Of a stretch of DNA of 64,000 nt, positions 1 through 64,000 are shown piece after piece (the first letter of the stretch is position 1; each line of letters begins with the position of its first letter). Under the pieces are notes generated by a model. The model did no database searches, was not told the origin of the DNA, and saw only the letters and a program-made list of their open reading frames with translations. The DNA lies in contig OZ024879.1 of assembly GCA_964017185.1 (NCBI GenBank), positions 23,935,456-23,999,455 on the forward strand, in the 5' to 3' direction. The translations under genes were made by a program, and so were the position numbers. The stretch comes from Rugalucina vietnamica (Eukaryota > Mollusca > Bivalvia > Lucinida > Lucinidae).

Positions 1-3
1 TAA

Positions 4-226
4 TAAGCCACATCATGAGAAAACCATATTTTTGCCTATATGAAACCAAAGGTGCTGCAAAGTAACTGCAAAGCTGATCAGCGCCTTTGTTTTCACTACA
101 CAGATAATACTCTTCTTCTTAAATCCAAAATTTCAAGCTTCTAGCCTGCTTTGTGACTGTATAGGTTGGTTTGTGTCAGACCTGGTCGGAAATCCTGAAG
201 ACTGTTTTTCTCGCATTGCAGCTCAT
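4..226 (+). mobile_element. Palindromic MITE copy 1
   Basis: Family layout: AGCCACATCATGAGAAAACC end, a hairpin around AAGCTGATCAGCGCCTTTG, a body with CAAGCTTCTAGCCTGCTT and GTGTCAGACCTGGTCGGAAA, and an inverted GCAGCTCAT end. About 225 bp, no reading frame conserved among copies. Truncated left hairpin arm. Confidence 0.65.
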
Positions 227-635
227 AGGATGTGAAAAGTAATGTCTTTATTGACAGAACAACTTGTCCTAAAACCCTCGAGACTCAACCCCAGTGTGAT
301 ATGTGCAATTTAAAAACAGCTATAGATTGTGAATTTATAACAGAGACCATGTAGTTATCAATATAAATCAGAATTAACAGAATGTATACCAAGAGGGCAA
401 AAATGTTACATCTAAGTGGCTCAGGTGAATAGAAAGCCAATTGGCAAAAAGTTACAGTGGTAACAATCATAGTACAGCATTTTAGTACATATTGTATGTT
501 TATATCACAAATAGTCCTATTTAAATCTGGATTCAAATGTTTACATGATGAATATTTGAATTACATAAAATTTACTGCAAATGCATGTTTACATCATGAA
601 TATTCACAATATGTGGATATTATATTACATAAAAT

Positions 636-874
636 GAGCCGCGGCTTGAGAAAACCAGTCTTCAGGGTTTCCGACCAGGTCCAACACAAACCCAGGCTGT
701 ACAAGCACAGAAGATGACTAGAGACTGGAAATTTTGGATTTAGAAAGAAGAGTAATTGTACTATCCGAGTAGCAAAAACAAAGGCGCTGATCAGCTTCGC
801 AGTTACTGCGAAGCTGATCGGCGCTTTTGTGTTTGCATAGGCAAAAATCCGTCGTTTTTCTCATGACGTGGCTC
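636..874 (-). mobile_element. Palindromic MITE copy 2
   Basis: Nearly full length. Hairpin AGGCGCTGATCAGCTTCGCA / TGCGAAGCTGATCGGCGCTT, ends GAGCCGCGGCTTGAGAAAAC and ACGTGGCTC. Confidence 0.7.
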
Positions 875-927
875 CTATTATGCATGTTTACACTGCCAAT
901 ATTAAACATCATGCAAATTTAAATTAC

Positions 928-1137
928 CTGGATATATCCAGCTCTTCATCCCCCGTCTCTGTCTCCTTCACCGACAGATTGGTGGACAGGTTCGTATGCT
1001 GGGGTGTGTATGGCCGGGGTGTCTGCTGTTTCTTCTTACGCTGACTTTCTGGCCGGGAGTATGCAGAGGTCATCTCAGAGGTCACCATAGCTGACCTTGA
1101 CCTTTGATAGTCTTCTTCAAGGTCGGCCAATGCCATG
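928..1137 (-). CDS. CCDC60-like gene, exon 7 (last in window)
   Basis: 210 nt, acceptor TCTACTGTACAG, donor TCCAG|GTAATT, phase 2 at both ends, so the gene continues left of the window. Encodes MALADLEEDYQRSRSAM, a Ser/Thr-rich middle, a KKKQQ basic run, the RPYTPQH motif and an acidic end (TETGDEELDIS). RP-[FY]-TP-x-H followed by a Ser-rich stretch also occurs in remembered CCDC60, which strengthens the family call. Confidence 0.7.
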
Positions 1138-1810
1138 CTGTACAGTAGAAAGAAATCAATAAATATATAAAGATATTTTCTTTGGAAAATCATGTATGTA
1201 TAGCATCCAAAGATTGAAATCAAGCTGCACATTTACAAATTGCTCCGTTGCATTGCTTTATTTTCTATTCTCTTCCTGGGGCAGTTGTTTTTCATACTTG
1301 ACCATCAGTTGAACTTTTTGTAGGCATGTGATGACGAAATGAGTCATGAGAGAAAATGGCAGATACAACAGTCTCAAAAACGTTTTGAACCATACAATCC
1401 CAAAGGACACTTGTGCTTTTGAAAAATTTATACTTGTGTTAGCATTGCAATCAATTTATGTAAATAGCAAGTATCATCTAGCTGCACTTCCAACATGCTT
1501 TCATTTCATACAATGAAACTACATACACGGTAAATTTAGTTAGCGCAACTTCTCAAAGCCAGTAATGTTCTAGCCTGCTACAGAAACATTCATTTTTTTA
1601 TTATTAGCTGTAATATTCTACTTTGCTAGACAAAAACACTGCATACCAGTGGTCCAGTACTTACTGTTTCTTAACATATTTTGGTAGCCTTAAAACAGAC
1701 GCTAAACTATTAGATAATGTATAAGTACTCCTACCATAAGCCAGTATGCAATAATCTGTCAGATACAGGGTGCACATTGGGTATATCGGGCACAGTTAAA
1801 GACAAAACCA

Positions 1811-3447
1811 ACTAGAAATTGGCTGCAAGCAAGGCTTTCAGTATACCCCCCGCAAAATTATCTGAAGCTGGCCAATAACTTCCTAAGTCAAACATGCAGA
1901 AAATTTGCCAAAGATATTTTTTCAGCATTATAATTCTTCATGTACATCCTCAGCATGCCAGTCACATCTATATGATATTAAAAGTATATAGTAAAGCTTG
2001 AGGTTGATTTCACTGTATGCACTATGATCATTGTTTATCATGAGAAATGGTAAAAAATTGACTAAGTTAAATAAAGCTGTAAATTTGTCAAAAATTAACT
2101 TTTCAGCATGAAAATTATTCATGCACATCTAAAATATATCTGGAACAAATCTACAAAGAATTTAAAACAAACCCTGAAAGCCCTAAGAGGAGTTGATTTC
2201 ACAAAGTATGCACTATCCATCATTATTGTATACATACAATGGTCAAGAGATAACTATGTTGAAAAATGATGTAATTTGTCTAAAATCACTTTTTCAGTAT
2301 TATAATTATTCATGCACATCTTCAATATGTGTGGAACATGTCTGCAAAGTATTGAAAAGAAATACTGAAAGCCCTAGGAGGAGTTGATTTCACAAAGTAT
2401 GCACTACCAACCATTATTGTATATAAGCAATGGTCAAAAAATGGCTATGTTAAAAAATGCTGTAAATTTGTCAGAAATTAATTTTTCAGTATTATAATTC
2501 TTCATGCACATCTTCAATATGTGTGGAACATGTCTGCAAAGTATTGAAAAGAAATACTGAAAGCCCTTGTAGGAGTTGATTTCACAAAGTATGCACTACC
2601 AACCATTATTGTATATAAGCAATGGTCAAAAATTACTATGTTGAAAAATGCTGTAAATTTGTCAAAAATTATTTTTTCATCATTATAATTCTTCATGCAC
2701 ATCTTCAATATGTGTGAAACATGTCAGCAAAGTATTGAAAAGAAATACTGAAAGCCTTAGGAGAAGTTGATTTCACAAACTATGAACTACCAACCATTAT
2801 TGTATATAAGCAATGGTCAAAAATGGCTATGTTGAAAAATGCTGTAAATTTGTCAAAAATTATTTTTTCAGCATTATAATTCTTCATGCACATCTTCAAT
2901 ATGTGTGGAACATGTCTGCAAATTATTGAAAAGAAATACTGAAAGCCCTAGGAGGAGTTGATTTCACAAACTTTGCACTACCAACCATTGTTGAATATGG
3001 CAATTATCGAAAATTGGCTAAGTTCAAAATGCTGTAAATTTGTCAAAATTTATTTTTTCAGCATAATACTTCTTCATGCATATCTTCAATATCTCTGGCA
3101 CATATCTGCAAAGTATCAAAAGAGAATATTGAAAGCTGTAGGAGGAGTTGATTTCACAAAGTATTCACTATTAGCACTATTGCAAACATTCTATGTATAG
3201 GTTTAAAAAGTCCCATAACTCTTGCAAAACTGACCCTTTGGCCCCTAAATTCATATCACACATGTGTTGTCTAATGGTGCAGGTGTGTTGAAAATTTGAA
3301 GAACATAGAGCAAAAACTACTTAAGTTATTCAGCAAAGATGTCAAAATGTTGACGGAATGACGGAATCACGGAATTACGGAATCACGGAATCACGGACAG
3401 GCTGAAAACAGTATACCCCCCTAAAACTTCGTTTTGCGGGGGGTATA
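1811..3447 (-). mobile_element. HINE/Helentron-like element with core tandem repeats, copy A (intron 6)
   Basis: One end carries CTAG with the inner inverted repeat TATACCCCCCGCAAAA about 30 bp inside. The other ends TTTTGCGGGGGGTATA within a hairpin. Between them are about eight imperfect units of about 175 bp (for example GGAGTTGATTTCACAAAGTA, TTCATGCACATCTTCAAT) and a CGGAATGACGGAATCA run. This layout matches non-autonomous rolling-circle elements (HINE, bivalve pearl-like). Orientation is inferred from CTAG being the 3' end. No coding capacity. Confidence 0.6.
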
Positions 3448-3448
3448 A

Positions 3449-3650
3449 CAATTTGGGTTTCCTACTAGGTCTGACACAAATCAGCCTGTACAGTCACAGC
3501 TTGAAATTTTGGATTTAAGTATAAGAGGGATTCTACTATCCGTGTAGCGAAAACAAAGGCACTGATCAGCTTCCCGGTTACCGCGAAGCTGGTCTGCGCC
3601 TTTGTTTTTGCCTATGCAGAAAGTTGGTTTTCCCATGTGGTGGCTCATTT
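3449..3650 (-). mobile_element. Palindromic MITE copy 3
   Basis: Same family, directly abutting the HINE-like copy A. The hairpin arm is diverged (GATCAGCTTCCCGGTTACCG). Confidence 0.6.
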
Positions 3651-3747
3651 ATAAAAAAAAAAATAATATAAAACTGTTTGGTGACTGTAAAAGGTTCAGT
3701 GGGTACCTAATCCTTAAAGTCTTGGTCAAATCACACATCGTACATAC

Positions 3748-3888
3748 CCTGAGAAAGTGACAAGTTCTGGTTCCCGTTCTGGGCTCCCCTCTGACCCTGT
3801 CTCATCATCCACAATACCCAGCTCCTCATCTGTGTCACCCGCGGGGCCCTGGGTCAGGAATGTGGGCGGGGCTAGTGGTACCATGTAA
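3748..3888 (-). CDS. CCDC60-like gene, exon 6
   Basis: 141 nt, acceptor ATTTTGTAG, donor GG|GTATGT, phase 2 at both ends. Encodes a proline-rich start (MVPLAPPTFLTQGPAG), then a strongly acidic, probably disordered stretch (DTDEELGIVDDETGSEGS). Its GC content is clearly higher than that of the flanking introns. Confidence 0.65.
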
Positions 3889-4280
3889 CTACAAAATACA
3901 AAGTGTTTGGTAAAATACTGTGTTTAAACCAGAAAAATTCAGATAAATGTGTGCACAAGTATCTTCACTTTCTTAGCTGCAGTTTATTCAAAATCTAAAA
4001 CTTTGGCCAGCACAATGTTCATCAATTATCAATCAAGCAGGAATAGGCTGAATAGCCACAGTGTGACACTTAGGAATGCAGCACCTCATCAAATGCATGG
4101 ATTTTATAAGTTTATGAGAAATACTAGTAACAAGCAATTTCCTAATAAAAATTTCCTAAGGACAAAATTAATGGCACTAGAAAATTGCATTTCATGACAA
4201 AGTCTTCATGAAAGACAATGTATCAAATGTAGGGGTAGATCACAAGTCAGCTTCAAACTAAATCGGACATGCTACCCACC

Positions 4281-4400
4281 ATGTCCCGAGGGTATAAAAG
4301 TTTTTTCATGCTCAACTCAGCTGAGACTAAAATTTATCCTGCTCATAAATGTTAAAATGCCAACAATTGTTGGCATTTTAACATTTATGAACAGGATAAA
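4281..4400. mobile_element. Foldback element of the CTCAGCTGAG family
   Basis: TCCCGAGGGTATAAAAGTTT, CATGCTCAACTCAGCTGAG, then a hairpin TTAAAATGCCAACAATTG / TTGGCATTTTAACATTTATG. It abuts the outer nested HINE-like element. Confidence 0.5.
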
Positions 4401-7400
4401 CTAGAAATTGGCTGCAAGCAAGGCTTTCAGTATACCCCCCGCAAAATTATATGAAGCTGGCCAATAACTTCCTAAGTCAAACATGCAGAAAATGTGTCAA
4501 AGATATCTTTTCAGCATTATAATCCTTCATGTACATCCCCAGTATGCCAGTCACATCTATAAGATATCAAAAGAATATATTGAAAGCTTGAGGTTGATTT
4601 CACTGTTAGCACTATGATCATTGTTTATCATGAGAAATGGTAAAAATTGGCTAAGTTAAATAAAAGCTATAAATTTGTCAAAAACTAGAAATTGGCTGCA
4701 AGCAAGGCTTTCAGTATACCCCCCGCAAAATTATCTAAGGCCAATAACTTCCTTTAAGTCAAACATGCAAAACATTTGTCAAAAATATCTTTTCAGCATT
4801 ATAATCCTTCATGAAAATCCTCCGTATGTCTGACTCATGTCTGTAAGGTATTAAATAATATACTGAAAGCTCAGGGAGTAAAATTATTGTTGATTTCACT
4901 GTACACTGTTGATCATTATTTATCATGAGAAATGGTCAAAAATTGGCTATGCTAAAAAAAAAGCTGTAAATTTGTCAAAAATAAATTATTCAGCATAAGA
5001 ATTATTCATGCACATCTGAAATATATCTGGAACAAGTGTGCAAAGAATTCAAATGAAACAATGAAAGCACTAGGAGGACTTGATTTCATAAAGTATGCTC
5101 TACCAGCCGTATTGTATATTAGCGATGGTTGAAAAATGTCTAAGTTGAAAAATCCTGTAAATTTGTCAAAAATTATTTTTTCACCAATAAAATTCTTTAT
5201 GCACATCTTCAATATGTCTGTAACATGTCTGCAAAGTATTGAAAAGAATTACTGAAAGCCCCAGGAGGAGTTGGATTTCACAAAGTATGTACTATCAACC
5301 ATAATTGAATATAAGCAGAAATGGTCAAAATTGGCTAAGTTTAAAAAGCTGTAAATTTGTCAAAACTAAAATTTTCAGCATAAAAATTCTTCATGCACAT
5401 CTTCAATATATCTGGAACAAATCTGCAAAGAATTAAAAAGAAACAATGAAAGCCCTAGGAGGAGTTGATTTCACAAAGTATGCACTTCCAACCATTATTG
5501 TATGTAAGCAATAGTCGAAAAATGGCTAAGTTAAAAAATGCTGTAAATTTGTCAAAAACTATTTTTTCAGCATTATAATTCTTCATGCACATCTTCAATA
5601 TGTCTGTAACATGTCTGCAAAGTACTGAAAAGAAATACTGAAAGCCCTAGGAGGAGTTGATTTCACAAAGTATGTATGTAAGCAATAGTCGAAAAATGCC
5701 AAAGTTAAAAAATGCTGTAAATTTGTCAAAAATTATTTTTTTCAGCATTATAATTCTTCATGCACATCTTCAATATGTCTATAACATGTCTGCAAAGTAC
5801 TGAAAAGAAATACTGAAAGCCCTAGGAGGAGTTGATTTCACAAAGTATGTATGTAAGCAATAGTCGAAAAATGGCAAAGTTAAAAAATGCTGTAAATTTG
5901 TCAAAAATTATTTTTTCAGCATTATAATTCTTCATGCACATCTTCAATATGTCTGTAACATGTCTGCAAAGTACTGAAAAGAAACACTGAAAGCCCTAGG
6001 AGGAGTTGATTTCACAAAGTATGCACTACCAACCATTATTGAATATAAGCAATTATAGAAAAATTTGCTAAGTTAAAAATGCTGTAAATTTGTCAAAAAT
6101 GATTTTTTCAGCATGACAATTGTTCATGCACATCTGCAATATATCTGAAACATATCAGCAAAATATTAAAAGGAAACATTGAAAGCTGTAAGAGGAGTTG
6201 ATTTCACAAAGTATGTACTTTCAGTACTATGGCAAACATGTTATAGGAAGACTTAAAAAGTCCCATAACTCTTGCAATACTGACCCTTTGGCCCCTAAAT
6301 TCATACCACACATGTATTGTCTGATGGTGCAAGTGTGGTGAAAATTTGAAACAAATCAGGCAAAAGCTACTCAAGTTATTCAGCAAAGATGTCCAAATGT
6401 TGACGGAATGACGGAATGACGGAATCACGGAGTCACGGAATCACGGAATGACGGACAGGCTGAAAACAGTATACCCCCCTAAAACTTCGTTTTGCGGGGG
6501 GTATAATTAAATTTTCAGCATGAAAATTATTCCTGCACATCTAAAATACATCTGGAACAAATCTACAAAGAATTTAAAAGAAACACTGAAAGCCCTAAGA
6601 GGAGTTGATTTCACAAAGTATGCACTACCAACCATTATTGTATATATGCAATGGTAAAAAAATGGCTATGTTGAAAAATGATGTAAATTTGCCAAATATC
6701 ACTTTTTCAGTATTATAATTATTCATGCACATCTTCAATATGTGTGGAACATGTCTGCAAAGTATTGAAAAGAAATACTGAAAGCCCTAGGAGGAGTTGA
6801 TTTCACAAAACATTATTGTATATAAGCAATGGTCAAAAATGGCTATGTTAAAAAATGCTGTAAATTTGTCAAAAATTATTTTTTCAGTATTATAATTCTT
6901 CATGCACATCTTCAATATGTGAGGAACATGTCTGGAAAGTATTGAAAAGAACTAGAAATTGGCTGCAAGCAAGGCTTTCAGTATACCCCCCGCAAAATTA
7001 TCTGAAGCTGGCCAATAACTTCCTAAGTCAAACATGCAGAAAATTTGTCAAAGATATCTTTTCAGCATTATAATCCTTCATGTACATACCCAGTATGCCA
7101 GTCACATCTATAAGATATTAAAAGAATATATTGAAAGCTTGAGGTTGATTTCACTGTATGCACTATGATCATTGTTTATCATGAGAAATGGTAAAAATTG
7201 GCCAAGTTAAATAAAAGCTGTAAGTTTGTCAAAAATTAAATTTTCAGCATGAAGATTATTCATGCACATCTAAAATATATCTGGAACAAATCTACAAAGA
7301 ATCTAAAAGAAACATTGAAAGCCCTAGGAGGAGTTGATTTCACAAAGTATGCACTACCAACCATTATTGTATATAAGCAATGGTCAAGAAATGGCTATGT

Positions 7401-10400
7401 TGAAAAATGATGTAAATTTGTCAAATATCACTTTTTCAGTATTATAATTATTCATGCACATCTTCAATATGTGTGGAACATGTCTGCAAAGTATTGAAAA
7501 GAAATACTGAAAGCCCTAGGAGGAGTTGATTTCACAAACCATCATTGTATATAAGCAATGGTCAAAAAATGGCTATGTTAAAAAATGCTGTAAATTTGTC
7601 AAAAATTAATTTTTCAGTATTATAATTCTTCATGCACATCTTCAATATGTGAGAAAGATGTCTGCAAAGTATCAAAAAGAAATACTGAAAGCCCTTGGAG
7701 GAGTTGATTTCACAAAATGTGCACTACCAACCATTTTTGTATATAAGCAATGGTCAAAAAATGGCTATGTTGAAAAATGCTGTAAATTTGTCAAAAATTA
7801 TTTTTTCAGCATTATAATTCTTCATGCACATCTTCAATATGTGTGGAACATGTCTGCAAAGTATTGAAAAGAAATACTGAAAGCCCTAGGAGGAGTTGAT
7901 TTCACAAAATATGCACTACCAACCATTATTGTTTAAGCGATGGTCAAAAAATGGCTATGTTAAAAAATGCTGTAAATTTGTCAAAAATTATTTTTTCAGC
8001 ATTATAATTCTTCATGCACATCTTCAATATGTGTGGAACATGTCTGCAAAGTATTGAAAAGAAATACTGAAAGCCCTAGGAGAAGTTGATTTCACAAACT
8101 ATGAACTACCAATCATTATTGTATATAAGCAATGGTCAAAAAATGGCTATGTTGAAAAATGCTGTAAATTTGTCAAAAATTATTTTTTCAGCATTATAAT
8201 TCTTCATGCACATCTTCAATATGTGTGGAACATGTCTGCAAAGTATTGAAAAGAAATACTGAAAGCCCTAGGAGGAGTTGATTTCACAAACTATGCACTA
8301 CCAACCATTATTGAATATGGCAATTATCGAAAATTGGCTAAGTTCAAAATGCTGTAAATTTGTCAAAATTCATTTTTTTCAGCATAATACTTCTTCATGC
8401 ATATCTTCAATATCTCTGGCACATATCTGCTAAGTATCAAAAGAGAATATTGAAAGCTGTAGGAGGAGTTGATTTCACAAAGTATGCACTATTAGCACTA
8501 TGGCAAACATTCTATGTATAGGCTTAAAAAGTCCCATAACTCTTGCAAAACTGACCCTTTGGCCCCTAAATTCATACCACACATGTGTTGTCTTATGGTG
8601 CAGGTGTGTTGAAAATCTAAAGAACATCGGGCAAAAACTACTTAAGTTATTCAGCAAAGATGTCAAAATGTTGACGGAATGACGGAATCACGGAATCACG
8701 GACAGACTGAAAACAGTATACCCCCCTAAAACTTCGTTTTGCGGGGGGTATAAATACTGAAAGCCCTAGGAGGAGTTGATTTCACAAAGTATGCACTACC
8801 AACCATTACTGTATATAAGCAATGGTCAAAAAATGGCTATGTTGAAAAATGCTGTAAATTTGTCAAAAATTATTTTTTCAGTATTATAATTCTTCATGCA
8901 CATCTTCAATATGTGAGGAACATGTCTGCAAAGTATTGAAAAGAAATACTGAAAGCCCTTGGAGATGTTGATTTCACAAAGTATGCTCTACCAACCATTA
9001 CTGTATATAAGCAATGGTCAAAAAATGGCTATGTTGAAAAAATGCTGTAAATTTGTCAAAAATTATTTTTTTTCAGCATTATAATTCTTCATGCACATCT
9101 TCAATATGTGTGGAACATGTCTGCAAAGTATTGAAAAGAAATACTGAAAGTCCTAGGAGGAGTTGATTTCACAAAATATGCACTACCAACCATTGTTGTA
9201 TAAGCAATGGTCAAAAAATGGCTATGTTAAAAAATGCTGTAAATTTGACAAAAATTATTTTTTCAGCATTATAATTCTTCATGCACATTTTCAATATGTG
9301 TGGAACATGTCTGCAAAGTATTGAAAAGAAATACTGAAAGTCCTAGGAGGAGTAGATTTCACAAACTATGAACTACCAACCATTATTGTATATAAGCAAT
9401 GGTCAAGAAATGGCTATGTTGAAAAATAATGTAAATTTGTCAAAAATTATATTTTCAGCATTATAATTCTTCATGCACATCTTCAATATGTGTGGAACAT
9501 GTCTGCAAAGTATTGAAAAGAAATACTGAAAGCCCTAGGAGGAGTTGATTTCACAAACTATGCACTACCAACCATTATTGAATATGGCAATTATCGAAAA
9601 TTGGCTAAGTTCAAAATGCTGTAAATTTGTCAAAATTCATTTTTTCAGCATAATACTTCTTCATGCATATCTTCAATATATCTGGCACATATCTGCAAAG
9701 TATCAAAAGAGAATATTGAAAGCTGTAGGAGGAGGAGTTGATTTCACAAAGTATGCACTATTAGCACTATGGCACATGTTCTATGTATAGGTTTAAAAAG
9801 TCCCATAACTCTTGCAAAACTGACCCTTTGGCCCCTAAATTCATATCAGACATGTGTTGTCTAATGGTGCAGGTGTGTTGAAAATTTAAAGAACATCGGG
9901 CAAAAACTACTTAAGTTATTCAGCAAAGATGTCAAAATGTTGACGGAATGACGGAATTACAGACAGGCTGAAAACAGTATACCCCCCTAAAACTTCGTTT
10001 TGCGGGGGGTATAAAAATGGCTATGTTGAAAAATGCTGTTAATTTGTCAAAAATTATTTTTTCAGCATTATAATTCTTCATGCACATCTTCAATGTGTGT
10101 GGAACATATCTGCAAAGTATTGAAAAGAAATACTGAAAGCCCTAGGAGGAGTTGATTTCACAAAATATGCACTACCAACCATTATTGTTTAAGCAATGGT
10201 CAAAAAGTGGCTATGTTAAAAAATGCTGTAAATTTGTCAAAAATTATTTTTTCAGTATTATAATTCTTCATGCACATCTTCAATATGTGTGGAACATGTC
10301 TGCAAAGTATTGAAAAGAAATACTGAAAGCCCTAGGAGAAGTTGATTTCACAAACTATGAACTACCGATCATTATTGTATATAAGCAATGGTCAAAAAAT

Positions 10401-11007
10401 GGCTATGTTGAAAAATGCTGTAAATTTGTCAAAAATTATTTTTTCAGCATTATAATTCTTCATGCACATCTTCAATATGTGTGGAACATGTCTGCAAAGT
10501 ATTGAAAAGAAATACTGAAAGCCCTAGGAGGAGTTGATTTCACAAACTATGCACTACCAACCATTATTGAATATGGCAATTATCGAAAATTGGCTAAGTT
10601 CAAAATGCTGTAAATTTGTCAAAATTCATTTTTTCAGCATAATACTTCTTCATGCATATCTTCAATATATCTGGCACATATCTGCAAAGTATCAAAAGAG
10701 AATACTGAAAGCTGTAGGAGGAGTTGATTTCACAAAGTATGCACTATTAGCACAATGGCAAACATTCTATGTATAGGTTTAAAAAGTCCCATAACTCTTG
10801 CAAAACTGACCCTTTGGCCCCTAAATTCATACCACACATGTGTTGTCTTATGGTGCAGGTGTGTTGAAAATTTAAAGAACATCGGGCAAAAACTACTTAA
10901 GTTATTCAGCAAAGATGTCAAAATGTTGACGGAATGACGGAATCACGGAATTACGGACAGACTGAAAACAGTATACCCCCCTAAAACTTCGTTTTGCGGG
11001 GGGTATA
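4401..11007 (-). mobile_element. Nested complex of HINE-like elements (intron 5)
   Basis: One outer element opens at 4401. A second opens at 4685 and closes at 6505. A third opens at 6952 and closes at 8752. Further closing ends lie at 10013 and 11007. The host repeat unit is cleanly resumed after each close: GTCAAAA before 4685 continues as ATTAAATTTT after 6505, and TTGAAAAG before 6952 continues as AAATACTGAAAG after 8752. There are three starts and four ends, so one start has been lost. Core units of about 175 bp fill the whole tract. Confidence 0.6.
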
Positions 11008-11176
11008 ATTACTAGATTTTGAGTTTTGAACCTGAATTTTCCACTAATTCTGACTATTTCAACATTCATGAGCAGTTGATATTCCATGCTCAGCTGAGCT
11101 GAGCTTGAAAAAAGTTTATAACCTCGGGGCTAGGAATGTTGCCCAACCTTTAGTCAGAATGACTCTACAGGCTTAC

Positions 11177-11301
11177 TTGGTGAGGTCGACATCATTTTCT
11201 ATTTCATCATCTGTCTCATCTTCACTCTCAGTCTTAGGAGGCTGAAACTCATTACGCTGCAATTCTCGCTTTCTCTTCAGTGCTAACTCAGTTGCTGCTT
11301 T
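11177..11301 (-). CDS. CCDC60-like gene, exon 5
   Basis: 125 nt, acceptor CTTTACAG, donor GTAAGC, phase 0 in and 2 out. Encodes a Lys/Arg-rich helix (AATELALKRKRELQRNEFQP), then an acidic tract (TESEDETDDEIENDVD). The RN-x-FQP motif aligns with my recollection of human CCDC60. A 3.9-kb transposable element begins only 37 bp upstream of the acceptor in transcript sense. Confidence 0.7.
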
Positions 11302-11719
11302 CTGTAAAGTACCGATATGCATACAGATTTTTCCTTAGGGCTTTTCCAGGAAAATTTACCTGGGAGACACGGAACTGAACCGAATTTTTTTCATCGTGGT
11401 GGTGGGTGTTCAGACAGTTTCAGTTTCCTTGGTCGTCGGGGTCGTTGATATTTCAATTTCCTGGGTGGTAGGGTTAATTCCGAGATGGATTTATTTCTGG
11501 TGGGTCAGTTAAGCCACAAATAAACTCATTTTCATGTTAAATATCAGGTTTTTATTCCCGAAAACGACTTCGTTTGTATTTTGTATTAAAGGTAAACAAT
11601 GTGGAGCGTTTGTTTGTTCCGCGCCGAACGGCGTTACGGTTTACCGATTTTTTTGGAATCCCAGTCGTTTCTCCCCGGGTCGTTTTCCCCTTGTTTTAGG
11701 GGTGGGTCGTTTCGCCCTT

Positions 11720-11772
11720 AGAAGGTAAGTCGCTGGATGGATGGATGGTGGATGGATGGCTGGATGGGTGGC
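11720..11772. repeat. GGAT-rich microsatellite
   Basis: Imperfect GGAT repeats (GGATGGATGGATGGTGGATG) within the 3.9-kb element. The surrounding 11.8-14.1 kb is AT-rich unique DNA in which I see no gene. Confidence 0.7.
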
Positions 11773-14134
11773 TTGCAAGCGCATGATTCAATTAATTAGC
11801 CAATAATTGATTGTGCACTTCAAAGACCACAGCTTGTTTTGATAATTAATTATTCACTTCAGACCCGTTAGAACGCGCTGGTCGGGGTCCACAAGTCGCA
11901 TGCGCGTTATAGGTGAGGCGCGTAATGCAAATCTACTGAGTCGGACCAGGCTGATCGCAGTTTCTGTAGTGTATTGGTGGGTGGGGAACCTATACGACGT
12001 GTGTATTGGCTTAACCGAGCTTGGTGGTTTATCGCAGAGTCCTTGTAAAATGGAATAAAAAAAAGTGAAGTATTGCGTGTTCCACAGTTTTATCAGTTAA
12101 AAACGATCTACAATGATTAAATTTGTTGTTGTTGTATTGTAGAGTTCTGCCTTTGACTTATTGGCGCACCCGGATATTTAACGCGGACAATAGTCTTTTG
12201 CCGATACCGTATTTACAGTTATTTTAATTCGCCTTTCTTAATTGAAATTTCTGATCGGATAGAATTATACAAGATATAGGTTCCCCAATGCTTAGACAAT
12301 CTTTGGTTTGTGTTGCCGTCGAAAATGAGCAACGTTGCGTAACAGGTGTCATCAATAGCCTACAGCAACCTGTGTTTACGGTCTCGTTACGGTCTATCGA
12401 TAATCCCCTAGCTCATTGGGCTTATTTTCACAACTTTTATGGCTTATCTTAAGAAAACAATGTGTCATCCACGCTTCGCGAACGGTAGACTAGCAAACGT
12501 CCAAGAAATAATAATAAAAAAAGTTTTTAATATTAAGAATGAAATTTAGCTTACTGATAGTGATAACAAAAATCTCTAAAGCTAAAATTTCTTGGACTAG
12601 TAAAGTCCAGAGAGCATTGATGTAATCAATTTAGATAGCTATCATTTCTAACGGTCCTTCCAGCTGTAAATGTTTATCCGTTAAGATAAGCCTGGCTGCT
12701 GTAATGATGTGTGGGGAATCAAATTACCATCAGATCTTCGAAGAAAGTTTAATAGATGTGAGGCAGCATGTTACCTGCATGTTAATTTTCACCAGTCAAA
12801 GAAAATAAAATTGAAGAAACTGACATTTTAACATTTTTAATATCATACTTTACTATTTTGATAAGCACAAAATATTAATGGGAATGGGAATGAAAAATGG
12901 ATAAATCTTTCTGGATTGGGCATGCTCAGTCTAACAATATTCCGTACAGTCATGCAGGCCCATTAATATGCATATGATTTTTGTGCATATGATTTTTGTG
13001 CACATGTACCAATAGACAAGTATATATTTGTAAGCTTGAACATATTTTTCTCCGCCTATGTGCACAAAAAGTCATAAACATGTGGCAGGAGAGCATGCGC
13101 TCAACTTCCTTTCCCCCATGGGAACGAGGGCATCTTGTAAAACGTATTCTTTCATAATCATAGTTTTCCATTATCAAATAATTATTTTGGTACATAAGGA
13201 CATACATGAACATTACCAGTAACAAACATGGCTTGCAAGATTTTCCAGAGACACACATTATTAAATGAAAATGCAACAATGCGCTGAGCATGTACAGTGC
13301 AATTTATTTCACATTCGTTAATATTAGAGAGTTCCAATCAATCAAACCATAAATGTTGGTTCGGAGCATATTTTTTTCACAAAGACTGACTTAGAAATGC
13401 GCTTCTTTTTTCTAAAACAAATTATACAGACAAGAATTTATATCACATAACTTCTATGTGCAAATTCCCTTCCTTGTAATGTTCAGTGCAGTTTATTCAA
13501 TCCATATGTAGCAAGCTCTATCTGTATTCATTATAAAATAAATTCCAGCATTATTACAACTTGCTGCATATAATTTTAACAATTTTCTAAACAATGACAG
13601 ATACAGATTACCTGGGATGTAAGCTACAATCAGCTGGATCATTAATATTACATGTGTAACTAATCTGACCTGGGGTTATGAACTCTTAACAGACTCCTTA
13701 TCAAAATAAAAATTAAGAACCGGCTAGAATCATGGTTGGTAGTAAAATGGAATGAACCAGTCTCAGAGATTTTAGCAGGTTCAATAAATAGGTTCAAGCA
13801 TCTGACAGGGCTTATAGTAGTGAGATTTCTTTATCTCTGAGACTGATGCCAGTCTACGCGAACGGTGGATTGTGTAAGTCTAAAAATTACTGACATGGCA
13901 ATTATCACTCTTGAATATACACGCAGCCGACACGGTTCCTAAACACATTATGCTTTCTATAAGAAAACCTGTTCTTTCAGTTTTAAATATGCAAAAGATA
14001 ATTAACATTAATTGTTCTCAATGTATAATATAGAGAAACTGTTAGAAAATAGCACCTTGGCAAACGCCTGACAACTGCTTTTAATTTTTTTCTCTCGAGT
14101 ACCATAAAGAGAAACTGTAAGAAAACTGAACCAA

Positions 14135-14430
14135 GCTCCATTGGCTCAAAGACGCATTGATAGTCGTCTCATAATGCTATACAAGGTCACTTATGACCTT
14201 GTTGCTATACCAGTAAGTGATTATCTTGTCCCACATATCAGAAGAGACTCCAGACATAACCATCCTTTGGCATACAGCTTGATTACCACTTCAAAAACTA
14301 CTACAAATTTTCCTTTTTTCCACGAACTGTCACACATTGGAATGCTTTACCTCGCCAAACAGTCATGTTACCCACCGTGGCACAGTTCAGTGATGCTTTC
14401 CCCCTAATCTCAAGCATCAGTTTTTATCTT
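14135..14430 (+). pseudogene. C-terminal fragment of a non-LTR retrotransposon reverse transcriptase
   Basis: The translation has QRRIDSRLIMLYKVTYDLVA, then RDSRHNH and LAYSLITTSK, a pattern found after the RT domain of CR1/jockey-type ORF2 proteins ('xRRxxxRLxLLYKIxxGLV... RxSRxxHxxSY'). After a frameshift near 14330 the tail continues in another frame as WNALPRQTV, with VAQFSDAF following, which is the usual terminal motif. It is an isolated 3' fragment of a family different from the elements at 33-42 kb, nested in the 3.9-kb element. Confidence 0.6.
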
Positions 14431-14526
14431 TTAACTATACTGTACTAACACCTCTACTCGCACTGTATAAACTCTTTTCTTTTACTTCAACTAACCCCCT
14501 TCAGTACTTGGTATACTGTAGTCACT

Positions 14527-14697
14527 CAGTGGCGGATTTAGAGGGGTTCAAGGGGTTCGCTCGAACCCCCCTCTTGACCCAAATTATTTCATGTTCATGG
14601 GGAATTTCAATGGATTTTGTGTGAAATTAGGCAAATGAACTCCCTTTTCTACATTTGAACCCCCTCTTGAGAAATCCTGCATCCGCCTCTGTCACTT
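14527..14697. mobile_element. Short foldback MITE
   Basis: Inverted ends GTGGCGGATTTAGAGGGGTT and, reversed, GAGGCGGATGCAGGATTTCT, with internal GAACCCCCCTCTTGA and GAACCCCCTCTTGAG. About 170 bp, no coding capacity. Confidence 0.6.
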
Positions 14698-14757
14698 CTG
14701 AAAGTTTGGAGGTTAAGAAGTACTGGCAGCTAGATAGAACAGAGGCATGTGTTTCCC

Positions 14758-14925
14758 AGAGGCATGTGTTTTAGCATGCCTCTATCTATATCTTGTAAAT
14801 AGTTTTAATGGTCCACCCCAAATGTTTTTTTCTCCCTTGACTAAATTCTAAATTTAGCCACCCACCCCACACCTGAGGTGATGATCAGAAATTGATCGAC
14901 TCAGTATCAGAAGATAGATAGATAG
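14758..14925 (+). mobile_element. Orphan 3' UTR of the non-LTR family
   Basis: Contains the family hairpin (14758-14783), the conserved stretch ATCTTGTAAATAGTTTTAAT, the terminal stem-loop CTGAG...CTCAG (14873-14904) and a GATA microsatellite tail. This is a typical 5'-truncated retrotransposition product of about 170 bp. Confidence 0.65.
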
Positions 14926-15244
14926 AACATGAGCCGTTTTAGTTTTGGGCCGTTTTGACCATCTTCCGGCCGAAACAACTCTGATTTCCTCTGATCGCAA
15001 AATCAAGTTCAACGTTGTACTTCCGTTTCCACTGATAAAAACGTGATGGAGAAATTTTCCGTCGAACAAGTATTAAAAATTTTTGGGTGGGGGGGTTAAA
15101 TTTAAAAATTTCTGGGTGGGGGGGTTTATTGGAATTTCAATTTTAGTGGTGGTACCCATAAAAAATTTAAAGTTAGATGGATGGTCCCCCTAAAAAAAAG
15201 TTCAGTTCCGCCCCCCCATGTAATTTTTCCTGGAATAGCCCTTA

Positions 15245-15495
15245 GTTGTAAAAAAATTAAAATTTCCAATTAGTGAAAAAAATTGATATCTTTTCTTATT
15301 TTTGCTCAAAACATAGATCGTGGGTACATGTTAGAACCGCCTCTAACCGCCTCACTGAGGTTTTGAGCAAAAATATTAAAATTACCGTAACTAAATTTTT
15401 TCAATTAAATTTTCAATTTTTAATGCTGAAAAAATTTTCTGTATATTGGCAATTATTGCATGGGCAAGTTTACGTAATGTACTTTCCAAAGCTGG
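15245..15495. mobile_element. MITE of the CATAGATTGTGGGTAC family, copy a
   Basis: Family layout: TTCTTATTTTTGCTCAAAAC, ATAGATYGTGGGTAC, TTAGAACCGCCTC, and the inverse arm. This copy is rearranged in the middle (two TAACCGCCTC). It directly follows the 3.9-kb element. Confidence 0.5.
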
Positions 15496-15598
15496 TTTAG
15501 TGTCCATCTAGAATTGGCTGTGTCCCAAAATTACTGAATAATTGTTGACTAGGATATTTAGCCACATCCATCTGTTCTATCATTAAAGCACTACTAAC

Positions 15599-15668
15599 CT
15601 TCCTCTGTTTTTCTTTGTTGATGAGATCAAATAGACTATGACCAAGCTGCACATTACGGATCATACCT
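15599..15668 (-). CDS. CCDC60-like gene, exon 4
   Basis: 70 nt, acceptor CCCTTTCAG, donor AAG|GTTAGT, phase 2 in and phase 0 out. Encodes GMIRNVQLGHSLFDL and INKEKQRK after the split codon. The V-x-L-G-x3-F pattern followed by a basic helix is the part that best recalls CCDC60. The exon sits between a MITE (15711-15905) and the 3.9-kb element filling the next intron. Confidence 0.7.
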
Positions 15669-15710
15669 CTGAAAGGGGAGTGCTCTCGTGAGTTATCATA
15701 GATGGACTGC

Positions 15711-15905
15711 ATCACAAGAAAACCAGACTTTTGCCGTTGCAGGCGCAGATCAGCTTTGCAGTAACTGCAAAGCTTATTAGCACCTTTGTTTTGCTTCACA
15801 GATAGAATAATCCATCTTCTTAATTAAAAAAAATTCAAGCTTCTAGCCTTCTTCTGAGGCTGTAGACACCAATTTGTTTCCGACCTTGTCGGAAGCCCGG
15901 GTTCA
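15711..15905 (+). mobile_element. Palindromic MITE copy 4
   Basis: Hairpin GGCGCAGATCAGCTTTGCAG with a decayed second arm (GCAAAGCTTATTAGCACCTT). Lies about 40 bp upstream of the exon 4 acceptor of the CCDC60-like gene in transcript sense. Confidence 0.6.
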
Positions 15906-16207
15906 CCACTCAGATAAAACTGTATTAACTACAGGGCTCTGCATTTCAATGATATCATTCTCTGTCATGATCAATATTAAAAAGGTTTGACACATATAGG
16001 AAAAGTCAAAATTCTCGGTAAACTGTATTACACTTAATCATAAGCAATATTTTGAACAATCAATTTGGCTATGATTCCCAACTTCACAATTGTGTTTATT
16101 CTGTTATATTTCATTTATTTATTGTTCTGTTAGATTAAGAGTCTCAGAGAATAGAATACATATAGAAAAGACAATTTTGAAGAAAAACTGCATAACACTA
16201 AACTGAC

Positions 16208-16284
16208 CTTCCATGTACAACAGCTTTATTGATAGTGTTCAAATCCTTCCTAGATCTCCTCAGAACAAACTTGGCTACAGCAAA
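16208..16284 (-). CDS. CCDC60-like gene, exon 3
   Basis: 77 nt entered in phase 0 and left in phase 2, donor AAG|GTCAGT. Encodes FAVAKFVLRRSRKDLNTIN and NKAVVHG, a basic helical segment. Its acceptor TTTACAG and first 14 coding bases are the downstream-most copy of a 43-bp tandem repeat that runs upstream into the intron to about 16792, so the exon is preceded by about 11 near-identical decoy acceptors. Confidence 0.7.
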
Positions 16285-16792
16285 CTGTAAACACACAGAT
16301 TTACAAGAAATATTTGGCTACAGCAAACTGTAAACACACAGATTTACAAAAAAAAAATATTTGGCTACAGCAAACTGTAAACACAGGGATTCACAAGAAA
16401 TATTTGGCTACAGTAAACTGTAAACACAGGGATTCACAAGAAATATTTGGCTACAGCAAACTGTAAACACAGGGATTCACAAGAAATATTTGGCTACAGC
16501 AAACTGTAAACACATGGATTCACAAGAAATATTTGGCTACAGCAAACTGTAAACACACAGATTCACAAGAACTATTTGGCTACAGCAAACTGTAAACACA
16601 GGGATTCACAAGAAATATTTGGCTACAGCAAACTGTAAACACAGGGATTCACAAGAACTATTTGGCTACAGCAAACTGTAAACACACAGATTAACAAGAA
16701 ATATTTGGCTACAGCAAACTGTAAACACACGGATTCACAAGAAATATTTGGCTACAGCAAACTGTAAACACACGGATTCACAAGAAATATCA
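16271..16792 (-). repeat. 43-bp minisatellite of 3' splice site plus exon start, about 12 copies
   Basis: On the minus strand each unit reads intronic GTGTTTACAG, then TTTGCTGTAGCCAA, the exact start of exon 3, then ATATTTCTTG. The copy at 16271-16287 is the real exon border. The others extend upstream in the intron. Read from a decoy acceptor in the gene's phase, the unit gives F-A-V-A-K-Y-F-L, then TGA. Copies differ by single bases and one A-run expansion near 16350. Confidence 0.85.
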
Positions 16793-16825
16793 TATTTAAT
16801 ATTCATAATTGTGGAATTAATAAAT

Positions 16826-16859
16826 GAGCCGCCTCAGGAGAAAACCAACAATCTGCATA
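16826..16859 (+). mobile_element. Left piece of split palindromic MITE
   Basis: GAGCCGCCTCAGGAGAAAAC and CAATCTGCATA, the standard left end of the family, cut by the 2,961-bp element. Confidence 0.65.
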
Positions 16860-19820
16860 TCACCGTGTCCATTCGAAACGCATGAAAAGAGGTCGCAACG
16901 CATGATCGGCGGCATTTTCACGTATGATTGCGGTAGTTTCCTTCGGATTCGCCGCCATTTTTGGAGGAAACTTTAGCGGTAAGTTTTTACAAACTTTTAT
17001 TTGAATTATTTAAATAGACCTTTCCAACGAACGATCTAGCCTATCCGGATCTACATACATGCCTCTAATTGCCGAGTGTTCTACTGATGCATAGGCTTCG
17101 ATAGGACTCGCAAACATTCGAGGAGATTATTGTTTTGCAAGTTCGGCCATACACGAAAATAACATTCGCCCAAAAACGTTTCGTACTTTTCTCATTTTCT
17201 TCAAAGTTTTGACTAACTGTTGGATGATTTTGCTTTTTGACATCACACTTTAACTTAAGAAGCCAATTTCTCATGATTTTTTCCCGAACAACCACGGGTT
17301 AAAACAAAATACGTCAAAATTAAAGTAACGCACGATAATACGGCAACCTGGTCTTTCGAACTTTGCAAGTATTTACAATGAATAACATATTTTAAGGGGT
17401 AAAAGCAAGCCAAACGCTCATTTGTCTCCAGTTTACACGTTTGGTGCTCGTCAATTGTACAAAGCTGAATCCTTGCTGTAAAACAGTAATTTGCTGACCA
17501 TGTTGCTCGGTAGCTCTGTTGGCATAGCTATCAAAGAAGCAGAAGAAGAATGTGGCCCGACCAGGGCACGAGCCAAGGGTCTCTCTCTTACCGTTTGAGC
17601 ATATAGTTAGTCCATTACTTTGAGACTGTCAGTAATAAATTACAGAGAGATTAAATCAAATATATGGACAAACCTCCTCCCTTTCTACAATTTATCTATT
17701 CTGATGTTGACCGAGTCATATAAATTACTGGAATGACCCCGAGTGGGTACTCTGACATTTTCGCCATCTCTATACATAGGCATGTCCTATTTTTTTGAGT
17801 CAACATTTCGAATTTCGGTATGTTGGGGGTTTTCAGAAAAATGGCTATCCTGGGGGTAGGGAGATTTAAATGGATACTTTGTTGCCCATTGTTTATTTCT
17901 TTTTTTTTTGGGGGGGGGGGGGTTGTTTAATGTCAAGTTTAAGTTGTTTTTCATTGTTTTTTCTGCAATTTCAAATTTCTTTTTGAAAAGGTTAAGATTT
18001 CATTAATTGAGGGGGGGGGATAGCCCGTCATACCCGCTATTTTAAGGTTGTACAGAGCAAGGTAGGTGCTGGAATCCAGCAACTCTCAGATTAGCCCCCG
18101 GGGGAATTACCTCTCATTCTCTGATTTCCTGTGCTGAAATGTCAAACGACTGTGTGTCCAACTTTTCATCTCTTGTGAGAGACTAATTTTTCCCAGGCGC
18201 ACTTCCCCTATTGAGGTATTGTCTCGGGGGTGGGGGAGGGGGTACTCTGAGATTTTGCCTATAAAGAGGTTCGGTCCCACCATCTACTCTGTAACCCAAA
18301 AGTCATCATCGTTTTCATGAAAATCGTCTTTTTTCTCTTTTCTTTCTTTCTTACTATATATACTGACTTACTGACTATCGATTGTGAATTCTTTTAATCG
18401 ATTGCCGCTGTTGACTCGCCGCATAACACTTCTAGATAAGGCTGTAGCATGTATGTATAGGTGGTACCCCCCCTCTTATAATACACCATCCTGGCTGCGT
18501 GAAAGAAACATTGAAACAAATCTGAAACTGTTTTATTATTTGGGCATAAATAGAATACAGTATTCACAACTTGTGGTTAAACGACCACCGACTTCTGGTC
18601 ATCTTGATTGGACCATGCAATTGCAGTAGGCCATACGCGCATGCCGAGAGATCTGCCCGAGCCTTTCCTGATCTTTGACTATTCTGCTATTGATGATGGT
18701 TGACACATGATCATACACTTAAGATAGCGATGTGAGATTGCGAGCATCTCTTAGAAAAGCTTAACTTTTGTTGAATATACATTGTGCAAAGATGATTGAG
18801 CGTATATGCGGCGTGACTATTTATGCAATGCGCTCTAGACCAGGGGTCCATAACCAACTCGCACATGCACCTGGCACATGAACACAAGTTATGTTAATAT
18901 GACCTATGTTTATCTCATCAAGATTGCCACAGAGATTGACGAAAAAGAGGACAAACAAAATTTACGCGCATGCCTCTTACAAAGATTGGCTTTTGTTCTA
19001 TTGGCTACCGACCTCAGACCTTGCTGCCCTCATAGTCCAGAAGCACATGATACGGTATTTTATTTAAGATTAAACTATGGAATGTTAATTAATGTTAAAA
19101 TAAATAAGACGTCGCACAGAGTCAACATTCATAAATTGTTGAAGCCCTTTTATATGCTGTTTATGGACAAGGGATGGAATGCAACTTCAGTAAGATATTA
19201 CACCTGGAAATGAAGTAACCTGGACCTTACTTCAAACTACAACGGGACTTGACAACAAATGAGCATTTGGCTTGCTTTTACCCCTTAAAATATGTTATTC
19301 ATTGTAAATACTTGCAAAGTTCGAAAGACCAGGTTGCCGTATTATCGTGCGTTACTTTAATTTTGACGTATTTTGTTTTAACCCGTGGTTGTTCGGGAAA
19401 AAATCATGAGAAATTGGCTTCTTAAGTTAAAGTGTGATGTCAAAAAGCAAAATCATCCAACAGTTAGTCAAAACTTTGAAGAAAATGAGAAAAGTACGAA
19501 ACGTTTTTGGGCGAATGTTATTTTCGTGTATGGCTGAACTTGCAAAACAATAATCTCCTCGAATGTTTGCGAGTCCTATCGAAGCCTATGCATCAGTAGA
19601 ACACTCGGCAATTAGAGGCATGTATGTAGATCCGGATAGGCTAGATCGTTCGTTGGAAAGGTCTATTTAAATAATTCAAATAAAAGTTTGTAAAAACTTA
19701 CCGCTAAAGTTTCCTCCAAAAATGGCGGCGAATCCGAAGGAAACTACCGCAATCATACGTGAAAATGCCGCCGATCATGCGTTGCGACCTCTTTTCATGC
19801 GTTTCGAATGGACACGGTGA
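16860..19820. mobile_element. 2,961-bp element with 566-bp terminal inverted repeats
   Basis: 16860-17425 is repeated, almost identically and inverted, at 19255-19820. The tips are TCACCGTGTCCATTCGAAAC. It splits a palindromic MITE exactly at its GCATATGC, leaving GCATA on the left and TATGC on the right, so the duplication is TA (or ATAT if the tip is read as CACCG). The 1.8-kb middle has short reading frames without recognised motifs, a T9G14 run near 17910 and G runs. Probably a non-autonomous long-TIR element. Confidence 0.7.
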
Positions 19821-20006
19821 TATGCGAAAACAAAGTAGCTGCGAAGCTGATCAGCGCCTTTGTTTTCGCTACACTGATAGTACAATCCCTCTACTTCCTA
19901 AATACAAAATTCTATGCTTCTAGCTGTCGTCTGTTACTGTGCAGTCCGGTTTGTGTCAGACCTGGTCGGAAACCACATTGTTGGTTTTCCCACGAGGCAG
20001 CTCATT
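19821..20006 (+). mobile_element. Right piece of split palindromic MITE
   Basis: Resumes at TATGCGAAAACAAAG and carries the remaining hairpin arm and body to the AGCTCATTT end. Flanking copies of ATTCATAATTGTGGAATTAA lie just outside both pieces. Confidence 0.65.
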
Positions 20007-20089
20007 TAATATTCATAACTGTGGAATATTCATAATTGTGGAATTAATGGAGGTTAAATGGTGCTACTTGTTCTGCTTTATCACATCAG

Positions 20090-20385
20090 GAAAACATGTC
20101 CATGAGATAAATACCCCCTTAAACCCAACTTTATATTAAAGTAAAACTGGGGTATGCAGGGGTATACCTATTTTTCTTATTTTAACTCCAAAACATAGAT
20201 TGTGGGTACTTGTTAGAACTGCCTCGGCGAGGCGGTGCCGAGGCGGTTCTAACATGTACCCATGATCTATGTTTTCAGCAAAAATAAGAAAAATATCATT
20301 TTTTTTCAATAATTGAATATTTTCAATTTTTACAACTCAGGAAAAATCTGTATACATGTATTACATAGGCATGTTTTCATAATGA
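20090..20385. mobile_element. MITE of the CATAGATTGTGGGTAC family, copy b
   Basis: Well-preserved hairpin: ATAGATTGTGGGTACTTGTT, TAGAACTGCCTCGGCGAGGC and the reverse arm GAGGCGGTTCTAACATGTAC. Outer part TACCCCCTTAAACCCAAC. Opposite orientation to copies c, f and g. Confidence 0.6.
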
Positions 20386-20649
20386 CATTGTTTGTAGACT
20401 TTTCTTCACCACTGTGAGTAAGGAAATGTTCGCAAGAAATAAACTAAACTAACATAATTTGCAAATTCAGTTTTTCATCAAACCTGATATTCAAAACACC
20501 ACTTTTTTATTCTTATTCTAGTTAATAGAATGCTCCCTTGCAAATTCATGGATTCACAAAAATATTTGGAAATAGAAAATTTGCAAAATAAACTCGATGA
20601 GAGGCGGGCCGTTATATTTAAGGTAGAATAGTTAATGTAGCTAAGAGCG

Positions 20650-21466
20650 GCACCCTCGTAAAATATTGTATAAAATAAAAAATAACAAGCAAATTCAGAG
20701 AATTTATGTCCCCCGCCTTAATTGTTTAGTTACACAAATATATCTGATAATAATGTATATCCAAATCACATGCATTAACTTTGTGTCATAGTGTCAAACA
20801 TTAATCTGAAGATTATTTTCAAACCACAAGCAAATCTTCAAATCATGATCAGGACATCTGTACAGTTTGAAAAGAATCGGAATGAGAATTATATTCAAAC
20901 CACATGCACATCTTCAAAGCATGGTCAAGACATATTAAAAGTTTCAAAAGAATCGGGATAAAAATGAAGGAGGAGTTGCACACACAAGGTACCCACCATC
21001 CATTCACTTGCATTGTCAAAATGTCCGAAAAATGACTAAGTTCAAATTGCCAAAAAGCGTCAAAAATTAATCTGAGGATTATATCCAAATCACATGCACA
21101 TCTTCAAAGCATGGTCAAGACATTTGTAAAGTTTCAAAAGAATCCGAATAAAATGAAGGAGGAGTTGCGCACACAAGGCACCCACCATCCATTCACTTGC
21201 ATTGTCAAAATGTCCGAAAAATGACTAAGTTCAAATTGCCAAAAAGTGTCAAAAATGAATCTGAGGATTATATCCAAATCACATGCACATCTTCAAAGCA
21301 TGGTCAAGACATCTGTAAAGTTTCAAAAGAATCCGAATAAAACTGTAGGAGGAATTGTGCACACAAGTACATACTCCTATATGGGGACGGAAGGACGGAC
21401 AGGCGGAATGATGGAAAGCCAAAAACTATGACCCTTCGCTTTTCTTCGAAAAGGCGGGGGACAAGT
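20650..21466 (-). mobile_element. Core-repeat element, CCCCCGCCTT subfamily (intron 2)
   Basis: Bounded by TCCCCCGCCTT near 20710 and a hairpin CTTTTCTTCGAAAAGGCGGGGG at about 21440-21462. Inside are about four units of 165-180 bp containing CACATGCACATCTTCAAAGC and a short CGGAAGGACGGACAGGCGGA run. It has the same architecture as the 1.8-11 kb family, with different terminal sequence. Confidence 0.55.
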
Positions 21467-21611
21467 CCAAATTAACACTACATTAATTTGTTCACAATGT
21501 TGGTATGCAAATGATGCATTTAATCATTTGGACTCAGAGGAATGGAGTAGAGAGTATATGCCCAAGGTTATGAGAAAGACCTTGAAATCTAGTTTGAATC
21601 AGTGTCTTTAT

Positions 21612-21836
21612 GAGCTGCATCATGAAAAAAAAATTGATTTTCGCCTATGGGAAAACAAAGGCGCAGATCAGCTTCGCAGTAACTGCAAAGCTGATCAGCG
21701 CCTTTGTTTTCGCTAGCTGGATAGTACAATTCCTCTTCTAATTCAAGCCTCTAGCCTTTTTCGGTGTCTGTACGGGTCAGTTTGTGTCAGACCTGTTAGG
21801 AAACCGTGAATACCAGTTTTCTTGCATTGCAGCTCA
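21612..21836 (+). mobile_element. Palindromic MITE copy 6
   Basis: Full-length member with well-paired arms (GGCGCAGATCAGCTTCGCAG / CTGCAAAGCTGATCAGCGCC). Confidence 0.65.
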
Positions 21837-21864
21837 TATCTAACAAGTCAATGTCAAGACATAC

Positions 21865-21942
21865 CGACGGTTTAGACTTCTGTTTTGATACGTCTTCATC
21901 TTCTGACGATTCATCTGAGCTGCTACTGCTCACCCCCTCATC
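21865..21942 (-). CDS. CCDC60-like gene, exon 2
   Basis: Twenty-six codons, phase 0 at both ends, acceptor TTTCAG and donor GTATGT. Encodes an acidic, serine-rich linker (DEGVSSSSSDESSEDED, then a KQKSKPS basic tail), typical of a disordered and phosphorylatable segment. It abuts a palindromic MITE (21612-21836), which ends only about 28 bp beyond the donor, inside the following intron. Confidence 0.65.
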
Positions 21943-21951
21943 CTGAAACAA

Positions 21952-22210
21952 CATTACAAAAAACTTGCCCATGCAATAAACAGGGATTTTTGAGCTTTAA
22001 AAATTGAAACTTTTCAGCTGAAAAATTTTGATATTTTTCTTATTTTTGCTCAAAACGTAGATTGTGGGTACACATTAGAACCGCCTCACTGAGGTGGTTC
22101 TAATGAGTACCCACAATCTATGTTTTTGAGCAAAAATAAGAAAAAATAGGTATAGCCCTGCATACCTGTTTTTCTATATAAAAGTGGGGTTCAAGGGGTA
22201 TACATTACAC
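21952..22210. mobile_element. MITE of the CATAGATTGTGGGTAC family, copy c
   Basis: Arms TAGATTGTGGGTACACATTA and TAATGAGTACCCACAATCTA, ends TTGCCCATGCAATAAACAGG and AGTGGGGTTCAAGGGGTATA. It starts about 10 bp upstream of the exon 2 acceptor of the CCDC60-like gene. Confidence 0.6.
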
Positions 22211-22240
22211 GATGATGAGGATAATCTCAGTTCTCTATAT

Positions 22241-22360
22241 GAGCCACAAGGCCAATGACATGTGTATATGCAAAAACAAAGATGCTGATCAGCTGTGAGT
22301 AACTACACAGCTGATTGGCACTTTGGTAAAAAAAAAAATAGGAAAATATCTCTACTTTCT
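22241..22360 (+). mobile_element. Palindromic MITE copy 7, truncated
   Basis: Left end GAGCCACAAGGCCAATGACA and a decayed hairpin (GCTGATCAGCTGTGAGTAAC). The body is lost or replaced after an A run at 22329. Confidence 0.45.
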
Positions 22361-22559
22361 GGAACTGAACGTTTAAGTGTCTACCCACTTTTTGTGGGTA
22401 CACAGCCCTGTTTTCATCAAATTTGGTCAGTAACCAAGGAGACAAATTTTACCATGATACAGCCGATGCTGTTCATATTTTAGGAGGCTAATAATTTATT
22501 TATTGCTAATGCCAATCTACCGTATGGTACTCCAGTGAAACTGATATTTGAGCAACATC

Positions 22560-22780
22560 CTGAGAAAGCCAATAATGTGGTTTACGACCAGGCCCGACAC
22601 AAAACAAGCACAGAGGATGGCTAGAGGCTGGAAATTTTGAATTTGGAAAGTAGAGGAATTGTACTACGTATCATTGTAGCAAAAACAAAGGCGCTGATCA
22701 GCTTCGCAGTTACTGCGAAGCTGATCTGCGCCTTTGTTTTTGCATATGCAAATTGTTGGTTTTCTCACGATGTGGCTCAT
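22560..22780 (-). mobile_element. Palindromic MITE copy 8
   Basis: Full hairpin GGCGCTGATCAGCTTCGCAG / CTGCGAAGCTGATCTGCGCC with body GACCAGGCCCGACACAAAAC and end GTGGCTCAT. Confidence 0.65.
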
Positions 22781-23059
22781 TTGCAATATGGGTGCAACAA
22801 TAATGATTAAAGAATATAATTTATTGAAATAATATGAATTATTTAAGCTTTTTATCTCAGGAAAAAATGTATTTGAGCAATCTTCCATACAGTCCTCCAG
22901 TAAATACAGACAGTTACAATAAGGGAGTAAAATTATACAGAGCTATTTTCAGATTCATGCATGTGCAACTCATTTGTTACATTTTCAAACTGGTTTGCTT
23001 TTATAATGACAAAATGATAATTGCACTGTTCAAAAATAAACACTACCACACATAAAAGC

Positions 23060-23870
23060 TATCAAAAGAAAATTAATGTATACATATCCATAGGTACTTT
23101 TCATCACATTAAAACCTTATATTTACAGGCAAATACTTGAACACTAGAAAAATCAACATAAATCATTTATCAATGGCAGAAATGGCAACCTTTCAGATAC
23201 TGTTTTTCTATCTTATTTGCTACTGAATAAAAATGAAAGCAAAACAAATAAATTTGAACTTGTTCAAATAAAAATAATATATGTATGCAAATAGTCAAAT
23301 ACAATGTATAACAAGTCTTATTGAAACAAAACCTATCTTTGGGACTTTGAGAAACAGATCTGAAACAATTCTGTGTGAACAATCACCTATGACAGTTATA
23401 GTCTTGAAATTTCTGACTTAGCAAGAACAGCTAGAGGATTTGCACTGTCTTAAAATGGACTTCTTTTGTCAAACTGAGTTGATGTGAAAACATGCTTAAA
23501 TTACAAATTATGCAAAAAGGCACCTTTAAATTTGCCAAACAGCCAGTACAAATTGTCAAATTCTTAAACTTGAATTTTGAAGCCTCTAGCCATCTCCCAT
23601 GGTTGGACAGTTTTATTTGTGTCAGACTGGTCAGATGACCTGTAGACAAGCTTTCTCTAGATGTGATGAATATCTTGGGGAACCCAAACTTCATGAAAGT
23701 ATTCAGCTCAAAACACTTCACAAAAAGACCTCATATCCTATCTAAATGCTCACCAATGCCTTTCCCTAGGCACTTTAATGTTTAGGTAATGATTGTAAAG
23801 AAGCTGGGGAACATGTTTGCTTAACAACACTGCTTCTACTTAAACCCCTCATTAAATAATGTAACTAATT
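23060..23870. other. Intron 1 DNA without recognised features
   Basis: AT-rich sequence. The only hint is a decayed palindromic-MITE body at about 23565-23660 (AAGCCTCTAGCCATCTCC, TTTGTGTCAGACTGGTCAG). No further exon is seen. Confidence 0.4.
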
Positions 23871-23875
23871 GTTAC

Positions 23876-24163
23876 CTCATCCAGTTGGCCAAGGGCATCA
23901 AGAATAAGTTTCTTTTGGTCCAGGTGGAAGGGATCCCCTATCCCTATATATGGTTTATGGCTGACACTCTTAAATCCCATTGTAGCCATCTGCAGCTGTC
24001 GTCTCTCATAATTGCTGCGTCGAATCTCATCCCGCGTAGGGAGCTCTGGGTTGATGTACGTGGAGTCCCTTCTCTGTAATTTCACACCCTTCTGAGGGTC
24101 TATGGGTAGGGGAAGGGATTTTACAAAGGCCCTCGGGTGTGAGGGGTCCTTTACTGCTGGCAT
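23876..24163 (-). CDS. CCDC60-like gene, exon 1 (first coding exon)
   Basis: Encodes 96 residues from an ATG at 24163. An upstream in-frame start is not evident. The sequence is basic and proline-rich at the N-terminus (KSLPLPIDPQKG), followed by a charged helix-like stretch (RDEIRRSNYERRQLQMA), and ends LDALGQLDE directly at a GTAAC donor in phase 0. Codon use and residue composition are protein-like, unlike the surrounding AT-rich DNA. No signal peptide or membrane segment is present, so a cytoplasmic or cytoskeletal protein is likely. A 5' UTR exon further right, near the candidate promoter at about 25.45 kb, is possible but was not identified. Confidence 0.75.
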
Positions 24164-24239
24164 CTTGTCTTAAACAGGTTCACATCTGAATATCAGCAGA
24201 AATAATTTACTGTGGGTAAAAATATTTATTATAGAAATT

Positions 24240-24293
24240 GCCCCCCCCCCCCCAAAAAAAAAAAAAAAATAAAATAAAAAATAAAAAGAAAAT
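24240..24293. repeat. C14A16 homopolymer tract
   Basis: A run of C followed by a run of A and A-rich microsatellite just 5' of the first coding exon. A frequent site of sequencing or assembly error. Confidence 0.8.
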
Positions 24294-24775
24294 AATGAAC
24301 AAGACATCTGGATCTGAAAGAATAATATACATTATATGAATGAACAGTAAGAATATCAATGGGAGTCAATGCCTACATACATGTTACCCTCGTTTGCAGG
24401 ATTGTCATAAAAAATAAAGTCCTTCTGTTGATCAATGCAAACAGTGAATACATTAACACCATATGCAATATTCCGTGATTTGGAAGGCTGCAAATGTATA
24501 TATAAATGATATTCAGCCAATATAACCCCAAGATGAGAGAAACTGCCTGTTAATGTATTTCCTATAAGGGGCTTCTGAGAGTCTTGCCCAGGAACAGTTT
24601 AGCAACAATAACTGACCAACACGGCATGATGCAGTTGTGACCATGGATGTAATTTGTATAACACAAACTCAAACAAACAAATCTATCACTTCTGTGGGCA
24701 GTGCTAGACAAATAATAAGTGTCATGCTACGTACACAATGCAATACTGTGAGGTCATCATACTAACTAATCAAAA

Positions 24776-24895
24776 CATGTTATCCTGGACAAAAGCAAAG
24801 CTTCAAAACTTATCTTCTTACTGATTAAACATTCAGATGCTAATTAACAATGCATGATAAGTTTTGAAGCTTCGCTTTTGTCCAGGATAACATGT
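24776..24895. mobile_element. Foldback element, 120 bp
   Basis: Long inverted arms of about 40 bp: ACATGTTATCCTGGACAAAA at the left matches TTTTGTCCAGGATAACATGT at the right, around a 40-bp AT-rich centre. It lies about 600 bp upstream of the first coding ATG, between that ATG and the candidate promoter. Confidence 0.6.
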
Positions 24896-25453
24896 GTAAT
24901 TTGTTGTACTTTGACATTTCATTCATGTCTCATTTACCATCATACATTTTCATACATTGAAAGTCATGTTCTGAGTAAGGCAAAGTGCCACTGACAGCTT
25001 TGAAGTAAAGTTGTATACTTTCTTCTATCATTTTTCCATGTAGATGTCATGAAAATATTTGTATATTTTCAGCCACCGTCTTGTAGTATTTAGATCTGTC
25101 TACAAGTGTCATCATTCAACATCATCATCAACTCATCTCATTAAAAATATATATGATGTACACGATGTCTTGTGTGTTTCTCCTAACCAGTGAAGAACCC
25201 GATCCGTGACACTTTGGTCGGTTAATTGGCAAAACAATGTAGACGAAGTTTGATAACATGCACGCAAGCACCTGTCAGCTGAACCAATTAAATACCAATT
25301 AAGGAAAGTTGCCTTTAAAACCAATTCTTTTGTATCTATGAAATATGCGTTAATATCTTGATTCAAATAAAATTCATTTATGAAAATAAATTAAAATGAT
25401 CTACCATTTCGCTTTGAAGTTTGTAATCTCAGATGTCAAATTTTTGGAGAAAC

Positions 25454-25496
25454 ACCGGAAGTATAAATAAAGGTCCTTGCATGGCAACGACATTGG
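25454..25496 (-). promoter_or_regulatory. Candidate promoter cluster for the CCDC60-like gene
   Basis: Within 43 bp, reading the minus strand, are a CCAAT box (25492-25496), a near-palindromic RFX X-box-like site (CTTGCATGGCAAC on plus, 25476-25488; one half GGCAAC exact), an A/T-rich TTTATTTATA and an ETS-type site (CCGGAAGT on plus, 25455-25462). It lies 1.3 kb upstream of the first coding ATG in a locally GC-richer patch. RFX sites are typical of ciliary genes. Function is inferred. Confidence 0.3.
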
Positions 25497-25783
25497 CGGG
25501 TAATCACATAAAAATAGAAAATATCAAACTGTTCATTGTAACACGTGAATGTTGTATAAACCACTATTGTATTAAAAAGCTGCACTTCTACATCATTTCC
25601 TGACACTGTCGACTTTTATATGACTGAAAAAGCGAAAATAATTGCAGCTTGGACTCGTGTACTGGGGATCTATTTTTATCTTTGGGAATTCCACATAAGA
25701 CTGGTTTTCAAAATTTTCGGGACATCTCGACCCCAGCAAACAAGACCCTCCCATGATATGATCTACGTGTAACAATATACAAT

Positions 25784-25920
25784 TATTGACTATTGAGTCA
25801 TTGAATATGATGTGATATCCAACAGAGACTACCAATATTGACCGAGGCGAAGCCGAGGTCAATATTGGTAGTCTCTGTTGGATATCATATCATATTCAAT
25901 GACTCAATAGTCAACAATTG
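25784..25920. mobile_element. Perfectly folding element, about 137 bp
   Basis: Two arms of about 63 bp, nearly identical in reverse (AACAGAGACTACCAATATTG and CAATATTGGTAGTCTCTGTT), around a centre GACCGAGGCGAAGCCGAGGTC-like palindrome. The flanks are AT-rich. Confidence 0.65.
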
Positions 25921-26579
25921 TTTTATTATATAACACTCTTTTTATACAAACATGATAAAAATGATTTGAAAATAACTATTTTTATCTGTAAATGAATTAG
26001 TGTATACATACAGTTTATATATAGTCCCAGCATGACTGAAAAATGTTCATTGGGACATTATGTCTAAATTCAAATAAACTAAACAGTAATAAACATCATT
26101 TGTACTTCATCTGCATTACTGCTTGCCACTAATCAATGTACATTTCCAATGACAGAGAGAGTTCTAAATTTAGTAACATATATTCAATGGGAAAAACCCC
26201 AGGTCATAGAATATGACAAAATATGCAATAGGCTGAAAGCATTGTCTGAAATACTGTCTATTTATAGTTATATAATAAAGGTTAATATCTAACCAAGCTA
26301 AACATACGCTGAGATAAAGATGAATCTGTATATGTCTCTGACATACGGTAGTATTCAAATACGCATAGTCTGATGAATTAGACAGTATCTGTATATACCT
26401 TGGATCCGTTGTATATACAGTCCTTTACAAGCTGCTCTTGGGGGCAAGCCTTTTGGTTATATGGGTCACTTCAAATGATTTGTAATTGTTACATCTAGGT
26501 GTTTAATCCCCTCAGCCTTTCCACACGCCACGCAGTACTGTACCCTTAAGGGTATAGGAGATCTCAGTTTCATTTATCC

Positions 26580-27130
26580 ATTTAGTTGTCAGGTGCATCA
26601 TGTTGCATTAGACAGTTTGTAATCTCATACCCCATTTCCTGGCACAACTTCCTAAATGGTCAGTGCCTTTCTGAAGTTTCCATGTATCTTCTTCTGATGT
26701 ACGTAATCTCACGGTGACGAACTACCTCTTCAACAAAATGCCTGATTTGACAGCTAATGCCAACAGATATGCCATTTATGTATAAAGAGAACAACAAGGG
26801 ACCGAGAACGGTACAAAGTGAGGCACCTGACACAACAGGGCCCAAGTCAGATCCAACATCATTAGCCACTACCCTTTGCTGCCTGTAGCGCATAAAAGCC
26901 TTCATCCAGTACAATATCTTTCCACCTATTACCTACCGCATAATGCATGCTATTCGTCCGAAAAAAGAAGATAATGTTCATCAAGATGACCCATGATATT
27001 TGATGTTCTAGAAGTTTGCAAGGAATACAAGTAAAAAGGAAACTGGGCGGTAATTACAGACAAGTGACCTGTCATTGTTCTTGAAAAGTGGACAAATTTA
27101 AGCCTAAACAAGAGACTTCACCCGTACCAA
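26580..27130 (-). pseudogene. Decayed non-LTR reverse transcriptase fragment
   Basis: Minus-strand translation shows NYRPVS near 27055, then, after stops and frameshifts, a stretch with VLGPLLFSLYINGIS near 26780 and a decayed active-site block (FVEE in place of FADD). That is the usual order of RT motifs in CR1-type elements. It differs in sequence from the elements at 33-42 kb. Confidence 0.6.
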
Positions 27131-27473
27131 CTGATTACCGGAAAAAAACAGTTCCTTACTTCTTAACATCCTCTGAGGACAAGTCAAGTCAAATAAAATT
27201 TAGTTTACGTCGGTTTTCAATATAACATGTTAACACAAGCTCCTAGGAGCTTTTCCTACCGACTAACAAATGTAATATATCACAGGCTATAAACGTATAT
27301 AAGATAATGCAATAAAATATAGCAATTATTTACAACATCTATGGGGTACAAAAGAAGGAATTCCGGTATACCAAGTGCTAAAGGGCGTTAGCTGAAATAA
27401 AAGATAAGTGGAGTGGATGAAATGAATTTGTACACTGAGAGAAGAGTGTTTGTATACTTTACAAGATAAAAAA

Positions 27474-27785
27474 GTACAAGTAGGCAAAGATCAGGAAAAG
27501 GCGCAATCAGAAAAAGATTCCCACTCCAAAAACCGAGGTGGGAAGAAAACTAAATTAACAATCAGGTACTTATACCATGAAAACATATCGTAAGCCGAAT
27601 AAGCAGCTATTTTCTTAATAGGTGGCCACTCAGTTACCTAAACTTAACTAAAAATATGAAAACATACAAAAGGCGCCAACAGCACAAAAATTTTAAACAC
27701 CAAGACATAAAACAAAAAGACATAAAACACAGAAGTATCGCATTGGAATGATCAGTAACACAAAGTTACTAGCGGGCTTATAATA
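27474..27785 (-). mobile_element. Inverted copy of the non-LTR 5' region
   Basis: About 310 bp that matches 28272-28580 in reverse (CCAATAGGTGGCCACTCAGT-like against CTGAGTGGCCACCTATTGGG). Could be a 5' inversion made during retrotransposition, or a separate insertion. Confidence 0.55.
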
Positions 27786-27799
27786 ATCTACTTCTCTTG

Positions 27800-28948
27800 T
27801 AAGAGCTCGGGGCTATTCCCCTCCGGTCTAGCCCACCCCCCTGGTGTGGTATCGTCAACTTTGCGACAGTCTGCATGCTTAGTTTTTAACCCAATCACGG
27901 TTGATAACTATTCTGCCTTCTTTAATTGCACGCCGGTGGGTCGGGCGTCAGACTCTATGATGGCCCCGACTTAAAGCTTTTCATTTTAGTTGGTTGGGGC
28001 CGGAGCTTTTTGTCTGTTGCTTGGCCCACCGGGGTCCAACTGATGTTTTTCTTTTGCTCCGGAGTTAGTAAGTTATTCGGCGCCCAGGGATCTCCATCGT
28101 CGGGCAGCTTACTGAATCTGTGAGTCCTGGTATTTGATTCATCAGGATGTTTATCATGATTTATTTGTTTGTTCTTGATGATTCATTGACTAGTTAGAGA
28201 TTCACCACGAGGACCGAAGAACTAACTAAATGTTATGAACCATTGCAGAAGCTGAGGGTGAGGTTATGGCCATGTAAAATCGATTTAAACCCGCCAGTAA
28301 CTTTGTGTTACTGATCGTTCCAAGTCGATACTTCTGTGGTGGTTCTTGTCTTGGTGTTTAAATTATTTTGTGCTGTTGGCGCCTTATGTGTGTTTTCATA
28401 TTTTTTAGTTAAGTTAAGGTAACTGAGTGGCCACCTATTGGGAAAATAGCTGCTCATTCGGCTTACGAAATGTTTTAATGGTATAAGTACCTGATTGTTA
28501 CTTTGGTTTTTTCCCACCTCGGTTTTTTGAGTGGGAATCTTTCTCTGATTGCGCCTTTTCCTGATCTTTGCCTACTTGTACCTTTTTACGTTTTACCAGT
28601 AAACTGTTCTGATGATTTTGACTCGAGTAAGGTAAATATGCATTCGTGTTATGGTAACCTGTGCAATTTAGCCTTGTTACCCGAGTTACTCGGCATGGTC
28701 TTTATTCCGGTTTTGAATAATCTTCCTTCTTCAGTGGTCTCGTCCAAGACCATTGAGGTAAATCATAGGCCCAAAGGCATGCGTTTTAGTATGCCTCTCA
28801 TCTATATCTTGTAAATAGTTTTAATGGTCCACCCCAAATGTTTTATTTTCCCTTGACTACATTTTAAATTTAGCCACCCACCCCACACCTGAGGTGATGA
28901 TCAGAAATTGATCGACTCAGTATCAGAAGATAGATAGATAGATAAATG
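27800..28948 (+). mobile_element. Internally deleted non-LTR element: 5' region joined to 3' end
   Basis: 27800-28640 is non-coding and GC-richer, with GACTAGTTAGAGATTCACCA and CAGTAACTTTGTGTTACTGA, shared with 61.7-62.1 kb. From 28692 it joins the end of ORF2 (PVLNNLPSSVVSSKTIE) and a complete 3' UTR with hairpin, stem-loop (28889-28920) and GATA tail. Almost all coding sequence is missing. Confidence 0.55.
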
Positions 28949-28959
28949 AATCTATTAAG

Positions 28960-29320
28960 AGTTTATATCAGTTGTTATTGTTTTTATTTGCAAAATTTGT
29001 CTCCTTTAAAAGAAAAGTTTATCCCGGCCATTTAGTGTCTTGTGGAGTCAAAGGTTGGAAATTTTGTTTTAACAGTTTTTAATTCCATTTGGATTTTATG
29101 AGAGATTTCAATAATCATAGATAAAAAGCGCCAAGATAGTTTTTAAACAAAAAATAGTGAAATGCCTTACAATCTCCAGTGTACATCATTGAAAAGAATT
29201 GACATCAGCGGCCTTAAATCTTGTACCTCAATAAGACCCAAAATTACCGAAATCACAGAACGTCATAATCAAGCTCCAATATATTAAAATAGTCTAATCA
29301 AATTAGTAACAAGATTAAGA
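28960..29320. other. AT-rich DNA, no feature seen
   Basis: No open frame, repeat or motif beyond low complexity between the GATA tail and the palindromic-repeat region. Confidence 0.4.
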
Positions 29321-29382
29321 ATGTTGCATCTAGGTAACAATAAGACGCCCCAAAGTCTCTTTATATTCATAGGAATAAAAAA

Positions 29383-29450
29383 TATGGGCCGAAATGGTTA
29401 TGGGCCGAAAAGGTCATGGAACGAAATGGTTATGGGCCGAAATAACCTGG
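29383..29450 (+). repeat. GGGCCGAAATGGTTAT minisatellite, first locus
   Basis: About four imperfect units of 15-18 bp (ATGGGCCGAAATGGTT). The same unit recurs at 36222-36302. Confidence 0.65.
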
Positions 29451-29477
29451 AACCTTCAAGGCGTGCGTTCGTAGTTT

Positions 29478-29585
29478 TTTCCAATGGTAAAAATGGTACC
29501 ATTGGTAGACAAATTCCGTTCAAGGTTTTACCAATGGTACCATTGGTAATACCATTGGTACCAATGGTACCAATGTTACCAACAT
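29478..29585. repeat. ACCATTGGTACCAATGG palindromic repeats, first cluster
   Basis: Tightly packed alternation of CCAATGGTACCATTGG-type palindromes, each centred on GGTACC or similar. Frames through it simply read Val-Pro-Met repeats and are not genes. Confidence 0.65.
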
Positions 29586-29821
29586 ACGGCAGCAAATGGT
29601 GCAGACAGACTACAGCGTGGGCAATTCTACCAACGCGGGAAAAGTCACGTGATTCAATATGGCGAGCCTAAAAATATATAATGAATTTCATAAATAAGCA
29701 ATACTTTTGTCATACATGCAAATTGAAATGTTACAAACAACACAATATACATGAAGTAAATAAGACAGACAAAAACAAGTGAGGTTTATTGATCAATATG
29801 AAAAACATTCCACCATGTACC

Positions 29822-29947
29822 TACCAATGGTACCGTTGGTACCAATGGTACCATTGGCAGCAGAAAAGCGTTCAGGGTTTTCTGGTTACCATTGGTAAAA
29901 ATGGTACCAACAGTACCATTGGTAGATTTGCAGATTTTACCGTTGGG
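29822..29947. repeat. ACCATTGGTACCAATGG palindromic repeats, second cluster
   Basis: Second cluster of the same palindromes, 240 bp further on, sharing AAAATGGTACCAAC-type spacers with the first. Confidence 0.6.
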
Positions 29948-30000
29948 AGAACCCCGAACGTAGCCAAGATTATTCCGACCTAAGGCACACAAAAGCGGGT

Positions 30001-30060
30001 GGGGTATAAAAGCCCCAGCCGAGCCGAGCCGAGCTGCCGAGCCCGAGCTGCCGAGCTGGA
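30001..30060 (+). promoter_or_regulatory. TATA-like box followed by CCGAGC repeats
   Basis: GGGTATAAAAGCCCC (TATAAAA at 30005-30011) in GC-rich context, then about eight GCCGAGC/GAGCTG units. It looks like a core promoter, but no open gene follows within 600 bp. Confidence 0.3.
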
Positions 30061-30594
30061 TATTTTGAATTCGTATTTTTGTCAAAGTTTTGGATTTTAC
30101 TAAAAATGGTTTCGGTAATTTCCTATACACTAATTTAAAGCTTCGGCAGTGGAATTTTCTTAAATTTCTGGGAAATTATGCTTTTATTTTAATTTTCACC
30201 TCCGCTAGGGGTATGAAAGACCCAGCTGACAAAAATATCGATGTTCAGTCAATTAGTTCATTTAAAGCAAATGAATACCTTTTTGGCCGAGTCTAAATGT
30301 TAAATGTGTTAAATCCATCATAATCATCACAAATTATTGAGGAAAATTGATATATTTACAAAGAATCAGCGACGGTCTTGGGGGTTTGATGCCTCGTTTT
30401 CATAAGACCAGAACAATGTCTCAAAGGTCCTGGTGGTGTTTTGTCATGATTAGGGCAATAGCCCAATGTATTCTGAACCAATAACTATTAAAAGTTTTGA
30501 CTATTTCCTCCATATGGTGTAAAAATGCGATTTTAGTGGGGGTGGGGGTCAAAATTTCGTATGTGAGAAAAATTAAATTTTTCGCTTTTCCTTG

Positions 30595-31375
30595 TGTAAC
30601 GTGCAGCCGAGCCAAGCCACAGCAAACCCCGTCGGTGGAAAAGCATGCTCATCCACCAAGGGTGGTTTACTGCGCTATATACTCAACACTTACTTGATTC
30701 ACAAAGTCTCGAGTTTGAAATTTGCATATTTCCAAGGGAGGCTATCCCGTCACATTACTTCCCCCTCCGAGAAGACTCGCCGCGAGTCTTGGCCTAGGGA
30801 CTACATGGGTAAGGCAACTCCGTTCTGGCAGTTGTCATTATCCCACCGCTGCCATCAAATGTAACGTACAGCCGAGGCGAGCCCACAGCAAACCCCGTCG
30901 GTGGAAAATCAAGTTCATCCACCAAGGGTGGTTTACTGCGCTATATACTCAACACTTACTCGATTCACAAAGTCTCGAGTTTGAAATTTACATATTACAA
31001 GCACTCAATATGCCACTAATACGTTGCACCTACGTATTTTCCCAAGGGAGGCTATCCGGACACATTACTTCCCCCTCCGAGAAGACTCGTCCCGAGTCTT
31101 GGCCTAGGGACTACATGGGTAAGGCAACTCCGTTCTGGCAGTTGTCATTATCCCACCGCTGCCATCAAATGTAACGTGCAGCCAAGCCAAGCCACAGCAA
31201 ACCCCGTCGGTGGAAAAGCATGCTCATCCACTAAGGGTGGTTTACTGCGCTATATACTCAACACTTACTCGATTGACAAAGTTTCGAGTTTGAAATTTGC
31301 ATATTACAAGCACTCAATATGCCGCTAATACGTTGCACCTACGTATTTTCCCAAGGGAGGCTATCCCGTCACACT
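30595..31375. repeat. Tandem repeat of about 311 bp, 2.6 copies, with internal inverted repeats
   Basis: Copies start at about 30595, 30860 and 31171. The first lacks about 45 bp present in the others (ACAAGCACTCAATATGCC region). Each unit has pairing segments: CAGCAAACC with GGTTTACTG enclosing GGTGG with CCACC; AGACTCG with CGAGTCT; CAACT with AGTTG. A frame runs through two copies but has no recognisable protein features. Unknown satellite or structured RNA. Confidence 0.6.
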
Positions 31376-31379
31376 TGCT

Positions 31380-33425
31380 TGTAGTCCTTTATTTCAACTA
31401 CTGTAGCATATTTTGTGCATGCAACACTGTGTTAAGTGCGATAAACACGCATTATGCCATTGAAATAAAATTGAAATATTACAACGTCAACATTTTGGGT
31501 ACAAACCTTTAGCAGTTACCTGTATAATATTATTGTCTCAGCACTACCAAACATTATACAAGTCTTACAAGACACTGTTACCCCATGAGAAAACCTGCTA
31601 TCTGTTATATGCAAAACCATATACCCAGATCAGGGATGACCAGCCAGCTACTCAGAATCGTGTCATTAATTAACAAAACTTCAATCCATCTTCTATGTGC
31701 TGCACAGCTTGATTATAGTTTGATCTTAACCAAAAAAACATTTTCTCCAGACATGGCCCATGATCACACTGAGCAACCTTGCATGAATATTTATTTACCT
31801 GTATAAACCTGTTACAACACTGCCTTCAGTGTATTTATTTTTCTGATTCAGTTTAATGTCCCTTTCAAGATTATTTCAGCTCTTATGAGATGGACCAATC
31901 AGTGGGTGGGCGAAAACACGAGAGCCTAGAGAAAAACCACCTGGCACACCCGCAAGCAGAACTTGGCTTGTCTTACATTTGTCTCGTTTCAGTGTAACGG
32001 TTGTGTCGTAGTGATTCTAATCATAAACTTTATTTTTGGTTCAGATAGATTATGGCCGAACAACCTTTAATAGTAACATTTTTTTCAGTCATTTTGGGAT
32101 TGAGCCACGTATTACTTCTTGTACCCAGTACACTGGGAGTTTATGTGTCTCAGGCACAGCGCGGCTCCCCACGATTGGATCAAACACAGGGCCTCTATTT
32201 GGAGTCGGTTACATTAAAGAACCGACAGATTCATACTTTGATGCCTAACGTGATATAATAAGCAAATAGTTTTTATGAAAATGAATGGCAAACTGTGTAA
32301 ACATCCCAAAAGTTGGTGATTTGAAACTTCACGTCGCTGTATTGCACCAATTACAAAGACGTTTTAAGTTCCCATAGTACTGGCTAATACCTAGACAGTG
32401 GTGGTATCGTACCGACGTGACTGAAAAGTTGTTGATTTGGAAATTAATACATTTAAAAAAAAAGAAAAAAAAAGAAAGAAAAACAGTCCACCAATATTAC
32501 TGTTTGTGGTGCAAGAGGTAACTGACCGTGTAAACAAATGTACAATATTAGTATAGAATGATTTCAAAAGTTTGTTCAACAGAATGTACAGTACCCTCAT
32601 TTTCTGGGGAATCGAACATAAAAGGTGGTTATGAATCATGCAGATTTGGGTTAATTTTGGAAACAAATGTATATATCCATTTTTGTACTTTATATATGGC
32701 TTACAATTTAACTGCTGTTTTGTTTTCTTTTTAATTTTAAGTTTAAAACAATTTTACATACTTGGGCTCTAGTACTGAGATAACATTTAGGGCTATAGGG
32801 TAGTGTCCCTCCCCCGAGTCCCAGAACGCCATTCACATATATTATGTAAAATATGACAATGCATTCACATGCAAAAGGATTTCTTGGGACTCGGGGGGGG
32901 GGGGGGGGGGACAATGTTAAATAAATAATTTTCTATTTTTCTATATGTTTAATACAAAATATGCCCATTTTAACCCCAAAATAAAATAGTACATCTTTTG
33001 AAACACAAACCTCAATCCAATATCATGAAGTATGGGCTACTAGCAAACATGTATACAAAAACAAAAGAGTTTGACCAACTTTTATTTTTCTCAAAATCTG
33101 AGGCAGCAACACATTATAACTCCCATTACCACCATCAGAGGTCCTTTAAATGACTTTTTTCGATAACCAATCTTTACAGGTAAAGTGAGAAAACGAATGG
33201 ACAGAAATGGACCGAAACGGACACAATATAAGGGAGAAAACGTTATAATGCAAATTATGTCAAAATATTCATACAATCGATTAAATTCTGTCTGCTTTTA
33301 CTATGGAAATATATTTTGTTCAATACATCCACTAATTATTGCAAAAAATTATCGGAGGTAAATTTCCTGGCTCGGCAGCTCGGGCTGATGACAAAAGCGT
33401 CATCACTTTGGCATCTTGGCGCTAA
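31380..33425. other. Intergenic DNA, no gene recognised
   Basis: AT-rich, with an A/G low-complexity run near 32455-32485 and a G18 run at about 32893. 32095-32260 (GGCACAGCGCGGCTCCCCAC, GATCAAACACAGGGCCTCTA) resembles the 3' part of a tRNA-type SINE and has a relative at 57470-57570. No splice-consistent host exon is seen. Confidence 0.35.
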
Positions 33426-33429
33426 TGAG

Positions 33430-34022
33430 TCGATCAATTTCCGATCATCATCTCAGCTTTGGGGCGGGTGGCTAAATTTAGAATTTAGTCAAAGGTGAAA
33501 ACATTTGAGATGGGCCATTAAACGTATTTACAAGATATAAATCAGGACACTGGCTATCCGCACGACGGTCTTGCCGATAACGCCGCTTATCGGCACGACC
33601 GTCGTGCGGATAAGCGGCGTTATCCACACGACAGGGAAATGGATATCCAAATGTTAAAAATGTTTAGAAATGGATACATTTGAAGTTGATAAATATGATA
33701 CACTGGCTTCAAAACTGAAACAGAATAAATTACCCTTGCAACAAGTTTTTACTTTTAAATTAACAAAATTATTAGTTTGCTGAAACAACCTTTGATTTTA
33801 ACAATGGGGTATGGAAACATTTCATTAATTCAATTAAAAAGCATTTACAACCCTCGTATCAACCCTCGACCATTATTGATTATTGATTATGGAGTCTCGG
33901 GTTGATACTGCAGGCTATAACCAAATTGCCCATGTGATAATCTCTAATTATCGGCACGACCGTCGTGCGGATAGCCTAAGTAATCAGAGGCATACTAAAA
34001 CGCATGCCTCTGGGCTAATGAT
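33430..34022 (-). mobile_element. 3' UTR of the minus-strand non-LTR element, split by a MITE
   Basis: 33986-34011 is the family hairpin and 33430-33541 holds TATATCTTGTAAATAC-type and TTTAGCCACCCGCCCC sequence. The terminal stem is weaker here (CTGAG against CTCAT), and no GATA tail is present, so the 3' end is diverged or truncated. Confidence 0.6.
33556..33975. mobile_element. MITE inserted in the 3' UTR of the minus-strand non-LTR element
   Basis: Inverted ends GGCTATCCGCACGACGGTC and, reversed, GGCTATCCGCACGACGGTC near 33972, with a further nested pair (CGCCGCTTATCGGCACGACC) at the left. It separates the conserved 3' UTR (33430-33541) from the rest (33986 on). TGATT on both sides may be the target duplication. 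Confidence 0.6.
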
Positions 34023-35282
34023 TTAAATAGAAGCCTTAAATTCCTCAATGGTCTTAGATAGGACCACTGAAGAAGGGAGACTATTCCAAACCGGAATAGT
34101 TCTGGGGAAAAAGGAATTTTTCAGGGCATCACTATAGGCAAATGGTCTTGTGTATTGTGATTCATGTGATGCCCGAGTATGCCTTAGATTGGGTGCCGGG
34201 GTCAGGTATTTGTCTTTATCAAGAGACACTGTACCGGAGTAGAAGAATGTTAAGGAGGACCGCTCCCTGCGAGACTCCAGGGATGGCCACTCAAGTTCGT
34301 CTAGCATTTCACCGACGCTACTGGTGTTCCTCCATCGCCTGCAGGTCCACCGGGCAGCAGTCCTCTGCACCTTCTCCACCTTCTCAATCTGAGTTTCATG
34401 ATAGGAATGCCAAATAGGAGCTGCATACTTATGTTGAGGCCGAACCAATGTTTTGTATGCAACTTCCTTAGTATGCCTAGGTGCCAGTGCCAAATTGCGC
34501 CGAAGAAAACCCAAAGTCTTAGTTGCCTTGCATGTAATTTCAGAAATGTGTTGACCCCAATCAAGATCATCTGTGATAGTTAAACCGAGGTATTTAGCGG
34601 ACTGAACCTGTTCTAATGTTTGCTGATGCAGTGTGTAATTGAAATCTGTATGCCTGCTTGAATGTAGCCGCGTCACCCTCATTGAATGACATTTGCTAAC
34701 ATTGAATTTCATTTGCCAATCAATTTCCCATCTGACCAAGCTATTCAGGTCATCTTGTAAAATTTGACAATCCAATGGTGACTTGACATTTCTGTATAAA
34801 ACACAATCATCAGCAAATAGCCGAACAGATGACCTGATGTTGTCAGGAAGATCATTAATGAAAATAAGAAATAGGACCGGTCCTAAGACCGAGCCTTGTG
34901 GGACACCAGAAAGAACCGGGACTGGGTCTGAGGCACGGCCATCTAATACCACTTTTTGAAAGCGCTCAGAGAGCCACGAGTCGATCCACTTATGTGTAGA
35001 TCCTCTAATTCCGTAGAAGTCAAGTTTGTATAATAACCTTTTATGTGGGACCTTGTCAAAGGCCTTAGCGAAATCCATGACAATCACATCCGTCTGCCTG
35101 TGGCCACGACCCACTGCTCGGTCCAGATTACTAACCAAATCATGATAAAACTGAACTAACTGGGTTTCGCAAGACCTTTGACTTCGGAACCCATGCTGAC
35201 AGTCAGCAAGAATGTTTTCAAGAGCCAAGTGTTTGTTTATATTAATGACTATTATATGCTCTAGAGTTTTGCACAGATACAA
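34023..35282 (-). pseudogene. Non-LTR reverse transcriptase, main RT domain to C-terminus
   Basis: A 419-residue open stretch. It shows RT motifs MDFAKAFDKVPH (residues 69-80), [11 protein letters not shown] (125-135) and the catalytic FADD (156-159), then the thumb-like SAKYLG region and the typical tail IPVWNSLPSSVV. This is the DNA-making enzyme of a CR1/jockey-type element, which copies its RNA at the target site. The open stretch is intact, but it is cut off from the upstream part by a frameshift near 35270 and the element lacks the endonuclease, so it is dead. Confidence 0.85.
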
Positions 35283-36165
35283 GTAAGCGACACCGGTCGA
35301 TAATTAGCTGCATCGTATTTCTCACCTTTCTTAAATACCGGGGCTACATTTGCCTGTCGCCAATCGTCTGGTACAGTACCCTGAGCAAGCGACTCATTGA
35401 AGATATAGGTCAGTACAGGAGCAATTTCAGAACTACATTCCTTCAACACCCTAGCACTCAGGCCATCTGGCCCAGGCGCCTTATGTATATTCAAATTATT
35501 CAACAGTTTAATGACCCCATTGGGGTCAACTGTAATTTCACCCATAGCGGTGAAAGGACTTGTGCCTTTGGAGGGGATTTCATCATCTGATTCGCGAGTG
35601 AAGGCTGACTGAAACTGCCTATTACAAATATTAGCCTTATCCAAAGTGTCAGTCTTCAAGACCATTTTCTCTAAGAGTATTGATCCCAGACGCGTCTTTC
35701 TTAAGGAACTTGACAAATGACCAAAACTTTTTTGCCTTTTCATTTTTTCGGGGACAATCGGGATCAGGGTTATCATTTTCAAAGGAGAAGATATTGGTAA
35801 TATGCTTCCAATATGCATCTCTAATGCTCTTTTGAACATGTGCTCTGAACCGTTTGTAATGGTTCTTAATGTCAGGGCTGCTTGACTTGCGAGCACGAAA
35901 GTAAAGTTTATCACGTTTCCTTATCAAGCGTTTGATCGAGCTATCTGTCCATGGTAAGCTATATTTTGTCTTGGTCATTTTTGATGGAATAAACCTTTCA
36001 ATAGCCGAGAGAACCTCCGACTTAAAACTGACCCACATGTCATTGACTGACACCTGACTATGGTCAGTTGAAAGGAACATGCGCGTTAGATGGTCATGGA
36101 GACCGTCCATATCCGCTCGTTTATATAGGAAAATCTTACGCGGGGCCTGCTGAATCCGTTTAGCC
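35264..36165 (-). pseudogene. Non-LTR ORF2 linker and first RT motifs
   Basis: Two overlapping frames, 36110-35649 and 35914-35261, cover the linker (NDMWVSFKSEVLSAIERFIP, KRLIRKRDKLYFRAR) and the first RT blocks (KAPGPDGLSARVL, VPDDWRQANVAPVFKKGE, NYRPVSLT). A frameshift lies near 35650-35690 and another where it meets the main RT domain. The element is 5'-truncated at about 36165, after the endonuclease domain would have ended. The first 18-bp tandem repeat upstream begins at 36302. Confidence 0.75.
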
Positions 36166-36221
36166 TTTATCTACTCTACTATAGAAATAACAAATACAAA
36201 TACAGGATAATAGTAGTATAC

Positions 36222-36302
36222 TTATGGGCCGAAATGGTTATGGACCGAAATGGTCATGGGCCGAAATTGTCATGGGCCGAAATGGTTATGGGCCGAAATG
36301 AC
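36222..36302 (+). repeat. GGGCCGAAATGGTTAT minisatellite, second locus
   Basis: About five imperfect units (ATGGGCCGAAATGGTTATG), immediately upstream of the truncated end of the minus-strand retrotransposon. Confidence 0.65.
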
Positions 36303-36716
36303 CAGTTACCACCTTTGAACTGTTACGACAATTTATTGAGAACCCGTCAAGCACTGTGTTTTCTCACGTGACCCAATACTTGACAGTTACCCAATTTATT
36401 TGACAGTGCAGTATTTGCAGTGTTTCTTTTCGCTTTGTTTGTGTCGGTAAGCTGTTGTTTTCGCACCATTCTAGTACTCTCTAATTTAAAATCCCACTGT
36501 TAAGCTGATTTAAACTAAGCTTCGCTTAAAAAAATAAGAGGCAGGTACTATTTTACAAGATTCTACAAGATACAGTGCTGTCGCGAAAACTAATGACATT
36601 TATATTGCGATCAGTTCAAAGTCCATGTTTACGATACAATATTTGCTGATTTCTTTGTTTATATAAGGTAATATTTATTGCTTCTCTTTTACATGTGTAA
36701 TGATTCTCTAACAAAC

Positions 36717-36920
36717 GAGCCACCTCATGGGAAAACCAACAATCTGCATATGCAAAAACAATTAAAGGCGCAGATCATCTTCGTGGTGACCGTGAAGCTG
36801 ATCAGCGCCTTTGTTTTCGCTACTCGGATAGTACAATTCCTCCTCTACTTAACTCCAAATTTCAAGTTTCTAGCCTGCTTCTGTAGCTGTACAGGCCGGT
36901 TTGTGTTTGTTGCGGAACCT
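36717..36920 (+). mobile_element. Palindromic MITE copy 9
   Basis: GAGCCACCTCATGGGAAAAC end, hairpin around AAGCTGATCAGCGCCTTTG, right end truncated after GGCCGGTTTGTGTTTG. Confidence 0.6.
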
Positions 36921-37318
36921 CACTCCACTACGTTCCGTTGCGGACCTTGATGGTTCTATTTGATCAAAACAATTTCCAATTGAATAAAACAGGATTACAC
37001 ACGGTTGACACGTGGTCAATGCATCCGAATTTGACCTTGTTGACCTCACGTGTGTGCCTTGACGTCACGGTGCGCGCTTTGTCACGTGAGCATGGAGAGC
37101 TTCTTTTTGATTGGCTTAGCATTGCGTAAAAAAATAAGAGCAAACGAGCTAGCTGAATGTGTAAATCTCACAGAAATTATGGATTTTAAGCAGAAAATCA
37201 GAGACTTTTCTTATGGAACATCACCTGGAGAAAAAAATTAATATCTCTGTGAACAGTATGCGAAGTGAGGGTGACAATAGATCATTGAGTAAAAGCATTT
37301 CATGGGAATGCTTAAGAT

Positions 37319-37434
37319 GTGGAATGCCAAACTTTTCTACATCTTTGTTTGATACTACAGCTTCTCTCGAGATATCCAACAGTTTTGAGACTCTATCAAC
37401 CTTCCGAACCTGACAGTCCGGTACCAGACAACAT

Positions 37435-37467
<33 letters not shown>

Positions 37468-38110
37468 GGCAGCTTCTTCGCCTATTGTGCAACAGAAAGA
37501 AGCTAAGACAAAGACCAAGAAGGCGGTCTCAAATCACTCACTTAGAATCTTGATCATGAATTGTCAGTCTATCAAGAACAAGAAGGCTGAAATTCATACT
37601 GTTATTGATTCGGCTAAACCAGACATCATCTTGGGGAATGAGTCGTGGTTAACCCCTGAATTAAAGAACTCAGAAATTTTCCCAGATTCTTTTGATGCTA
37701 TCCGGAAAGACAGAGCAGGTGACAGCCAATGTGGTGGTGTTTTCATTGCTTACAGGCGTGACCTACTTTGTACGGAAACTCCGGAACTGGACGCCAAATG
37801 TGAAGTCGTTAGGTGTAAATTGAACATAATATTGGAGGTAGGACTTTGTATCTTGGTTCTTTTTATCGCCCTCCAAAACGCATTGAAGAAGAGTATCTTA
37901 TGGAATTCAATAAATCCTTGACTAGGATAATGTCAAACAAAAATGCTCATGTCTTGGTGGGAGGTGACTTTAACTGCGGGGATATTGAGTGGAGCACTAT
38001 GCAGGTACCCGAGGGGGTACCGCAAAGGCCAATACAGTGTCAACTTTTGGAAATTGCTCAAGATCACTGCCTTTCCCAAGTTGTGAATATTCACACCCGC
38101 ACATGACAAG
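37319..38110 (+). pseudogene. Non-LTR ORF2 endonuclease domain (APE type)
   Basis: Starts with a run of proline codons made by a C run (37437-37465), then LRILIMNCQSIKNKKAEIHT (catalytic Asn), PDIILGNESWLTPE (the Glu motif), GGVFIAYRRDL, then, after a frame change near 37850, LGSFYRPP and VLVGGDFNCGDIEW (the DFN motif). This AP-endonuclease-like domain nicks target DNA to prime reverse transcription. Frame changes near 37420, 37850 and 38100 make it non-functional. Confidence 0.8.
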
Positions 38111-38119
38111 ACCCTTGAT

Positions 38120-38937
38120 CTGCTACTCACTAACTCTCCATCCCCAGTTAACCGCGTAAAAGGGATGCCCCCGATTGGTAAAGCTGATCATGACATAGTC
38201 TATGTAGAATATGATATTAAGGCCAAACGGATCCAGCAAGCCCCGCGAAAGATTTTTCTGTACAATCGAGCGGATATGGAAGGTCTACGCGACCATCTAG
38301 TGCGTTTTAGGGATTCGTTCCTTTCATCTGACCACAGTCGTATGTCAGTTAATGACATGTGGGTCAGTTTTAAGTCCGAAGTTCTCGAGGCTATTGAAAG
38401 GTTTATTCCAACAAAAATGACCAAGTCAAAATATAGTTTACCATGGATCGATTGTACGATCAAACGCCTCATTAAGAAACGTGACAGGCTTTATTTTCGT
38501 GCTCGCAGGTCAAGCAGCCCTGACATTAAAAACGGTTTAGAGCACATGTCCAAAAAGCCATCAGAGATGCGTGTCAGAAACATATTTCCAATATTTTCAT
38601 TCTGGAACCGGAAAACACTGATCCCGATAGCCCAAGGAAAAATGAAAAAGCTAAAAAGTTTTGGTCATTCGTAAAGTCACTCAAAAAAGACGCGTTTGGG
38701 ATCACCTCTCTCCGCGAAAATGGAATTCTTAAAACAGACACTGTCGATAAGGCAAATATTTGTAACAAACAATTTCAGTCAGCTTTTAGTCGCGAAACTG
38801 ACTCTGAAATCCCCTCCAAAGGCACTAGTCCATTCACCGCCATGGGTGAAATCACAGTTGGCCCTAAAGGGGTCCTCAAACTGTTAAATGGGCTTAAGGT
38901 ACACAAGGCACCTGGGCCAGATGGCCTGAGTGCTAGG
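38120..38937 (+). pseudogene. Non-LTR ORF2 linker, up to the hAT-like insertion
   Basis: Reading KADHDIVYVEYDIKAKRIQQ, NDMWVSFKSEVLEAIERF and KRLIKKRDRLYFRAR, matching the minus-strand copy. A short deletion relative to that copy lies near 38540. The block ends at GPDGLSAR, where the 1.2-kb element is inserted. Confidence 0.75.
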
Positions 38938-40140
38938 CATACATGTGATATCTAACGATTGGTCGTAAATCTCCCGATATTTTGGTCTCAAAAACGCTCT
39001 CACGATATAAAAACCTAAAACCCGATGAAGAAAAATTACTATGGTGTTTTTCCGCAAGTCACCATTTTTTTAGTTTTCTCCAAAAAGATCGTTTAGCAGA
39101 ATGTTTACAGCGCCTACTCGATGAATTTTCGTAGTGTGAAGTGACAGGTGTGATTATTGGCCTCAGGTAATTGAATTAACGCTATTAGGTGCTAGGTAAT
39201 TGTCGTACTTGATTTGAGGATGTCAGGTAAGCTTACGTAAGGATCATCAGCTGACATGGTTGATTGATCGGTGATCATCGGTATGATCGGGGTTTGTCTT
39301 GAGCTTGATAAAAAAAAATACACCTACCTTCAAAAAAGCAATAATCCCAATAATATTACTCCAAAACACTATTCCAACATGTTCCAATAACTTGTTCTAA
39401 GACTCGAAGTAAACAAATGACAAGACACAGCTTTCCATTTATATGCAATTATTTATTGTGTAAACATAAACCATGTGCTTTTTACGTCTAGTCAAACTTG
39501 GAGTTATATGACATCATCATGGCCAAGTGGTGCAGTGGTTAAGGTGTTGGCTTGTCACGCGGGAGGTCGTGAGTTCGTATCTTCGCTGGAGCAATTTTTT
39601 TTTTTTTTTTTTTTTTTTTTGAAAAAAAGATTATTTTTTTTTTTATCCTCTTTTCACATTCAAACCTCCTTTTTTTGCATTAGTTTGCTTCTCTTTTTCT
39701 TATCTGCACAATTTAGATTTTTTTTTTTTTACTTTTTTTTTTCAAAATAGATCTACATGTAATTTCCTTTTCAAACCTATACAAACTTAATGATTTACTA
39801 ATTTCACAATTACTTATTTTATCAATGAACCACTGTTGAAGGAAGCTATCATTATCCATTTGGTACATAGCAAGTATGTCTTACAACCAGAAGTAAATTA
39901 CTTTCAATAATTATAATAAAATTCTAATTTTAAGTAATCATCTATAGATTTGTGAGAATCAGTTGTATATGCATATTGAAGTGCAAAACATTTGACAAAA
40001 TGCTGGACTGCTGAAAATATTTTCCAGGGTAAAATCGGCTTTAATTTTGTCGAGAAAAAACCTCCCTATTTCAGACCTAAATCTCCCTACCAAAAATGTC
40101 CAATCTCCCTATTTGGGCATGAGAATGTATCACATGTATG
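38938..40140. mobile_element. hAT-like non-autonomous element, 1,203 bp, with perfect 8-bp duplication
   Basis: Ends CATACATGTGATA and TATCACATGTATG. The target GTGCTAGG is repeated at 38930-38937 and 40141-40148, and the interrupted ORF2 resumes exactly. An 8-bp duplication with CA...TG ends fits hAT. No transposase is visible. The interior carries a tRNA-like SINE head and long T runs. Confidence 0.75.
39519..39625 (+). repeat. tRNA-derived SINE head with T-run
   Basis: An A box TGGTGCAGTGG (39528-39538) and B box GAGTTCGTATC (39571-39581), spaced as in a tRNA, then a T23 run from about 39597 which would end polymerase III transcription. The anticodon arm does not fold convincingly, so it is a SINE or tRNA pseudogene rather than a tRNA. 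Confidence 0.5.
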
Positions 40141-40548
40141 GTGCTAGGGTGTTAAAAGAATGTAGTTCTGAAATTGCTCCCATTCTGGCCTATATCTACA
40201 ATGAGTTGCTTGCTCAGGGAAATGTACCAGATGATTGGCGACAGGCAAATGTAGCCCCGGTATTTAAAAAAGGTGAGAAATATGACACTGCAAATTATCG
40301 ACCGGTGTCGCTAACTTGCATATCTGTTGCAAGACCCTTGAGCATATAATAGTCAGCAACATTAATAAGCATCTTTCCCTTGAAAATATTCTTGCTGACT
40401 GTCAGCATGGCTTCCATAGTCAAAGGTCTTGCGAAACCCAACTGGTTCAGTTCTTTTATGACATGGTTAGTAACCTGGATCGAGCCTTGAACCGGGGTCA
40501 CAGACAAACGGATGTGATCATCATGGATTTCGCAAAGGCCTTTGAGGT
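40141..40548 (+). pseudogene. Non-LTR RT, first motifs
   Basis: Resumes after the hAT-like element with VLKECSSEIAP, VPDDWRQANVAPVFKKGE, NYRPVSLTCI, then, after a frame change near 40320, CKTLEHIIVSNINKHLSLEN and MDFAKAF, where it is cut by a second insertion. Confidence 0.75.
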
Positions 40549-41015
40549 TGCATTTCACCATTAGGTTTTCCATAGGTGACAATGTTAAGTTAACGTTGTG
40601 TCTCCTAGCTCAAAAACTAGGCATACAAAATTCACAAGACTGGTCTCATTTTAAACGTTCATCATAGCCCATTAATTTTTAAAAATGAAAATTATCAGCA
40701 TGTTTACCTACTCAATTCAAAGCTATGTCCCCTTTAACGGAAGCACCCTCAGAAACCATGTTTCGTAATGCGGGTGGGTCTTCAGAGGGGTTCATGGAGA
40801 AAAATCCGTCCCGTTCCCATCCGATACCGGGATTTATTGACTTAAACATGGCATTCGAAACGGCGCATGTTTCAAGTTTTAAAACAAACACTTCACAGCG
40901 GAAATCAATCAACGATTATTGACAGGTGACATCATTTTTGTCTCTAATACAAAGTAAATGCTCTCCCCGAAAAAGGCGGGGCGAGTACTCATGAATATTT
41001 AGTAGTATGTACCCT
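40549..41015. mobile_element. 467-bp insertion in the RT domain with 4-bp duplication
   Basis: Target TTGA is repeated on both sides (CCTTTGA|GGTTGCATTTC ... GTATGTACCC|TTGACAAGG). Ends GGTTGCATTT and, reversed, GGGTACATAC are only weakly alike. No recognised coding sequence. Confidence 0.6.
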
Positions 41016-42060
41016 TGACAAGGTGCCTCACAGGAGACTACTCTACAAACTGCACTACTATGGGATTAGAGGATCTACTCATCAGTGGATCGCTTCATGG
41101 CTCTCTGAGCGCTTTCAAAAAGTGGTGTTAGATGGCAGTTACTGTACTAACTGGTGTCCCTCAAGGATCGGTCTTGGGACCGGTCCTTTTCTTGATTTTC
41201 ATAAATGATCTTCCGGACAATATCAGGTCATCTGTTCGCCTTTTTTGCCGATGATTGTGTTCTGTATAGGAATATTAAAACCCTCACAGATTGCCAGATC
41301 TTACAGGATGACCTGAATAGCCTAGGACAATGGGAGACCGATTGGCATATGAAATTTAACGTTGCCAAATGTCATTCAATGAGGGTGACGCGGCACCTCC
41401 CTAGCAATCAAATACATTTTAACTACTCACTACATCAACAAACATTGGAACAGGTTCAGTCTGCCAAATACCTTGGAATTACTATCACTGACGACTTGGA
41501 ATGGGGTCAACATGTTGCTGAAATTTCTTCTAAAGCAACTAAGACTTTGGTTTTTCTTCGGCGCAATTTGGCACTTGCACCTAGGCATACAAAGGAAGTT
41601 GCATACCAAACATTGGTTCGCCCTCAGCTTGAGTATGCAGCTCCTATTTGGCATCCCTATAATGAAACTGAGGCAAAAAAGGTGGAGAAAGTGCAGAAGA
41701 CAGCAGCCAGGTGGGTCTGCTGGCGATGGCATAATGCCAGTAGCGTCGATGACATGCTTGATGATTGAACTTGAGTGGCCATCCCTGGAGGACCGCAGGC
41801 TAAAGTCTTCCCTAACTTTCTTTTACAAGATTCACTCCGTTACAGTGTCTCTTGACAAAGATAGATATCTGACCCCGGCACCCAGACTAAGATATACCAG
41901 GACATCTCATGAATCACAGTACACACGATACATGTCCTATACTGATGCTGAAGAATTCTTTCTTCCCAAGGACTATTCCACTTTGGAATAGTCTACCTTC
42001 TTCAGTGGTCGCATCTAAGACCACGGAAGAGTTTAAGGCTCTGAGTGACATTTAAACCAT
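41016..42060 (+). pseudogene. Non-LTR RT catalytic part and C-terminus
   Basis: Continues KVPHRRLLYKLHYYGIRGST, a frame change at the VPQGS motif (41150-41190), the catalytic FADD (near 41247), SAKYLGITITDDLEWGQHV, another frame change near 41765, and a tail ELEWPSLEDRRLKSSLTFFY to LPSSVVASKTTEEF. Length and motif order match the minus-strand copy. At least three frame changes make it dead. Confidence 0.8.
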
Positions 42061-42229
42061 GGTTCCAGAGGTATACGTTGTAGTATACCTCTGTCTAGCT
42101 TCTTGTAAATAGTTTTAATGGTTTCCCCCTAATTTGCTAAATTCAAAATTTAGCCACCCACCCCACACCTGAGGTGATGATCAGAAATTGATCGACTCAG
42201 TATCTGAAGACAGACAGCGGGATTTAGTT

Positions 42230-43496
42230 TTTCACAGTGAATTTCGGGTTTCAAAATTTGATGTGTAAAGTAAAACTATTTTTGACCGGTTAGTACACGC
42301 TTGGCACTGAGGCTGTATGACACATTCGGAATGCTTTTGTGTAAACATGCATGGAGATTGTAAATAACAGCTGAAGGTCTGAGTCTAGGTTTGTGTCAGA
42401 CCTGTTTGGAAACCACATTGTTGGTTTTTCTACAAGATGGCTCAAATGTTTATTGGAAAAGGTCCCTCAGGACCTTTTCCACAGTGTTTACTTTGAATAT
42501 GAAAACAATTGTACCCATGATCGACTGCTCTCCCTCAGTTACGTCTTTTGTCACATAAAGCGCTTACTAAAAACTAGTGAACCCGTCTATAGGGACTAGA
42601 CAGTTCACCGCAATCAATTTAATTTATCAAATGTTGACACTCCCCGTCAAATAGCAGTAAATAAAAAAACTAAATATCTAGCAAGAAGTCTCGATCGTGG
42701 TGACTGCTTATCATAGCGCATCTAGATTTACATCGTATATACCCTGACGAGGGGTACAGAAACTATAGAAACTCTATACGGCTGACTTTAAGTCCATCAC
42801 ACTATATAGGTCTATTTCTGGTAGTGTGGCTGCAGGTCAAAATTCAGAACTCTGTCACAAATTGACTTCACTGCAAATTGGTTTTCTACAAATCAACATA
42901 TTGATTGTAATCGTGTTCCCTTTAGTATTGGCTTTGATTCCATAACATCAAAAATTTTGGTCATTGCCTTGAGCAACACACACACTGGTCAATGTTCATT
43001 ACAAGAAACGACATTCATGTATAGGAAACGAAACTGAAATGTATGAGAATCGAAATTAATGACGAACCAGAGAATTAACAACACTGAAATCTAGAGCAAA
43101 GGGAATCTCTTATAACAAACAAACGGCTGCTGACCTTTTCATTGGTTACTTTTTAAAGAAGCCAACTTGTTTACAGTCAGGCCTTGTGGTCAAGTGTGCA
43201 TGTGTGGTAATGTCAGTTTCACCAGTAAACTGTACTCTGATTCATGTCATTCATAAACTGCCTGGATCAATAGTGGATACTACAGAAACTGCATATGTTG
43301 GTGGTCTGTGTAACTACTGTAGAACACCAACATGTCTGTGAAAGTATACCCACTTTAAATATACCCCACTTTTATATGGTCGCTAAAACAAGGTGGTCAC
43401 TTAATTCAATGGTAAATTATAGTGAAAATGTTGGGAGGAACTGGTCATTTAACATAGCTGGTCGTTCAATTCAAGTGGTCGTTAACGGAATTTTTA
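42230..43496. other. Presumed 5' region of the MS4A-like gene, no exon recognised
   Basis: AT-rich. Contains only a MITE remnant, a hairpin and low-complexity sequence. A 5' UTR exon and promoter should lie here or further left, but I cannot place them. Confidence 0.35.
42389..42446 (+). mobile_element. Palindromic MITE, solo right end
   Basis: Only GGTTTGTGTCAGACCTGTTT, AAACCACATTGTTGGTTTTT and a GGCTCA end remain. Followed by a separate 26-bp hairpin GGAAAAGGTCCC/GGACCTTTTCC near 42454. Confidence 0.5.
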
Positions 43497-43605
43497 CTGT
43501 AAAGTAAAACTTGGGTGTACAGTGGTATACATTTTTTCTTGATTTTGATCCAAGGCATAGATTGTGTGCATGTGGTAGAAGTGCCTTGGTGAGGTAGGAT
43601 TTCAC
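43497..43605. mobile_element. MITE of the CATAGATTGTGGGTAC family, copy d (half)
   Basis: Only one arm remains (GGCATAGATTGTGTGCATGT, GTGCCTTGGTGAGGTAG), ending about 35 bp before the acceptor of the start-codon exon. Confidence 0.45.
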
Positions 43606-43640
43606 TCCCAAAGTCTCATGTAAAAACATTTGTGTTTCAG

Positions 43641-43822
43641 ATCTAGAATGCCAGGTTTTTCCTACCACGAGATAGATGAGATTGAACCAGAACTAGACCA
43701 CCATGTCCAAGTCCGGCCCGGGACATATAATATCAACTCTCCAGTCAAACCACTCCTGTCCTCAACACCGCTGTACACAGGAATATTACAGATATTGGTT
43801 GGTCTGATAACTGCTGGACTAG
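43641..43822 (+). CDS. MS4A-like gene, exon with start codon
   Basis: The acceptor TGTGTTTCAG ends at 43640. The ATG is at 43648, so at least one upstream 5' UTR exon is expected. Encodes an acidic N-terminus (MPGFSYHEIDEIEPELDHH), a proline-containing stretch and the start of helix 1 (PLYTGILQILVGLITAGLG). Donor CTAG|GTATGT at 43823, phase 1. No signal peptide: the first hydrophobic stretch is at residue about 44, consistent with a cytosolic N-terminus. Confidence 0.7.
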
Positions 43823-43887
43823 GTATGTGTTGCCTATATTAATGTTTCTTGCTTGACTGCCATGTCTAGGTCCAACCAGGGACATAT

Positions 43888-44086
43888 GAGCCACGTCAGA
43901 AAACCGGATTTTTGCCTGGCGCAGATCAGCTTCGCAGTAACTGCAAAGCTGATCAGCGCCTTTGTTTTCGCTACATGGATAGTACAATTCTTCTTCTTCG
44001 TAAATCGGAAGAATTTCAAGCATCTGTAGCTGCACAGACCGGTTTATGTCAGACCAGGTCTGAAACTCCAAAGACCCGTTTTTTCA
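43888..44086 (+). mobile_element. Palindromic MITE copy 11 (intron 1 of MS4A-like gene)
   Basis: Near full length, hairpin GGCGCAGATCAGCTTCGCAG / CTGCAAAGCTGATCAGCGCC. It begins 65 bp after the exon donor. Confidence 0.65.
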
Positions 44087-44521
44087 TACAATAACTTTCC
44101 AGTCAAATCTTTCCTCCTGCCAACACCACTGTACACAGAAATTCTAAAGATCCTGATTAGCCTAATAATTGCTGGCTAGGTATCTGTTAACATGTTGGCT
44201 ATTTTACAGCAAAAGAAGACAAACATTGGCCAACAGCAAAGGAGCTTTGGCCAAAGTGACTGATTGGTTCTTTGTGTACAGTACCTTTTAATCATAAAAG
44301 TGGTCTGTGTGGCCAAACTTATTCTTCCAACTCTTCCACAATTCAAGTGAATTGATTTCAAATGAAAGGTGTTTTCACTGATCAATGTGTTTTCAAGTAA
44401 AGTTTTTGTAAGACTGGAGCCATGCATTGCAATTAATTTTCTTTGTGCATGCCAGTATGGCCTTTCCAGGGCCATAATGTTTCCGCAACATTTATTTAGT
44501 TCTTTCTCGTTCTGTCTGTAG

Positions 44522-44625
44522 GTGGTATTGAAGTGTTTTTAGTTCCTGTCCTCATCAACAGGGAGAGTGGCGTATCATTGAGCTACCTTAACTGCTATGG
44601 ATCGGCAATATTCTCAGGGTTGTTG
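44522..44625 (+). CDS. MS4A-like gene, exon 2
   Basis: 104 nt, acceptor CTGTCTGTAG, donor TTG|GTAAGT. Completes helix 1 (GIEVFLVPVLI), gives a short polar loop (NRESGVSLSYLNC) and begins helix 2 (YGSAIFSGLL). The loop between helices 1 and 2 is short, as in MS4A proteins and unlike the long loops of true tetraspanins. Confidence 0.7.
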
Positions 44626-44732
44626 GTAAGTCTCATTATCCTATCATTAACCCATATTTGACGAATGGATTTTCCCATCTTTATCAGGTGAGCCCACTTT
44701 CATTTTTAGTGGTATCAGGAGTGATTTTTATG

Positions 44733-45735
44733 CCCCCAACTTCGAAGAAGTTGAGGGGGCATATGTCCGTCCAGTCCAGTGTGAGTAATACTTAGCACTC
44801 GGTCAGGAACCATTAGAGCTAGGATCTTGGTATTTAGTTTGTATATGAAAATTAAGAGGACCCGTATTTTTTCATCCAGGTAAATTCAAGGGGCTAGGGG
44901 CCCATTCTGTGAGAGTTATTTCCCTTTATAATTCTTGATAAAGTGAATAGATAGTGGCTACCTTGTGTGCACAACTCCTCCTACAGTTTTATTCCGATTC
45001 TCATGAAACTTTACAGATGTTGTGACCATGCTTTGAAGATATGCATGTGGTTTGGATATAATCCTCAGATTAATTTTTGTCACTTTTTTCGCAATTTGAA
45101 CTTAGCCATTTTTCGGGCATTTTCACAATGAAAGTGAATGGGCAGTGGGTACCTTGTGTGCGCAACTCCTCCTACAGTTTTATTCCGATTTTTTTGAAAC
45201 TTTACAGATGTTGTGACCATGCTTTGAAGATATGCATGTGGTTTGGATATAATCCTCAGATTACTTTTTTCGCATTTTGAACTTAGCCATTTTTCGGGCA
45301 TTTTCACAATGAAAGTATATGGGCAGTGGGTACCTTGTGTGCGCAACTCCTCTTACAGTTTCATGCCAATTCATTTAAAACTTTACATGTGTTATGGGCA
45401 TGGTCTGAAGATATGCATGTGGTTTGGATATAATTCTTGGATTATTTTTTGTCATTTTTTTTACAATTTGAACTTAGTCATTTTTTCGGGCATTTTAGTG
45501 AATGGATAGAGGGTACCTTGTGTGCGCAACTCCTCCTACAATTTAATACCGATACTTTTGAAACTTTGCAGACATTGTGACCATGCTTTGAAGATATGCA
45601 TGTGCTTGGGATATACTCCTCAGATTAATTTTTGTCACTTTTTTTTACTATTTGAACTTAGTCATTTTTTTGGACATTTTTACATCTTGAAAGTGACTTA
45701 CCAGTTGGGGGCATAGTGTTTCATAAATACATTTT
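44733..45735 (+). mobile_element. Core-repeat element, TATGCCCCCAAC subfamily (intron 2 of MS4A-like gene)
   Basis: Opens with a hairpin TATGCCCCCAACTTCGAAG and its reverse, then GTCCGTCCAGTCC, about five units of about 165 bp (GATATGCATGTGGTTTGGAT, CGCAACTCCTCCTACAGTTT), the inner repeat GTTGGGGGCATA and a GTGTTT-CAT-AAATAC stem. Core units are the reverse complement of those at 20.8-21.4 kb, so both belong to one superfamily. Confidence 0.55.
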
Positions 45736-46079
45736 CTAGTTAAATTTTATTCGATTTTTAAATGAAATTCTCTAAGCAAACAGAATAGCCCCAGATGGGA
45801 CACCACATTGTCATTCTGCGGCGTCTTATCTTGGGCCATTATGTTTGCCTATGTCCAATAAAAGGGACGCCAGGCTTAAATGAGTGAAGACTTAAGTATA
45901 ATGGTAAAATCCTTTGGAAGTAGTAAAAACATTCAAAGTGAGAAGTAAGTTTCTTTAAACTGACCGTCAAAAGCTTTCTTGACCCAATATCTCACTGGTC
46001 ACTGATTAGAGCATCCACTTTGGGAGTGGTATGTCATGGATTTGCATCCCTGTTTTTGTTTTACTGTACCAAAGGAAAA

Positions 46080-46245
46080 AAAATAATAAAAAACCTGTCT
46101 TCGGGGTTTCTGACCAGGTCTGACACGAACCGGCCTGTGCAGCTACAGAAGATGGCTGGTCTTGTGAAATTACAGATTTAGGAAGAAGAGGAATTGTACT
46201 ATCCATGTAGCGAAAACAAAGGCGCTGATCAGCTGTGCAGTTACT
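46080..46245 (-). mobile_element. Palindromic MITE copy 12, truncated
   Basis: Body and first hairpin arm (AAAGGCGCTGATCAGCTGTG) are present. The second arm is lost at a junction with another MITE at about 46247. Confidence 0.5.
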
Positions 46246-46246
46246 G

Positions 46247-46345
46247 GGGTGTACCAGAGTAAACCTTTATTTTCTTATTTTTGCTCTTGTGGTAGCACAT
46301 TACCTAGAAACAATTATGTTTTAAGCAAAAATAAGAAAAAAAGTA
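46247..46345. mobile_element. MITE of the CATAGATTGTGGGTAC family, copy e (decayed)
   Basis: Retains GGGGTGTACCAGAGTAAAC, TTTTCTTATTTTTGCTC and the inverse AAGCAAAAATAAGAAAAA. The central GTGGGTAC arms are mostly lost. Confidence 0.4.
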
Positions 46346-46512
46346 CAAAGTTCAATACATTGTACAGTGTATTGAATGAAAAAATGAGCTGAAAACAGAT
46401 AATATAATAAAAATAAAACTGAGATCCTTTAAGAGCAGTGAACATATGAATGAGAAAAGGGGATGGACCATACCACGGTTTCGGCTACTTAAGCCTCCTC
46501 AGTGACCCTATA

Positions 46513-47338
46513 CACTTAGGGGCACTTCTAACGCAACACCTACATTTTCCATCATATCTCAAAAATTAAAACACCAAATTTATTGAAATTTTCCGCAAAC
46601 ATAAATCAATTATTCTTGCATGTTGTCTGTATTTTTCATTGAAATTGATTGTCCACAACTTATAAAATATTTAGTTTATCTAACACAACTCGAAAATGAA
46701 AAGTCACAAAAGGCTATGCCATTGAAGAATTTAATAGTATCATAGCGGCGTCTCAGAAAAGTATCATATCCAGCTCATATCCCGTATCCCCAACTCCACG
46801 AGCTTGCAAATAAGTTTTCAAGCAATAGAAAATCATATGATATGCTTAAGTAAAGAAATAGCGTTATTGGTCATCTCTGGTATGCGTTTAAAAACAGGCG
46901 TGTGCGGAGACACCATGTTGTTTCAAGAAATCCGCAGTAACTGAAGTAGATCCTTGTGGAGGAGTGGAGAAACATCCCAAAAGGATTCTTTATGAAATTG
47001 GTAAATATGTTTTGTCCATGAGGAGGTGTCCCTTTGTCGTCCAGGCCCATTCTGGACACACAAGATATTAACTGACTATGATTAACTTCACTGCAGTGAG
47101 ATCCGAATAACTTGCATTTAGTTATCAGTTTAACCAAATTATTGTGACTTTTTGTTTTTCAGTCCTATTATATAAACATCTAACTTATTGCATTTTAGTC
47201 CATTGATTTTTACGAAAATTACAGAAAGTAAACAAGAATAAATGAACTAAATTTGTTGAAAGTTTTATTAAGTACGGTTAATTGATTTGTAAGTTATGTC
47301 CAAAAAGGTAAGTGTTGCGTTAGAAGTGCCTCTCAGTG
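46513..47338. mobile_element. Tc1/mariner-like non-autonomous element, 826 bp
   Basis: Ends CACTTAGGGGCACTTCTAAC and, reversed, CACTGAGAGGCACTTCTAAC, continuing into GCAACAC, flanked by TA at 46511-46512 and 47339-47340. CA(C/G)T tips with TA duplication are typical of the superfamily. A minus-strand frame (47137-46871) is open but has no recognised transposase motif. Confidence 0.6.
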
Positions 47339-47454
47339 TAGAGTTGGCTACATTGAGTCAAAGAGAATTATTGTAATTTTGCAACTTCCCACTAGTATAA
47401 TCAAAATGAGGCCATAAGCATGTTGTTTATGATGCTGTGCCTTTTGTATTGCAG

Positions 47455-47511
47455 ATGGTGTTAGCAGGAAGTTGTGCTGTAAGAGCACATATCATACCAG
47501 ACAGAAAGGAG
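47455..47511 (+). CDS. MS4A-like gene, exon 3 (57 bp)
   Basis: Nineteen codons, acceptor TTGTATTGCAG, donor GAG|GTAGGT, phase 0 at both ends. Encodes MVLAGSCAVRAHIIPDRKE, the end of helix 2 and the basic cytosolic turn that follows. Its in-frame ATG is internal to the protein, not a start. The next intron is 7.2 kb and ends in the acceptor minisatellite. Confidence 0.65.
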
Positions 47512-47524
47512 GTAGGTTAGCACA

Positions 47525-47775
47525 TTGCATTACGAAAACTTGCCCATGCAATAAAGATATTTTTTTAGCTTTAAGAATTGAATAATTTTAGCTGAAACAT
47601 TTTGCTATTTTTGTCTTATTTTTGCTCAAAACATACATTTTGGATACACGAGGCGGTTCTAACAAGTACCCACAATGTATGTTTTGGATCAAAAATAAGA
47701 AAATTAGGTATACCGCTGCAAACCCCAGTTTTTCTTTATAAAAGTGGGGCTTTAGGGGGGGTATTTGTTACACGG
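47525..47775. mobile_element. MITE of the CATAGATTGTGGGTAC family, copy f
   Basis: Starts just after the exon 3 donor of the MS4A-like gene (ATTACGAAAACTTGCCCATG). Arms ATACATTTTGGATACACGAG and GTACCCACAATGTATGTTTT, end TATAAAAGTGGGGCTTTAGG. Confidence 0.55.
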
Positions 47776-48032
47776 ACTTGTTTTCCTGATGGCAAGAAAA
47801 CTGGTCATCAGTGACTATGACCAGGTCTGACATAAACCTGCCCGTACACTCATAGGAAAAGGTGAGAATCTTGAAATTTGAATTTAAAAAACAGGAAAAA
47901 AAAATTATTGTACAATTCATGTAGCACAAATTAATTCCAAAAAATTGTCTCACAGTGCAGACATATTTCTTAATAATGAAACCTTTATATTGTATTAGTA
48001 TGGACTTAAAAGTACATGTAAGCTATAACAGG

Positions 48033-49576
48033 TAAACCTCATTATAACACTGTCTTTGGGGTCCACAGAATGCGACAGTGTTATAAGTGAATCATGTCGG
48101 AAAACAAAGTCTGTGTATGCTATCATTTGTGTATATGTCTTATGACAGAGAGCGTGTTCGTACTGCACATATTTTCGGAAATCACTCAATGCTATTTTAA
48201 TATCAAAGAAAAGGGTTATACACATTCTATCATATGCGGCATACAGCGCGTTACGAAAGCGCGATGAAATTTTTACGAAAGCGCGACGAGTAAGTAGTGA
48301 AAAGCATGAATTTTTTCGATACATTAAAAGCACGAATTTCAGTTTTATCAAATGCGCAGATTTATTAAAAACCAGATTCGACGAAAGAATCTGGTACCCC
48401 TTTTGTTAGCCATACAATAATAAACGTTTCTGTTTAATGTTCAACGTTCATTATCATATTTTGCCCTGTTCTCCAACGGGAAGGTGGCAGTAGGATTTGA
48501 GATGCTTGTTCTTTCTTCTGTCAGCTTTCTTGGTTGGAGCAGCTACATTTTGTTCCTCTCACTTTGATGTAGTAGTCACTGTATTTGTCACTCTGTTTGC
48601 TGTTGGTCACTACTATGGCTGTGCTCCATGTTAAGTTGTTAACAGGAATTAACTCACTCATTGTACTACCTGTTCAAAGCCTTGCACTGCCTGTTGGTAC
48701 ATGGCCATGAAATGTACAATGTCAATACAATAGACATATCCATCATGAACCAAACTTTTTTTCCTTTTGTTTCAAAACTTTTAAAATCCATATCAGTCTT
48801 TAAAAGAATAAAATTGATAAAACCAATAAAAGCAAGACTAGAAATCTAATTCAAATCACATCACATCATCTTGTGCGAGAGAGAAGTAAAGTGAATAAAG
48901 AGAACGGCTGTTAAAACTCGTTGAAAACTAAACCTTCTTAGCTGTATTCCCCTCTATTTACCTGTAATACCTGGTAAATTATCACCTTCAATAGGTAGCA
49001 CAATTCGCTCTTTTCACTACATGGCTCTCGCTCAAATAAAACTCTGTCACGGTATGGTTTTCGCGCTTTTGTAATATGCCCGTGGCATATTATAATCACT
49101 ATTTAGCAATAGTTTCTTTCTTTGAAACAAATGACAAGATTTAGAACACTTCTTAACCTAAATGTTACCGAAGTGTTCACCAGATGATGAATTGTGGAGG
49201 TTTTTACAGTTATACAACCAAAAATGTGTGCTGCAAAGAATAGGATATGTAAACTATTTCACAAATAACTTACACAAACGGCACCACAAATTTTCGTAAC
49301 TTAGGTTTATTCTGAACTGTGACGTCACAGTTTAATTCCCTTGGACATGGGCAGATCCAGAGGGGGGGGGGGGGGGGACAGGGGGTCTGGACCCCCCCTG
49401 GAATTGCCAGATTATTAATTTTTGCCATGTTGAAATTTTCCATCAGACCCCTTCTGGGAATTTGGACACCCCCTGAGAAAATGTTCTGGATCCACGCATG
49501 TGGGACGTCACTGTTGTGTACACAAATAATAGCTTACACGGAGTTTGTTTCCCGACAGTGATGTTATAATGAGGTT
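48033..49576. mobile_element. Probable 1.5-kb element with AACCTCATTATAACA ends
   Basis: AACCTCATTATAACACTGTC at the left and, reversed, CAACCTCATTATAACATCAC at the right. The interior is AT-rich non-coding and contains a GGATCCAGGGG-type MITE. The target duplication is not clear. Confidence 0.4.
49346..49502. mobile_element. Small MITE with G17 run
   Basis: Inverted ends GGCAGATCCAGAGGGGG and, reversed, GCGTGGATCCAGAACATTTT, with CCCCCCTGGAATTGC and ACCCCCTGAG inside. Nested in the 1.5-kb element. Confidence 0.5.
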
Positions 49577-49700
49577 GTTTATAATAGACAGAGTTAGATA
49601 ATCATTTTTGTAGCCTTAACATGGTTGTGTTGTATTGAAAACTGCATCATAATAAGGCACATTACATGTTAATGAGGTTTGAAGTGTTTGCATGCCATTG

Positions 49701-52700
49701 AACTGAGATTTGCTACTGTTTCAGGTCCTGAGGTTCTATGGAGTGAGTCTGTTTAGTTTTGTCTGAGATTTGTTTCTGTTTCAGGCCCTAAGGCTCTATG
49801 AAGTGAGTCTGTTTAGTTTTGTCTGAGCTTTGCTACTGTTTCAGGCCCTGAGGTTCTATGGAGTGAGTCTGTTTAGTTTTGTCTGAGCTTTGCTACTGTT
49901 TCAGGTCCTGAGGTTCTATGGAGTGAGTCTGTTTAGTTTTGTCTGAGCTTTGCTACTGTTTCAGGCCCTGAGGCTCTATGGAGTGAGCCTGTTTAGTTTT
50001 GTCTGAGCTTTGCTACTGTTTCAGGCCCTGAGGTTCTATGGAGTGAGCCTGTTTAGTTTTGTCTGAGCTTTGCTACTGTTTCAGGCCCTGAGGTTCTATG
50101 GAGTGAGCCTGTTTAGTTTTGTCTGAGCTTTGCTACTGTTTCAGGCCCTGAGGTTCTATGGAGTGAGCCTGTTTAGTTTTGTCTGAGCTTTGCTACTGTT
50201 TCAGGCCCTGAGGCTCTATGGAGTGAGTCTGTTTAGTTTTGTCTGAGCTTTGCTACTGTTTCAGGCCCTGAGGTTCTATGGAGTGAGTCTGTTTAGTTTT
50301 GTCTGAGATTTGCTACTGTTTCAGGCCCTGAGGCTCTATGGAGTGAGTCTGTTTAGTTTTGTCTGAGCTTTGCTACTGTTTCAGGCCCTGAGGTTCTATG
50401 GAGTGAGCCTGTTTAGTTTTGTCTGAGATTTGCTACTGTTTCAGGCACTAAGGCTCTATGGAGTGAGTCTGTTTATTTTTGTCTGAGATTTGCTACTGTT
50501 TCAGGCCCTGAGGCTCTATGGAGTGAGTCTGTTTAGTTTTGTCTGAGCTTTGCTACTGTTTCAGGCCCTGAGGCTCTATGGAGTGAGTCTGTTTAGTTTT
50601 GTCTGAGCTTTGCTACTGTTTCAGGCCCTGAGGCTCTATGGAGTGAGTCTGTTTAGTTTTGTCTGAGCTTTGCTACTGTTTCAGGCACTGAGGTTCTATG
50701 GAGTGAGCCTGTTTAGTTTTGTCTGAGCTTTGCTACTGTTTCAGGCCCTGAGGTTCTATGGAGTGAGTCTGTTTAGTTTTGTCTGAGCTTTGCTACTGTT
50801 TCAGGCCCTGAGGTTCTATGGAGTGAGCCTGTTTAGTTTTGTCTGAGCTTTGCTACTGTTTCAGGCCCTGAGGTTCTATGGAGTGAGTCTGTTTAGTTTT
50901 GTCTGAGATTTGCTACTGTTTCAGGCCCTAAGGCTCTATGGAGTGAGTCTGTTTAGTTTTGTCTGAGCTTTGCTACTGTTTCAGGCCCTGAGGCTCTATG
51001 GAGTGAGTCTGTTTAGTTTTGTCTGAGCTTTGCTACTGTTTCAGGCCCTGAGGCTCTATGGAGTGAGTCTGTTTAGTTTTGTCTGAGCTTTGCTACTGTT
51101 TCAGGCACTGAGGTTCTATGGAGTGAGTCTGTTTAGTTTTGTCTGAGATTTGTTTCTGTTTCAGGCCCTAAGGCTCTATGGAGTGAGTCTGTTTAGTTTT
51201 GTCTGAGCTTTGCTACTGTTTCAGGCCCTGAGGCTCTATGGAGTGAGTCTGTTTAGTTTTGTCTGAGCTTTGCTACTGTTTCAGGCCCTGAGGCTCTATG
51301 GAGTGAGTCTGTTTAGTTTTGTCTGAGCTTTGCTACTGTTTCAGGCCCTGAGGCTCTATGGAGTGAGTCTGTTTAGTTTTGTCTGAGCTTTGCTACTGTT
51401 TCAGGCCCTGAGGTTCTATGGAGTGAGCCTGTTTAGTTTTGTCTGAGCTTTGCTACTGTTTCAGGCCCTGAGGTTCTATGGAGTGAGTCTGTTTAGTTTT
51501 GTCTGAGCTTTGCTACTGTTTCAGGCCCTGAGGCTCTATGAAGTGAGTCTGTTTAGTTTTGTCTGAGCTTTGCTACTGTTTCAGGCACTGAGGTTCTATG
51601 GAGTGAGTCTGTTTAGTTTTGTCTGAGCTTTGCTACTGTTTCAGGCCCTGAGGTTCTATGGAGTGAGCCTGTTTAGTTTTGTCTGAGATTTGCTACTGTT
51701 TCAGGCCCTGAGGTTCTATGGAGTGAGTCTGTTTAGTTTTGTCTGAGCTTTGCTATTGTTTCAGGCCCTTAGGTTCTATGGAGTGAGTCTGTTTAGTTTT
51801 GTCTGAGATTTGCTACTGTTTCAGGCACTAAGGCTCTATGGAGTGAGTCTGTTTATTTTTGTCTGAGATTTGCTACTGTTTCAGGCACTGAGGTTCTATG
51901 GAGTGAGCCTGTTTAGTTTTGTCTGAGCTTTGCTACTGTTTCAGGCACTGAGGCTCTATGAAGTGAGTCTGTTTAGTTTTGTCTGAGCTTTGCTACTGTT
52001 TCAGGCACTGAGGTTCTATGGAGTGAGCATGTTTAGTTTTGTCTGAGCTTTGCTACTGTTTCAGGCACTGAGGTTCTATGGAGTGAGTCTGTTTAGTTTT
52101 GTCTGAGATTTGTTTCTGTTTCAGGCCCTAAGGCTCTATGGAGTGAGTCTGTTTAGTTTTGTCTGAGCTTTGCTACTGTTTCAGGCACTGAGGTTCTATG
52201 GAGTGAGCATGTTTAGTTTTGTCTGAGCTTTGCTACTGTTTCAGGCACTGAGGCTCTGTGAAGTGAGTCTGTTTAGTTTTGTCTGAGCTTTGCTACTGTT
52301 TCAGGCACTGAGGTTCTATGGAGTGAGCATGTTTAGTTTTGTCTGAGCTTTGCTACTGTTTCAGGCACTGAGGTTCTATGGAGTGAGTCTGTTTAGTTTT
52401 GTCTGAGATTTGTTTCTGTTTCAGGCCCTAAGGCTCTATGAAGTGAGTGTGTTTAGTTTTGTCTGAGATTTGCTACTGTTTCAGGTCCTGAGGCTCTATG
52501 GAGTGAGCCTGTTTAGTTTTGTCTGAGCTTTGCTACTGTTTCAGGCCCTGAGGCTCTATGGAGTGAGTCTGTTTAGTTTTGTCTGAGCTTTGCTACTGTT
52601 TCAGGCCCTGAGGTTCTATGGAGTGAGCATGTTTAGTTTTGTCTGAGCTTTGCTACTGTTTCAGGCACTGAGGTTCTATGGAGTGAGTCTGTTTAGTTTT

Positions 52701-54740
52701 GTCTGAGCTTTGCTACTGTTTCAGGCCCTGAGGTTCTATGAAGTGAGTCTGTTTAGTTTTGTCTGAGATTTGCTACTGTTTCAGGCCCTGAGGTTCTATG
52801 GAGTGAGTCTGTTTAGTTTTGTCTGAGATTTGTTTCTGTTTCAGGCCCTAAGGCTCTATGAAGTGAGTCTGTTTAGTTTTGTCTGAGATTTGCTACTGTT
52901 TCAGGCACTAAGGCTCTATGGAGTGAGTCTGTTTAGTTTTGTCTGAGATTTGCTACTGTTTCAGGCCCTGAGGCTCTATGGAGTGAGTCTGTTTAGTTTT
53001 GTCTGAGCTTTGCTACTGTTTCAGGCACTGAGGTTCTATGGAGTGAGTCTGTTTAGTTTTGTCTGAGATTTGCTACTGTTTCAGGCCCTAAGGCTCTATG
53101 AAGTGAGTCTGTTTAGTTTTGTCTGAGCTTTGCTACTGTTTCAGGCCCTGAGGTTCTATGGAGTGAGCCTGTTTAGTTTTGTCTGAGATTTGTTTCTGTT
53201 TCAGGCCCTAAGGCTCTATGGAGTGAGTGTGTTAAGTTTTGTCTGAGATTTGCTACTGTTTCAGGCCCTGAGGCTCTATGGAGTGAGTCTGTTTAGTTTT
53301 GTCTGAGATTTGCTACTGTTTCAGGCCCTGAGGTTCTATGGAGTGAGTGTGTTAAGTTTTGTCTGAGATTTGCTACTGTTTCAGGCCCTGAGGCTCTATG
53401 GAGTGAGTCTGTTTAGTTTTGTTGGGGTTCTCAGTCTACTGTTTCAGGCCCTGAGGTTCTGTGGAGTGAGTGTGTTAAGTTTTGTCTGAGATTTGCTACT
53501 GTTTCAGGCCCTGAGGCTCTATGGAGTGAGTCTGTTTAGTTTTGTCTGAGATTTGCTACTGTTTCAGGCCCTGAGGCTCTATGGAGTGAGCGTGTTTAGT
53601 TTTGTCTGAGATTTGCTACTGTTTCAGGCCCTGAGGCTCTATGGAGTGAGCGTGTTTAGTTTTGTCTGAGATTTGCTACAGTTTCTTGCCCTGGTTCTAT
53701 GCAGTGAGCCTGTTTAGTTTTGTCTGAGATTTGTTTCTGTTTCAGGCCCTAAGGCTCTATGAAGTGAGTGTGTTTAGTTTTGTCTGAGATTTGCTACTGT
53801 TTCAGGCCCTGAGGCTCTATGGAGTGAGTCTGTTTAGTTTTGTCTGAGATTTGCTACTGTTTCAGGCCCTGAGGCTCTATGGAGTGAGTCTGTTTAGTTT
53901 TGTCTGAGATTTGCTACTGTTTCAGGCCCTGAGGCTCTATGGAGTGAGCGTGTTTAGTTTTGTCTGAGATTTGCTACTGTTTCAGGCCCTGAGGCTCTAT
54001 GGAGTGAGCGTGTTTAGTTTTGTCTGAGATTTGCTACAGTTTCTTGCCCTGAAGTTCTATGCAGTGAGCCTGTTTAGTTTTGTCTGAGATTTGTTTCTGT
54101 TTCAGGCCCTAAGGCTCTATGAAGTGAGTGTGTTTAGTTTTGTCTGAGATTTGCTACTGTTTCAGGCCCTGAGGTTCTATGGAGTGAGCCTGTTTAGTTT
54201 TGTCTGAGCTTTGCTACTGTTTCAGGCCCTGAGGTTCTATGGAGTGAGCCTGTTTAGTTTTGTCTGAGATTTGCTACTGTTTCAGGCCCTTAGGTTCTAT
54301 GGAGTGAGCCTGTTTAGTTTTGTCTGAGATTTGCTACTGTTTCAGGCCCTGAGGCTCTATGGAGTGAGCGTGTTTAGTTTTGTCTGAGATTTGCTACAGT
54401 TTCTTGCCCTGAAGTTCTATGCAGTGAGCCTGTTTAGTTTTGTCTGAGATTTGTTTCTGTTTCAGGCCCTAAGGCTCTATGAAGTGAGTGTGTTTAGTTT
54501 TGTCTGAGATTTGCTACTGTTTCAGGCCCTGAGGTTCTATGGAGTGAGCCTGTTTAGTTTTGTCTGAGCTTTGCTACTGTTTCAGGCCCTGAGGTTCTAT
54601 GGAGTGAGCCTGTTTAGTTTTGTCTGAGATTTGCTACTGTTTCAGGCCCTAAGGCTCTATGGAGTGAGCATGTTTAGTTTTGTCTGAACTTTGCTACTGT
54701 TTCAGGCCCTGAGGTTCTATGGAGTGAGCATGTTTAGTTT
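49701..54740 (+). repeat. 60-bp minisatellite of 3' splice site plus exon start, about 84 copies
   Basis: Each unit holds a pyrimidine-rich tract and acceptor (GCTACTGTTTCAG), the first 37-38 bases of exon 4 (GCCCTGAGGTTCTATGGAGT onward) and a 22-base spacer. Units are strictly 60 bp from 49741 to about 53400, with a few indels later. Common variants are C/T and A/G at fixed sites (GAGCTTTG or GAGATTTG; GAGTCT, GAGCCT or GAGCAT). An in-frame reading from any decoy acceptor is ALRFYGVSLFSFV, then TGA. The final unit is the true border of exon 4. The array is not coding as such. Confidence 0.9.
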
Positions 54741-54813
54741 TGTGGGGGTTCTCAGTCTAGTCATTCTCTCTCAAGTCTGTTATACCAAATACTGGACACA
54801 CATAGACATCCAG
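54706..54813 (+). CDS. MS4A-like gene, exon 4 (exon beside the acceptor array)
   Basis: Thirty-six codons, donor CAG|GTAAGT. Encodes ALRFYGV, then helix 3 (SMFSFVGVLSLVILSQVCY) and the polar TKYWTHIDIQ. The acceptor TGTTTCAG and the first 37 coding bases are the last of about 84 tandem 60-bp copies. Only this copy continues past GTTTAGTTTTGT into GGGGGTTCTCAG and the remaining exon, so only this acceptor gives an open frame when spliced directly to the rest of the exon. Confidence 0.75.
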
Positions 54814-54822
54814 GTAAGTTCA

Positions 54823-55035
54823 GGGCCCGAGGTTATAAAACTTTTTTCATGCTTAACTCTTCTTCCTTAATTTCCTCATAAATATTGAACTTGTGAAAAT
54901 TATTGGAAATTTAATGTTATGATCACAAAAGCTTGTTATTTATCCTGATTATAAATGTTAAAATGCCAACCATTGTTGGCAAACATAAATTTATTAGCAG
55001 GATAAATTTTAGTCTCAGCTGAGCAGGCAAGTTAT
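54823..55035. mobile_element. Foldback element of the CTCAGCTGAG family (after exon 4)
   Basis: CCCGAGGTTATAAAACTTTT at one end and TTTAGTCTCAGCTGAGCAGG at the other. The inner ATGTTAAAATGCCAACCATT hairpin is partly decayed. It starts 9 bp after the exon 4 donor. Confidence 0.5.
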
Positions 55036-55759
55036 TATTTTTTACCATAACTACCATAATTCAAATAATCTAGAAAAATTGGCATCATGCAGTCTGTTTG
55101 GAAATATTCACAAAACCATAATGTTAACAAATATCTGGCAAATTTTTTTTATCCCTGAATTAAAACTTCTGGCTAATTATACCCCCCGCCAAAACGAAGT
55201 TTTAAGGGGGGTATACTGTTTTCATGTTGTCCGTCCGTCCGTCCGTGCGTCTGTCTGTCCGTCCGTCCGTAACATTTTGTTTCTTTAATATCTTGAAGAC
55301 CTATTGATGGAATTTAATGAAACTTTGCAGGCATCTGCTTATTTATGGGGCAAATATGTACATGCAAAAATTAAGGGCTAGGGGCCAGTCCCTTTTGAGT
55401 TACTTCCCGTTATAGTTGTTGATGGCTTTTGTATACAGTGAAGATAGTGCATTTATGGGCCAATCAACTCCTACCACAGTTTTTGTTGGAACTTTTTGAT
55501 ATTATGCCTAAATGATGTAGACCCTTTGGAAATTTGCATGAAGAAATGTTATTGCGAAAAAATATTTTTTGACAAAATGACAGCTATGAGAACTTAGGCA
55601 ATTTTCTTAGTTTTTTTTACAGGTAAGGGCTTTCACGGGCCGATCAACTCCTACCACAATTTTTGATGGAACTTTTTGATATTATGCCTAAATGATGTAG
55701 ACCCTTTGGACATTTGCATGAAGAAATGTTATTGCAAAAAAAATAATTTTTGACAAAAT

Positions 55760-56544
55760 CATACATGTGATTTTTTCCTTCTCCGCGGTCGGGAGATTTT
55801 CAGTTTGATATCGTAAATTTGCCTGTCATATCAGGAGGTTTCTTTTCTCGTGGTCATCACCACTAACATTCAAAAAGCTCAGCGGTTTCGGGGGGGGGGG
55901 GGGGGGGGGGGGGGGGTTGTTTATGAAGTAGAAAAAAAAGATATCATTAGATAGGTTGTAAATTCTTACCATTTTATTTTAACAAAGCAACAATTACATC
56001 CAAACTCTTTTGAATATGAAGTGCTTAAATCCAATGTCAGCATTACAATGGGATTTTCTTTGGACTCACTGCGATACGCTCTGTAGATTTTGGTCATTCC
56101 ATAATTGATTGAAATCTTTCTAATTGTATCTATTTTTACAGTGCTTGTCACTTGAAGGCACATTGTTTATTTTGGTGATCAATTAAATAGCTGACACCAG
56201 GCTTGATTAATCAGTTAATTTTAAATAATCCTTGTTGTAAAAACATCATTTATTTGACACTCCAACACAGGCTGATAAACAACTCTATAAATAGCCTCCA
56301 GGTATCAGTGACACAAATTATCGAGTCAATATTGAATACACACTGCTGTATTGGGTACCGTATTTATACTACACTTTACATAAAGAAATGGACACTTGGA
56401 TAAAAAAAGTGTAAAATAAAGTACATAAATGGACTTTTTGTCATATCGGGAGACAGGGCATATCGGGGGACCGTCGGGTAAGGGGCATATAAGGGCCCTT
56501 GATATCGGGGGAATACGCCGATATCGGGAAATATCACATGTATG
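55760..56544. mobile_element. hAT-like element, 785-bp copy
   Basis: Ends CATACATGTGAT and ATCACATGTATG, the same tips as at 38938. CAAAAT is repeated on both sides (6 bp, possibly a shortened 8-bp duplication). Contains a G26 run near 55891 and CGGGAGATATC-type repeats near its right end. Confidence 0.65.
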
Positions 56545-56662
56545 CAAAATGACAGCTATGTGAACTTAGGCAATTTTCTTAGTTTTTTTTACAGGTAAGG
56601 GCTTTCACGGGCCGATCAACTCCTACCACAGTTTTTGATGGAACAATTTGATGTCATGCCTA

Positions 56663-59373
56663 CAGTGGTGTTATGGCTAAAAACCCAAATTAGCCGTTTT
56701 TACGGCAAATTTGTTAACGGCTAATTGTAAAATTTCGCGGCGAAATTGTGTGTAAAATAAAAGTCAGCGCGGAATTTCGCCGCGAAATTCCGCCGCGAAA
56801 TTCCAGATTTCGCGGCGAAATTTCGCGGCGGAACACGGCGAAAAAAGTATACCTGTCATTACGCATAAAAATCAATTGACCGGCGTTTCGCGGTGTTTCG
56901 CGGCGAAAAAGACGACAGTCACTATTTTTTTTTTTCTTTTTCCTTTTTTTTTTTATTTGTTGTTTAAATATTATTTTAAATTGCATGTTTTTATTTCAGT
57001 TCAAGTTGTATCAATATTTTGTTTGCGTCACAATTTTGTATAATTATCGTTTTAGTCCCGACAGTCACAACAGTTTTATTGTTTAAATTTCATTTTAATC
57101 TGTATGCATCGATTACTTTTCAAGTCGAATATATATTTTGTTTTCTTTTCAATTTTGTATAATTATCGTATTTAATTCGTGTCTTAACTACTTTAAAGTT
57201 TCTGAGACCCTGATTATCGGCTTTGTGTTTTTTTTTTTTTGTTTTTTTTTCATGCTTCTTTTTCAGATTAATCAGACTTACCTGATAATATTAGATCCTG
57301 TTATCTAGCTTAATTAACAGAAAAAAGCTCATAGCGACATAAGCAATTTTCATGGTATGATTGATTTGTTTGTTTGTATTGAGGCTGAACGTCCCAGTCA
57401 CCAATTTTTAGTCATGCCTGGACGGAGCTAACGTTTCCTGGGTATTAAGTAGTACTGTGGGTAGTCAATGTGCCTTGCTCAAGGACACAACACGGTATCG
57501 CCAGTGCGGATCAAACTCAGGACCTCTCGATTCGGAGTCTGATGCAACTATGCCACCGCGATCCCAACACACATATTAATACAAGTCTTTGGATTCAACA
57601 TGATGAAGCTTCAACTCTGTTTTGGACATTTAATCGCCTGTGGCTAATGACACTGCTCAAAGCATCAATGATTTTCGATTACGTCAAGTGGATTCCGTTT
57701 CGTTGAAATCAATTTAGTCTAAACGACATTATGTCGCATACAACCTTCACCGGGTTCATACGATGTTCGGTCGAATACGAGTAATACAGCAACATACATG
57801 TACAAAATTGTGTCGAAACTGTCGATTTTTGCTAACCGTTTTGAGTTGTGTTCCTTCCAAAACCCACACGTACGGATGGCTTGGAACACGTACATGCATA
57901 TCAAATGACAAAATCTCACTGTATACATGGCACAATACACTAGACAAGGGAGGATACTATGTTTAAAACAAAGTACTGACGTCAGTATATAAAGTTTTCA
58001 GTTTATTTTGGAACATATATATACAGTAAAGGCTGTGTACGCACCGTGGCAATATGAGCGCATGCCGCATTAGATTAATTAGAACAAAGTTGAGTGCAGA
58101 AGCCTAGTGGTGGATTAAAGGAATTGACTGGAATCAAAATGTCCTGTGTTCGATTCCTATATTCGTTGGGTTTCGTACTTGAGCAAAACCGGTATACATA
58201 TATTACCCTGAAAGTGTTGTCACCATGGGACTGTTGACTGTTAAACTGATCTTCGCTAGTTGTACTTCTACAAGGCAAGTATAATGTATAAATCGATATG
58301 ATTGCGATTAGTCTTGTGTTGGCATTCATAGAGGGTGATCAGAGTGGTAACAAGCAAGCCCAAATGTCAATATGCCTCTTTGTTTTGTCGTTTTACATGA
58401 TTGAGCTCAAATTAAGTTATCGTAGTTCACACCTTAAACGCTATAAAGTGAAGCAATTGAGGAAAATTTACAAAAAAAAGAAAGCAAGGAATCTAACTGT
58501 TTATTTAGCATTACCATTTAGACAAAGTTTGTGCTACAACACAAGGCACAAAGTTAGATGGCCCCTGCCCATTGGGACCTTAAGAAATATATAGGCTGCT
58601 TGTGCCTCCAGGCAAAACTTATACGCTATTGACAGATCATCTGATTACTGGTTTACCGCTCAGGTCTGTGTCTGCCTAGGAAAAATGGTTTCAAGTAAAA
58701 CCATCCATAAATACAAGCAGCACTGGCTTGTATATTTCAAACACTTGTTATATTTCAAACGTTATATTTCAAACACTTGTTAGATATCATGACGTCCCAT
58801 AAAATGGAGGCAGCGTCCCGACATGACCATTGCTGTTGATTACGACGTTAAGCATCTATTCAAACAAAAAAGCAACAAAGTTAGATTCAACGAGCTGGCG
58901 CATTACGTTATAAATATTTTCGTCTATCCGTGATTTCGCTATCGTACCACCTACGTAATACCAATGGAAAAGTCGCGTTATGTACGTTTTTCATTTCTAT
59001 ACATGCATAATCGTACATACATGTATTATTATGTGCACGTAAATAACGATCTATACATGGAACAGATGAATCATAGTGTGGTCATTAAATTAAAAATAAA
59101 TAATTTTATGTTATTATTTACAGGTATTTCGCCGTGTTTCGCGGCGAAATAGGAAATTTTAACTTACCTGTTGTAAACGTTAAAAAACGAATTTCGCCGC
59201 GAAACACGGCGGAATTTCACCGCGAAAATCGGATTTTCGCGGCGAAAAAATTAACCGATTAAACGTTTAAATTTTTCCTTGGCAGGTGAAATTTCGCGGT
59301 GGTTTCGCCGCGAAAAATCACAAGTGATCAGCGCGAACTGTGCAAAAGTGGGTTTTTAGCCATAACACCACTG
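56663..59373. mobile_element. 2.7-kb Tc1/mariner-type element with clustered TTTCGCCGCGAAA palindromes
   Basis: Ends CAGTGGTGTTATGGCTAAAA and its exact reverse at the right, flanked by TA. Both ends carry clusters of a palindromic motif related to TTTCGCCGCGAAA (56735-56910 and 59128-59320). The interior has no transposase. At 57370-57570 is a SINE-like stretch (GCCTTGCTCAAGGACACAAC, TCAAACTCAGGACCTCTCGA). Confidence 0.6.
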
Positions 59374-60058
59374 TACATGATGTACACCCATTGGACATTT
59401 GCATGAAGAAATGTTATTGCGAAAAAATAATTTTTGACAAAATGACAGCTATGAGAACTTAGGCAATTTTTCTTAGTTTTTTTACAGGTAAGGGCTTTCA
59501 CGGGCCGATCAACTCCTACCACAGTTTTTGATGGAACAATTTGATGTCATGCCTACATGATGTACACCCCTTGGGCATTTGCATGAAGAAATTTTATTGT
59601 GAAAAAATAAATTTTGACAAAACTACAGCTATGAGAACTTAGACAATTTTTCTTAGTTTTTTTACAGGTAAGGGCTTTCACGGGCCGATCAACTCCTACC
59701 ACAGTTTGTGATGGAACAATTTGATATCGTGCCAAAATAATATACACTCACTGGACATTTGCACGAAGAAATTTTATTGCGAAAAAATAACTTTTTCTTA
59801 ATTGTTTTGATGGAACAATTTGATATCATACCTACATGATGTACACCCATTGGACATTTGCATGAAGAAATTATATTGCTTAAATAATTTTTATGGTAAA
59901 CAATTACCCTGCGGGGGGTATTTAATAAGCATTGCTTATTGACTCTTTTTTCATTAAGACTTACAACAGATGTAAGGTTTTGTATTAAGTGCCAGAGTAT
60001 CCGGTATTCACTCCTGAATTCTGAAACAGAAAATTTGAGAAATACCAGAACTTACAGC

Positions 60059-60791
60059 CATACATGTGATATTTTCTTTCTCCGAGGTCGGTGGATTTCC
60101 AGTTTGAAATCGTATTAATTGCTCTCATATCGGGAGGTTTATTTTCTCGTGGTCATGACCAATATTACATGGTCAAATTGTACTGAGGCTGATCAAGCTT
60201 ATTCTCTTTTTTTGTAGATGCTTTTGAAGCCGAAGAATGAAAAATAAAAATGAATAGCTTGTAAATTCAAACCATTTTATTATAACAAAATAAAAATTAT
60301 ACATACAAACATTCGAATACTGAAGCGCTTTAATCCAATGTCAGTACTACAATGGGATTTTCTTTGGACTCACTGTGGTACACTCCGTGATAGTTTTTGG
60401 TAATTCCGTTATTGATTACAAGGTCTATTTTCATTTCACTTGAACGCACATGTTGATGAGCAATTAAATAGCTGACGCCAGACTTGTTAAACCAATTATT
60501 CAGATTTAATCCCTCTTGTAAAAACATCAAGTATTGATAATCCAATTATTCACACATTATGACACATCCAAAAATAGCCATAGGTAATAAACAGAATCTA
60601 GGTCAAGATATCACGCAGCGTCTTCAGGACAACTACCGTATTTACCATCCTATAAGTTAAAAATTGTACTGTTGGATAAAAAGACAACTGCAAACAGCTC
60701 AAATAGGGGACTTCGGCAGATCGGGAGACCGTCGGGAGTGGGCCCTTGAAATCCCCAAAATACGCCGAGATAGGGAGATATCACATGTATG
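60059..60791. mobile_element. hAT-like element, 733-bp copy with perfect 8-bp duplication
   Basis: Tips CATACATGTGATAT and ATATCACATGTATG. Target CTTACAGC is at 60051-60058 and 60792-60799. Interior about 75% similar by eye to the 785-bp copy (AATGGGATTTTCTTTGGACT). Confidence 0.7.
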
Positions 60792-60799
60792 CTTACAGC

Positions 60800-61565
60800 A
60801 GTGGAAAACTGTAGTGATAGGCAAATAGCACAGACTCTGGTCAGACACTCCCTTAACAACAATAACAACTGCAAATCAAAGACACATTCACAGATGTTTT
60901 AGTTATGGGCAAGATAAATTTCATGCTAAATTTCATCATGTTGCTGGGTATTAAACCCACTGGTGTCTCTAGTTCTGTCTTGAAGCAAGACATATTTACT
61001 CCCCACCCCATAATACTGGTTACTACCTGAGAATCTGTGGTTATGTCCTGGTCCTGAGGTTACATGTCATACACATGTCTTATTGTTTTGGACCCCGAGA
61101 TACCTTTGCACTCTGCCTGAGATGAAAGGTAATTCGGGTACAGATGGTGCAAATTACAAGGTAATAAAATAATTAACTCCCCCAGTGCTACTGCAGTCAT
61201 TATGCAAATTTTGGTATGGTTATCTTGTGATTAATTATCTGTTGATAATTGTTATATCAATATGATAATCAGAATATTTAATTGTACATTTTAGAGGAAA
61301 ACAAAGTACAAATTCATGATTATCAGAATCTTTTGAATAACATTGCATTTTTAATCCGCTTTCTACATGAAATATTAACGATTTTGCACCTTGAGGAAAA
61401 TAGTTTTTTTATCTGACATGATCAGCTGATGACACACCCCCTGCAGTGAGCTGCAGCATCACCAACACTTTATTGCCCAGTTTTATAGTTGAAACCATAT
61501 GCCTACTTCATGGTTCAGGGAAGAAAAAATGCACAAAAATTTTATAAGAGATGTATATGCTATGA
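60800..61565. other. Intron 4 DNA, no feature seen
   Basis: AT-rich sequence with no reading frame, repeat relation or splice-consistent exon that I can support. Confidence 0.4.
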
Positions 61566-61670
61566 TAAAACAGTTTTCATGCTCAACTCAGCTGAGACCA
61601 AAATTTATCCTGCTCATAAATGTTAAAATGCCAAAATGCCAACATTTATGAGGAGGATAAATTACAGGTT
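61566..61670. mobile_element. Foldback element of the CTCAGCTGAG family
   Basis: CATGCTCAACTCAGCTGAGA, TTATCCTGCTCATAAATGTT and the inverse CATTTATGAGGAGGATAA. Confidence 0.45.
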
Positions 61671-61717
61671 ATTGTGATCTTAACTTAAAATTTCAATTTA
61701 TTAAGGCTATTTTCATG

Positions 61718-62120
61718 GACTAGTTAGACATTCACCACGAGGACCGAACAACTAACTAAATGTTGTGAACCACTGTAGAAGATGAGGGTGAGGTTAGGCG
61801 CCTGTAAAACCGGTTTAAGCCCTCCAGTAATTTTATATTACTGATTGTTCCAAGGCGATACTTCTGTTGTGATTCTAATTGTTTTGTGTTGTTGAGTCAA
61901 AATTTTGTGCTGTTTGAGCCTTATGTACGTTTTCATATTTTTAGTTCATTTCGGGTAACTGAGTGGCGGCCTATTGGGGAATAGCCGCTCACTCGGCTTG
62001 CGACATGTTTTCATGGTATAAGTACCTAAGTGTCATTTTACTTTTTTCAAACCCCTCGGTTTATGGAGTGGGAATTTCTTTCTGATTGCACCATTTCCTG
62101 ATCATTGCCAATTCATACTT
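61718..62120 (+). mobile_element. Non-LTR 5' region fragment
   Basis: Diverged copy of 28185-28580: GACTAGTTAGACATTCACCA, GGTAACTGAGTGGCGGCCTA, CTGATTGCACCATTTCCTGA. No coding sequence. It is followed at 62138-62200 by half of a CTCAGCTGAG foldback element. Confidence 0.5.
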
Positions 62121-62267
62121 TTTTTCAGTAATTATGAGCAGCCGAAGTTTTAGTTCAGCCAAGTTGAGCATGAAAAAAGTTTTATAACCTCGGGACATGG
62201 TATGACTGAAAAATTGTTGACTTGGAGGTAGCCAGGGTCCAGTATTACTTTTTTCCAAATATTATTT

Positions 62268-62504
62268 GAGCTGCCTCGTGGGAAAACCAACAATGTGGTT
62301 TACGACCAGGTCCGACACAAACCAACCTGTACAGTCACAGAAAAGAGCTAGAAGCTTGAAATTTCGGATTTAAGTAGAAGAGGAACTGTACTATCCGAGT
62401 AGCGAAAACAAAGGCGATTATCAGCTTCGCAGTTACTGCGAAGCTGATCTGTGCCTTTGTTTTAGTCTAGGCAGATTGTTGGTTTTCCCTTGTGGCGGCT
62501 CATT
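62268..62504 (-). mobile_element. Palindromic MITE copy 13
   Basis: Full-length, ends GAGCTGCCTCGTGGGAAAAC and GTGGCGGCTCAT. Hairpin ATCAGCTTCGCAG/CTGCGAAGCTGAT. Confidence 0.65.
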
Positions 62505-63029
62505 TGTATGTTTTGTTTTCAATGAGTATGTTATAAAATTACACATCAAAGGTAACGGAAGCGGTTATTGATTTTGGTAGATATTGACGCCTGGGGACTC
62601 TGATGGTGTTTTCCATTGAAAATCCGATAATTATAGCATGTCATGGTGTAATGATATTGATAACGAGGTGGAGTAATGAGCTGAAGGCTGGACATACATG
62701 AAACTATGGAATTCCGTATTCACATCGAATGTGAAAATATTGAATTTACACCCGGTGAAAAACAAGTTGCAAACAGCAACTGAATTGTTATGCAACTGAG
62801 ACTCCGGTTCTGATTTATAAGACATTAGAGTTATCTGATGAGTTGTTTGTTCTTGGTCTAACCCCTTGTATTCTGAGGGAAAATCCAGGTGGTGCTGTCA
62901 AACAAAGTCATATTTCCCAGGCTGTCATTTATGACCAAGAAACAAAAAAATAAAAGAAACCAAAAATGATGACTGGAACCCAGGCTAACTTGGAGGTTAA
63001 GCCACAAACAAAATCATAAGAATGCGCAT

Positions 63030-63247
63030 GAGCTGTGCAGAGTTTCTGACCAGGTCCGACACAAACTGGTCTGTGCAGCCACAGAGGATGGCTAGAAACT
63101 TGAGATTTCGGATTTGAAAAGATGAGGGATTGAACTATCTGTGTAACGAAAACAAAGGTGCTGATCAGCTGTGCAGTTACTGTACAGCTGATCTGCGCCT
63201 TTGTTTTCGCATATGCAAATCGTTGGTTTTCTCACGCGAAGGCTCAC
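63030..63247 (-). mobile_element. Palindromic MITE copy 14, beside exon 5 acceptor
   Basis: Hairpin GTGCTGATCAGCTGTGCAG / CTGTACAGCTGATCTGCGCC, which keeps pairing by matched changes (GCTGTGCAG against CTGTACAGC). Its end lies 15 bp before the exon 5 splice site. Confidence 0.6.
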
Positions 63248-63262
63248 ATATTTTCATTTCAG

Positions 63263-63427
63263 TATTCTGGTTACTACATATACTCCCTGCTGAGTACAAT
63301 CTCCAGCTTTCTAGGTCTCCTGCTACTTGTGATTCCAGTCTCCAAATATTTCCACAGTATTGTTCTCGACGACGGCAAGATGCTACACATGTTTATTATC
63401 TGCTGTTTTCCTTGTTGTGGTAAAAAG
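63263..63427 (+). CDS. MS4A-like gene, exon 5 (last in window)
   Basis: Fifty-five codons, acceptor TTTTCATTTCAG, donor AAG|GTGAGT, phase 0. Encodes helix 4 (LLSTISSFLGLLLLVIPV), a polar stretch (SKYFHSIVLDDGK) and a cysteine-rich end (CCFPCC) that could be palmitoylated. A palindromic MITE ends at 63247, so only about 15 bp of native intron remain before the exon. The gene continues beyond the window, or ends shortly after in a further exon. Confidence 0.7.
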
Positions 63428-63584
63428 GTGAGTTCTTTACAGTTGAAGAATTTCTCTAAAGATCAGATTCCAAAAATTTGGCCAACAAAGTCTGTTTCAT
63501 TATTCAAGTGTATAATTGATTACACAGGCATTTCAGAAGAAAAAAAAACAAACTTGAATGGTTTCCAAATTTACATATAATTCG

Positions 63585-63855
63585 CCATTACAAAAACGTG
63601 CCCATGCGATACTCAGACATTTTTAGAGTTGTAAAAAATGAAACTTTTCAGTTGTTAATTTTTGATATTTTTCTTATTTTTGCTCAAAACATAGATTGTA
63701 GGTTCACATTAGAACCGCCTCGCCAAGGCGGTTCTAATGAGTACGGTACCCATAGTCTATGTTTTGGAGCAAAATTGAGAAAAATAGGTATACCCCTGCA
63801 TGCCCCAGTTTTTCTATATAAAAGTTGTGTATAAGGGGGTATATATTTCACAGCC
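63585..63855. mobile_element. MITE of the CATAGATTGTGGGTAC family, copy g
   Basis: Arms ACATTAGAACCGCCTCGCCA and GGCGGTTCTAATGAGTACGG, end TATAAGGGGGTATATATTTC. Confidence 0.6.
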
Positions 63856-63919
63856 ATGTTATCCTGAAGGCTGATGCAATAGAACAATGTTCATTTCACT
63901 AGATTTTGTTTACATCATG

Positions 63920-64000
63920 AAAACATGTCCATGTAATGTATACCCCCTTATACCCCACTTTTATATAACAAAACTGGGGCATGCAGGGGTATATCTATTT
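63920..64000. mobile_element. MITE of the CATAGATTGTGGGTAC family, copy h, cut by window edge
   Basis: AAAACATGTCCATGTAATGT and the outer TACCCCCTTATACCCCACTT, matching the start of copy b. Confidence 0.5.

Follow-up and report, generated by a model that had tools for sequence, protein, structure and literature searches.

The window, that is, the whole stretch of 64,000 nucleotides that was analysed, contains five coding exons of a CD20/MS4A-like gene and, between the third and the fourth of them, a long tandem array (Table 1). The five exons, which were read by hand, give 203 codons without a stop; the end of the gene lies outside the window. An acceptor-like AG ends at position 43640, ahead of the ATG of exon 1. 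In the predicted protein there are four hydrophobic segments (residues 36-70, 84-107, 114-139 and 154-183; 19-residue windows above 1.5).

Table 1. Coordinates of the gene and of the array in the window.
Feature	Positions	Strand	Basis
Coding exon 1 of the CD20/MS4A-like gene, from the ATG	43648-43822	+	Hand-read, aligned to P0001-P0003
Coding exon 2	44522-44625	+	Junctions, frame, homologues
Coding exon 3 (length 57 nt, phase 0 on either side)	47455-47511	+	Junctions, homologues
Array of 84 units of ~60 bp, each with intron end including acceptor and exon-4 head	49703-54743	+	Tandem Repeats Finder, unit parsing
First unit, the sole one that keeps single-copy intron sequence upstream	49703-49762	+	Sequence, unit parsing
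Relic GGGGTTCTCAGTCTA, a piece of exon 4 that lies past the unit, joined to an acceptor via a shared CTA	53424-53438	+	Exact string match
Last 22 units, higher-order repeat of six units (360 bp)	53426-54743	+	Lag-6 comparison with shuffles
Unit 67, acceptor AG lost (TTTCTTG)	53666-53723	+	
Unit 73, AG loss as in unit 67	54024-54083	+	
Unit 79, AG loss as in unit 67	54384-54443	+	
Terminal unit, real border	54684-54743	+	Unit parsing, homologues
Coding exon 4 with the third hydrophobic segment (length 108 nt, phase 0 on either side)	54706-54813	+	Junctions, homologues
Coding exon 5, fourth hydrophobic segment	63263-63427	+	Junctions, homologues

A protein search gave four matches, namely three full-length homologues (P0001, P0002 and P0003, with 75, 66 and 59% identity to the window protein, respectively) and the window's own exon-5 frame (P0004). 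The longest contigs carrying P0001-P0003 have 1078 to 1409 bases, that of P0004 has 6,763,535 bases. That contigs as short as these hold an open frame running through five exons suggests spliced mRNA, and we infer that the three homologues represent transcripts. Around the joint of exons 3 and 4 the proteins read D-R/K-T-E and then A-x-R-F/L-Y-G-V, with an insert in none of the three homologues. Since all three read across this joint uninterrupted, homology supports an exon start at 54706 and bears out the preliminary description, in which the last unit of the array was the real intron-exon border.

The comparison with the Pfam CD20 family (PF04103) is less clear. The window protein obtains an E value of 0.00098 and 19.6 bits, which is below the gathering score of 27.9. 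Exons 1-4 score 22 bits and the protein without exon 4 scores 25.4 bits; since the latter score is higher, Pfam itself gives no support for exon 4. P0001 is annotated with PF04103 in the database, and all four aligned members match CD20 (best E 2e-07). A profile search with 8000 scored candidates found no further relatives beyond the first four matches, and a search of PDB sequences returned one chance-level match only (E 0.97).

Next, we asked whether the gene is dead or failing, i.e. a pseudogene on its way out that was broken by the array. An obstacle of such size before an exon could block expression, and the end of the coding region is beyond the window. On the other hand, we see 203 stop-free codons over five exons, an identity of 75% to P0001 and junctions at conserved places, and we consider the loss of the gene quite improbable.

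The number of tandem copies had been given as about 84. Two approaches agree with it: Tandem Repeats Finder reports 84.0 copies with a period of 60, 93% matches and a score of 8478, and cutting the sequence at the acceptor produces 84 units, which belong to 37 distinct types; 82 of the units have 60 bp, and the remaining two have 63 and 58 bp. Each unit combines 22 nt of intron end (consensus CTGAGCTTTGCTACTGTTTCAG) with 38 nt identical or almost identical to the start of exon 4, where 37-38 bases had been proposed; the terminal copy of this head occupies positions 54706-54743. The acceptor string GCTACTGTTTCAG has 70 exact copies in the 64-kb window, all of them within the array, and its reverse complement has none in the window. 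Outside the array, an ungapped comparison with the unit consensus reaches at most 33 of 60 matching bases in the window. The array is real and far beyond chance.

Potentially, the copy number could have been made or much inflated by the assembly. Arrays of this type are difficult to assemble, the precise number of copies is not trustworthy, and PMC3087553 reports that a similar array, a BflGb6 mirage (see below), was itself aberrantly assembled in a genome draft. However, the 37 unit types come in a non-trivial order, there are units of odd length, the 3' end shows a higher-order repeat and the contig is 6.76 Mb long. An assembly artefact is unlikely, and we would give it very little weight as an explanation.

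The preliminary description had also stated that every unit contains a full acceptor and that every decoy leads to TGA after 13 codons. Both statements hold with few exceptions. TTTCAG is kept in 81 of the 84 units, that is, in 80 decoys and in the real site. In units 67, 73 and 79, which are spaced six units apart, it is replaced by TTTCTTG; the three losses of the AG are probably copies of one change. Reading in phase 0 from the 80 decoys, we meet TGA after 13 codons in 79 cases, and only after 34 codons in unit 62, which reads into the relic. Among 15 positions, 8 or 9 are pyrimidines in 79 of the 80 decoys and 11 in the remaining one; the real acceptor has 9. A match to the branch-point motif yUnAy at -50 to -15 is found for 2 of the 81 array acceptors (the real exon-4 acceptor is without one) and for all four other hand-read acceptors of the gene. 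Given that 45% of 3054 background AGs lack a match and that all units share one ancestor, this scarcity is a hint only.

All 84 units also carry a donor-like GTGAGY about 18 nt past the acceptor position, preceded by the triplet GGA in 70 units, GAA in 11 and GCA in 3. A possible reading is that each unit is a phase-0 microexon of 18 nt, from the acceptor to GTGAGY, which adds six residues (ALRFYG-like) and no stop. A length of 18 nt preserves the frame and AGTGAG is present in 84 of 84 units, but the donors of the units pair weakly with U1: their duplex energies range from -4.6 to -8.4 kcal/mol, compared with -8.6 to -12.1 kcal/mol for the five donors read as real, among which the exon 4 donor (CAG/GTAAGT at 54814) reaches -12.1 kcal/mol. 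Furthermore, the intron to the next unit would have just 42 nt, unless units are skipped, the homologues are free of an insert at the joint (none of three), and variants in the exon heads, of which there are 14, have no synonymous bias. Weak donors, the lack of visible codon constraint and insert-free homologues led us to reject the microexons as extremely unlikely.

We also considered that RNA structure hides the decoys. In folds with 150 nt on each side, the mean unpaired value of the decoy AGs was 0.005 (n = 80) and that of the terminal AG 0.30. Across six other contexts the terminal AG varied between 0.017 and 0.487, for five consensus units the acceptor AG had 0.027, and in arrays with shuffled units (n = 60) 25% of 360 AGs were at 0.02 or below; this check of contexts and shuffles sampled 11 of the 81 acceptors, including the first and the terminal one. 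No robust structural reason for choosing the last AG emerged, and the idea was dropped. Folds of 120 nt in four stretches of the array gave z values from -1.02 to -1.37. No Rfam family matched at gathering score in 43000-64000, and the exact unit core was not found in viral contigs.

A clue to the origin of the array comes from the string GGGGTTCTCAGTCTA, which occurs twice in the window, once as the relic within the array and once in exon 4 beyond the unit (54745-54759). The relic passes into CTGTTTCAG through the shared CTA. The array thus includes a part of exon 4 that the unit lacks, which indicates that the border was its source, and we infer that two or more duplications took place, not all at the same breakpoints.

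To describe the turnover of the units, we compared them with each other. In the last 22 units, the mean difference at a lag of six is 2.0, while shuffles give 5.37 (sd 0.59), none of 2000 being as low. Over the whole array, neighbours differ by 3.76 and random pairs by 3.97 (sd 0.16), and 204 of 2000 shuffles were as low. Array-wide, neighbours are thus not clearly more similar than random pairs, and a simple picture of local duplication is limited to the 3' end. Identical units make up 159 of the 3486 pairs. Variants shared by at least two units are found in 6 of the 22 columns of the intron part and in 11 of the 38 columns of the exon part. In the 12 whole codons of the decoy heads, 4 variants are synonymous and 10 non-synonymous (27% synonymous expected, p = 1.0), with 14 variants only and hence low power. 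The decoy exon heads resemble non-coding DNA, and codon constraint is not visible.

We think it likely that the array is a tolerated border minisatellite of the kind called 'mirage', grown from a single intron-exon border in a working gene that keeps its last border. It builds on features that were observed: the layout of the units, the presence of further exon sequence among them, the six-unit repeat at the 3' end, the early stops and the joint in the homologues. As in a border minisatellite, the tandem repeats span the exon-intron boundary, and the authentic border survives as its last unit, within a gene that stays open over five exons.

The mutation mechanism, the tolerance of the array and the choice of the last acceptor can be pictured as follows. 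A segment comprising the final 22 nt of intron 3 and 38 nt from the start of exon 4 would have been duplicated in tandem. Slippage or unequal exchange would then have amplified it, and one or more later duplications would have used another breakpoint. Splicing to the last acceptor most likely removes the array, which lengthens intron 3 by ~5 kb, although some of the mRNA would be unproductive or lack exon 4. In most transcripts exon 3 is probably joined to 54706, since this is the sole acceptor directly before the full exon with its strong donor at 54814. Some use of decoys is expected; it would lead to TGA and, probably, to decay of the mRNA, as mRNAs with an early stop are subject to nonsense-mediated decay. 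Skipping of exon 4 would preserve the frame, since the exon is a multiple of three (108 nt) in phase 0 on both sides, and would remove the third hydrophobic segment. The intact decoys nearest to the real donor would form exons of 168, 228 and 288 nt. Since these are ordinary sizes and the acceptor is the same, exon definition alone fails to explain why the last site should win.

Minisatellites of this kind are known from lancelets. Two papers (PMC3087553, PMC3902484) describe 'mirages', i.e. tandem repeats across exon-intron borders, in BflGb6, BflGb9, Adh3, TnC and PGBD5. The BflGb6 repeat consists of the 3' end of an intron and the 5' part of an exon, and its units of 150-160 bp are present six times in one haplotype and three times in another; the Adh3 units have 10-72 bp, many copies in the mirages retain AG/GT signals, and length instability is reported, at Adh3 also somatic instability (PMC3087553). 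In PGBD5 there are border repeats of 60 and 108 bp (PMC3902484, which also names TnC), and a triplication is described for this gene. Our array is like BflGb6 in that it copies the acceptor side of a border and keeps the splice signals in many units, but it has 84 copies of 60 bp. For the lancelet mirages concerted evolution is reported within a cluster, and the edge units would be expected to stay out of it. In the present array a higher-order repeat and identical units are seen inside, and the edge units 1 and 84 are single types, but unit 84 shares a variant with five other units. The array belongs, on the acceptor side, to a known kind, and its copy number exceeds the lancelet figures given above (6, 3 and a triplication). 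A word search of the literature found no longer acceptor-side array among the matches listed, and passages of PMC3039753 and PMC12783039 mention no comparable array of acceptors.

Repeats that supply splice signals occur elsewhere, too. The human 6-16 gene, which is IFI6, is said to have a minisatellite that supplies multiple splice donors, whereas acceptors are repeated here. Introns are reportedly gained when segments bearing splice signals are duplicated in tandem; such segments are duplicated in our array as well, with no new intron shown. In human segmental duplications, PMC2812944 reports internal repeats at exon-intron borders with 27 intron modifications (on average 4 units of 30 bp), which brought alternative splicing and new introns to recently duplicated primate genes; our minisatellite likewise lies at such a border. 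A further likeness is to the VNTR in intron 18 of human ABCA7, in which a minisatellite includes a splice site at the edge of an in-frame exon. PMC5954066 gives it ~12 to 427 units of 25 bp, within the intron and on the donor side, and states that a longer VNTR is accompanied by more skipping of the in-frame exon and by lower expression. The effects of length were measured in ABCA7; the array described here differs in lying on the acceptor side.

Does the array act as a splicing rheostat? The preliminary description suggested such a role, with the copy number tuning the fraction of productive mRNA; on this reading the real acceptor would face competition from 80 intact decoys. The decoy acceptors are indeed nearly equal to the real one (in 79 of 80, pyrimidines fill 8-9 of the 15 positions), and TGA follows 13 codons after 79 of them. 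Precedents exist in two of the papers above: the ABCA7 array, which includes a donor, alters the skipping of exon 19 and correlates with expression (PMC5954066), and human border repeats can produce alternative splicing (PMC2812944). However, the same paper on ABCA7 finds the retention of repeat units constant with length, only exon skipping being changed, and the papers on lancelets report mirages without a disturbance of splicing (PMC3087553, PMC3902484), as suggested by Adh3 data and RT-PCR of the globins (PMC3087553). Undisturbed splicing at the low copy numbers of lancelets need not hold at 84. Variable columns are about equally frequent in the intron and the exon parts, which gives no sign that the acceptors are specially maintained, and the decoy heads look unconstrained (14 variants). 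We regard the rheostat as unsupported and unlikely; while the origin of the array from the border is explained, the rheostat is unproven.

If the splicing of a border minisatellite of this size is normal, the downstream context (the full exon and its strong donor) must outweigh the order and the number of acceptors. The locus is a natural stress test of the choice of 3' splice sites, with ~80 near-identical acceptors in steps of 60 nt and the right one last. Small differences between units would allow many used sites to be distinguished in RNA. The kind itself is already known from lancelets. The copy number, the units that can partly be traced and the membership of the exon in the array make this a good test system.

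What is notable here, apart from the copy number, are signs that variants are exchanged between the array and the coding exon. Here the start of a coding exon is part of a minisatellite, so that repeat turnover could alter the protein sequence. A stronger version, which we find unlikely, is that the copy number acts as a brake (through decay or in-frame loss of the third segment) and that exchange with the decoys rewrites the protein; the unit contains codons 1-12 of exon 4, and turnover of the array would therefore do the rewriting. Units 1 and 84 are single types, and the ATG variant of unit 84 is shared with five other units: codon 9 of exon 4 is ATG, as in units 39, 42, 44, 49 and 83. The first base of this codon is C in 64 of the 82 sixty-base units, and all three homologues (P0001-P0003) have leucine here. 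This pattern fits an exchange between the coding exon and the array, although a few parallel changes might also account for it. The mean difference of the terminal unit is 4.1 to units 1-40, compared with 5.7 to its neighbours 63-83.

By eye, an ACAG was seen in all three array units that carry TTTCTTG instead of TTTCAG (units 67, 73 and 79, starting at 53666, 54024 and 54384), its AG lying six bases 5' of the lost one. This ACAG would provide these units with an in-frame acceptor two codons earlier.

Directly 5' of the acceptor of exon 5, a coding exon of the CD20/MS4A-like gene, a very strong RNA hairpin is predicted at 63143-63262 (z = -8.96, folding score). It lies in a sequence that was seen again by eye near 43900, 46200 and 62300 and that looks like a short interspersed repeat.

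For the open reading frame at 34026-35303, which is reverse-transcriptase-like, a protein search in which 8000 candidates were scored gave 7612 relatives in the database, with a top identity of 96% among the matches listed.

Reverse-transcriptase-like ORFs and other tandem repeats in the window
Feature	Position	Details
Reverse-transcriptase-like ORFs	34023-36170 (-), among them that at 34026-35303	
Reverse-transcriptase-like ORFs	37316-41991 (+)	
~190-bp repeat, long arrays	2003-10746	three blocks: 2003-3170, 4914-8491, 8752-10746
43-bp repeat	16271-16790	twelve copies, 93% matches
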